Made by a program: the position numbers and the translations under genes
Part shown: in pieces, positions 1-64,000 of the stretch
Layout: the number at the start of each line of letters is the position of its first letter
Numbering within the stretch: the first letter of the stretch is position 1
NCBI RefSeq assembly: GCF_023343835.1
Contig: NC_064433.1
Location: 180,809,777-180,873,776 of the forward strand
Reading direction: 5' to 3'
DNA: 64,000 bases
From: Lagopus muta
Lineage: Eukaryota; Chordata; Aves; Galliformes; Phasianidae
The notes under the pieces: model-generated
The model's database searches: none
The model's input: the letters and a program-made list of their open reading frames with translations, nothing else
Told to the model about the DNA's origin: nothing

Positions 1-104
1 TCCTACTGTTGACCAGGGGATTTTGAAAGAGCAAACAAGTCAAGCAAAAAAGACACATAGAAAAAAGGAGGTACCTAATTCACACTTGTCTCTCCAGTTG
101 TTTC

Positions 105-190
105 ATATATATATAAAAATAAATATATAATAATATATATAATATATAATAAATATATATATACATATAAATACATAAATAAATAAAATT
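105..190. repeat. AT-rich simple repeat
   Basis: Imperfect TA/TAAA tract with no coding content. It stops about 35 bases before a CR1 tail. Confidence 0.8.
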
Positions 191-227
191 TGTTCTTTGT
201 TTCTCAGCCAATATATATTTAATGATA

Positions 228-340
228 TGGAGGCCCCGGGCAGTCTGATCTAGTACTTGGCAACCCTGCCCATGGCAGGAGATTGGAGCTTGGTGATCTT
301 TAAGGTCTCTTTCAACCTAAGCCATTCTATGATTCTATGA
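228..340 (+). mobile_element. CR1 LINE 3' tail
   Basis: Short 5'-truncated CR1 ending in gccattctatgattctatga on the plus strand. Confidence 0.85.
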
Positions 341-664
341 GACTGGATTAGGAAATGAGAAATTTATGTATTCTGATGCAATGTATTGCTGAAACACACA
401 AAATGTAGCATCTGTGATGGGTTACCATGAAGAGTTCCTGCTCGTTCCTCTGACTGTGAGGACGTGGTTTCCCAATATTTATAAAGAAGTGCTTTAGCTA
501 CCAGAGCAGGGTGAGGGCTATGTGCAATTGAATACTGACTAGAGCAGAGCTTAAAAACCCATTTCTTCTCTTCCCTCTTCATATGAGCAGACATCTGCAG
601 CACTTCTGGTTGACTCAGACACTCCTGTTTTCCAAAAGCCTCAAAAAAACTGATGCTGCAGGAT

Positions 665-2078
665 CTTCAAATCACTCCCATTTACATGAAAGGGAGCAAG
701 GAGGACCTGGGGAACTACAGGCCGGTGAGTCTCACCTCTGTGTCTGGGAAGATCCTGGAACAGATCATCCTGGATGACATGTCTGATCGCACGAGGAATG
801 GGCATGTGATCTGAGACAGCCAGAATGGCTTCAGCAGGGGAAGGTCATGCTTGACCAATCTGGTGGCCTTCTATGATGGAGTGATGGCATTGGTGGACAA
901 GGGAAAGGTGACTGATGTCATTTACTGGACTTGAGCAAGGCCTTTGACATGGTCCCCCACCACATCCTTATCTCCAAACTGGAGGGATGTGGATTTGATG
1001 GGTGGACCACTCAATGGATAAGAAATTGATTGAAAGGACGCAGACAGAGGGTGGTGATCAATGGCTCTACGTCCAGGTGGAGGCCAGTAATGAGCAGTGT
1101 CCCCCAGGAGTCTGTCTTGGGACCAGTGCTCTTTAACATCTTTATCAGTGACATCAATGACGGAATCGAGTGCACCCTCAGCTGATGACACCAGGCTGAG
1201 TGGTGCGGTTGATACGGTGGAAGGAAGGGATGCCATTCAGAGGGACCTCAACAGGCTTGATAGATGGGCCCAGGTGAACCTGATGAGGTTCAACATGGCA
1301 AAGTGCAGAGTTTTGCACTTGGGTCGGAAGAATCCCAGGTATTTATACAGACTGGAAGGAGCAGTCCTTGAGAGCAGCCCTGCAGAGAAGGACGCAGGGG
1401 TCCTGATGGATGAAAAACTTAACATGAGCCAGCAGTGTGCTCTTGCAGCTCAGAAATCAAATGGTATCCTGGGCACCATCAGAAGAGGGGTGGCCAGCAG
1501 GGACAGGGAGGTGATTGTCCCCTCTACTCTGCTCTTGTGAGGCCCCAGATGGAGCATTGTGTCCAGCTCTGGAGTCCCCAGTACAAGAAAGATAGGGAGC
1601 TGTTGGAGAGGGTCCAGAGGAGATCCACAAAGAAGATCCGGGGACTGGAGCACCTCCACTATGAAGACAGGCTGAGGGAGCTGGGCTTGTTCAGCCTGGA
1701 GAAAAGAAGGCTGCGGGGTGACCTCATTGCAGCCTTTCAATACTAAAGGGAGTCTACAAACAGGAGGGGAATCAACTCTTTGAAAGGGTTGATAACTGCA
1801 GGACGAGGGGAAATGGTTTTAAATTGAGAGAGGGGCGATTTAGATTGGATATCAGGGGAAGTTCTTTACTATGAGAGTGGTGAGGTGCTGGAACACGCTC
1901 CAGAGAGGTTGTGGATGCCCCATCCCTGGATGTGTTCAAGGCCAGGTTGGATGGGGCCCTGGGCAGCCTGGTCTAGTATTAAATGGGGAGGTTGGTGGCC
2001 CTGCATGTGGCAGGGGGTTGGAGATTCATGATCCTTGAGGTCCCTTCCGACTCATGCCATTCTGTGATTCCGTGATCC
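665..2078 (+). mobile_element. CR1 LINE, reverse transcriptase region to 3' end
   Basis: About 1.4 kb of CR1 ORF2. It begins at the GNYRPVSLTS motif (705-735), passes the [10 protein letters not shown] block (about 927-955) and the SADDTRLSG block (about 1173-1206), and ends in a typical tail. Frameshifts and stops split ORF2 (for example TGA near 932). The element is dead. Confidence 0.92.
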
Positions 2079-3985
2079 TAAAAGCAGAAAAGACATATGC
2101 ATTGGAGCTAGTCTATGAAGAAAGAACTTGTCACCTGGATGTGCATAACTCTTCCTTGCATTCAGTGGTAATTTCACACTGTTAATTGCCCAAATTGTTG
2201 TAACAGAACAGGAGTTAGCATGGCCAGTATTTAAGCATTGGGAACCAACAGACACTTTGAACAGCTTAATTACATTAACCCTTCTAAACTCTGAACCTTC
2301 ATCATATCAGAACTACATCCACTCAGTGCTGCCATTGCAGGTACCAAGATAGGAGATCAGCAGGAAACACAGATAGGTTGCACCATGTACAGGTGCCTAA
2401 AACAGGGGTAAGAACATCTCTGAGGGTTAAAACAGGGGCAGAGACCTTTGCAGAACAACCGTTCTTAACAACAGCCATCTCAGGGGTACAGCCAAGTGTG
2501 TTTGGTACACCTACTTTGTAAACAGGACCCGAAGGTTTGTGATGTGGATTCTGTGGTTCTGACTGTGAGATTTTTTCCTAGCCTGCCTACTTTCTTTAAT
2601 TAAGGCGGTTTGTGAGGGGTGGAGGTAGAACACAGAGCCGTGTGCCCTCACCAGCGCAGAGGTCTCAAGGGCTGGGACAGGAGGTGCACAGCTGCCACCC
2701 AGTGGTGACAGCTCTTCTGGCATCTGCTATGGGCTGTAAAGGTTACACTGATTCAGATGAAAAATCAGTATTGGAAAGTGAAGGTGTTTTGGGGGGGGGG
2801 GGGAACCTCAAAGAAGAACAAACCAAAGTCTTAGAGACATATGGCAAACGTTGTTATTACATTGAAGAATTTGGTAATAAAGATGAAAAATACACAGTTC
2901 ATTAACAGCACTGAAGAAAATTTTTCAAACATATGTTATATATATATAGTACAAGTTCTCCTTCTTTCTCACTGTGTTTCAGAGTATTTTCATTACCTTT
3001 GTAAGCATTGCTCATATTTTTTTCTCAGGAGAAGGAGGCCAAACAGCTACAGGTATGTTCTGGAGCAAAATGCTGCAAGTTAACAAATACAGAGTTTGTG
3101 TACAGACATACATAAACATCACCTGGATGTGTGTTTTAACAAGCTTAGAATATAGAAAGAGAATGGTTATAATTAAAGAAAACTTTTTCAAGAGTTATAA
3201 ACTCTACCTTCCTTTCCAGGATCACAGTGCAGCAAGAAGATAGGCTTTAATTAGAGAAAATTCATATAAAAGTTCAAATATATATTTAAGTAACACTATT
3301 TTGAAATCTTTTGTTCTGTCAGAGTCATTGTGAAAATATCTGTTCCCTGTGACCACAGAAATGTACCACCAATAACAAAGCCCACACAAAGCATGGCTAT
3401 TCTTCAAGCACTTGGATGAGCAAATGTTCACAAGTTATTACAACCAAACAGGTTCTTTTCCCAACTTAGACAAGCATCAAAATATGTTACACGTTATGTT
3501 CTGAATGAAGTCAACAAATTCTGCAGAGGCCTTCACACACAGAAAATAAGTTAAATTCAAGGCCAAATGCAAGGCTAAATTTCTACCAGAAAGGTGAATG
3601 GAAGCAGCTGGAGAACAAATACCTAATGGACACATGGGATTGAATTAACTCATGGAAGCATGTGGGAAATAGATAAAATCCCATAATTTAACAGTGCTGA
3701 TTATTTCATGCACGGTTGTGCATGAAACAAGACTGGATCTCACCATTCTCATTTCCTGTGTAGCCCCCTCAATTCTCATCCCTATAACTAAACCCCGCAC
3801 TACACTGACCTTTCTATCTCTGCCTCTGGTTTTGCACAGGTGATCCTCATGTGCAGATTACTGTAAGTCACAATTTTGAGAACTATTGCTATTGCTGTTA
3901 AAGAGAAAAAGTCTAAATGAAATACTAACTGTAGAACAGGAAATACAGAGGAAATTATTTTATTTATTTTTGATTATGTTTTTTT
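2079..3985. other. Unassigned intergenic sequence
   Basis: I see no gene. A run of 13 G occurs at 2791-2803. Two short exon-like islands (3029-3052 and 3838-3860) have splice-like borders but no supporting homology. Confidence 0.5.
2791..2803 (+). repeat. Poly-G run (13 G)
   Basis: Uninterrupted G tract. A second, longer one is at 11371-11386. Confidence 0.9.
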
Positions 3986-4545
3986 GAGGGAGGTGATGTC
4001 TTCCTCTGCTCAGCTCTTGTGAGGCCCCAACTGCAGCACTGCGTCCAGGCCTGGGGCCCCCAGTACAAGAAAGACAGAAAGCTCCTGGAATGGATCCAGA
4101 GGAGGGCACTAAGATGATCAGAGGGCTGGAGCCCCTCTCCTATGAGGAAAGGTTGAGGGAACTCGGCTTGTTTAGCTTGGAAAAGTGAAGGCTCCAGGGC
4201 AACCTCACTGTGGCCTTCCAATAATTGAAGGAAGCGTATAAACAGGAGGGGCTGTTTACATGTGTTGATAGTGATAGGACAAGGGGGAATGGTTTTAAAC
4301 TAAGACAGGGGAGGTTTAGGTTAGATATTAGGAGGAAGTTTTTCACACAGAGGGTGGTGACACACTGGAACAGGTTGCCCAAGGAGGCTGTGGATGCCCC
4401 ATCCCTGCAGGCATTCAAGGCCAGGCTGGATGTGGCTCTGGGCAGCCTGGTCTGGTGGTTGGTGACCCTGCACATAGCAGGGGATTGAAACTAGATGATC
4501 AGTGTGGTCCTTTTCAACCCAGGCCATTCTATGATACTCTGTTTC
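3986..4545 (+). mobile_element. CR1 LINE 3' fragment
   Basis: End of ORF2 ([17 protein letters not shown] frame near 4013) plus 3' UTR and tail. Stops are present. Confidence 0.9.
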
Positions 4546-5068
4546 ATAGTAGCAGTGCAATTTTGAAGTCAGTCTCCTTCTCATCCCCACTTGCCATGCA
4601 TAGTTTCAGTCTGCAGAGCAGTTTGGGGCCACAGAAATTAGACTACTGGTGGAGGACAATCTGTCACAGCTGCCCACATACTGACAGAGATCAGGGTTCA
4701 AACTGAAGAATGGTCCTTTGGGTACTTTCTAATGATGTGGCCAGAGGAAAGCACTTCAGCACCAGAAATCAGTCCCAAGTCTCCTATTGAATGCTTTGCC
4801 TGTGGGTAGCTAAAAGCAGGGAGTTATAAAACAGATAAATTGAGCCATCTGGTAATGTTTCTATCAGCAATAGTTACAGAAATGCAATTATGCATGGGAT
4901 TGTGCTGGAATACGTTTGTGGTGTCCAAGGCAAGCATTTGATATCCATGTATAAGCCTCCATTTAATATTTTTTGCTTAGAAATTGCAAAATCATTCAGT
5001 TTTTCAGAAATATAACTGTAAAGTCTCTGGCAGGAGTAAATATCTAGAGTAACACAAGTGTTAAGCAG

Positions 5069-5329
5069 GTAAAACAAATTTGTGCAGGGAGAAGTCAGTG
5101 GAACTGAAGGCTAAGTGCATAGTCAGAGGTGTGGCTGTACCACAGAGTTGTCCTGCAGCTATCCAAAATCCTACAGCTTCATTTCAGGGCTGCACTTTGA
5201 CAGGTCACGTCACAAATTAAAGTCCTATGAATAATACGGAGCACCCTGTTGGTATCCAAGTGTTGCAATGTAAGCTGAATTCAGCAATCCTGCTGAAAAA
5301 ATCAAAGGATTGAGTTTAGTTTTACACAG
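5069..5329 (+). pseudogene. MMP20: MMP20 exon 2 remnant (prodomain and cysteine switch)
   Basis: The stretch follows an AG (5067-5068) and has about the length of an MMP exon 2 (261 bases; about 248 expected). Recognisable islands are CTACAG...GGGCTGCA...TGACAGG at 5171-5203, equivalent to the LQAFFGLQVTG segment; ATGAATAATACGGAGCACCC at 5228-5247; and a decayed cysteine-switch region at 5248-5275 (PRCGVPDVAN equivalent). The exon ends near 5329 in ACACAG, where AAGC replaces the donor GT. The frame is broken several times. The alignment is at nucleotide level with indels and was made by eye. Confidence 0.6.
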
Positions 5330-5560
5330 AAGCGAACACAGCTGAAGAGCAGTGATGAGCCAGAAACTGCATTCAAAACCTATCTGGGTTTCTGTATGTC
5401 CCTCCCACATTCCCCTGGCTGTTCCCTGCACCTCATGACAAGACAGCTAGAGACATGTAGCCATACCTGGTGTCCAGGGGACAGTGAAAACTGGCCCATA
5501 TCACTGTGATCATGCTCCAGAGACCATGACACGGGGTTCCTGACAGCAAAGCTTTTTTTT

Positions 5561-5621
5561 TCATAGAATCACAGAAACACCAAGGTTGGAAAAGACCTAC
5601 AAGATCATCCAGTCCAGCTTT
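5561..5621 (-). mobile_element. CR1 LINE 3' tail
   Basis: Reverse-strand tail (tcatagaatcacagaaacac...) lying in former MMP20 intron 2. Confidence 0.8.
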
Positions 5622-5904
5622 TTCCAGAAGCTCTGACTTCTGGATTCTCTGGCTTTGGAAATGAGTAGGCACTGTTTGGATGTTTTAAATGGGCCACTGG
5701 CATTTCTGAATTTATATCAATACTTCTCCTGTTTGTTACTCAAATCTTTTATCTTCATTGTGAATTTAGTCCAAAAAATCCATAGTGTGATTTTGCTGTA
5801 AGGTACTTGAAATTACAGAAAGGCTCTATTACAAAAAAAGGCAGTGTGCAAGTTCAGATGCAGGATTTTTCATCTGTTTTAGTGAGAAACACATGCTTGC
5901 TACG

Positions 5905-6055
5905 GTATCACCAAGTACACTGCAATATGTTATGAAGACTTTTGAAAATGCTTAAAAACATAGGCTGGATGTCACTAAACGAAATGCTGTTACTGCATGC
6001 TAATCAGTAGCATTTTCACCTGCTATCTCATTACAATTACACAACACCGCCGCTA
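5905..6055 (+). pseudogene. MMP20: MMP20 exon 3 remnant (start of catalytic domain)
   Basis: ATCACCAAGTACACT at 5908-5922 reads I-T-K-Y-T, matching the ISKYT start of the catalytic domain. TTTGAAAATGCTTA and GGCTGGATGTCACT at 5941-5976 then resemble the VEMAL and AW-V-P region. Stops interrupt the frame. The expected acceptor AG is replaced by ACGG at 5902-5905. The 3' half beyond about 5980 is barely alignable. Confidence 0.45.
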
Positions 6056-6889
6056 GATGTCACATTATAAAACACTTCATCTCCACAAATGCATGAATGC
6101 AGTTAACAGCTGAAGTAGAGGAAAGTATTGCACATCTAACTATTGACCTCTATCTTTCAGCAATAGAAATCTATTGGTCTTCCCTGAAGACTCCACTGTT
6201 ACAGCATAAGACTATAGGAAAGGCCTTGAAACCATGAAACCACCTCATTCCTTTGGGCTCTTACAATGTTTTTAAAGCATCTTTCAGAATGGATCGTGGT
6301 TCATGACAGGAGCGCTTAGGATTTATCACATGAGAAAGTGTTTGCAGAGTGCTTTTTGTTCACAATGCTCCAGTCTTAGCAATAAATTAATCTCCCTGAG
6401 CTGTTTTGCTTGTGACAGAAATTGGTTCATGATAACCCTGTCCTTATCTCAATCTATGAGCCTCTTTTTCCCTATATTTTCTCCCCCTGTTCTTCTGAGG
6501 ACAAGGAATGAGAGTGTGGCATGGTGGAGTTTAGCAACCCCTCAGTGTGAAACCACCACAGAGATCAGTTCTGAAGCATTTATCTGCTTGTAGTGTTAGA
6601 GGAAAAGGGTCCAGAAATATATGTGGATCATAATAGTCCCTTATCTATTGTTGAGTAAATTAAGCAGTGTCACAGAAGCATTAATCTATGCCATTACATT
6701 ATTACCTTGGTTCCTGGCACTGCTTTGCCCTGGACAAACTGATGTCTGGATATAATTCAAGAGTCGGTAAAGTTCATCCATGTTTCTCCAGAAGTAATCT
6801 GCATGTAGCTGCCCTGTACTAAAAGATAATGTTAGATAAGTGGAGAGTGTACAGCGATAGCCTGTGTTTGTATCTTGATGGCTTGCTGC

Positions 6890-7020
6890 ACTTGTGTGGA
6901 TAAGTACAATGTGCCTGAGCCTACCTTCTTGTTTATACCACCAGGTTTTGCTCCCACCTGATAAGCAGTCTGTAACTCACCTGGACCTTATACAATCCTT
7001 TCGCCTTCTCTGAAGTCCTG
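6890..7020 (+). pseudogene. MMP20: Possible MMP20 exon 4 remnant
   Basis: TTTTGCTCC at 6945-6953, ACTCACCTGGAC at 6974-6985 and a loose GATAAGTA...CCTGAGCC island near 6898-6922 fall in the order and spacing of the exon 4 segment [14 protein letters not shown]. The position between exons 3 and 5 is right, but identity is low and both splice sites are unconvincing. A competing stretch at 6161-6260 after TATCTTTCAG is equally weak. Confidence 0.22.
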
Positions 7021-7863
7021 GATTATAATAGCCTTTCTTTGGGAGGCTGGAAAGGAAGGCAAACCTGACTCTTGGAAGTCAGAGGTCCAACTTTAAAACC
7101 TTTTAAAAAATTGCAAAAGCTCATATTTTCTGTATATTCCATTCATACCTGGCTTTCTAAAAGCACATCCTCTCATTCTTCTTACCCCTTAGCTTGGTTA
7201 TGCCACTGAAATCTATTGCAGTGGGAGGTCTTGTTCAGTGCCCAATAATTCTTTGTCCTACCATTCCCTATAGATTGCATCTCTGTAAGGCAGAACTAAG
7301 AATAAAGTCTGCTACTGTGCCGCTTGTGCTCTGTTCAAAACAACCAACTCTGAACATACCCAAGACATCAGATAAGCTTCCTTCTGAAGAGCTTTCTGCC
7401 AAGTCTTAGGCTCTTAAAAAATCTGGTCTTTTTTCCAGTCTGTCCCTGTGCCCCAGCTTTCATCTGCCTGATTCCAGCAACATACAGATTGTTTCTTCTG
7501 AAGGATTTAGGAGCTCAATCCCACCTTGTTTCTCCAGTCCTCCAGTTTACCAGGCAGCCCCGACTCCCCTCTCAGATCATTGGCCCAAGTGAAAGCATCC
7601 CAGGGACAAAACAGATTTCAAGTATCTCTTCTGAGTTTCTGGGAATGATCACTAATTTTCATTTTCTCAGATATTTTAGCATTTGGGAAATGTTTAACTT
7701 TTCTAAAAGTCTGTGTAAACTCAGAATCCTGAACGCCAGCTGTTAAGTGGTAAGAAACAGAATTGTTTGCACGTGATGGAAATACAGGTGGGTTTTTTGT
7801 TATGGTGGCAGTTTTGCTGTTGGTTTTATTTTTGTTTGTCTTTTTGGTTTTTAGTTATTTAAG

Positions 7864-8027
7864 ATTTAATATTTTTCACTGTTGCTACTCATGAATTTGA
7901 ACACACTCCAGGCCTTGACCATTCCATTGGCCCCTCTGCTTTGATGTATCCTACTCACAAACAACAAGTCTCCATTTGAACTTTGTTTGCCAGAGGACAA
8001 TATGAAAGGCATCCAAGCATAATATAC
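7864..8027 (+). pseudogene. MMP20: MMP20 exon 5 remnant (zinc-binding box and Met-turn)
   Basis: This is the clearest relic. From 7878 the frame reads [15 protein letters not shown], which keeps the HExxHxxGxxH pattern (7890-7922), then PSALMYPT (Met-turn, 7932-7955). It ends at TGA 7977-7979. A second frame from 7975 reads [15 protein letters not shown] and ends at TAA 8020-8022, where KGIQALYG is expected. There is therefore an extra base near 7877, a net frameshift near 7974 and a nonsense change at the exon end. The stretch also aligns directly with MMP7 exon 5 at 45733-45894, sharing CTCATGAATTTG and TTGATGTATCCT-type blocks. It encodes PTHK where MMP7 has PLYS, which points to MMP20. 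Confidence 0.92.
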
Positions 8028-8104
8028 TATGTCCTATATGATGTGGTGTTGTGTGTGTGTGTATTTCTTAATAAGCAATCTGCTAAATATGAAATGAAGA
8101 GAAC

Positions 8105-8175
8105 TGCAGGAAGTTTCTGCCACTTTCGATGCTCCTATATTGCTGGGGAAAAAAAAATCTCCTCCTCAGAGCTGG
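8105..8175 (+). pseudogene. MMP20: MMP20 exon 6 remnant (first hemopexin blade)
   Basis: From 8116 the frame reads SATFDAPILLGKKKSPPQSW and then meets an intact donor, GTAAGG (8176-8181). The expected segment is SSFDA, then a few residues, LGK and a short tail, so FDA and LLGK sit correctly. The 5' part of the exon (hinge and PDLCD) and nearly all of intron 5 are missing: only about 80 bases separate this from exon 5. Confidence 0.65.
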
Positions 8176-8333
8176 GTAAGGTTACACCTATTATGTCATA
8201 CAACGTGTGATTTCAGAATCAATACATGTTTCCAGAGGTTTTGTGAAGTTCTCTTTGTTAGCTTTTGTTTGCTTGTTTTATACAGTTTCTCAGTGTTTTG
8301 TGTAGTTTCATTTTGCAATAGCTGAAACCTGAG

Positions 8334-8453
8334 TTTCTTTTCTGGCTATAAGCTTTTGGAAGATATGAAAACTGTATGTTTCATTAAGACTTTGTTGTCC
8401 AGTTATGATAAAGAAGATGGATGTTTTTATTCCCCCAGGCAGTTTTAACACAG
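8334..8453 (+). pseudogene. MMP20: MMP20 exon 7 remnant (hemopexin)
   Basis: After AG 8332-8333, TTTTCTGGC (8338-8346) matches the IFWR start. CATTAAGACTTTG...CCAGTTATG (8381-8408) matches the TITSSFPQLM region, and AAGATGGATGTTTTTAT (8414-8430) matches SNVDAAY. The segment ends GGCAGTTTTAACACAG before GT at 8454. Its length of 120 bases is near the expected 134 or so. Several indels and stops are present. Confidence 0.5.
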
Positions 8454-8849
8454 GTCTGAACGAAAGCCGGTCAAAAATGCATTCAGATCTGAGGGGAATC
8501 TCTGTCATCCAAGGATTCCAATACTGTGACCAAAAAGAAAAAAAAAAAGTTCTGAGAGATGATGGGATCTGAGCTATGGGACAGGTGAGCCCTTCTGATT
8601 ACAGAGTCCTTTGGGAACACATAGATCTGCTTAGTCCTGGAACCTCCAGAGCAGGCATTGCAGAGGTCGCAGAGGGTGAAGGAAAATGGGTGTCCTTTCT
8701 GCAAGAACACTGACCAAATTACCAAATTATCACTTCGAATGGGGCTGCAAATTGTTGCTTGGATCTTTTTAAGCCCTAGTGTACAGCAGAAACAACTGAG
8801 TCAGGCAGGATTTCATTGAGCAACACAAAAATCAGACCATATGACTGAG

Positions 8850-9330
8850 TGGGCTGCCCAAACGCTCCCTGAGCTCCGGCACTGGGGCCGTGCCCACCGC
8901 CCTGGGCAGCTGTTCCATGCCCACCGCCCTCTGGCGCAGCCCCTTTCCCTCACCCCCAGCCGCCCTCCCCTGACGCAGCTCCATGCCGTTCCCTGTCGCT
9001 GTCACTCAGAGCAGAGCTCAGCGCTGCCCTCCGCTCCCTGTGAGGAGCTGTAGCCGCCATCAGGCCTCCCCTCAGCCTGCTCTGCTCTGGGCTGAGCACA
9101 CCCAGGGGCCTCACCGCTCCTCACATGTCTTCCACTCCAGACCTTTCCCCATCTCTGTAGCCTTCATAAGCCCCTCTAATAGTTTTGTGTCATTTTTTGT
9201 GCTGTGGTGCCCAAAACCGCAGAAAGGACTCAAGGTCAGGCCGCACCAGTGCAGTGCAGAGCAGGACAGCCTGGCCAGCTGGCAGTGCTCAGCCTGATGC
9301 GCTCCGTGACAGGGTTGACCTTCCTGCGGC
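8850..9330 (-). mobile_element. CR1 LINE fragment, GC-rich
   Basis: GC-rich stretch with the CR1 phrases gtggtgcccaaaaccgcag and ggtcaggccgcaccagtgcag. It lies in former MMP20 intron 7. The left boundary is uncertain. Confidence 0.65.
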
Positions 9331-10683
9331 CTAGGCAGAAAAATCAATGATGTCATCAAAATGCATTTTCAAAATACCATAGTGCAGGAAAAACTGTTTC
9401 AGAAAATATAGAAAACTTTCTGAAATACAGTGTAATTACTTTTTATTTCATCTTCCCACCAGAAAACTGAAAAAGGCCCGAGATCTCAAAACTGGTTGCT
9501 GTATCTTCTGTGGCCTAGTCATTGCCTTTAGAAGGGAGAATTTAAAGAAGCAACAGCTTTTACTATAATTTGGTCTCTCATTCTGAGGCTCACAGAGGAG
9601 GTAGTGCCTGTGAAGATATCTGACTGACCAGAAGCAACATGCTTGTAGGCAGATTAATGCATTCATCAGTGCTGGGGGTGAGAGAAACCATAGGACTGAT
9701 ACGATGAGCTACAAAACTGAAGTGCATGAGACTGCTTTTCAGATGGAGACTAAAACCTAAGGCTCCTCTGTAGCAGGAAATCAAATATGCTTGGGACATG
9801 GAGGCCAACAAGTTTAAAATTGCTCATGCCCTTTTTAACTTTTTAACTTGCTCACTTTTTAACTTGCTCACTCTCCGAAGTAGGTTGGATACATCCAAAC
9901 CAGTTACTGAAAATACTCCTTGGCTCATGACATATCCTGAATAGTTCCTGAGAATCATTCATAAGGGTGAGATAAAATGGAACCACCCAGAAGCCACTCC
10001 AGCAACAAAGCAGTACAGACTTTGTGCCTGGGAATGCTTATATACTTCATATGGTTATGCTCTTTATGACATTTTAAAATACCATCCACAGCCTGAACAT
10101 CCACCCATCTCTCTCAGACTTCTGCTAGCATCAGGCTCACAGATTCCAGTCTGGCAGCTTCCAGTGAAGCCAAAACTAAATGCTTTATGTTCTTCTCTTT
10201 CCTTTTAATTTTATGACCATTTAATTAGTCCTCATTTAATTTCATTCTTGGCAGTCTGAGAATATAGATTACTTCAACTTCATCAGAGTGGCAGCTGTTG
10301 CAATCGTTTCACAAGAGACAACATAACAGTGTCTCATAGGAAGCCACAAGACCACAATAGAGAAGGAAAGATGTTATACAGCAGGATATGCTTTGGAGAC
10401 TGCTACTACTCATTCGAAACAGATGTGAAATGCATTGGTCTAGTGAAAGGATGAGCAGACACAAGATTACCTTAGAGAGCTGGCCCACTAAACTTACACA
10501 GAATATTTTTAGACATGCATACATTCACACGCAGATGAACATAAGCATATGTTCATAAGTATGTATGTGTATATATAAGAGCAGAGGCTCATCTATGAAT
10601 GCTTATATAGATATGTAAGTAGATATATATATGCAAACAAGTGTTGGATTCAACATGTTACTAAACATTTGAGGACGACTCAG
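9331..10683. other. Former MMP20 intron 7, right part
   Basis: No repeat family recognised. A small direct duplication (actttttaacttgctca-type unit, about 9831-9871) is present. Confidence 0.5.
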
Positions 10684-10858
10684 CCAACATACTTCTGAAG
10701 TGCATGGGTGTGTAGTGGTTGCAAATGAGAAAGTCACACTCAGTAGATACGTAATGGTTTGACTGTCTTCTGCTACTCGTCCTGTTACATGCAGCCTACA
10801 GTCTGATAGCTGTGGTCTTACTATGAGCAAGGCAGAAGTCATAGTTGCAGTAAATACA
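10684..10858 (+). pseudogene. MMP20: MMP20 exon 8 remnant (hemopexin)
   Basis: CAG precedes CCAACATACTTCTG (PHYW equivalent). GTGGTTGCAAATGAGAAAGTC (10714-10734) resembles the RGFQMQGP segment. ACATGCAGCCTACAGTCTGAT (10787-10807) resembles HVQQID, followed by AGCAAGGCAGAAGTC. Order and length fit exon 8, but the divergence is high and the match was made by eye only. Confidence 0.4.
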
Positions 10859-13210
10859 GCGCAGATTTCCTATGAACTTCTCTCAATGGATTCTCCACAG
10901 AGTGAAACTTTTTCCTACTTGCTGAGTGAAAGCTCTACAAAATTAGTCTTTTAGGTATGTTCCTCTCATATTACGTGTTCAGATTCTTGACATCCAAACC
11001 TGCTTCTGACAGTATGGGATATACTCATGCATGAGCTATTCTAGTGTTCTTCTTGCTAGTCTTATGGGACTAATGCAACTCTGGCAGATTTCCTGAATGT
11101 CATCGTTTCAAGGGAACATAAGGTAGTAGCTGACAAGGAAGTCACTGCTGTGGTAAGCCACTGAGCAAAGCAGTGCCATCTACAACACAGCAGGGAGCAC
11201 TGAGCAGTCCTTCTCAGAGAAGAGTTTTCATCTGTTTCTCAGAAATGTTCTTCTGAAGAATACAGACTCAGATGACCACAAAGGTACAGCCACTTAACAG
11301 CAGAAGTTCCTGCTGTTGATGAAGTTCTAGAGACACATTTGGCTTATTTTTTTTCAAAAGCCAGTTATTTGGGGGGGGGGGGGGGGAAGTAAAATAATTT
11401 AGGAAAGATAAAGTTCTATTGTCCTCTTGAAAGATGAACACAACTGTCCATAATATATAGGGAACTTAAATCATTGGATTTGGCCACTGGAATACAGAGA
11501 CAGCAGTGAGGATGAAAGTCTCTGAAGTTAGCTGTCACAGAATCACAGAATCACAGAACGGCCTGGGTTGGAAGACTGTCAGTTTATATGGATCAAATAG
11601 CTGGAAATAGAGAAACACCTGCAAGATGAGATTAAATTTAGTAATCACAACAGCAAATTAAACCAAATTCTACCTACTCCTAAGTTACCTTTTAGCCACA
11701 TAGTCTGGAATTTGCTAATTCATGGCAATATGCTAGTTTCCTGAGAGTCACTGGAATAATTCCGTACGAACTAGGACTTCAAGTGTTGTACATAGGTTCT
11801 AACTCTGTATGGATAAGTTATTTCTGCGGAGGAGAATACTTAGTGATGATAACAGAGCACTACTGAACACTAAGAGGAAGTAAATATATCAATATTTCTT
11901 AAGAAAGGAGTTATTTACTAGCATATCTGCATTTAGAAGATGCTATTCCATCACTTCTTTTCACCTCCTGCAACTCAGAGACTACAAACATCTCCAGTAG
12001 TTCTAATTTTCCATTCAAAAGGCCTTATAGTTGAGTAATTTTTTTAACAAGTGTGTCCAAACCTTCATGAAATACATCGAGTGATGAAGAATTTCCAAAC
12101 ATTAAACGAGGTGTTTCAGTATTTGAACTATTTTCTGCTAATGTGGATGGAAAGGTACAGCATCTTTAATAAAATCCAAGAACTTAGGGCTTTAGCTACC
12201 ATCAGTCAGACCCCAAAGCTATGCAGAAAAACCAATGCAGACTGCACTGATGTCACTTATGTCCCAAAGGAATATATCATCAGTTGCACCATACAGCACT
12301 TTTTTTTTCACTTGTGCTGAGCTGCAGCAGTGGCATCTTTTTCCTTTAAATTCATATTCAAGGACTGTATCTGCAACTGCAGTGCAAAGAAGCCAACGAT
12401 TTTGGTATAACATCTTTCCTTTCCTTATCATGAGCACCTCTTCTGCCTCGGTCACTCTTCATCTTCTCCAGGAAGACGTTCTGGAGGAATACGCACAGTC
12501 CTTACGCCCATCCAATCAATCCTGCATTTAAAATAGAATCAGTCATCCCTCAAATTTTCTGTTTTTCTTTGAGTAGAGGTGCAATTTTAAATACTTACAA
12601 TAGTTAAGGAAACAAAGAATAAAAATATCTTCAAATTGCTGAATGAAAGGAAAATCTCAGTGGAAAAAAAATGTTTTTATGTATTTGTCTGCCTAGACAA
12701 TTTTAATTATTTTTTTCATCTGTCCAATATATTGCAGTTTTTTTCTGTCTAAATAATTCTGTTTGCTTTTCAAAAGGAAATGAGAAAAATAAACAGTACT
12801 GAAAATTGCTGAAAGATGCAATTACTCCAAAACAAAATCTTTAACAAATCCACAACTTTTCCAAGAAAAATTTTCTGGGAAATTCTAGTCTATCTGTCTT
12901 ACAATCAGTTCACACTTACTAAGCTTATGAAATAAGGATGCAGAATGAATGCAGTATTATTACAGCTGTTCAAATGACTGAGCAAACACATTGATTCATT
13001 CTAAAGAAACCGCGTATGGAAAAACTGTAAAATCTTTAGAGGGGGTATTAAATTAATTTGACTTGGGGAATACAGAGCATGTGTATATTCTGGTACGGGC
13101 ATGGGTAATAAAATAAGTAAGAATGAAACAAAACCAGATGTCTGTGCTACTGTAGTTGTACTTAGCAAACTTGTTCAGCTGGACTCTGAGTTCTGATGAA
13201 GTCTAACATT
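10859..13210. other. Former MMP20 intron 8, left part
   Basis: Contains the G16 run at 11371-11386 and a 40-base CR1 tail stub at 11535-11575 (minus). The open frames near 12051-12531 have no recognised homology. Confidence 0.5.
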
Positions 13211-13695
13211 CACAGAATCACAGAATCACAGAATAGCTGAGGTTGGAAGGGACCTCTGGAGATCATCCAGTCCAACCTCCCTGCTCAAGAAGGGTTTATC
13301 TTTAGATATATATCTTATTATATCTTTAGATATATTATCTTATTATATCTTTAGAGGATATTATCCAGAATTGTGTCCAGGTGACTTTTAAATAACTTTA
13401 GGGAAGGAGGCTGCACAACCTCTCTGTGCGATCTGTGCCAATGCTCTGTCACCTTCACAGTATTTTTTTCTCTTGTTCAGATGGAACTTCCTGCACTTCA
13501 GCTTGTAACTGTTGCCTTATCACTGGACACCACTGAGAAGAGACCGGTCATCTGTTTGACAGTCTCCCATCAGATACGCGTAGTCACTGATCAGATCCCC
13601 CAAGTCTTTTGTTCTCCAGGTTGAACAAGCCCAGCTCCATAGGAGGAATGCTTCAGTTCCTCACTCATTTTAGTAGCCCTTCAAGTTCTACACTT
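13211..13695 (-). mobile_element. CR1 LINE fragment with internal tandem expansion
   Basis: The tail (cacagaatcacagaatcac...) is followed by CR1 3' UTR and ORF2 end in reverse. A unit like tatctttagatata is repeated three times at about 13297-13358, inside the element. Confidence 0.85.
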
Positions 13696-14535
13696 TTTAG
13701 TCACTAAAAGTCAGCAGCAGTCTTTACTGAATGCTCTAACTAATCACAGAGCCAGTCAGGGAATTGCAATAATGCAGCCATACTTAATGTCTAGTTTCCT
13801 GCAGAGTTTCACAGGGCTCAGGTCATTAGGAATAGCCACCCACAATCTATTCCTGGAGTTTCATTATCTTTGGCCATGCAACAGCACAGGTAGCATTTAA
13901 GATTTCAGTCTAATTTTCCATTTTATAGAGTTGACACTAGGACAATAACTTTAGAGAAAGAGACACTGCGTTGATTTCCAGTAGTCTTTTCCATCAGTCC
14001 TAGAAAAGTTCCATTATCCTGTATCTACTGTTTGTTACTTACAGTTTCTATAGCTTTTTAAAGATCAAGGCTACAGCCTTATAAATTTTCTCCTTTAACC
14101 AAATTTTTCACACATCTTTGTTCTGACCTGTGCCACCCATTATTTTTAAAGTATCAGAATGCATCCATAAAGACTATACCATGATGTCTGCATAATCCAA
14201 GTAAAACTGTCTTAAACTAATTGCAGTGATGATAACAGTTAGTTAGGCAAGCATAGCAGGTGTACTGGGAGTGCTCATGCTGTTCTGAGGGAGAGGCAGC
14301 AGAAAGAAAAAGGAGGAAGGAAGTATTTTTGTTGTCTTACTTTTCCTTGAACGCCACTGAAAAGAGCTGCCTTTGCCCACTTTCTGATATTCTGTATTCA
14401 AAGTTCTGTAACAAAGTTACAGTTAGTTATTGATTGCAGTGAAGAAATCTTGCCATCCCAAATATATTTTTAAATATGGGAGAAAATAGTGCTAACATGG
14501 GCCTATCTATAATACTCATAACAGAATTCTTCCAA

Positions 14536-14639
14536 ATCTATTATGAAAAGAAAAGGACAGAAAAAGACTATCCCAAGGGCATTGGGAAGGATTTTGTAGG
14601 AATCAATGGCAAAACACATGCAGCCCTGGAAGTGAATGG
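14536..14639 (+). pseudogene. MMP20: MMP20 exon 9 remnant (hemopexin)
   Basis: The frame reads IYYEKKRTEKDYPKGIGK, then DFVGINGKTHAALEVNG, with no stop. This is the MMP20 exon 9 segment (EKDYPK is shared), with one codon lost in the KKR-TEK region. The expected donor after NG is gone: the sequence continues GGGAGTATT rather than GGT(A/G)AG. No AG sits at the expected 5' boundary (CCAA instead of CCAG). The surrounding open frame 14476-14694 is therefore an exon plus intron read-through, not a gene. Confidence 0.85.
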
Positions 14640-16045
14640 GGAGTATTTAACTACACAGCATTTAGGGTTGATCCTGCCAGTCCACCCTCTGTGAGAGTGG
14701 AGAAGTCAATATAAACACAACATCTGCTTCAAAAAAAGCTTCTTTATTGTTTGATGAAGCTGAACAAGACTTCCTGTACAGCTGCTTTAACCAACACTCT
14801 GAAGGATATCAGTTCCGGATCTGAACTATGAAATCCCCTATTGATTTCAAATCCTAAGTTATAACTTGCATTTAAGTTAGCATTTTTCTTCATGTTAATT
14901 TTAAACTTAAGAAATTAAGAAATTCTTAACATTCTTGTCTTCAGTTTCCTGCTGAAAAACCCACAACACACAAAAATGATGAGGTTCCAATTAGGAAAAT
15001 ACTGTACACATTTGTATTATGCAAATGAAAAATAATCTCTTTAAAAGTGACTTGGAAATCTTACACAAAGTGTCCTCTTGCAGTCTCTGCCAGAGAGGAT
15101 GACTTTCTGTTGAAATATCCTGTCTCGATCCTGGGTGCTTTTCAGGATCAGAGCACCCCCATATGGACACAGCTGCCCCTTCACAAGGTCTCTGGCCCTT
15201 GTCAACCTTCTGAGTCTTCAAATGGGAAGTGACTTGCTGGGAGAAGCTGTGGATCCTGGGGGAAAAAGCAACATAAACTACTGGATTTTTAGGCATCTTG
15301 TTTGGTCAGCCTCTGTAGAGTCCTACTCCTCTCCAGAAAGAGGATGAAGAACCTGGACCCAAACACAGACCTTTACAGGAATATCTTTTAGATGAACGCC
15401 TACTTCAGAGTTCTTCATATTTTGATTCTTATTAGTATTTTGTAACCTAAAGATGAAGCATAGTAATATTCACAGTTCACCTCTCCTTGTAGACCTCTTA
15501 TTACCAGTACTAGTTACTTTATTACGTCCTGTTTTAAGGGCACAGCTGGAAACTTCCCTTCTAAAATTGGCCTCAAGCCTACCTAAACCTTAGTTTGTGC
15601 AATCCGAATGCAAAGTGGTTTTAAAATGCTGATCAATTCAAACTACAGAACTGAGTTGTGAAACTCATTCTTGTTCTCTGAGCGCAGAGCTGTTAAGCAC
15701 ACATTGCATAAATTTACAAAGCCCTTTTCTTAAATCCACTGTAATTATTCTTATTTTAATTGTATTATAGAGATTCTTATTAAAATTGATTGTGTTTGGA
15801 CCTTGAGTGTCATTTCAAATTTGGAAATCTGGTCACCCCCCAGCCTACACAGGCAGGACATCACAGGTACCTAGACCACAAGTAGATGTGCATTATGATC
15901 AGAATGAAAAACAATGTCTTCTGGTGTGCATCACGGAAACAGAAAAAAGAAAATAGAAGGAAGAACTCATCTTCAGTGCTTGAGCATGATTAGAGCAGGC
16001 CACAACCACATTTTGTTCAAGTCTGTCCTGTATCAAATCACAAAT

Positions 16046-16140
16046 TCCCCAGCTGTTGTTTCATATTTCTTCCTGACTGAAGCTATCTACCACTTCCCTG
16101 TGACACACCATTGCTTCAGCTTTTGGAACAGCAATTTCTC
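16046..16140 (+). pseudogene. MMP20: Possible MMP20 exon 10 remnant (C-terminus)
   Basis: After CCCCAG (16041-16046) the frame reads VVSYFFLTEAIYHF and ends near SFWNS. Terminal MMP exons begin with a YFF-G-x-Y-K-Y motif and end near a Trp and the last Cys. Only the YFF, Y and W positions match. Position (1.4 kb after exon 9) and phase are plausible. The call is tentative. Confidence 0.3.
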
Positions 16141-17266
16141 CTCCACGTTAACTTTTCCACCTGTTAGCTTACAATTAGTTTGTCTGCTCAGTCTGATTTT
16201 CCCTTTCTAAAAACAAGCATCCCTGATGCATCCACACAACAAAACAGTGGTTTGGGGCCACTACGTTTTCTTGAGGATATGCATATGTTGCTAACACTCA
16301 GTAACATGAGCTAAATTTTACAGTTTTGTAATCAGTGTATCAAAGTGCATTTTATGTTACCCAACAGGGCTGGATGCCAACAGCGTCATTTTGTTTAACA
16401 CCAAAATACAAAGATGAGCAATGTGATAGAGGGAACAGTAACACAAGGCTAATGTTTGTGAACTCAAGGATGTAAAGCTGAAAGTAAACATTATGTGAAG
16501 AGGAAACCACGAAGGGTGCCAAACTCTGCAAATCACTCCTAATACATACCTTTTGATGCCTGCATTCACAAGTAAAGGAGTGTCCTTTCTCAGACCCAGC
16601 TCTGGAAACACTCAAACATGGGGAAAACTGTTTCCTCAGAACGGTCTTGTTGGTTTCCCAGAAAGTGCGTACGTGCTTGAAGTCAAGTGCATACAAATGA
16701 CTGAAGAACCAGAATCTTCTTTTAAAAAACTGTCTTGAATTTTCCTTTGCTCATGGCGCTGTTAATCATATGCAGTGCTGCTGAAAATGAAATAAAACTG
16801 CTAGAAGTGGCTCGGAGAATAAAACCCAACTCAGGAAGGATAAATTTCAGTGGACATAAATCTGGAATATAACCACTGTGGTTGTTTCTCAAGACCATGG
16901 ATCCTCTTGCACTGCATCTCAGGCTGTAAACACATCCCACCTTATTTGACATGAGAGACAACCTCCACCTATACTGGCTGCTGTGCAAAGTCAGCAGGAA
17001 TTTTTCATTAATAAAATATTTTCCATCTTAAAAAATTTCATAAGGATTAAAACTGTCTTTGACTGAAATCCCTGTCAAAGCTGTCACTGGCTTTAAGAAA
17101 ACATGGTAATTCCTTGCTCTAGCTGAGATTCAAGATTCCATGACGGTCAGTGGCAGATTCTTGGAGAAAAAAAAGTACAAGACAAAATATGTGAACCATA
17201 GTCATTGTCCTGGAAAATAACTTTAGTGTTTGACTAAGTACTTGCATTCATGATTTCATTCATTTT
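16141..17266. other. Unassigned intergenic sequence
   Basis: No recognised gene or repeat. Open frames on both strands near 16350-16740 show no family motif. Confidence 0.45.
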
Positions 17267-17375
17267 ACAGAATCACAGAACAGAATCACAGAACTGTAGG
17301 GGTTGGAAGGGACCTCCAGAGATCATCGAGTCCAACCCCCCTGCCAAAGCAGGTTCCCTACACCAGGTGTAGATT
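17267..17375 (-). mobile_element. CR1 LINE 3' tail
   Basis: Reverse tail ending at caccaggtgtag. It lies 145 bases before an opposite-strand CR1. Confidence 0.85.
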
Positions 17376-17519
17376 TAGACTTCCTAGGAACAGTCAAACC
17401 AAACTCTCAAGTAAAACTAACTTAACATTTGTTCTTGTTGGTAGTTTGAGGGAAAACTGTTGCATTTTTTTCAGAAATAGGTACAGTAAATATTGTACCA
17501 TCTTGCGTAAGTCACTTCG

Positions 17520-18882
17520 GTCTTGAAAAAGGTCAAGAAGGACAATCCAGGAAACTACAAGCCAGCTCCATCCCTGGAAACATGATGGAACAACTTGTTC
17601 TGGATGCCCTCTCAAAGCAACTGGAAGAGAATGAGGTTATCAGGAATAGTCAGCATGGATTCAACAAGAGGAAATCATGCTTTACCAATCTGGTAGCCTT
17701 CTACAATGTCATAACTGACTGGGTAAATGGGGAGAGAGCAGTTGATGTTGTATACCTTGACTTCAGCAAGGTGTTTGATACTGCCTCCCACAGCATCATT
17801 GTAACGAAGCTTAGAAAAAGCAGGACAGATGAGTGGATGGTGTGGTGGGTTGAGAACTGGATGACTGGCAGAGCTCAGAATGTTGTGATCAGCGGTGCAG
17901 AGTTTAATTGGAAGCCTCCAGCGAGCAGTGTTCCAAAGAAGTCAGTGCTGGGTCCAGTCTTGTTTGACATCTTCATCAGTGACCTGGATGATGGGATAGA
18001 ATCCACCCTTAGTTTGCTAATGATGCTAAGCTGGAAGGAGTGGCTGACACACCGGAAAGCTGTGGTGCCATTCAGTGAGACCTGGAGAGACTGGAGAGTT
18101 GGATGAAGAGAAACCTGATGAGGTTCAACAAGAATAAGTGTAGAGTTCTGCTCCTGGGAGGAATAACCACATGCATCAGAACAGGTCAGGTGATGACCTG
18201 CTGAAGAGGAGCTCTGCGGAGAGGGAGCTGGGTGTCCTGGGGGACGACAGGTTGGCCATGAGCCAGCAGTGTGCCCTTGTGGCCAAGAAGGCCAATGATA
18301 TCCTGGGGTGCATTAAAAAGAGCATGGCCAGCAGGTCTGGGGAGATGATCCTCCCCCTCTGCTTTGCCCTGGTGAGGCCACATCTGGAGTACTGTCTTAG
18401 TTCTGGGCTTCTCAAGTTTAAAGGAAAGTGATAGAGAAAGTCCAGTGGAGGGCCACAAAGATGATTAGTGTCCTGGAGTATCTCCCATACAAAGAAAGGC
18501 TGAGAAACCTGGAGCTATTCAGTCTGGAGAACAGAAGGCTGAGAGGGGATCTTGTTATTGTTTATCTGAAGTGTGGAATCATGTCAATTGGGGCAGAATT
18601 TTTGCAGTGGTGTGCCACAACAGAACAAGGGCAATGGGCAGGAAGTGGAATACAGAAAGTTCCTTACAAACACAAGGAAGAACTTCTTTACTGTCAGTGT
18701 GACGGAGCACAAAAACAGGAACAACCAGAGAGGTTGTGGTGTCTCCACTGCAGATATTCAAGACCTGTCTGGATGCCTTCCTGTGTGACCTACTGTGGGG
18801 AACCTGCTTTAAAAGAGGTTTGGACTCGATGATCTCTAGAGGTCCCTTTCGATCCTTACAGTGCTGTGAAACATTCTGTGAA
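17520..18882 (+). mobile_element. CR1 LINE, reverse transcriptase region to 3' end
   Basis: Includes an uninterrupted 174-codon piece of ORF2 (17582-18106) with the RT block VVYLDFSKVFDTASHS (about 17746-17793). This is followed by frameshifts (frames at 18171 and 18428) and the 3' tail. No full-length ORF2 remains. Confidence 0.93.
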
Positions 18883-20984
18883 AAATGGAAAATAGAAAAA
18901 GCAGGCATCGTTCACAATAGTCTAGGGGGAAAAAATATGATTCCTGTCATAATAGAAAAAAATTCACTGTGTTTAATTTTGACAATACTCTTAAACATTA
19001 AATTTTCATCTATCAAGGAATGTCAGGATGAGGCAGATGCTACTTTCGGAAGTTAAATAAAGTTTTATTAGAATCCACTTACTGCATTCTTAATTAAACA
19101 TCAGTGTTTTTTATTAAATCTTTTCATTTAAAACATGATATATTTTCCAAGATAGACTTACTCCGTTCTCATATTCAGTCCTTCAACATTTGGAAAATTT
19201 GTATTTCTACATGCAGACACAAAACATATTTCATCATTTGGTAACCATAAACATTATCACAATGTCATAAGCAATATTACTTGGTATTTTTTTTTTTCTG
19301 GATGAAAATTAAAGGGAAAAGAATCCAGAAGACTCAAGCTCTGCTGTGTGGTTGTCAGTGTACAGGTGAACTAAGCACAGCACATGTTGAAATCTTAATG
19401 ATGCCAGAGTGCTCCAGCCCTGCTTTAGCCCTGGGATGTTTTTACATATGCACTGTTACATATCCACAAGATCCTCCCTGCCTGTAAGATATACTGATCA
19501 TCAAACATTTTACATCATTTTTCTGTGTTCCAGCTACAAAGTCTGTGATTGGTCTATGCTGAAACTTCTGCTGGATTCCACATGCATATGGATGCATATT
19601 CCTAGGATAGCTATATGCAGAAAATAGCAAGTGATAGATGTCATCAATGTTAAAACTCATTTGTTTGTCCTTGTCAGTGAACTTTACATTCTGTATTCCA
19701 TGTCTACCTTAGCAAGGTGCAGAAACACTAAGACAAACAAAAGAGAGCTTAGCTTTCTTCTTATGAGCTATCCTTTGCTCTTTGTTCAACAACTTTCTCT
19801 TAATTCCTAGAAGATGTCAGACAGCAGAGGTTGCTGTAGTCTTCTAGGAAATGTTTCATCTTCTTTCTTGCTCATGCTGGAGTCCTGCAATCTATTCAGC
19901 TGTGCCCCTCTCAGACTTGCTTTTGATCTTCTCACCATCTGCCGGTTCTCCAGAAGCTGCCTTTACCTGAGCAAGTTTTATGGGAGAATTGATTTCCTTC
20001 TGCTTTGGATTTTCTCCTGGACTCAGAGAACTACAGACAAGAAAAGGCTACAGGAAGCCTGTTTGGTGCCAAGGAAAGTGTATTTAATTAATGCCAACAC
20101 AGCAGGTCTTTGACTGCAAAAACAAGGAAGACAAAAGGCTGTTTAAAAGACTTAACTTTCAAACACTAGAAGTTTCAATGCCTTTCTGTTCAGTGTAAGC
20201 AGGCTTCTTTACCAAAACAGATTTTTTTGCACTTCATTATTGGCTTTAAATCTATGACCACAGACCTGTGCTGTTGCGGACATCTGGATATAGATGGTTA
20301 GTAAGATGCTAGCAGCAATTAGAAAGCCCCTTCTTCAGGAGGCATATGAACCTTGTATTTTCCATGCTTTAAATTTTATTGCAACTGATACAAGTTTCTA
20401 AGAATAAAAGCAAAGTTACCAATATTTTTCTGATCTTTTTGTAGTTTGCTCTATGACTTTCATCAGTCAATGAAGATTTTCAATGTCACATGTATTCAAA
20501 ACAAAAGAAAAAGGATGTGTTTTTTTTCTTCTTAACTGAGACTTAAACACATACAGTGTGTCTATTGTTTGAATCCTAAACAATTATCTGTCTGTTAAGA
20601 GTGACTTTCTGGTTCTTCTGTTGAGAAACTGCAACTGCGTGCAGCACACCAAGATTTTTTTTTACTAACACAGGATTCTGTAACACATTTTGTAATCTCT
20701 ACAGATACAAACTATTAAGAAATGGGAAAAGTTTACAAAATGTAACATTGTAAGAAAAAAAAATATTGAAATAAAATGCAGTATTTAAGTACATAATGTA
20801 TGTTTTTCTACATCATGAAGGAAAGAAAAAAAAGAAAATATGGCAATAAAAATTCATGTGTTGGGTTTATTTTGCGGTGTGACTGTCATGGTTCTTTTTT
20901 CATTCCCATGGAGAGATATTCTGATCACAACAGAGTATGACACTTGTAGGCACACCTAAACAGCAGGTTTTCCACATTCTTATT
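18883..20984. other. Unassigned AT-rich intergenic sequence
   Basis: No gene supported. Short A and T runs only. Confidence 0.5.
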
Positions 20985-21445
20985 TACTCCATTGTCCGTT
21001 AGCATTCACCACTACTCTCTGTGTTTGGCCATCCAGCCAGTTCTTTAACCAGCTAAGATCATTCCTGTCCAAGCCATGGGCTGCCAGCTTCTGCAGGTTA
21101 ATACTGTGGAAGAGAGTGTCAAAGACTTTGCTGAAGTCTAAGTAGACTGCATCAACAGCCTTTCCATCAGAAACCAGGTGTTTCACCCAGCCACTCGACC
21201 ATAGAAGGAGATCGAGTTGGTGAGGCAGAACCTGCCTTTCATGAACCCATGCTGGCTGGGCCTGATGCCCTGGTTGTCCTGCACATTCCATGTGGTCTCA
21301 CTCAAAATGATCTGTTCCACAACCTTTCCTGGCACCAAGATCAGGCTGACAGGCCCGTAGTTCCCCAGATCCTTCTTGCAGCCTTTCTTGTAGATGACAG
21401 TCACAGTGACAAGCAGAAAAGCATGAGATAATCCCCCCATTCAGG
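20985..21445 (-). mobile_element. CR1 LINE internal fragment (RT domain)
   Basis: On the reverse strand it encodes DLGNYGPVSLILVPGK (near 21383-21338), then in another frame AVYLDFSKVFDTLFHS. The 3' tail is absent, so it is truncated at both ends. Confidence 0.9.
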
Positions 21446-23530
21446 AGGAAGGCATGACCCCGTGACTTAACATTTTATACTACTTGTTTCAGGTGGTGAA
21501 AGTATTTTATTGCCTGCTTTGGGATGGGATAAATCATTTCTTAGTGGTGTTTGCTACTCTTGCTAAGTACAAAGAACCAGTGGCCAGCTAACATTAGAGA
21601 AGTCCTGTACTCATAAAATTGTAGACACTGGTGTAGCAGGGATAAAGTTCCCCATTTAACTGATCTGTGCTCATCTGACCACTCTTCTGATACATCCACA
21701 GAGGAAAACAAAGCCATGAAGGCATTAAGTTTAACTGGTATAGTGTTGAAAGGCTGGGGTCAAGATACAGGAAAGAAAAAAGTCTGTTTTTGAAGTATAA
21801 ACATGAATACTATCATAGCCAAAAGAAGTATGGGAGCCATTGGGAAAATTTATCCAACCTAACAATATCTGACTTTGCATCTTGTAGGAGTCTCAGAGTG
21901 TCCACGAACAACTGAAAGAAGGTTCTATCAGCAGAGAATTAAGATAGACTGCTAAGAATAGAGGTGTAGCATCAAAAAACACAGGATCAAAAAGTGCCTT
22001 TAGTTATTCTTCTCACTGAATGGCATGAAAAATGAGAAGAAAGAAACCTCCACACTGATTTGTAAGCAGGCTTAACAAGATGACAGAAGATTTCAAGGTT
22101 ACTGGCTCTGCAGATCTCAGCTGTGGTCATTACAGTTTGTCATAAATTAGCAACTACGTATTTAGAAATTGACATTTCCAGTTCATTGTTACAAGTTATG
22201 TGTCAAAAGATATAGGTTTTAACTAGAATAATTATTCCTAAATAGCTGCTTGATTCTTCATTTGCTTAATGTGAAAGACTTGGTGCCTAATGGCTATTTA
22301 ATTGTTCTTCATTGTGCAGAAAATTTCCTGAATTCACATGCAATCAAGCATGCATATGTGAAAAACAGAACTAATCAGATGTAATATATTATGACATTTC
22401 CTGTGAAGGAGAGAACACAAAACAATATCTCTGCTCATAAGTCTCAGGAGTCTCAGTTCAGCAAAATTCCTATCAGAGACTGCGCATCCTTATGCTTGCG
22501 CTTCTTATAACACAGAACTCAACATAATTCCATCACTTTGTCATTCAAATTTTCACTGCCATATGCAGAAGCACAATCCATATACTATGAGCAACATTGC
22601 AAATTACACTTGACAAACTCATGTTGGTCAAAGTGAACATAAGCCAGCCATAGTTCGTAACTGTATCTTCTAACAATCTGTGAAAAATGAACACATTCAT
22701 TAGCAATCTAATGGTCAAATCTAAGCACAGTACACGTCTATACAATGAGCAATTCCATAACAAGATCATTTAGAAATCTCTGGCCTGGATGTATTTGTGT
22801 AACTCTTGCCAAATCTAGAGATGAGGAACTGGGCTGGAAAATCTGATTTGGGAATGTAAGATTCACAGTGGGAAATTGAACCCAGACATCTTCTCTTTCA
22901 ACCGCAGAGGGCTGGCATTGTCTCTACATGCTTGTTAACTTAAGAAGCCCTGAGAGTTCTCAGGAGAGAACTGGAGTTCTGCATGATTAAATTCTAATTG
23001 GAGGAAGTGATTGTTTCACTATCACATAGCACAGCTGCTTCTCCATTGTTTTTGGGGGGTTTGTTTTTTTGTTTTTTGGTTGGTTTTTTTTTGGTGGTGG
23101 TGGTGGTTTTTTGACTGGATTTTAATGAACAATTCATTTGCATAGAATGTTTTGTGTCTTACTTGTTCACTGTTTAGGGAGGACAGAAGAAAGGATTAAT
23201 GTGTCCTAGTTTCTTTTTGGTTACATGCTTCAGGAGATTATCCAGAAGCTATGGAGTAAGATTGCTCTCAGTGTACTGAATAGGGGAGTTCAAACAAAAA
23301 CACTTAATTTGCCATGAAAGGTATGCAGACACAAAAAATTCATCTAATCCAACTGGTAAATGCAAATATTTTAACAAAAGATGCTATACAAGAGGAATTG
23401 GGTCAGTATATCAGATATGTTAAACTAGAGACTACAAGTTAGGGCCTACTTCCAGATAAAGCTCGAAGTTGTCCCTTTGTGTTGTTAATCCTTCCTGCTC
23501 TAAGTCAGTGTTGGATGTACATCACGTTGA
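21446..23530. other. Unassigned intergenic sequence
   Basis: No recognised gene. A T/G-rich low-complexity stretch (ttttggggggttt... then ggtggt repeats) lies at 23048-23113. Confidence 0.5.
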
Positions 23531-24730
23531 TCATAGAATCATAGAAGGGGTTGGAAGAGACCTCAAAGTTAATCCATTTCCAACATGCCTGCTGCAGGCA
23601 GGGTTGCCAGCCACTGTCAAGGCCTAGACCAGGTTAGCAAAGGCCTCATCCAACCTGGTCTTAAACTCCTCCAGGGATGGGGCATCCACAGTCTCTCTGG
23701 CAGCCTGTTCCAGCACCTCACCACTCTCAGTAAATGACTTTCCCCTGACATCTAATTCTCCCCTCCCTTAGTCTAAAACCATTCCCCCTTGTCCTATCAC
23801 TATCTACCTATGTAAAAAGTTGATTTCCCTCATGTTTATAAACTCCCTTAAGTACTGGAAGGCTACAGTATAGTTACCCCATGGCCTTCTCTTTTCCAGG
23901 CTGAATAAGCACAGTTCCTTTGTCCTGTCTTTGTAGTAAAGAATGCTACACTCTGGTCATCTTCATGGCCCTCAACTGGACCCTCTCCGAAAGTACCATG
24001 ACTTTCTTTTGCTGGGGGCCCCAGACTTGGATGCAGTTCTCCATCTGGGGCCTCCTGAGGGCAGAGTAGAGGGAGACAATCACCTCTCTGTCCCTGCTGG
24101 ACATCCCATTTCTGATGGAATTCAGGATAACATTGGCCTTCCAGGCTGCAAATGCACACTGCTGGCTCATGTTAAGTTTTTCACTAACCAGCACCCCTAT
24201 GTCCTTCTCAGCAGGGTTATTCTCAATGAGTTCCTCTCCCAGTTTGTATACATATCTGGGATTACCTCAACCCAAGTGCAATGCATTGCACTTTGATTTG
24301 TCAAATCTCATTAGGTTCACAAAGGCCCAATTTTAAAGTTTATCAAGGTCCCTCTGAATGTCATCCCTTCCTTCTGCTGTAACAACCACACCACTCAGCT
24401 TGGTGTCATCAGCAAACTTGCTGAGGGTGCGATCAATCCCATAATCTATGTCACTGATATAGATGTTAAAGTGTTATCAGTCCCCAGATGGATTCCTGGA
24501 GGACAGTGCTCATTATTGGCTTCTATGCGAACATAGAAACATTGACCACAACATTCTGGCTGCAACAATCTAACAAATTCCTTGTCCTCTAAATAGTCCT
24601 CCCTTCAAATCCACATCTCTCCAATTTAGAGATTAGGATGTGAGGGGAGACCATGTCAAAGGCATTGCAGAAGTCCACACAGATGACATCAGTTGCCTTC
24701 CCTTTGTCCACTGATGCCATCACTCCATCA
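23531..24730 (-). mobile_element. CR1 LINE, 1.2 kb 3' fragment
   Basis: Reverse-strand tail, 3' UTR and ORF2 C-terminal region ([19 protein letters not shown] frame near 24180). Broken by frameshifts. Confidence 0.92.
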
Positions 24731-27629
24731 GTTGATATACAGGAGTGAGCCTTTAAGACCACAAGAAATTAAGCATTCAGCCCATATGTTGGCATAGCCT
24801 CTTAAAGTTTTGGCCTTCATGTCATCTCATTTCAAAGACAAAGAACTGGTTATACAAACCTGAGCTTTCCTACTCAAAATACTCAAGGGCTCAGGACCAT
24901 TTGTCCAGTCTGATCTCTTTAGAAAAAATGAAGTCTATTTCTTTCTCAAAGTACAAAGAACATATTTGAAGGTACAGCTTTGTACCAAGAAAAGATTAAC
25001 ATTTGGACACTGGATTATGAAGAAACTGTTGCTTCAATACTCAGTGTATCCACATATAAGCAGGTTTTAGTGGCAAGATTACAAAAGGGGGAATTTGACG
25101 GGATAGAATCACTGTTCAGAATCAGTCATGACCTGTAATGGAAATGCTTTGTTCATCAAGCTTAACGCGCATTCACAACATTCTTCCCAAAGTCTCTGAT
25201 CCATCTATTTCCTTTTTGTCACCTCCATAATAATACCGGGCTCAGGGGTAATTTAAATTTTGTAAAACACGAGTATTATCAGCAAGAGTTGACACCTGTG
25301 AAGCAATTGCTGTTGTCTTCATTGAAACAAATCAGACTGCCTGCAGCAGGTGGGGGTACCTCCTGTATTAGCTCTCAGGAATTAACTCACTCCAGTCATT
25401 ATTTTGGTTGACTAAAACAGTACTGGAAGACCATGTAAGATGAAGTCTGTGCTGGGATAAAAAAGTGAAAAAGCAGAACAATAACACGTCTGTCAGGACT
25501 TGCTGATGTTATGGGTCTCCTCCAAGCCAATTGATGTAATGATTATACGAATATGGTACTGTCACACTGTTGTGGACTGTCACAACCACACAACCTCATG
25601 TCCTTCCAAATTTTATGGAAATATTATCTAATGTATGCTCAAAATATACCTGCACGTTATAAATTCAAGTGCCAAAAAAATGATGGACAGACAAGCAATA
25701 TGCAGCATGAGTTATTCTGACATGAGAATAATTTGATGTAGCAACACTGTCACCATGCAGTAGGCAGTATTGCCCTCTGTTTGAGCTGCCCTCATTTCCC
25801 ATTGCATTTGCTTCTACCAGAACTAGCTTCTCAGGAATCAAAGCAAGCTTTACTTCATGTCCTGTTTTAAGAAGATACGTATTTCCCTGAACACATAATA
25901 TTTGAAATATTTTTTTTTTAGTTTCAGAAATGCTTTGTCAGAAGAATAATGTTGAAGTTCTATTTACACTAAAATTCTGAAGATACAATAATCTGTATTG
26001 TATCTGGAGATAGAACATGGTGACACCACTCAAAACATCCATTAGGTCACAGGCACTCAACTTCGCAGAATGAACTGAGCAATAAAATAGCACTGAGTGT
26101 AATTCAAAAGAAAGGACCCTTTTGCTCTATTAAGATAGTCCATCACTATTATTGTAATTCAAAGTAAGAATATGAAATAATTCCCTGTGATTATTTTGCT
26201 TCTAGAGATAGAATAATGGTAGAGACAAAAAAATAAATAGGAAAAAAAGACAAATCCTATTTTGAAACTATTTTGTAAAGCCACACAGTCAAAATCCTTC
26301 CTGGACCAACTTCAGTTGATCAGAGTAATTCTATCACTAAGCAGTGCAATTTTAAGATGTTTAGGTTCGTGCTCTCTCCAGAGCATTAGGAGGATCTCAA
26401 AGGATGTGGCCAAAAGCCTGTTTTTCTTGCCTGTAACTCTTTCTCTCTGATGTGGATAAACTTTGAGCAGTGGTTCATATCTTTGTCTCCTTGATTTTAT
26501 GTTGAAATGCACCACTGCCTTCAAACCGTGATGAATTCATATTAAAAGAGAGAAAACAGAGAAAACATTTTCTGTCATTCTGTTTAAGCAATACCAAAAA
26601 GGAGATTTCAGTATCATGTGAAAATCTGCTGAAGGAGAGAAAGTACTTCACAATTTCCTTATTTCTGTGGATAATTCTCCATACAGAAAGGGAATTTCCA
26701 GAGTAAATCTATAACTGATTTAGCTATAGTTAATATTAGCTGTGTGAGGTTATAAATTAAACAAAACTTGCTAGGCCAGAGAACAAAATATTTGTATATC
26801 AGTACTGATATTTTTGGGACATTCTTTGCATGCAGTGATACAGAACTGCTCCAGGAAGAGGTGACTCAAAAAGACAAAGCATTTCTAAGAAATTCAGGCT
26901 ACGTCACACCTCTGATACCTTTGATCTTCGTGCAGCTGCAGGGTGGAGATGCTGGTGATCGAGATAACCACACTTTTGAAGGTGTTTTCTTTTCCCATGT
27001 GCTCCTGTAAATCACCTGGCCAGAGGAGATTTTGAAATGAGAGGTTTCCTTCTAAACAAAGTGATGAGAATTTTCATGCAGTGTCACTTTCTAATGTAAG
27101 TGCTGCAGAATAAAGAAGCAATTTTGGGCATAAGCTTCAAAAGGACTTTGAGTAACACCTGTGGAAAAACACCAAAGACCAAAGATAAGTAATGATTTGG
27201 TCTTCATGTGATCTTTTGGCTTGAGAAGTGCAACCCTACCATGATAGAAAGGAGCCCTCATACAGAGGAGTGGTTTAATTGGAAAGCTTTTAAATTAGTT
27301 ACCTATTTCTTGGAACTCACACAAATTGCTTGCAATGTTAAGAAACACACGCGTGTTACATGAATGGAAGAAACCTGTTAACTGGAGAAGTTCTTTCTGA
27401 ATCTCAGTTGCAGGCATCTCACCCTGTTCTAGGCATGTAGCATTTTGGTGTCTAGCCTAGGTCCCATCAATGGCCAGTATTGAGAGAACAAGTACTCCAT
27501 CCCACCTATAGATTTTGTCATTCCAGAACAGGATGATTTGCCTTTGGCACTGACTGTGTCTATATATTTCACAGTGCATAGAACCTGATGAATGAAATAT
27601 GGGAATTTTCAGATGGCCAAAATACTGAC
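24731..27629. other. Unassigned intergenic sequence
   Basis: No gene, repeat family or structured RNA recognised. Confidence 0.45.
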
Positions 27630-28198
27630 TGCTGTGCTTTAATCCAGCAGCAGCTCAGCCCCACACAGCCTCTCTCAGAGAGATGGAAAGGAGAATTGCA
27701 AAAAAAAAAAAGGAGTGAAACTTATGAGTTGAGATAAAAGCTATTTATGAAGACAGAAGAGAAACAGAAAAGGAGAATGATCATAGTGAAGGTAATACAA
27801 GATGTATTTACAAAACAAGTGGTGCGCGTCGCAATTGCTCACCACTCACCAATGCCCAACCAGACCCAAAGCAGCAGCTGCACACCTAGGCAACTCCTCT
27901 CAGTTTTATAGGTTTTTTGATGTCATCTGGTACAGAATATCCCTTTGGCCAGTTTAGGTCAGCTGGCTTGGCTCTGTCCCCTCTCAACTCCTTGTACCAC
28001 ATCAGCCCCTCTCACTGGCAGGGCAGCCTGAGAAGCTGAAATGTCCTTGGCTCTGTGCAGCACTGCTCAGAAATAACTAAAAACCTTGGTGTATTTTCAA
28101 CATTGTACTTCTTCCAAAGCCAAAACACAGCATCATACCAGACACTATGAAGGAAAAAAAAAAAAAGAAACAACTCTGTCTCAGCCGAAACCAGGACA
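27630..28198 (-). mobile_element. Avian endogenous-retrovirus solo LTR
   Basis: Read on the minus strand it starts TGTCCTGGTTTCGGCTGAG at 28198. It contains a TATAAAACTGAG promoter box (about 27914-27903) and ends near 27630. This matches the general form of ERVL-type LTRs common in birds, recognised from memory. No internal viral genes flank it, so it is a solo, non-coding remnant. Its exact family and target duplication could not be set. Confidence 0.7.
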
Positions 28199-31100
28199 TA
28201 CATTCTGGCTCTTCTTATAAGTTTCTTTCTTTCTAGAACAATTGCTTCAGTTTGAATAGAAGGTGGCAATCAAAATGCAAGTTTAGGATAAAAACAGATT
28301 TCATTTGTAATTACGATTGAATATAATGGGGTGAGAATGAGAGAGGGAAATGGCATAAGTAGGCTAAACTATGATCCATTCTTGCACTGTTTACTAGGAG
28401 AGAGAGACCATAGGATAATCTCCTTAATACCGCCCTTAGAAATTAACCTCTGGAAATTCCCACTTTGGGGAAAAAAAACCACTTGAATCAGTCTGTATTC
28501 TTTCAATTCTCTGCAGCCCTTGATGCTGCCCATGATGCTGATGGAAATACAGTAACTGTTGACTTAACACTACAGATCTGAAATAAAATAAAATTAACAG
28601 GGAAGGAAAATTCAGCAGCTATCATCCTCTGGGTTCAAGTTACAGTAGCTACTGCTTGAGCTGATTGTTTTCAAGCATCGTCACCACCAGCTCAAATCCA
28701 ATGTGCATTTTGTTATAGCACTGAACTTTTTTTCCTATTTGATGGGCTTCATGTTGCTAAGTCATGTATAAGGAAGTGAAATAGAATAAGTGGGAGGTGA
28801 TAATGAGAAGAAGAGGAATTTTGGACATTTGGTCATGTTCGTTTGCTAAATCATCTACCTCCTACCAGCAAAATCTTGTTGCTGATTTCCATGAGCTTTG
28901 GATCCTGACCAGGATGATGACGTGGCAAACCAGGAAGTGTGAAAATCCAAAACCACTTGCATGCCCCAACTAACAATTGTGCAATTCAGCAGGCGTACTC
29001 ACATCAACCATCACTCAAACATATTTGTTTCCTCCAAGGATTTTGTACTTAGATACATGCCAAAGGGCTGAAGAACAATCTGTTTACAAAAATCCTTACA
29101 GGAAGGGTTTTTACTGCTTCCTTCTATTTCATAGCTCTGGATGGGAACAGGTGTATCTGCTTGGAAGGTTTAAGGTTACCGCACATGTTCTGCCTGTTGT
29201 CCATCACTCCTCTTAGCTCCCCATCCACAGTGCTGCTGAACTGATCCAAAACTATACCTTTATTTAGAAATGCTCACCATTTAATCATATTCCTCCTCTC
29301 AATTCCTTCTCCAGATGTGCTCCTCATTCCAATCCAAATTTGACTTTTTCCAAGGAGATAACTGCAGGGTTGGTGCCCCAGGAAACTGTAAACAAAAGCA
29401 CAATAGAATTTAATGACAGAAGTTAAAGACATTTATTTCAAAACTGATTATATGTTTTAGTTATTTTTATAATCTGAAATGGTGCCCATGTCAATGAGTA
29501 AGTTTCACTGCTCTCCTGTGGTGGAGCACGAGATCACAGAACAATGATGTACATTCCAGTTAAAAATCTGGTGATCCATTTGCTGCAACCTGAAAGAAAT
29601 AGTACAATTATAGGTAAATTAAATATATGTCTCTCCTTTAGCAATATTAGTCTTCATTTAAAAAAAAAAAATCTTTAAAATCTTTTGACTATTGAGAGAA
29701 AACATGTATGTCCTTTGGAAAATTAGCTCAGTAAGACCACCATCCTGAAACAAATCCGAGAATTTTGGTACAACTTCAGCATTTGGAGAAGTGAGGTGCC
29801 CTGCACTGCTGTGGTTCTAAGTACATAAGTTCCCTAAATACATAGCTATGGGCTCTTGTCATTGGAAGTGAGTATCTGGCCTCAGAAGAAATAAGTGAAT
29901 AAATAGATGTGTGTACTAAACACAGAATAGTCCTTTTTGGAGTGGCAGTGATGGCAGGAGTGGGAGAAGCAGGAGTGGGTTAACATTCAAATAGCTGAGT
30001 CAAGCAGATTACAAAATCCAGAACTGCCATGGGCCATTGAATGACACTGCACACGGACTTCATACTGCCAGAAGCTTCTGAGGGACCTTCGTTCATTCTT
30101 GCAGCTGGTGAGAGAGGAAAGTGAAGAGCAATTCATAAGACTGAGGTAACATTTTTTCAATTCATGAAGATAATCAAAATTATATTGTTTGTTGCTAGAC
30201 AATTACTGGAAATGTTGTAACACCTTAACACTTCCTTTATAGTTGGCATCAAAACTACTGTGGTGAAATGCTGTGGCATCAGGATGCCCAGCCATGAGAA
30301 GCCATCTGCTGTGCTGTAAAGACAGAGGACGAGTAATCAGTGATGCCTGAAAGGAGAAGAATTCCCATTTTACCAGACTGTGTCACCCACACAATATCAC
30401 AACTTTTAGCAAAAAACAACAATAATAATAGTTTGTAATCATCCCACAGTACTCCACAATTCTGTCAAATTAAATAAAGTCAGACATTTTTTCTTTGGAA
30501 GAGCTACTGCTTTTAAATGCATGTAACAGAATGAATGAAAATCCAGAATGCAGAAGAACGAAGAGTGTATGTATCTCTATTTTTGTTCCAGTAAAAATAA
30601 ATGAATAAAATAAATAAATCCTGCTTTTATGACTAATGCATTGTGACCTTATTGATATTCTTTTAATTAAGTTCATATTCTCTTCTGCAATACTGTTTCC
30701 TTCTGGAACACGTGTTATATGCTGCCGGGAAGGGAGAGCTCAATGACAAGCAACATGTCATCTCTACAAGGTACAAGTCCTAACAAAATACGCTAGCTGA
30801 TTCCATCAGGCAACTAACAATACTGACTTTAAACTACTTCCATGGTTATTTTACAGAGGTTGTAGGGCTGTAAAATGACAAGCAGAGCTTGCTGAGACTG
30901 CTGGCATGCTGCAGTCATTCCTTCAGAGTGCAGAGAGGAAAAGCAGGTGCTCCTCAGTCTTTTACACTGCCTTCACATTGGTGTGTGATCAAGAAAATTG
31001 TTGCTGGCCGTGATCCAGCACACCCATTATTTTCTTGACCTCATCAAAGTTTATTGTCTTACACGTAGTTCATAGGAACTATAAACTAGTAACACTAACT

Positions 31101-33029
31101 TTTTTTCTACCTTTCATGTACCCTTTTACTGAACTTGAACATGTAACTGCAAGTAGGAAAAAGTCCCATCTGGACGTTGATGCTCAGAAACATCAGAAGG
31201 ATACTGCCATTCTGCAGCTGTGGAACTGAGCACAAAGCATTGCATGCCTGCAGCTTTGAGCTTGTGGGTGTATATGCAGAATATTTCAGTTTACTAGAGT
31301 TCATGGCACAGTAAGAAAATGGTGCACGCAGTGTACGTTTGTTCACATAAGATCATACCTGGAAAATGATTTGCTTACTTTTGTATATGTTCTAATAGTC
31401 AGAGAATCAAAATTCTGGTTATCATACCCCTGTCTTCCTAAAACCCAGTGTTGCACTCGGAAATGCAGTTCCAGACCTCCAAGGAGAGTAGTAGGTAAGT
31501 GGCTGATGTCTTTTTAACCTGCTGTCCTCAAAAGTTTCTTGTAATGGAGATTTGAAATCTCACCAGGTAATCTGCTGCAACACTCAGCTGTCTTGACATG
31601 AGAGCACATTTCCTGCCTGCTAAGTTTAATCATCCACAGCAGGCACTGAGAAAACTTCCTTCCTTCTTTCCCTTTTGTCACTATGACCCATGCAGCTGTG
31701 GAGTGGTATCACATCTTGCTTCAACTCTCCCTTCTCCAGACTTAGCAGCTCCATGCCTTAAACCTTTCCACATAGGTCATGTTTAAAACAGCGCTCCTGT
31801 GACTCACCACTGTGCTCTCTCCAGTTGATCCCTGCTTTTCTACATGCATCCTGTTTCCCCCTGGTGTGGAGAGCAATTTAAATGTGTATCACAGCCCACT
31901 TTAATGTGCAGCTGCAAATTCCAGAAGTTTTCACTGCTATGAAGTACAATACCTGTACTTCACATTACATGCTTAGTTAAAAAATAATGGCTGTGGCTGA
32001 TTTTGTTTCCTAACTCCAGCATATAAAACACTTTCTAGCATGTTTTTAATGTCTCTGTGAATATCTCTTTCTAGCATTAATCATTCACATTGCACTAGGA
32101 ACTGATATATCCTTATGTTTTTTCCAAATAGGATTATGTCAGCAACAACTTAATAACCAAAGCCTCAGCAAAACAGCTACTGCTCTGTCCCCAATGATCA
32201 GCTACCTGCAGGATGCTGACATGAGCTGTTCTCAGCTCCACACAGAAGAAGAAGCTGGGAAGTCACATTTATTTCTAAGAAAATAAAGCTAACCACTTTG
32301 AATGAGACACTAACATGTAACACCCCAGTTTTAATAATGTGGTCAGACAGAACTTGGCCAGGCCTTTGTTAAAATTTACTGGCATTGGTAGGTCTAACAT
32401 CAATCACATCTTGTCATTTAAGCATTGTCTAAAACTTTTACAAGAGGACTTTAGCATTAGATAAAAGGAGCCATTAAAATTATGGCACCAAATCAAGACA
32501 AAGCAGTGAAGATGTCTGGCACTACACTAACTTCTCCAGGGACCATATCTGTGCTCTGGGAGATCAGTAGCTGAGGCATGCACTGAGACTGAGCGGTAAC
32601 GGACAATGTGATCCCGTGGAGGAAGTGAATGTTGCAATGCTTTGTCATGTGCTTTGCCAACCTGTGTCTCAAGGCCATATTGCCACATTTTACATTGAAC
32701 ATATTACTCAATATGCTAAAATTATATTTTTCAATATCTAAGGAATCAATATTATTGTTTTGTGAACCCTTTCCGCATTATACAGAATTAAAACTGATCG
32801 GTCAATCATAACAAACTGCCACACATCTCACATGACTCCATCAATTCTTTTAAGGGCAGAATTGATACAGGGTTTTTCTCTGTCTTTTTGCTGTAATTTT
32901 GGATTTGATACAACTTGATACCTTAAGAACCTCAAAACACTGAACTAGGTTAATATGCAGCATACCTTCTATGTCTGTGGTTGCCCTTTTAAAGGTAATT
33001 CAGTCCACCTTCATCTGTGCAACTTTGGC
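28199..33029. other. Unassigned intergenic sequence
   Basis: Nearly 5 kb with no recognised gene or transposon. Open frames are under 90 codons and lack family motifs. Confidence 0.45.
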
Positions 33030-33430
33030 TATCTCAGAATCTGAGAATTATAAGATGTCTGAGTTTGGAAGAGACGTCTGTGCCCCTCAGACCCAAGCCC
33101 TGCTGCAGCAGGGACACCCAGAGCAGGATGCCCAGGGCCACGTCCAGGCAGCTTTGGAAGATCTCCAAGGAGGAAAAGCTACAGCCTCTGGGCAGCCCGT
33201 GCCAGTGCTCCGTCACCTGCACAGCACAGCAGAGCTCCTGCTGTTCAGAGGGAGCCTCCTGTGTGCCAGTATGACCACTGCCCCTTGTCTGGCACTGGGC
33301 ACCACTGAGCAGGGCCTGACTCCGTCCCCTTTGCACCCTCCCTTCAGATATTTATGGATACTAATGAGCTCCCACTGAGTCTCCTCTTCTCCAGAACAAG
33401 CAGTCCCAGCTCTCTCAGCCTCACCTCTCT
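33030..33430 (-). mobile_element. CR1 LINE fragment
   Basis: Reverse-strand CR1 3' region (gtttggaagagacgtctg...cagcagggacaccc...). It serves as the apparent template of the small inverted insertion at 33699-33727. Confidence 0.85.
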
Positions 33431-33509
33431 CTACTGTTATAGAATTCTTTTCCCTCAGTCCCACAGAGCTGTACTCTGTAACAATTAAACATTAATGTAA
33501 CTTAAATCA

Positions 33510-34550
33510 TGAGGTGGTGGGTGGTGTGTTTCAGTTGTGGCAACAGCAACAAGAAAGACAAGTCATGTTCCAGGTGGCATTGCACAGTTGTCACACCACC
33601 AAAATGGAGAGTAACTCAATCTGCTCATCCACATGAATTGGTAGATTATAACCAGGGCAATGTGTACAGAGCTGAATATAGGCTTTAATGCCTATATGCC
33701 TGCTGCAGCAGGGCTTGGGTCTGAGGGCTTTAATGTGTTGGAAACAATGGTGACAACATTGGAATATCACAAAGTTTGTCCTGGATGTGTACTATAAATG
33801 CTCCCACAGAAAGAAAGAACACTGTATGCACATTTGTCAGGACCTACAGAAAAATATGAGTAGCAGTTTCCTGGATGGCATTATTACCAGGGGTGAGATG
33901 TGGTGTCACCCCATCAAAGAAAAGGTTCCAGATGCAGTCGTCAGCAGGTACAGTGACATGCACTGTCTTTTAGGAGGGAAAGGGATGATCCTTCTGGATT
34001 TCCAGGAACCCAGATAAATCACCAATTCTGACCACTACATTGTAACACTGAGGTGAAGTCTCAAACTTCCAGAGTCAGGTCAGGGAAGACCAACACAACA
34101 CCACCAGGCCTCTTACCAGTTTGAAAACCATGGATCACGCTGCCAATTTTGGCTAGGCTGTCCATCCACACCCACCGTATAGTCCTGATTCAGCACCTTC
34201 TGACTTACCTCTGTTCTTTCCAATGTCAGGCAGACAGCATGGGCAACGTTTTCCTAGCAACACCATCATAGCAGCTGTGAAACATTGGGCTGCCTCCACT
34301 GGTGCAGATTTTTGTAAGTGCGACATGCAGGCTCTTTTTTATCACCAAGGAAAATGTGCAGCTAATGCTGGTGACTATGTTGAAAAACAGTTTTTGTAGC
34401 TGAGAATTTGCTCTATCAAATAGGGGGGGTGGAGATTCATGATCCTTGAGATCTCTTCCAACCCGGGCCATCCTGTGATTCTGTGATTTGTATCAGTTGT
34501 CGTTCCCACGGAAATAAATAGAAGTCATTACTTTCAGACTAACCTACACA
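33510..34550 (+). mobile_element. Mariner DNA transposon (Galluhop-like), decayed
   Basis: Translations in broken frames give mariner transposase phrases: RWVVCFSCG (about 33516-33542), ITRGEMWCHP (about 33883-33912; ITGDETW in mariners), GGKGMILLDFQEP (33974-34012) and VAENLLYQI near 34395-34421. The 3' end is a mariner terminal inverted repeat (ggaaataaatagaagtcattac, about 34509-34531). Many stops and frameshifts are present and the 5' TIR is missing. It is interrupted by a 45-base templated insertion near 33691-33735 and a CR1 tail at 34424-34488. Confidence 0.85.
34424..34488 (+). mobile_element. CR1 LINE 3' tail nested in the mariner
   Basis: About 65 bases (gtggagattcatgatccttgag...ctgtgattctgtgattt) split the mariner between tcaaatag and gtatcagttg, so CR1 jumped after the mariner. 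Confidence 0.85.
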
Positions 34551-35499
34551 CTTAATGTAAATGACCTCAGTATTTTCAGTCACACATCCCAAACAAAAGC
34601 CTAATGAGATGGATTATTTTTTTTTGTCAAGGAACCATGGTAATAAAGCAATGAATTATACAACAAAATAAAGAGTAATAATTCTATAACCACTGGTGTC
34701 AGCAAGTATATGATGCATCTCTTCTCTCAAGACTGGCACTATTGCTCATATTAACCACAGGAAAAGACATCCCTGCTTGACAGGAATATTCACATCACTG
34801 AAAAGATCACCTTTTTTTCCCAGAATTTGGGAAGCCATCATAATCCAAAGTGTAACATCTGTAAGAGCCAACACAGGCTAACATCTTTCTGTTGTGATTA
34901 ATTTAAACTAATTGTAAACTACAGGAAAAAAAAATCACCTGTAAGGGAACTGCATAAAGCACGGTGTGCTCGGTATTTTTCTGCTGGTGATAGTATAGTC
35001 ACTGATCTGTTAGCGCAACCTGTTAGCAAAGTCTTTCCACTCTTTTTAGCACAGTAAATGACAAGTATCTCTGGAGCAAACCAGATTAAAATCCATCTAG
35101 GGCAGTTCATATTCAGACAGGTTTCTGTCACAAATTAATTCTATCTGTAGAACTTACATATAACACATCAATTATAATTGTCTCTAGAGAAAATGTAGAG
35201 ATGACAACTTGATTTTAAAGGCCCAGGATGATGGGTAGTGTTTCACTCCATAGGAAGTGTGGGGTTCTGAAACCAGCCCCCTGACCATCCCCATTCCTTA
35301 CACTTTGTTTCCACACTGGGAGCAGCCAGATGTGGGCAAACTCAAACCTCTTTAGATGGTACAGACGAAAAGCACACTGCCCTCTTCAGATCTACACCAT
35401 AATATAGACATATACTGGGAAGGACTACAGGCAGATTTTCAGCAGTGACAGAACTGTGATGCAAAATTCCCCCTTCCCTTTTATTTTTGCCCTGAAAGC
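34551..35499. other. Unassigned sequence
   Basis: No gene or repeat family recognised. Confidence 0.4.
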
Positions 35500-36060
35500 T
35501 TTATAGGTACTGGGCTGACCTTGACTGGATGCCACATGCCGCCCAGCTGGTCTCTTACTCCTTGCCTCAGCAGGACTGGGAGAGGGAATATAATGTAGAA
35601 TGTTGGGGAAGATTAATTTTATTTACTGTCAATTAAAAGTATAATAGAACAGCGAGAAACAAAGGCAAAATTAAAATCACTTTCTCTCCCAGTCTCTATT
35701 AAAACTCCTTCAGTACTCACTCTTCTGCCTCTTCCACCAACTCAAGGGGCACAAAATGATGTGGTCAGGTAATAACATTTTATTTGTGTTGCTCCTTCCT
35801 CCGCACGCTCTTCTGCTCTTGTCTGAGGTCTCTCGTACAATCTTTCACCAGCTGCTCCATCTTTGTTGTTCCCAAGGGCTCCAGTTCTTCATGAACTTCT
35901 CCAGCGTGGATCCCTCATATGCACAGTTACTGCCAGCCCTCCTGCCCCACTGTGGACTGCTCTCTGCAGGCTTCAGCAGCTCTGGCCCAGGGCCTGTTTC
36001 TGCAGCTCTCCATGGGCTGCAGGCTCCCTCAAGCCACATCCACTGCTGCACCATTTAAAC
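35500..36060 (-). mobile_element. Probable avian LTR fragment
   Basis: The left part is AT-rich (ttattt...aattaaaatcac). The right part (35800-36055) is a C/T-rich block with repeated phrases such as gctgctccatc, ctgcaggcttcagcagctc and ctccatgggctgcagg. This pattern is seen in bird LTRs in antisense. The 100-codon frame at 35756-36058 is a by-product. Family not determined. Confidence 0.45.
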
Positions 36061-36892
36061 TGAAAATACCACATTTTTCATTCAGAAAGTCTCACAAATT
36101 ACATTACTTTGATGTAGGAGTGACTGAAACATTGATAAGTCTTTCTATCCTTGTGGTATACTTTTGTATCAGAGAAACATCGTTTTTCTCTTATCAACTC
36201 AGCTTTCAAACAGCAAACCATTCCATATTTCAGTTTTCATTGCAAAATCTAAAAATAATGAAGTTGGAAAGAATGATTAGAGACGTTCTAGACCAAGACA
36301 GATGGACCTTGAAACAAATTAGCCATTTCTTTCAGCATATGTGAGTGAACTCTGTTTGGTCCATGGATCTATGTGGACCTATTTCTGTAAGTAGTCCTTG
36401 CTTGGACCTCTAGACAGGGAAATGCTTTCTTCCATCAGCCACACTCTGTCACCAGCCTCCAGCGTGAGTAAGCACAAGGGCAGGTGACACCAGTAACAAC
36501 AGAGGAAGAGGCATCAGTAAGTACTTCAGCCTTTTTCATGCTCTTGGTCATAAATTTCCCTGGGCTGCTGAGTTTCCATAGTCCATAAGTTTCCACAGTT
36601 TCCATAGTCTGCCAATGTAGTCTGCCACAATCCTTTTGCTGCCAATGTACTTACTGCCCTTCACATCCATCGCTTGTTCCAATTCCAGCCCACTTCTGTC
36701 TTCTCAGAATCCACCCCTGCATGCCAGACAAAATGTTTTACCCCTCAGATAGCCCATCTCCACACATATCTCTGTCAGTCTCCTTTGCATTTGAGCTCAT
36801 TCAGGAGTCGCCTGTTCATTCATGATGGATTTCTGCCATATCTGCTGGAGCATCTACACATCCAGGTGGACTATTGTGGCTTCATTTAAACC
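36061..36892. other. Unassigned sequence
   Basis: A short tandem of tttccatagtc / tttccacag units lies at about 36573-36612. Otherwise nothing recognised. Confidence 0.4.
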
Positions 36893-36960
36893 ATCTTTAG
36901 ATGATCTTGTAGGTCTTTTCCAACCTTGTGATTCTATGATTCTGTGATTCTACGATTCAG
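36893..36960 (+). mobile_element. CR1 LINE 3' tail
   Basis: Ends in three octamer-type repeats (gattctatgattctgtgattctacg). Confidence 0.85.
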
Positions 36961-39415
36961 ACGTAAGCAAACATCAAATTGAATTCCAACCTCAGGGTTA
37001 CTCTTTCCTCACTGGGGTGGACTTTGATGCTGCTGCAACAGGCAGATGCCTGAAACCCGGCAGAAGGACATGGCTCCCTTAAGGAACATGGCCATACTTA
37101 AGAATGAAAATAATAATGCTAAGCCATTTCTGCACTTCTGCTGGTATGTGAATGAATGGATGTCACTGATTTTCTGAAATTTCTTCTTCTGCTTTCCCTT
37201 GCATTCTGATTTGGTTAGTCACATGGGGTCTGGTTAAGTAACCACTCAGGCTGGTGAGCAGCTATGTGAATAACTGTGTGAAAGTTAGCAAGACTGTGTG
37301 ACTCAGTCTTCACCACTTGAGTGCAAGCAGCCCTTGGCTATGCAGCTGTGTAATGCTTATGTTGATTTTTAACGGTATCAAGGTCAAAATGCAGCATTCT
37401 AGAAAACAGAACATATCTTGATTTGTGTGAAACAAAGGCTGCAGCTCTGCTCCAAGTAGGACATCTTTGGTGACAGAACATCTTAGTAGTATAAACAAGT
37501 TTATGGAGAACCTGAAGTTATTGGCTTTATACTCAGTTGCTGGAAACAGTGGAAGAATAAAAGTAAGACCCACTCTGCATTCAGGGCTGTCTGAACAGCA
37601 GGCTGTCAGTTTTCTAGACATGAATCAGCACCACAAATCAGGAACCATTTCAAAAGAGACAGTAAAGTGATCAGAACCTGCCTTTCTGTGTCTAGTCTGC
37701 CTTACAAATTCTGATCTCTATTATCACCAAAAAGAAATTCACCATGATGTATCAGCAGGTATGGATCTGCTAATATGCAGATTTTTAGAGTGAATAAGGA
37801 AATGCCTCAGACATTGCCTTACTCCTTACTTTGGTTTACATTTGGTGTGGACAAACTGAGTGCAGTATATCTTTCCATGCTACTACAGTGTACTTTGCCT
37901 GCCCTTGCAACACCGCTGCAAGACCGGTCTATTTTAAATTGGACTCTGCTACTAATCTCAGAGATTTGCTGCATTACTGGAAATCTGAGATTGCCTTAGG
38001 CCAAGAGTGAACTTAAAGGCATGAAGGTATATGTCTTTGTTCAGACAAGATGTATGCACTGCATCTTGGCCCAGTCCAGCATTGAGACGGACTTAAAAAC
38101 AGATGGGGGCAGCCAGCTACAAGACGTGAATTCACAAATGGAAGTGTCTCTAGGAGGTCCTGCCCCTGCTCCAGTGTCAGCAAGGTTTGCGTCCATATTG
38201 CAGTGAAATGTAGCTGATTGACCTCCTGCCCTCTTCCCTTTTCTCTGTCCTGTACACAGAGGAAGGAAAGACTGCATGCACCCAAAGGTTATATCTTATT
38301 ACTTCAATTTAAATTGAATAAAGCAAATTATTATGAGGAAAATCTTGAGAGATCTGTATGTTTCTCTTACCTAGAGACTTCTTATCCATGGCATTGAACA
38401 AAGAAGCAAACAAATTCAACAAGGCGGGATGTCAAACCTAACACAGGCAGGCTACTTCCCTTGTGTTTTACTGGCCAAGATGTTTATTATAATATAATAT
38501 ATTGTTATTCTCCACATTTATGTATTTTTCCTGCATGATGTCCCAGACAAACTGTTCTGAATAGAAAGTCATTGAGTGCAGTTCAACTCTAAACAACCAT
38601 AAGATGGTAAATCCACAAGCTGAGATTGCCTAATTATTAGTAACCTAAGTCTGTTAGCTCTTGTCGCGTTGTTTGTGCTGAACCCAAACATATAATCCCT
38701 TCCTCAGGCCTTCCTTCCCCTAAAGCCACAAGGTATGAGGTACATCCTGCTGAGAAACAGCTTAATGCAGCTTGATCCAGATGAACAAAAAGAACTGGGT
38801 TGTCTCCCTCCAGGGATGGGCAATGCTGAGATGCCACAACAGGACCTCAGTGGCTAGGCACCAGTAACTGGAACTTTCTATTCTCACACCAAGGAGTCCT
38901 GGATTCCTTGTGCCAAGGGACTATTGAAGAAATTCCATCAGAGTTAATATCTACAGAAGTGGAGTGCAGGCACCTTGGAAATGGGGCACCTTCTACAGTC
39001 TAGATCAGCCAAGAAAAATGTCCATCAATAACCTTGAGGAGACTCCAGATTTGTGTTTCTCAGAGGGAATTCATCATCTACAAGGACTGTGCCATGCAAA
39101 GCTGAGATGAAGATACCAAAGCTTTGTTTTGTGGAAAAATACCACCAAGGTCACAAATGCAAGTTTGAAATATTTTTTTAGTCATACTAAATAACCAGAT
39201 AACAAAACAAAAGGTATCAAATGTTCTAGAGACCATAATAATCCAGGTCTATCCGGTTTGGTAAGAGCTTATATGCAATATTACATAATTCACAGGTGAC
39301 CCAAACAAAACATTTCCCAGAAATTTTTGGCCACTCCTTTTGCCTGTTCTCCATTGCAGTGTGTTGTCCATGGCCACAAACTAGTCTCTACACAACTGAT
39401 GGCTCATTCCCCATC
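36961..39415. other. Unassigned intergenic sequence
   Basis: No gene or repeat family recognised. Confidence 0.4.
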
Positions 39416-39899
39416 TGTAGTGGAACACATGAAATAATAGAAAGAGCAAAATCAGAGAAACTCATTGATTGAGATAAAAATAGCAATTTAATAAGTGAAT
39501 AATTAGGTGGAAAACAGAAAAAAAATGATGTCAAGGCAATCCCTCATCACCTCCCTCAAGCAGACTGATGTCAAACCAGTCTCCAAGAGATTGCCAACTC
39601 AGAATTCTGCCTTCCCCTCCACTTTCTTCTTCTGCTAGCCCAATTTTATTTCTGAACATGATATTATATCATACAGGATATCTCTTCAGCAAATTCACAT
39701 CAGCTGTCCTAGCTGTGTCCTTCCCTAGCTTTTTGTCCACCACCATCCTATTCAGTAGGGGAAAGAGAGAAAGCTTTGCTCTTTTACAAGCACTGCTGAC
39801 CAATACACAAAGCACTGATCAACACTTTTAACCACAAATCCAAAAATCATATAGTCTGCAACAAATAAAGCTAACCATACCCCAGTCAGACCCAGTGCA
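39416..39899 (-). mobile_element. Avian endogenous-retrovirus solo LTR
   Basis: On the minus strand it begins TGCACTGGGTCTGACTGGGG at 39899 and ends near 39416 in ...CTACA. Its layout parallels the 27.6-28.2 kb LTR (shared gattgagataaaaatag-type block and an agctgtcctagctgtgtcc block), but it is a different, diverged subfamily. No viral coding sequence adjoins it. Confidence 0.65.
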
Positions 39900-40702
39900 T
39901 TCACAAAGACAACTTAGCAACTCTTGATATACATCAACTCCATTTTTGGCCACATTCAGGTTAGCCAGAATCCAGCTGAGTATCATGAAACAAATGACCA
40001 TGAAACAAAGATCATTCACCACTGAATCATTCAGTTTTACTTCCTTTTTTCATCCCACTGCAGAGCACAAAACTGCCCATGTCCAAAGGAGACTCAGGTC
40101 TTGATAGCTGTATCTATTTTTTTCCCTAGACCAGAAGGACCCTGATGCTCATCAAAAGGCTCTTCAAAGGACATAGTTTCATGTAGTGTCCTTGTTCACA
40201 GCAGTTACTCGCCTCAAAAAAAGACAGGGTGTAAGTGTTTCAATAGCATTATTCCAAACCTCCCCAATTGATTTTTATACATCATGGTGCACTTCCATTT
40301 TCACTGTGTGGACAGTTCGTGTAGCCAGTATTTCTTCCAACCTCCTTGAACTTCCTACCTCCACTCACTGTCACAAGCATAGGTTCTCTGCTGAATGTAA
40401 ATGCTGTGACTATGATGATAGGGCAGGAAATGGTTTTTCCCAACCCACAACATTTTTTCTAATTTAAAATGAAGGTAAAAAGACAACATGTAAAATTCAC
40501 ACAGACACACCATAGAATTAACATCAATTTCTTTTTTATATTGATCTTATTAGTATCAGATTTATTTCCAATGATTTTGAGTCCCCCCAAAATGACTTCA
40601 TTTTCATTGAAAGATCTTTGTTTCGATTTTAGTCCCATGTTCACTGAAATCTTCTCTTTTTTTTTGAAACAAAAGGAAAAAAGAAGTCTTAGTGATAGGT
40701 GG
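39900..40702. other. Unassigned sequence
   Basis: Nothing recognised. Confidence 0.4.
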
Positions 40703-40769
40703 ATTATTGGACTGGAAGATCTTGTAGCTCTTTTCCAATCTTGGTGATTCTATGATTCTATAATTCTAT
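40703..40769 (+). mobile_element. CR1 LINE 3' tail
   Basis: attggactggaagatcttg... ending in gattctatgattctataattc. Confidence 0.85.
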
Positions 40770-42065
40770 CAAAAAGGAAGAGGGTTGACAAATTTTGAGG
40801 AGAAAATAAAATGGAGTATCAAGTCTGTCCTTTCTCAGCAAGCTTTCATGCTTAAACTCTAATTTTCGGCTGTGGCCATGGCTCAGTTAAAGATTCAAAA
40901 GATACAAGGGAGTTTTTCAACAGTCTGTTGATTGGAATGGGGCTTCAAATTCTGCTGAAGTATGTGGGGAATTTAATCAGCACCGCACCCAAGACTCACA
41001 GGACTCAAGGAGGCTTCAACACATCTCACCTGAAACCCAGGCCCTGGTCCAGATTCTACTTGATTTCCACAATGAGGCATAAAGTCAGTTGTTGAGGAAG
41101 AAGACAAACCTGCTTCTAGAAGTAAATCACCTTTTGTCATCAAGTTTTCCAATTTCAAAATTCACGTTTCCCATAGGCCTACCAGAATGTTCAGAAGTGA
41201 TCATATGAAGACGCAGTCCTTTGACAGCTATTGCAGATGTGCAATGAAGTTCTCCTACATAATTCATCAGTTCTTTTTGGTACAGATTCTCTCCCTTTGA
41301 AATCAGAAGTTTTTCTAATCAACCAGAATCATAGTGAATTAAAACAGTAACCCAGAAACTCTTCCATAGGCGTTCACTTATACCCACATGAGCTGTCCTG
41401 TGTGAGAAGCAGTAACAGTATTTTCTCTTTTAAGTGCAATTCCTTCTGGATTAGTGCTAACATTGTCACAAAAATGCACAGCCTGAAAAAAAATCACAAG
41501 TCAGCTTGCAAGCTGCTGCTTGCAGTTCTCAAAACTCATCACTTCCAGTGGGGCTTTGTGGAGTGCAGCTGAGACAGTGTTGATCTCAAGGGACCAAGCA
41601 AGTGGTCTCTGCCCTCCTCAGCAGTGGTTTCCTTCGCCATGGACCTCCAGGTAGAGATGGAGGTAGAAGATGGCTACATACTTGTTAGGATAAACTCCTT
41701 TTTTCTTGAAGGCTTTCACATATTCTTCGCAGGTTATATAGCACACCCATTCATCTCATCTCTGCCTTCTGCATCAACACAGGCAAGCTGTCAGACCAAA
41801 GTGGTGCAAAACTGTCTTTGTGTATAAGGAACTTTGAGGGAAATGCAGTAAGAAGTGATTATACAGTGACTGTATTGATTAAGTTACAGAAAGTGAACTG
41901 TGCAACCCTGTGGTTTCACTTCTAGAATAATATGAATAGAGAGAGCCAAAGCTGGCTGCTAGCTGTGACATGACATCAACAGGGAAGTCAAAGGGAGTAT
42001 TTGTTTAACATGCTTTCATTTATTTCTTAGAATAGCGATGCCATTACATTTATACCACCGAAAAC
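40770..42065. other. MMP7 5' flank
   Basis: About 1.3 kb free of recognised repeats between the last CR1 and the AP-1 site. Distal promoter elements may lie here, but only the proximal ones could be named. Confidence 0.45.
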
Positions 42066-42112
42066 TGAGTCACGTCCATGATTGCTGCATGGAGCTCACA
42101 GGATCTATATAA
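42066..42112 (+). promoter_or_regulatory. MMP7: MMP7 core promoter: AP-1 site and TATA box
   Basis: A perfect AP-1 element TGAGTCA lies at 42066-42072 and a TATATAA box at 42106-42112, about 80 bases before the chosen start codon. Transcription would start near 42136-42140, giving a 5' UTR of about 55 bases. The AP-1 plus TATA arrangement is typical of inducible MMP promoters, including mammalian MMP7. A GGGAAGT element at 41982-41988 could be an ETS/PEA3-type site, but that is weak. Confidence 0.75.
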
Positions 42113-42191
42113 GCATCTTAGCTCTGGTCTTGGGAGACAGAAAGCCTAACACTTTCTGCAGCAGTGAGGCTCTTTGGCAATGCTGGTCACC

Positions 42192-46472
<4,281 letters not shown>

Positions 46473-46616
46473 AGAAGGTGTTTCAAAAAAAGCTAAGAAT
46501 TCAGATCTGGTAGTTTTGGTGTTCCAAAACCATTCAAATGCTCTGGCTAATTACACATCTAAGCATCACCTTGAACTTTTCATGATCTGTTTACACGTTA
46601 TCCAATTTCATGTGAC

Positions 46617-46622
46617 AATAAA
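46617..46622 (+). other. MMP7: MMP7 polyadenylation signal AATAAA
   Basis: AATAAA lies 145 bases after the stop codon and is followed by a GT/T-rich stretch (about 46640-46692) suited to be the downstream element. The inferred 3' UTR is about 165 bases. A second AATAAA at 46381-46386 lies inside intron 5. Confidence 0.75.
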
Positions 46623-46639
46623 AAAATCAAACATCTTGT

Positions 46640-47789
46640 ATACTTTGTTGACTAATGCTTGTTGTTTGTTGTGTTGTGTTTTTTTTTTTCCTTCTGGCAT
46701 TTCAATGGTGTATTGAAGAACTTCTACAGATATATTAGACAGAAAAATATTCTCCTGAATAGAAGTGTGGGTACCAAAAAGAGCCTGTGTGCAACTACTG
46801 CTGGATTTACAAGCCCTCTTCATGGTTCCAGTTCCCAAACATGTCCCATCCCTTCTCAGTCTCTGCTACTGACTCCTCAGAATCACAGCGTGCTTACTGT
46901 ATGGCTCACATAAATCCAAGCACAGTGTTTCCAGAGCCCTGGGACCACCTTCTCTCTGCTGGAGCCATTGTCCTGGGGCACCTGAGCTGCTCTGTGCTGC
47001 AGGGTGGGCCTATCTTCCTGCCATAACTGAAGGGCTCAAATGACACAGGGAGATGCATCAACATCTCTCAAATCCCAGGACAAAATGGCCACGGCTCCCC
47101 AGCTCCTTGAGCACTACCTGAGAAATCTCCAAGTCTCCACTGGGCTCAGTCATAAGATGAGATGGGAAGGGTTCTATAAGTACAGCTTTGCAGGCAGGCA
47201 CTGATGTACAAATACTTGAGATTTTCTTCCTCCATTCATCAGGTTAAAATGGTACAAGACAAAAACTCTTTCCACTAGGAGTTCTTGTGTTCCCTCTTGT
47301 GGAGAAAATGCTGCTTCTACTTCAGCACCTTTGCAAAATGACAGATTTCCCAGCATTTCTCCAAAAGTAATGGATGAAGTAGATTGCTGAGACATCTAGA
47401 GTGTCAAGATGATATAAACATAGGGTGTGAAGCATTCTCCTTGAGGTGCTTTTCCCTCAGAGAAGTTTCTCAGATCTGTTAAGTCAAAAGTTTGAAAGCA
47501 CTCCTATCAGTTACCAGACATTTCTTATATCTGAAACTCAAAGATGAAGTATCTGGGACTATTTGGACATTATCCTGATGGCACAGATCTCAATGTAAGA
47601 GAAAAACAGAAAGTCCCAGAAGGTCAGGTCCCAGACTGCGTAAAAGACTGCAGAAAGGAACTGGTGAGCTCCACAGCCTCTGGGGATGCTTGACCAACTT
47701 AGTTAAGCTGTGTCTCAGGAAAACCAGCTGTATCTCAGTGGATCCAATGCTGTTTCACTGATACCAAAGGGGAAAAAAAGGAACTATGT
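46640..47789. other. MMP7 3' flank
   Basis: No gene recognised. There is a GT/T-rich start (about 46640-46692) and then unique-looking sequence. Confidence 0.4.
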
Positions 47790-48305
47790 TGGTTGCTCTA
47801 AAAGTAATGACTCCTATTTATTTACAGAGAAACTACTACAGATACGGAGAGCGCAGTAACATTATTTGATAGAGCAAATGCTCAGCTACAAAAGAATATT
47901 TTGCAACATGGTCACCACAATTAGCTATAATTTTCATAAGTGGTGAACCAGAGCTTGCATGTCACGCTTGTAAAAATCTTCATGGCCATCACAATGTAGC
48001 TTGTCTTTCATGTCACTGTCACCAGTGCTGAAACACATCACCCACTGCATCACTGTGCTCACACCCAGTGCTTGGTATCCAAAACATTCAAGGCATCAAA
48101 GAATGTCAGTGGGTGCAATTTTCACCACATGGAAGAATTCAGTGATACACCTTTGCTTCAAAGGCACTTCCATGTACTTCCATGCACACTGCCCCTCTGC
48201 TGCCATCTATCACACAGCCACACAGTGTAATGCAATTGCCATACCACCATCTGCCTCTGACCATCAAGGGTCAACATCATAATGTAGGAGGCATTACTGG
48301 CACAC
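47790..48305 (-). mobile_element. Internally deleted mariner (Galluhop-like)
   Basis: The left end, ggttgctctaaaagtaatga, is a mariner TIR; a decayed partner, taggaggcattac, is at 48284-48296. On the minus strand the N-terminal transposase region (about 48175-47985) is joined directly to the C-terminal MQALVHH region (about 47980-47940). Roughly 600-700 bases present in the 33.5-34.5 kb copy are missing between them. Confidence 0.8.
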
Positions 48306-48309
48306 TTGG

Positions 48310-48860
48310 TCTTCTTAAATCCAGCTGACAACTGAACCCATGCCAGTGGAGAAGTGGGTCTCTGTCTCCTCCTGTATTGTGGAGGGTTTATTCTGCTCCA
48401 CATCGCAGACTTTGAGGTCAAGGTACCTCAAGGTACCCTGAGGATAACTGGTCTGACTATTAAAGACAGACATAAAGAAGGCACTGAGAACTTCAGCCTT
48501 TTCCTTATCCTCAGTGGTCATATTTCCCACCACATCCAGAAAATGATGGACATTCTTCTTAGTCCCCTTCTTGTTTTCCCAGAGTCTCAGCAAAAGCTCC
48601 ATGTTCATCCACATCTCATCCTCTAGCTCATCTTATAGCACTCAGGGACAGCCTGCTCCTGCACCTTCAAGTCTTCCTACTTGAGGAGCATCCAGCCTTC
48701 CTCGTCCCCTTCACCTTTCAGGATGAATTTTCTTCTAAAGTAGAGACTTTAGGAGCAGCTGTCCTCTGGGCCCCACTGAGGTGAGCCACATAAGGCTTCC
48801 ACGCTGTCAAAACAGCCCTAGCCACTTCTTCTCACACACCATCATCACACAGGAAGAAAG
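48310..48860 (-). mobile_element. CR1 LINE ORF2 fragment between endonuclease and RT
   Basis: Reverse frame reads TEDKEKAEVLSAFFMSVFNS (about 48512-48453), a phrase from the CR1 ORF2 linker. This is a more 5' part of CR1 than the other copies here, and its tail is absent. Confidence 0.8.
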
Positions 48861-49126
48861 ATGAACACTGTATTCATAACTCCTTCCAAAGGCAGCATGG
48901 CAGATTGCATGGCTGAATAGAAAGATTAGTTAAAAAATCTTTCCAGCTGAAGAAAAGAGGAATGCTTGAAGAAAGAAATGGCCATCACAGTGGATAGTGA
49001 CTGAGGGATCCTGAAAAGGTTTGATGCAGACAGAAAGTAGCCCATTCTCTTGGCCAAGGTTGCACAGGAAATATAGAGATAAATCATGCCCTTTGTTGAT
49101 CTCAACCTGATCCTGGATGCTTCAAA
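48861..49126. other. Unassigned, possibly more CR1
   Basis: Continues from the CR1 ORF2 fragment without a clear border. Confidence 0.3.
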
Positions 49127-49180
49127 TAGAATGGAATGGAATGGAATGGAATGGAATGGAATGGAATGGAATGGAATGGT
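49127..49180 (+). repeat. (GGAAT)n pentamer microsatellite
   Basis: About ten near-perfect AATGG units directly abutting the tail of a minus-strand CR1. Confidence 0.95.
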
Positions 49181-49690
49181 TCATTTAGATAGAATCTTCG
49201 AAGATCAGTGAGTCCAACTTCCCAATAACTTTAGGACTAACCAAAATTTAAAGCACATTAATGAGGACATTGTACAAATGCCTCTCGATCAACCACAGGC
49301 GCAGGCAATCAACTACCTCTCTAGGAAGCCTGTTCCAGTGTTTAACTATCTTCACAGTAAAGAAATGTTTCCTAATGGCCAGCCCTCCCCTGGCACAGCT
49401 CTGTATCATTCCCATCCTGCCATCAGTTCCACGAGCAGAGCTCAGCACCTGCTTCCACTCCTCAGGGAGCTGCATAGAGCAGTGAGATCTTGGCCTCCTC
49501 CAGATTGGACAATCCAGGTGTCCTCTTCACAGGATGTGTGATCCAGACCTGTCATCAGCTTTGTTGCCCTCTTCTAGATGCTTTCAAGTATATTAACATG
49601 CTTCTTATATTGTGGGGCCCAGAACTGTATGCAATAGTCAAGATGAGACTGCACAAATGCTAAATACAGTGGGAGGATCACCTGTTTTGA
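49181..49690 (-). mobile_element. CR1 LINE 3' fragment
   Basis: Reverse 3' UTR and ORF2 end ([20 protein letters not shown] frame near 49390-49320). It differs in tail sequence from its neighbours, so it is a different subfamily. Confidence 0.88.
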
Positions 49691-50842
49691 GCAGAAAAGG
49701 AGAAAACAGTCATGGGAGACAGAGTTCATCAGAGGAAATTGTGCAAGATGCTAGAAAGAGTCATTCCTAAGGTCTCATGGGACAATCCATGTACCATACT
49801 GGAGGAACCACTGTACTGACAAAGGAGGAAGGCATGAGAACAAAGACTTGACTGAAAATAGATGTTTTCTAGTGTGCAGTTACTTTCCATATGAACTGAG
49901 ATGAAAAACTCAGAGGTATATTCTTAGGAAGACCATCCTGATCATAGGACACATCTGAAGATCTCTTCCAGCAAGCACACAATCTGTCTGCCCTGCATCA
50001 GGGCCAGCACAAGGTGGGAGTGAGCACTCTTTTATCTCCAAGGAGGAATCGCTGCAAGAAGCAGGAATTCACATCTAGCACATCTACAGCATCTGAAATC
50101 CAGTAAGAACCAGGATCTTCTGCCTCAGAGATGGCAAAGGCAACACTTACTAAGCAGCCAGCGGCATCTCATTGCCTGCCAAGCTCTTGTTGTGGTTCCC
50201 TTAACGTAACAGGACATCTGCTTTGGGGAACACAGCTGTCGGTGGCTCACCTCACATTCGGTCTGCTCCTCATCCTGTCTGTTAGATCGAACAGTACAAT
50301 ATCTGCCTCCACCTAGTGGTACAGTTCAGCAAACTCTGTACTGATTTACACCCTGTTGTACAGTGCATCTAGCCATCCCACATGCCCACAGAAGTTACAG
50401 TACAATTCATTATTAAAAGGAAAATCAGAGAGAAGAACAATTTAACAAGGGACTGCTGCCTCTTCCTTCTTCATTTTGTTCTACTGCGTAAGTTTTCACA
50501 TGATTTCCTGAGGACATGATACTCCTGAGGACATGGAAGTTCATTAGGTTATTTAAATATTATCTGCTCCTTCCTCTGCCGTACAGAAAAAGATATGGGT
50601 AATTACATAAGATTTTGTGTCAGTAGGGGTTTGAAGTTTCATTTGCCTGCAATACTGTTCTGTTAAATACATAAAAAGATATCTAAATGCAGCTTTGCAC
50701 TACAATGAGCAGCAAATTAAGTCTGCGTTTGGAGAGCAAAGTATTTACAATTAACATGGGTCCTTTGACTATCCACATACAAAAGATAAGCCTTACTCCT
50801 GTAAAAATGTTCCTATCCTAGAGACTATTACTGAGCCTTTAC
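49691..50842. other. Unassigned sequence
   Basis: Nothing recognised. Confidence 0.4.
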
Positions 50843-51900
50843 ACAGAATCACAGAATCACACAATTACAGAAATGTAGGGGTTGAAAGGGACTCTAAAGG
50901 CCATTGAGTCTAAACCCCTTGCTAATGCAGGTTCCCTGCAGCAGGTCACACTGGTAGGCATCCAGGTGGGACTTGAATATCTCCAGAGATAGAAAGTCCA
51001 CAGTCTTTCTAGACAGCCTGTTCCAGTGCTCTGTCACTCTAACACGAAAGACGTTCTTCCTTGTGTTTGTAAGGAACATCTTGTGTTCCAGTTTCTGCCT
51101 TTGCCCCTTATTCTTTTTTAAGCACTGGAATAGGCTCCCCAGGGAGGTGGTTGAGTCACCATCCCAGAATGTGTTTAAAAACCAATGTGATGCTCAGGGA
51201 CAAGATTTAGTGGAGGGCTGTTAGTTAGGATAGTATGGTTAGGTTGTGGTTTAAAGTCTTGTTCAACCTGAGTCATTCTATGATTCTGTTATTTTATTGC
51301 TACCTGTCACCAAAAAGAGTCTGCCCCCATCGATTTGACTCGCACACTTTATATATTTATGATCAGAAATCAGGTCACCTCTCAGTCTCTATTCTCCAGG
51401 CTCAACAGTCCCAGCTCTCAGCCTTTCCTCATACAGAAGATGCTCCAAGCAGCCAGTCATCTTTGTGGCCCTCTGCTGGACTCTCTCTGGGAGTTTCCTG
51501 TCTGTTTTGAACTGAGGAGTCCAGCATTGGACACAGTGCTCCAGACACACCAGAGCAGAGTAGAGGGGGAGGATCACCTCCCTCGACCTGCTGGCCACGC
51601 TCTTTTTAATGCACCCCAGGATGCCATTGGCTCTCTTGGCCACAAGGGCACACTGCTGGCTCATGGCCAACCTGTCGTCCACCAGGACACCCAGGTCCTT
51701 CTCCACAGAGCTCTTTTCCAGCAGGTCACACCCTAGGCTATACTGGTGCATACAGTTATTCCTCCCCAGTTGTAAGACTCTGAACTTGTCCTTGCTGAAC
51801 TCCATCCACCCAACTCATCAGCCTGTCCTGGTCCTGCTGAATAGCAGCACAGCCTTCTGATGTGTTCGCCACTCCTTCCAGCTTCATATCAGCATCGTTA
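50843..51900 (-). mobile_element. CR1 LINE, split by a nested CR1
   Basis: Two reverse-strand halves, 50843-51114 and 51297-51900, belong to one CR1: the first stops at tttgcccctta and the second resumes at acctgtcaccaaaaagagtctg. The second half encodes a 138-codon ORF2 tail (51805-51389). Confidence 0.88.
51115..51296 (+). mobile_element. CR1 LINE 3' end nested inside another CR1
   Basis: Plus-strand ORF2 end ([11 protein letters not shown] frame) and tail (gagtcattctatgattctg) inserted into the minus-strand CR1. Confidence 0.85.
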
Positions 51901-52958
51901 CCCACTGCTTCAGGTAAACTGAATCTAATTCATCAAATGCAGGGTGATGTTCTGAGAGAGCAAAGTTGATACGCTTGTGATAGAAATGACATGCAGAGAA
52001 AATGTAAGAAAAAATAACTTAGATTCACACTGCATATAAAAAAAGGATAAAAAGAATCAAATTGTTCTTACTCCTTAATTTGTCCCCAAAAATTAAACAG
52101 TATTTACGGCCTTTTGCTAATTCAGAGGAGCCATGGGGGGGTAGAGGGGGAGATGAAAGAAAATGATAAAAGATTCAGGAATTCTCTTTATTTTATAATC
52201 TGAGTATTTAAAGTTCACAAGGATCAAATACTGCTTGAAGAAATTCCTGAAGGGGAAGAAAGAAGACCACCAACAAAGAAATATTATATAAGTCAGTGGA
52301 ACCCACTCATTCACAAATTACAAAGCCATAAGCCATTTTTCTGCGACGGTAAAATTATTAATACTTAAGATTTGAGAGGTCTTGCTGTCATTCTCTCTCA
52401 TTCCTTTTGTCTAAAAGCTCATAGTCAGATAGTTCCCAGCCCAGTCACTTCTCAGCCAAGATAATGCTGCATGTGCCACTCCTACAGCCTCCACCAAGAA
52501 CCGTATCTCCATAGGGATGTCCAGATCTCCAGATGTGCACCTGGCTTTGTTAGCATTGAAATGATTTCCCCTCACCTCTTCCTTTTTTTTTGAAGCAGTA
52601 TATAAGTGAAGTCTCTGCAATCACTTGGCAGAGAACAGGAAGCAGAGCAGAAGCTGCTACCCAAACGGTCTCTCACTACTGTGATAGTTAATAAAGCCTC
52701 TGCCTGATCTGTCTTAAACTGTATTTGTGTCACTTTTCTGTGCTGTACTAAGTCCAGCCATTCATTTGTTTGGCTCTTTTTTTTCCCTCTCTACAGGAAA
52801 TATCCTTACATCTAATCTGCTTTTTCCAAGCTTCTTTGCAATCTGCTCAAATGCTCTTACACTTCTTTTACCAGCCTATTTTGCCAGCCCAGTTCTCCCT
52901 GTCTTCATCTATTTAACAACAGTCTACTGCATTCCTTCCTGAATAGTTCTCCATTTTC
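51901..52958. other. Unassigned sequence
   Basis: Nothing recognised. Confidence 0.4.
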
Positions 52959-53720
52959 ATAGAATCATAAAATCATAGAGTGGCCTGGGTTGAAAAGGAC
53001 CACAATGATCATCACTTTCCAACCCCCTGCTATGTACAGGGTCACCAACCACCAGACCAGGCTGCCCAGAGCCACATCCAGCCTGGCCTTGAATGCCTCC
53101 AGGGATGGGGCATCCACAGCCTCTCTGGGCAACCTGTTCCAGTGTGTCACCACCGTCTGTGTGAAAAACTTCCTCCTAATATCTAACCTAAACCTCCCCT
53201 GTCTCAGTTTAAGACCATTCCCCCTTGTCCACCCTCGTAAACAGCCGTTCCCCCTCTTGTTTATATGCTCCCTTCAAGTATTGGAAGGTGACAATGAAGT
53301 CTCCCTGGAGCCTTCTCTTTTCCAAGCTGCACAAGCCCAGTTCCCTCAGCCTTTCCAGTGCTCTGATCATCTTAGTGCCCTCCTCTGGACCCGTTCCAGG
53401 AGCTTTCTGTCTTTCTTGTACTGGAAGCCCCAGGCCTGGATGCAGTTCTGCAGATGGGGCCTCACAAAGCTGAGTAGAGGGGGACAATCACCTCCCTCTC
53501 CCTGCTGGCCAACCTTTTTTAATGCAGCCCAGAACACAGTTGGCCTTCAGGGCTGCAAGCTCACAGTGCTGGCTCATGTCCAGCTTCTCATCTACCAGGA
53601 CTCCCAAGTCCTTCTCTGCAGAGCTGTTCTCAAGCCATTCTTCCCCCAGTTTTTATAAATACCTGGGATTGCTCCAACCCAAGTGCAGCACCCTGCATTT
53701 TGTTCTTCATTTGCATAGAA
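52959..53720 (-). mobile_element. CR1 LINE 3' fragment
   Basis: Tail, 3' UTR and ORF2 end in reverse. The 222-codon plus-strand frame at 52990-53658 is antisense to CR1 and is not a gene. Confidence 0.92.
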
Positions 53721-55581
53721 TTCCATATAGGGCCCCTTTTCCTCCTCAAACTAATAATGAAATGAGAATCCAGGGAATGGTGAATCCAGGGAAAACTGAG
53801 CTGTCCGACAGCAGAGCTCCCAGCCCAGCTCTGCACAGAGTTTGGCTTTGCACAACGGTTCCTGTTGTTTCAGCTTTTAACTCTGTAATGGGACTTAATT
53901 GCTACATAGTCTAGATGAGGGCCATTATTATTAACAGGGGAATGAGATCTCTGGAGTATAAATTTAATGACATCAATGGCAATATCTCCAGCCTTAGCCA
54001 TGTACATTAAAGCTGCTGCAGAGTAAAGGCTTACAAACATGTCATGGGAAAGACGTGATGAGCCACAGAATTAAGAACTATGGCCTCTCACACTACCATT
54101 CTCTTGGTTTTTCCTCAACAGTGTTAACTGCAAATTTCTTCCAATCTGAAGACACATTCATTTTTTTTCTGTTTTTATAAAATTACATCTTCTACAAAAC
54201 CTGCCTCAAACAGGATGTTCTTAATGTTATCATATTTATGTTTTCAGTTTCAGCTATGTCAATCTGAAGTAGAGCCACTGACGTCAATGGAATTACTTTG
54301 GATTTATCTGTAAGAGTAAATGTTAGCAAAGGACCGGAGAAAATATTATCTGTTTTGATTATAGTTACAGCAGGAACCATCACAAGCCAGAGAGCTACAG
54401 ATAATCACTGCTTGTTGGAAATGACAGAGGAAAATTATTTGGGAGTGGAAATTTGTACTGTTTTCTGACAGCTGTAAAAATAAACTTCACAGATAATAAA
54501 ACAAAAAGCATAGAGAAAAGCAAAAGGGTGGTCAGAGATACAGGAAAATGCAGATGTCCATCTGTAACAAAAAAAAAACAACACCTGAACAGACAGAAGG
54601 TCTTCAGTTTGCTCACATGAAGGGATCTGATGGAGCTGACGTACTGAGCATAGTGAAGATGTCCATTGTTTCTGGTAACTCAAAAGGTAACATTCCCAAT
54701 TGAATGCTCTGTTATCAAGAGATCTTAAATGAAGAAGAAAATCCTTTTTTTTCCTCAGCAAATAGCTCGGTTGTGGAATCCTCTAATGCAAGATATTTAC
54801 TGACTGTGGAAGCTCAAATTATAAATGGAGTCTGGAAGGGTCAGATATATTGATGTAGGATAAGAGCTTTTGGACCTGAAGGTCTGGAGGGAAATGGTGA
54901 CTCATTATCTTACTGATGACCAAAGGAAGATCAGTCAAAATTTACCCAGATTTGTCAGCACTGCAAATCTTGCTATAGAAAGGAAAATCTTGTCTGCAAA
55001 GTCAAGAATTCTTAACTTAGCAGCTTAGTCAAAGAATTACTATTATTCCAGATTAAATTATTATAGAGAAAACAAAAGAAGGAAAAATGTAAAAGAAAGA
55101 AAAGAATACTAACAGAGAAGAAGCCTCAAAATAATTAGCACTCATTTCACACAGTTTACCCATTTATCTGATTTTGGGCTCACCCTTCCCTGCCCACTCT
55201 GAATTCTACAGCTCTTAGTGTTGGTCCAAGGGGAGAGTTTCAGCGAGGTGCCAGATTTTGTTCTCCCTTCACTCTACAGTCTGCCTGCCGTTGGGCTAAA
55301 CAAAACAAATTCTATTCTCAGGACACATCCCAGTTCTCTGCTCAGTCTGCTGAATCAACTTTTTTTTTTTTAATTGTAGGCACCATAAATGGATATATTC
55401 AAGTGATCGCTTATCATGTCGAAGAAATGGGTGAAGCAAACAGAAGACCTTCATCAACATCTCCTGCTCCTTTGTCAGACATCCTTATTTATTTACATAA
55501 TGAGTGTATTAAATAAATGCTTTAATTACTGCCTCACACCGGAATATCACATGCAACCAGTTATCTACCAAGACTTACAAG
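53721..55581. other. Unassigned AT-rich sequence
   Basis: Nothing recognised. Confidence 0.4.
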
Positions 55582-55760
55582 TCACAGAATTAAAGAGTCA
55601 CAGAGTGGTTTAGGTTGGAAAGTAACTCTGGGTCCATCTGGTCCAACACCTGCTCAAGCACGTACATTCAGAGTAGGGTGACCAGAATCATGTCAAATCC
55701 TTTTCAGAATCAGTGTCCCACCACACAAAGCCAACACCACCCTCCTCTAAAGGTCATATC
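55582..55760 (-). mobile_element. CR1 LINE 3' tail
   Basis: gtcacagaattaaagagtcacagag... diverged reverse tail. Confidence 0.8.
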
Positions 55761-56352
55761 CGGGTGAAAATGATTTATAGTATTACTCTAGGCTTTCTCT
55801 AGATGGAGCTTTGCACTCAAAGCAGAGATACATAGAGCAAAAGTGAGATAGTGCGCGAGATAGTGCAAAACAGTTTGCATTCAACACATCAGAGCAAAAT
55901 AATCTAATCAAATCAGGCATTAATTGAAAAATATAATGCAAAAGTATTTGGCCATTCCACTAACTGCTGTTTGTGCAAATATTTTGAATATAAATTAGAG
56001 TGTCTAATGTTAAATATTTTTGTTTCTCAAGTACAGGAAACTGACAAGGTGGCATTCATGATCAGTACTACTCCTCATAAATAATTCACTAAGAATTGAA
56101 CTGTAATTCTGAAATTAACAGTTACTTGATAAATTAACAATTTGTTCTTTCCAAAAATTTTCTGGCTTGGCTACTGCCTTACGAAACCTTGGGCAAACAT
56201 AGTCCGATGAGCAGAGCAGGGACAGTCAGCAGCAGAAAGAGACTGCAGGTAAAGCAATCCTGCACAGGGCAGCACTTGGTGCAAAATACTGGCAACAACA
56301 ATTGGCCCAAACATGTAAAAACTTAAAGATATGGATATGTATACAACGTATG

Positions 56353-56731
56353 TGTAAGGCTGAGAGACCTAGGACTATTTAGTCTGGAGGAGACTGAGAG
56401 TGGGTCTTATCAATACTTATGAATATCTACAGGTGGGTGCCTGGTGGATGGGCCCAGGCTCTTTTCCATAGTGCCCAGTTGCAGAGCAAAGGGCAATGGG
56501 CACAGAATGGAACACAGGAAGTTCCACCCGAACACGAGAAAGAACTTCTTTACTTTGAGCATTTCAGGGCACTGCAGCAGGCTGCCCAGAGCTTATGGAG
56601 TCTCCTCTGGTGGTACTCAAAAGTCAGCTGGATGCTTTCCTCTGCAACCTAATATAGGGAACTTGCTTTAGCAGGTGGTTGAGCTACATGATCTCAAGAT
56701 CCATTCCAACCCGTACAATTCTGTGATATAT
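56353..56731 (+). mobile_element. CR1 LINE 3' fragment
   Basis: Forward ORF2 end (HRKFHPNTRKNFFTLSISGH frame near 56512-56570) and tail ending caattctgtgat. Confidence 0.88.
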
Positions 56732-57462
56732 TTATCTGATAGATTAGTATGCATACGTATATAAAGCATATCAATGTATTTTAACATTGACATATTTAAG
56801 TGCAGCTTTTGTGACATGTAACTAGTTTATCAGCCACAGTTTCAACAGGGAGACAATTCACATTACTCCAAGCTTTGACTTTGTGATTCAGAGATATGTC
56901 CATGTAGTATGACAGAAATAAGAAAGGCAGTAAACCAATAATTTACTGGCTACCAATCAATTAAAGCTGAGCTGAAAAAGTGAGGTTAAGCCATCGCACG
57001 AATATCTACAAAATGTCTGTTTCAACTCAGAGGAGTTATAGAAAGGAGAATCAAAATCATGTATGTGCTATGATTACTACAGAGAAGCGAATTATCAGCT
57101 GCTTGCCTTCTTTTGAGGAAGAATTTGAGAGATCTGGAGCACAAGATCAGGGAGAAAATTCTCTTAATTTACAAACCCATTGCTCAATCCCAGGAAACAT
57201 TCATTTGTGCAAATTCATGCAAATGGAATGAGGATTCATACTATTTATGACTAGCAATGTATTTCTTTCTCATGGTAGTTATGACTAGAAGATGAAGATG
57301 AAAAGGAAAATTATTGCAAAATACATCAAAAGACTGTCTCCTGTTACTTTGAAGCTTCCAATAGTGTTGCATTCATGTAATACTTGGGGAAACATGCTGT
57401 GTGAACTGACATTACTTAATGAACAGTTGATGTCTATGAGAACAATAGTTTTGTCATCTATC

Positions 57463-57600
57463 ACAGAATCATAGAACTGCTCAGGTTGGAAAGGACCTTA
57501 AGGATCATCAAGTCCAACTGCAACCTAACCATACTACCCTAACTCTAACAACCCTCCCCGAACTCATGCCCCTGAGCACCACATCCAAATGGTTATCTAT
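57463..57600 (-). mobile_element. CR1 LINE 3' tail, left arm of a head-to-head pair
   Basis: tcacagaatcatagaactgctcagg... reverse tail. Confidence 0.85.
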
Positions 57601-57619
57601 TGGGATTATGGAAACATTT

Positions 57620-57757
57620 TTTGCCACAGGCTTCCTTCTGAAACATACGGATGGGGCCCTGAGAGACATGGCTAGTGGGCATGGTTGTGATGTGTTGATG
57701 GTTGGACTGGATGATATCAGAGGACTTTTCTAACCTAAATGATTCTATGATTCTTTG
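57620..57757 (+). mobile_element. CR1 LINE 3' tail, right arm of the pair
   Basis: Forward 3' end (gatggttggactggatgat...) finishing gattctatgattctttg. Confidence 0.82.
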
Positions 57758-59160
57758 AATATGCATCGAAAGAGTGATAGAAGAGTTGGGAAAGAATCAT
57801 AATGTGGTGAAGAAAAAGTGTAGCATTTTGTTTCTAACCATATTCTTGCTTGCATTCCTACTTCTGAAGCCAGAAATAGGAATCCTAAGTCAAGGTTATA
57901 CTTCCTGAAAATGAGAGGATAGGTAATGATCTGAGTAGAATTCATGCAAGCTAAACGCTGGGAAAGCACTAATAATTGCACAATATGCTTAAATGTGCCT
58001 TAAGTTTGCAAATAAAATCTGATCATTTTTAATTCCCCTTAAAATAATTTTACAAACCATTAGATGAGTATCCAATCCTGATGTAAGAAGATCCTATTTT
58101 TATTTAGCAATAAGTAAAACATTGCATGATAATAAGGAAAATACTAGTTTTTGTAAGAGTCCAGAACAATCAAGGAAGAAATTGATTCCTTCTCTTAGTT
58201 GTGCTTGCTGTGGCTACAAAGCAGACAGCTGATACCATATTGCTATCAAGCTAGTTCAAACAGTCCAAAGTTAACACAGATTGCAACCCATGGTCACAAA
58301 GATGAATAAACATTGGTCAGTGCTTTCACTGAGCTATTTGCTCCCACAGTAAAGCACACAGAAGCACTTTAGATGTTGGACACTTTACATAAGTACACAT
58401 ACATAAGCTGAGGAATATGATCACCATTTTCCTACGTTCCCTCATACAATCTTGAAGGATTAGACAATCCCAGCACAAATTCTACCACCTATTGTATTGT
58501 CCATCTTCACACTTTGGCTTAATCATTTCTACTGAAGTTTTTCCTAAATTCTCCACAGTGGTTAGGGATCCTGAGCTCCTGCTTCTTAATGCAACAGTAC
58601 TAACCTTTGTTTCCTATTTTTCTGAGAGTTTTATTGCACTGTTACCACTTAGCTTTGTGTTGTAAAACATTTCAGCTGTTAACAATGTTTTCATCCTGTT
58701 TATACAGTATCTCAGACAACTGACCCCCAGTCAAGTGCGTCTGGCCTCTTCACAATTACAGAAGAGGTAGTGGTTTAAGATAATATCCTCTCCCCCCATC
58801 ATCAACATGCTAGAATTGATGCGTAGAATCACTTACATAAATGGTAATGATAATTCTGCTGATAACTCAGATATAAATGCTACAGACCTTAGGTCAAATT
58901 TCTCATGGATAAACATTACTATCTATTTAGATGACAGCTAAGCTGTCCAGGTAGCAACTTAGCACTGTTTTGCTTAACAACAAGAAGAGAGAAAAAATAC
59001 CTGGCAAGAAGTTTTTTGTGAAGAACTGTGGAAGTGTCAGATCAGATCAAACACACTGTTTCAAAGAGGATGCTGTGTCTGGAGTCCTTCTTTGACATTC
59101 CTCCAAGCAGTTTTAGCTTCTGCACATCACTTGTAAAATGTTTCCACTGCCATGGCTTTC
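57758..59160. other. Unassigned sequence
   Basis: Nothing recognised. Confidence 0.4.
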
Positions 59161-59430
59161 TTTTTTTTTTTTTTTTGGATATATATAATATAATATAATA
59201 TAATATAATATAATATAATATAATATAATATAATATAATATAATATAATATAATACAATATAATATAATATAATATAATATAATATAATATAATATAATA
59301 TAATATAATATAATATAATATAATGTAATGTAATAAAATGTAATAAAATGTAATAAAATATAATATATAAATATAATATGTTATATAATATATAAATAAA
59401 TATAAATATAAAATATAATATATACTGCAG
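59161..59430. repeat. (TATAA)n pentamer array with a T16 lead
   Basis: T16 (59161-59176) is followed by about 25-30 TATAA units, drifting to TAATG and TAAAATG variants and then irregular TA-rich sequence. It ends 15 bases before a CR1 tail. Confidence 0.95.
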
Positions 59431-59445
59431 TGCAGTCTACCTCAC

Positions 59446-60272
59446 AGAAACACAGAATCACAGAAACGCCAAGGTTGGGAAAGACCTACAAGATCACCCA
59501 GTCCAACATCCACCTATCACCAGTAGTTCTCACTGCACCATGTCCCTCACACAACATCCAAACGTTCCTTGAACACCCCCAGGGTCGGTGACTCCATCAC
59601 CTCCCTGGGCAGCCCATTACAGCGCCTGACCACTCTTTTAGAGAAGTAGTATTTCCTAACATCCAGCCTGAATCTCCCCTGGCACAGCTTGAAGCCATTC
59701 CCTCTGGTCCTATCACCAGTTATATGAGAGAAGAGGCCGACCCCCAGCTCACTGCAACCTCCCTTCAGGAAGTTATAGAGAGCAATGAGGTCTCCCCTGA
59801 GCCTCCTCTTCTCCAGGCTGAACATTCCCAGCTCCTTCAGCTGCTCCTCATAAGACTTGTGCTTCAGACCCCTCACCAGCTTTGTCGCCCTTCTTTGAAC
59901 CCGCTCCAGGGCCTCAATGTCTTTCTTGCAGTGAGGGGCCCAAAACTGGACACAGTACTGCAGGTGCGGCCTCACCAGAGCTGAGTACAGTGGCACAATC
60001 ACTGCTCTGCTCCTGCTGGCAGCACCGTTCCTGATGCAGGCCAGGATGCCATTGGCCTTCTTGGCCACCTGGGCACACTGCTGGTTCATGTTCAGCTGAG
60101 CACCAATCAATACCCCCAGGACCATTTCCTCTACACAGTCATCCAGCCACTCTGCCCCAAGCCTTTAATGCTGCCTGGGGTTGTTGTGGCCGAAGTGGAG
60201 GACCCAGCACTTGGCCTTGTTGAACCGCATCCCATTGGCTTCAGCCCAGCTATCCAGCCTGTCCAGATCCAT
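59446..60272 (-). mobile_element. CR1 LINE 3' fragment with long open ORF2 end
   Basis: Reverse tail, then a 192-codon uninterrupted ORF2 C-terminal frame (60125-59547). It includes [20 protein letters not shown] and [19 protein letters not shown]. It is among the least decayed CR1 copies in the window, but is 5'-truncated and cannot move by itself. Confidence 0.93.
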
Positions 60273-61162
60273 TCACTGATTCTCAGAATACCACAGTTCC
60301 TTCATACCTTCAACCTTCTTTTCCTTAATGTGCTCTTTTGAGATGAGAAAGATGAGGTAACATTCAGAAGAGTTTCTGTGAAAAACAAAGAGAAAAATAG
60401 AGCATGTAAGCTTAAGAAGTTCTACTCTTACCAAGTAAGCAATGCAAAGAACCAAAGCAAAGTATGCAGCAGTTTTATAAATCAAACTAAGTACCTAAAT
60501 GCATTCCCATTTAAAGAGTTGAAGCAGGAACACCATATTTGCAGACATCAAAATTCAAACACTGAAACTTGCAAACTTTCCATGATTAACCTCTATTTCG
60601 AAATGTGAGAAAAACATTTCTCTTTATGGCAATTTCTGCTATCAGAAAGGTGCTGTAAATGTAATGTTAGTTACTGTATGCACTTTATTTATAGACTATA
60701 TCTTTAAAACAGAAAATATTTTTGTGATCTCTCAAACTTCACAGCATGCAAATCCCAGCTTGACTGTGATGGGTTCCCAAACTGATGTGCACATTTATAT
60801 GAAGTCTGTGAATGAGACTCATTGAACTGCAAAACAGCCCATGGATTCAAGTTGCAGATAGCATGTCCCACAAATGTGGCAACTCAGAACAAACTGAGAA
60901 GTGAGATGCTCACTAATTGTGTAGTTAGGGAACCAAGTCTCAAGGTGTTGTCTTACTGTTGGCTTCTATCTTAGAAGTCAGTGACACTGGTTTCAGTTGT
61001 TTTCTTCTCACTGGTGCAATAATTATTTCCACTGAAGTAAATGAAACTTCTGTTTGAAAAATGAACCACCTGTGCCTAAATCTCTACCTATTTATTTTTT
61101 TATCACATAATTCCCAGGAATTTCTGACAGCAAATGACTTAAATGAAGGAATTTGGAAATGA
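60273..61162. other. Unassigned sequence
   Basis: Nothing recognised. Confidence 0.4.
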
Positions 61163-61226
61163 GTTGGTGATTGGACTTGGCAATCTTAGAGATCTTTTCC
61201 ACCTTATTGATTCTGTGATTTTGTAA
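61163..61226 (+). mobile_element. CR1 LINE 3' tail
   Basis: gttggtgattggacttggc... ending gattctgtgattttg. Confidence 0.8.
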
Positions 61227-64000
61227 ATCAAAAAAAGACAACATAGATGCATATGTACCCATAGTAAGAAGTCCAGGTATTTGGTAAATCCTTTTCAAAA
61301 TGCCATGAATTACTGATTGAAAATAGTTCCTGTGATATCTGTTTTTGCCTTCTGAGTTCTACAGTATTTGTTTCAGTTCAGGATCAAAACCTGGCATAAC
61401 TTTTTTGCCCTCATTGTTTTATGAGGTGTTTGTTTTCCAGTTGCTTTACAGTACTGTTCTAATATTGCCCCAAGAGTTTCAATATTGTGGTGCACACAAT
61501 GAGCAGTGTATCAAATCTGCATGTGAATTCACAGCTCACAAACTAAATTCCCCAAAAGGTGATCCAATCCACCAAACAGAATGACTGTCTGACTAAACTA
61601 ACTCTGATATAAATATTCCATACTAGCATTAATCCCAATTCTGGAAGAAACAGAAGCAGAAACCTCTGGAATCAAAAACACACGATGAAGAGTTAGCTTC
61701 CAGCGTACTGCAGCACTGACCTACTTTGCATGCATTTTCATAGCAACAGCAGACATATCATTAGTGGTTGCTTAAAAGATATCAGCATAATTAGGATCTG
61801 GAAACAGTATCTGCTAAAGTGGGTGAAAGCATTTAAAGACCATTAGCAGTGAAAGTGTTGCCCTATATGACAGACAGCATTTGCAGATTTTTCTGTTGCT
61901 AAATCACAAATAGTACTTCTGGCTCTTAGAAGGGGTATGGTTTGTATTTTCTGCAACAGTGCCTTGACTGTTTTTCATTAACAAAGAGAAGAATAAACAT
62001 GAAATACATGTGCTGTACTAGAAAAGCCAGCACATTTCAAGATTCCCAGTAACATTTAAACAAAAAAAGAATGGAATAGAACTTGGCAGCCATGACTAAC
62101 TGAAGTAAACTGCTGAGCACTGTCTTCATTAAAATGTATTGCCACAGGCTGCTAGTTTCTACATTAATAAAGTTGGAAGATAAGAATTCTTTGTAACTGA
62201 TCTAGAAAACTTGGCTCTTTAAAAATAGAAACCGTATTTTACCAACCTGTAAACATTTTTTGCATGAAGCCAAAGGAATGCAAAGCAAGGGCTGTGAATA
62301 ATTTATTGGATGTACAAAACAACTCATTTGAGGATTTGTTAATATCTTCAAACGTCTCCTGAAAATACGAGATGAGAAATTTTAGGCACTGCTATGTGTA
62401 TAAATGTATTGCATAGAAAATCAAATGTACTTATCAACAAATAATCAATCTGATAGACGTTTTGATCTTTCTCTGTACACCTTGTAACTTCTTTCTCAAC
62501 CTGAGTGTGATACATTAGAAGATAATACATGAATATTGCTTTGAAAATGAATGATACAAACTGTATCATGTCTTTAAAATTTACCATTATTTTTATCACT
62601 TCAATTTCTCTTTAAATTTTATACAAATTTAATATACATTTATAAAATTTTTTATATAAATTTAAATCAAATAAGGCATCTATGGTGCTACAAAAGTAAA
62701 GGTTTAATTTTCATCCCTTTTCCTTCAAGTCTGTTCAAATGTTATGCATGCGTTCTAATGTTATATTGTTTGAATATTTCAGGAGAAAAATATATATTTG
62801 AAAATAAATTTATTTTCAAAATTTCTATTGGAATAGCTGCATAGCAATAATTTTAGTAGTAACTTAGTAAGAATGTAGTCACTGAAAAGAAAGGAGGAAC
62901 AGCATTTGGCTTCACACACCCTTTATCTTTTCTCATGACGTTTTTCTTTACCTACAGGACTCTTATCACTGCTTTGTCACATATGGCAATCATCAGATCT
63001 GCTTTTATTTTTTTACACATTTCATTTATTTCACTTGTGGATTCTTCAGCTTTTTGATGAGGTCTCCTCAAGGTTATCCGAATCACTGAACTCATGTTTC
63101 TATGGCCAGAAGGAACTGAGAGGCAATGGCATCTTTAGATATTCCCAGTACAACAACACTGAATCTGCCTCTTTGCGACAGATGGGATTCATTAAACTGA
63201 TCTGATGCACAGCACAACCCCCAACGGATGCAACAGGCATGGCTAGGACATGCAGTATGGGATTAGGGATAAGTGGCCAGAAGTTCATCAAAACTGATTG
63301 CCTGAGTTTCTCACAGTGGGATGAAAGTCAGTGTTGCATTCCTCCTTACTAATATATCTTACGTAGTTTCTACTGCATATTTGCCACATCAAAAAAATGG
63401 TGAGCATCAGTTCCACATAATTAAAGAGTTATCAGTCCATTAAGCACAGCACGTATCCATGGGGAAAAGGCACAAATTCCCAACAAAAGACAGAACCATG
63501 TTTTCAGTTCTCCCAAAAAACCTCATTAATATTGTGGAGATATTCTCTTCGGAGAATTTATGCCATTTCCTTTATTTCTGATCCAACTATTTTTATATTT
63601 TCCCAGTGGGATGCAATCAACAACATGGAAGCAAACAGGCTTGTATGTGTGCTGAAATTATTACAGTATTACAAACACTAACCATTTTAGAACTGTATAG
63701 CAGAAGAGTTCATAAGTGAAAAAGACAAAATGGCCTGTAGCTACAATACATACTCTCCAAACAGCATTACTGCAGTGCATTACATGCTGCAGTGCGGTGA
63801 CATCAGCCAGCTGTGAGATGCCCACCAGCCACTCACTGTCCCTCCTCAGCAGGACAGGGGTTAACTGGATGAAAATGCTCATTGGGTTGGGATGCTGACA
63901 GGGAGATCAGTTACAAGTTATTGTCATGGGCAAAACAAACTTGAGTTAGAAATAAATATTTTTTTCCAGATAAAATAGGCTTGAATAGTAAGAAACAAAA
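61227..64000. other. Unassigned AT-rich sequence to window end
   Basis: No exon of the gene expected beyond MMP7 by mammalian synteny (TMEM123 or BIRC genes) was recognised. A very AT-rich patch lies at 62615-62670. Confidence 0.4.

What the first reader, a model, noticed from the sequence alone, without database searches (positions are those of the whole stretch)
5069..14640. A collinear MMP20 (enamelysin) relic next to intact MMP7
Seven exon-sized islands in the correct order and strand match MMP20 exons 2, 3, 5, 6, 7, 8 and 9. They carry frameshifts, stops and lost splice sites. In mammals MMP20 is the 5' neighbour of MMP7, and its known job is processing enamel matrix. Loss fits a toothless bird, and published comparative work has reported inactivated tooth genes including MMP20 in birds. 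The exon-by-exon map here, and the contrast with the intact paralogue 28 kb away, is what deserves checking.
Basis: partly seen in the sequence, partly recalled or inferred. Interest (0 to 1): 0.85.

Follow-up and report, generated by a model that had tools for sequence, protein, structure and literature searches.

The report
Bird enamel-protease gene, decayed in place
The DNA next to an intact bird MMP7 gene holds the broken leftovers of MMP20, an enamel-building enzyme gene that toothless birds no longer need; this kind of relic in birds has been reported before.

Summary
The core of the finding holds. On the + strand, in correct order, four stretches match MMP20 exons 2 (5431-5544), 5 (7865-8025), 7 (11248-11353) and 9 (14539-14640) far above chance. 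Exon 6 (8110-8176) is weak: 21.6 bits, while an out-of-order chance match reaches 25.7. The islands carry four in-frame stops and six frame-changing indels. Similarity starts near 5431, not 5069. Crocodile MMP20 scores highest of 188 MMP proteins over the five islands, and a tree puts the relic beside it. The assembly shows the order MMP27 (probable) - relic - MMP7, all + strand, and nothing like an intact MMP20 elsewhere. MMP7 is intact. Simulations suggest the missing exons were deleted, not just blurred. This is a unitary pseudogene, most likely left after tooth loss. A syntenic MMP20 pseudogene in chicken was published in 2010 (PMC2865498), so the phenomenon is known. No other bird's DNA could be compared, so shared lesions and timing were not tested.

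The parts
5431..5544 (+). MMP20 exon 2 relic, 3' half: 37 codons aligned, 13 identical to crocodile; stops TAG 5458-5460 and TGA 5527-5529; -1 and +1 nt indels; cysteine-switch region PRCGVPD reads P*HGVPD
   Evidence: 35.1 bits, Gumbel p 4.3e-6
5560..5616 (.). repeat piece (up to 5 other matches in the window; CR1-like, name recalled) starting 16 nt after the last readable exon-2 codon; the rest of exon 2 is not found beyond it (10.9 bits)
7865..8025 (+). MMP20 exon 5 relic (zinc-site exon): 53 codons aligned, 35 identical to crocodile; HEFGHALGLGH reads [11 protein letters not shown]; two +1 nt frameshifts (near 7871 and 7968), stop TAA 8020-8022; no GT donor at the inferred exon end (reads CT)
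   Evidence: 118.3 bits
8110..8176 (+). possible MMP20 exon 6 relic (weak): 21 codons aligned, 8 identical; net +1 nt indel near 8155; donor-like GTAAGG begins at 8176
   Evidence: 21.6 bits, p 0.026; against: out-of-order match of 25.7 bits
11248..11353 (+). MMP20 exon 7 relic: 35 codons aligned, 18 identical; stop TGA 11254-11256 in place of W; net -26 nt near 11311; acceptor-like AG 5 nt upstream; no GT donor at the inferred end
   Evidence: 46.9 bits, p 7e-10
14539..14640 (+). MMP20 exon 9 relic: 34 codons aligned, 21 identical; in-frame -3 nt; no GT donor at the inferred end (AATG|GGGAGT)
   Evidence: 68.4 bits
42180..42299 (+). MMP7 coding exon 1, intact
42824..43047 (+). MMP7 exon 2, intact (PRCGIPD)
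43154..43302 (+). MMP7 exon 3, intact
45096..45221 (+). MMP7 exon 4, intact
45733..45894 (+). MMP7 exon 5, intact ([11 protein letters not shown])
46450..46472 (+). MMP7 last coding exon; TGA stop at 46470-46472 read (one search printed the exon to 46470)

Best explanation
The interval is a unitary pseudogene of MMP20 (enamelysin), left at its ancestral place between MMP27 and MMP7. The only well-established job of MMP20 is processing enamel matrix (established knowledge), so once bird ancestors lost teeth, selection on the gene lapsed. It then decayed by point mutations, small indels and the loss of whole exons (1, 3, 4, 8, 10), and a repeat now lies at the broken edge of exon 2. It can make no normal MMP20. 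Shown here: identity, order, lesions, place, and no intact-looking MMP20 elsewhere in the assembly. Inferred: the link to tooth loss, and that the absent exons were deleted.
For: Four exons far above background, same strand, right order. Four in-frame stops and six frame-changing indels over five islands; without exon 6, four stops and five such indels. Crocodile MMP20 best of 188 MMPs. Tree: relic with crocodile MMP20 (96/78), inside tetrapod MMP20 (99/94), on a long branch of 1.05. Order MMP1/18-like, probable MMP27, relic, MMP7, all + strand. Of 48 places matched in the 1.03 Gb assembly none exceeds 68% identity to crocodile MMP20, below the 73% between crocodile and human MMP20. Positive control: the same scan finds paralogous exons in the neighbouring MMP27-like gene and in MMP7. 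Chicken syntenic MMP20 pseudogene in print.
Against: Decay is uneven: exon 5 is somewhat better kept than a uniform neutral decay of 0.2 changes per site would give (10.5% of 200 simulations reach its score), while exon 2 is far worse kept (35.1 bits against a simulated mean of 135.5; all 200 simulations score at least 35.1). The relic's tree place rests on a long branch. No bird or crocodile genomic DNA was available to date the loss. Assembly error was not tested with reads.
Confidence: 0.95

Rival explanations
1. The islands are a relic of a tandem duplicate of another MMP of the cluster (MMP27, MMP1/13-like, stromelysin-like or MMP7), not of MMP20.
For: MMPs of this cluster share exon structure (established knowledge); exon 2 alone scores nearly as well with other MMPs (best MMP20 38.2, best other 33.4 bits).
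Against: Exon 5: best MMP20 114.7 against 94.0 for the best other. Exon 7: 42.8 against 29.6 (the latter P0079, named MMP20a of Latimeria). Exon 9: 68.1 against 58.6, the latter from P0100, whose C-terminal half reads as MMP20. Exon 6: 25.9 against 18.4 ('other' = 140 proteins under 55% identity to crocodile MMP20, those lacking an exon not scored). Tree places relic in MMP20. No clean avian MMP27, and only listed hits of two searches, were among the 188.
Confidence: 0.03
2. Only exons 5 and 9 are real; the other islands are chance.
For: Exons 3, 6 and 8 are weak or absent; plain tblastn finds only exons 5 and 9 clearly.
Against: Exon 7 (p 7e-10) and exon 2 (p 4e-6) are not reached by any control segment, bin or shuffle.
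Confidence: 0.05
3. The surviving stretches are kept because they now do something else, such as a regulatory element or non-coding RNA inside old exons.
For: Exons 5 and 9 are much better kept than the other exons; 10.5% and 27% of neutral simulations at d 0.2 reach their scores.
Against: Scores are compatible with neutral decay at d 0.15 (35.5% and 57.5%); stop and frameshifts in exon 5 and changes at the zinc site; no Rfam match at gathering thresholds.
Confidence: 0.04

Closest known systems
MMP20 pseudogene of chicken at the syntenic locus (zebra finch degradome paper 2010, PMC2865498)
   Same: Bird, pseudogene resembling MMP20 in the syntenic place, linked to absent teeth (passages seen)
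   Different: The passages seen give no exon map; the paper finds no such relic in zebra finch and its table lists MMP-7 as absent in two of four species (the two birds, by my reading of the column order), whereas this window has an intact MMP7
MMP20 pseudogenes of turtles (PMC4054807) and of pangolins, anteaters, aardvark and echidna (PMC12906968)
   Same: Decay of MMP20 after loss of teeth or enamel; echidna keeps only exons 9 and 10, a similar exon-wise loss (passages seen)
   Different: Independent losses in other lineages
Meredith et al. [quoted passage not shown]
   Same: Reported tooth-gene inactivation across birds, MMP20 among them (content recalled; seen only as a citation)
   Different: Paper not held; whether it includes this species or this exon map was not seen

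Membership tests
MMP20 (enamelysin) unitary pseudogene | Sequence closer to MMP20 than to any other MMP | tested here: met
   crocodile MMP20 first of 188 proteins; tree 96/78 with crocodile MMP20; no clean avian MMP27 in the set
MMP20 (enamelysin) unitary pseudogene | Ancestral place beside MMP7, with MMP27 on the other side, same strand | tested here: met
   the MMP27 name rests on exons 2-7, while exons 8-10 match stromelysin- or MMP18-named proteins best
MMP20 (enamelysin) unitary pseudogene | Exons in order with intron spacing (not a processed copy) | tested here: met
   exons 2, 5, 7, 9 spread over 9.2 kb
MMP20 (enamelysin) unitary pseudogene | Inactivating lesions | tested here: met
   four stops, six frame-changing indels over five islands; no GT donor at the inferred ends of exons 5, 7, 9
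MMP20 (enamelysin) unitary pseudogene | No functional copy elsewhere in the genome | tested here: met
   48 places matched in the assembly, none above 68% identity (counts are lower bounds by the tool's note)
MMP20 (enamelysin) unitary pseudogene | All ten exons traceable | tested here: not met
   exons 1, 3, 4, 8, 10 not above background, exon 6 weak; not required of a relic
Shared ancestral inactivation in birds | Same lesions in several bird orders | not testable with these tools
   no bird DNA collection; one search states that G000 has no relatives here
MMP7 (matrilysin) | Intact six-exon gene without hemopexin domain, cysteine switch and HExxHxxGxxH | tested here: met

The most novel reading that the evidence does not exclude
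The catalytic exon 5 and exon 9 have outlasted the rest of the gene because selection kept them for a non-coding role after teeth were lost, or because MMP20 died later in this lineage than in birds at large.
Probability: 0.05. Interest if true: 0.5.

Novelty: already known. Interest (0 to 1): 0.28.

Why it matters
It is a clean example of a gene decaying after the trait it serves is lost, beside an intact sister gene that serves as a control. It adds a tested exon map that separates well-supported exons from chance ones, and it suggests that whole-exon deletion, not only point decay, shaped the relic.

Tried and rejected
Plain tblastn with human MMP20 found only exons 5 and 9 clearly. A first frameshift scan scored with BLOSUM gave an exon 4 hit on the exon 2 island (41.4 against a maximum of 38.0 in 12 shuffles); the codon-mutation model gives exon 4 only 11.8 bits there, so I rejected it. 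That scan's exon 3 hit at 13206-13289 lies in a repeat. Eye-picked candidates for exon 3 (6732-6764, with a GT at 6766) and exon 8 (13800-13862) scored 14.1 and 11.3 bits and were dropped. Exon 1 was also sought between the probable MMP27 and window position 5430: 16.7 bits, no hit. An exact DNA pattern from exon 5 found nothing in viral contigs. Rfam: no match.

Full report
What was checked. The finding claims seven exon-sized MMP20 islands at 5069-14640, in order and broken, 28 kb from an intact MMP7. I tested presence, chance, paralogue identity, genome context and prior reports.

Origin. MMP7 translated from the window is 94% identical to a matrilysin cluster named for Cyrtonyx montezumae, 92% to an unnamed cluster, and 86% to Alectura, so the window is from a galliform bird (inferred). 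It lies at C1:180809777-180873776 of a 1,026,658,476-base assembly whose C1 is 194.9 Mb long.

MMP7. Six coding exons at 42180-46472 join into 267 residues with GT/AG at all five introns, PRCGIPD and [11 protein letters not shown] (stop codon read). It is intact.

Presence and chance. With plain tblastn and human MMP20, exon 5 (E 5e-10, two pieces together) and exon 9 (1e-6) stand out, and both score lower with MMP13 or MMP1. I then wrote a model that scores each codon by its chance of arising from MMP20 residues under neutral mutation, with indels of any length cheap, using eight MMP20 proteins weighted to crocodile. Each exon was searched in the interval that collinearity allows and compared with 97,960 nt of control DNA (16501-42100 and 46601-64000 on both strands, and the reverse strand of 4541-16500) and with 60 dinucleotide shuffles (9-kb shuffles for exons 5 and 9). 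Exon 2: 35.1 bits; exon 5: 118.3; exon 7: 46.9; exon 9: 68.4; none was reached in any control or shuffle. Exon 6: 21.6 bits; 0 of 27 control segments (which left out segment tails), 1 of 984 bins and 2 of 60 shuffles reach it. The bin is very likely a match at 40333-40438 on the + strand that scores 25.7, more than the island. A GTAAGG donor-like site begins at 8176, so exon 6 stays possible but unproven. Exon 3: 19.9 (3 of 41 segments, 6 of 60 shuffles). Exons 1, 4, 8, 10: at background (11 of 16, 30 of 41, 21 of 29 and 5 of 16 segments reach them). As a positive control, the same MMP20 profiles find exons 2-6, 8, 9 and 10 of the probable MMP27 neighbour and exons 2-5 of MMP7; MMP27 exon 7 and MMP7 exon 1 are missed and MMP27 exon 1 is weak (21.9 bits).

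Lesions. Exon 2: two stops, -1 and +1 nt, and the cysteine-switch motif destroyed. Exon 5: two +1 frameshifts and a stop; HEFGHALGLGH reads [11 protein letters not shown], so the three zinc histidines remain. Exon 6, if real: +1. Exon 7: TGG to TGA and a net loss of 26 nt. Exon 9: -3 nt. That is four stops and six frame-changing indels, five without exon 6. No GT stands at the inferred 3' ends of exons 5, 7 and 9; these ends rest on MMP family structure as I recall it. In exon 5, 15 of the 16 codon changes reachable by one base can be transitions; in exons 9, 7 and 2 the shares are 4 of 9, 4 of 13 and 6 of 18, so transition bias is not a general rule here. A repeat piece with up to five other matches in the window begins 16 nt after the readable part of exon 2, and the missing 3' end of exon 2 is not found beyond it (10.9 bits).

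Which MMP. 188 sequences (184 of the 341 fetched proteins, those of 400-520 aa, plus window MMP7, human MMP20, MMP1 and a partial MMP13) were scored on the five islands. Crocodile MMP20 is first (278.9). Of the top 45, 41 are named MMP20 and four are unnamed. Alectura MMP10 scores 164.5, human MMP13 (no exon 2) 149.3, human MMP1 133.7, window MMP7 (exons 2 and 5 only) 77.2. The pool comes from the listed hits of two searches, so it holds no clean avian MMP27. Per island, MMP20 beats the best of the others at exons 5, 6, 7 and 9, but only narrowly at exon 2. In a 42-row tree on 179 columns the relic pairs with crocodile MMP20 (96/78) inside tetrapod MMP20 (99/94); the MMP20 group as a whole has only 71/67 support, and the relic branch is long, so the tool calls its place unsure.

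Context. The 20 kb before the window hold an MMP1/18-like gene (180790556-180795504) and then a gene at 180800509-180806973 whose exons 2-7 match MMP27-named proteins best and whose exons 8-10 match stromelysin- or MMP18-named ones best, both + strand; I call it probable MMP27. So the order is MMP27, relic, MMP7. Mammals have MMP20 beside MMP7 (PMC12906968, passage, which names MMP8 on the other side; MMP27 recalled). In the assembly crocodile MMP20 matches 48 places; other MMPs give better E-values than the relic, but none exceeds 68% identity; relic exon 5 is among the 48, the other relic exons are not.

Why exons are missing. The joint best decay distance is 0.2 changes per site, but single islands differ (exons 2 and 6 best near 0.35, exons 5 and 7 at 0.15, exon 9 at 0.1). 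At distances up to 0.3, simulated exons 1, 3, 4, 8 and 10 fall below 20 bits in at most 6.5% of 200 runs each. At 0.4 to 0.5 detection drops, to 50-72% of 100 runs for these exons at 0.5. Blurring alone therefore explains their absence only if they decayed much faster than exons 5 and 9; deletion is inferred. Exons 5 and 9 are at the well-kept end: 10.5% and 27% of simulations at 0.2 reach them, 35.5% and 57.5% at 0.15. The indel rate and mutation bias in these simulations are my assumptions.

Prior reports. PMC2865498 (passages) reports a pseudogene resembling MMP20 at the syntenic chicken locus, not found in zebra finch. PMC4799876 (passages) states that MMP20 was pseudogenized in birds, citing Kawasaki and Suzuki 2011. 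PMC3562159 (passages) covers enamel matrix genes of five birds. Meredith 2014 was seen only as a citation. PMC2542379 does not hold the terms MMP20 or enamelysin. Literature searches. I did not find an exon-by-exon map in the passages seen, but the 2014 paper and all supplements were not readable, so I do not claim the map is new.

Verdict. A real, correctly named unitary pseudogene; four of the seven claimed exons stand firmly, one is possible, two are not supported. The biology is known, hence low interest.

Noticed in passing
42180-46472: The table of PMC2865498 lists MMP-7 as absent in two of four species, the birds by my reading of the columns, but this bird has an intact MMP7 and most of the 120 best hits listed are bird proteins named MMP7 or matrilysin.
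   Followed up: partly
P0100 (protein): A Notechis protein named MMP27-like has a C-terminal half that reads as MMP20: probably a fused gene model across two neighbouring genes.
   Followed up: no
4003-4541, 5560-5616, 9056-9252, 11523-11576, 13197-13293, 13597-13638: Stretches shared with other parts of the window, several CR1-like by recalled motif; one causes a false exon 3 match.
   Followed up: partly
59042-59441: Long low-complexity A/T-rich tandem tract that gives overlapping open frames on the minus strand.
   Followed up: no
40333-40438: A chance-level match to MMP20 exon 6 (25.7 bits, + strand, out of order) that outscores the exon 6 island.
   Followed up: partly
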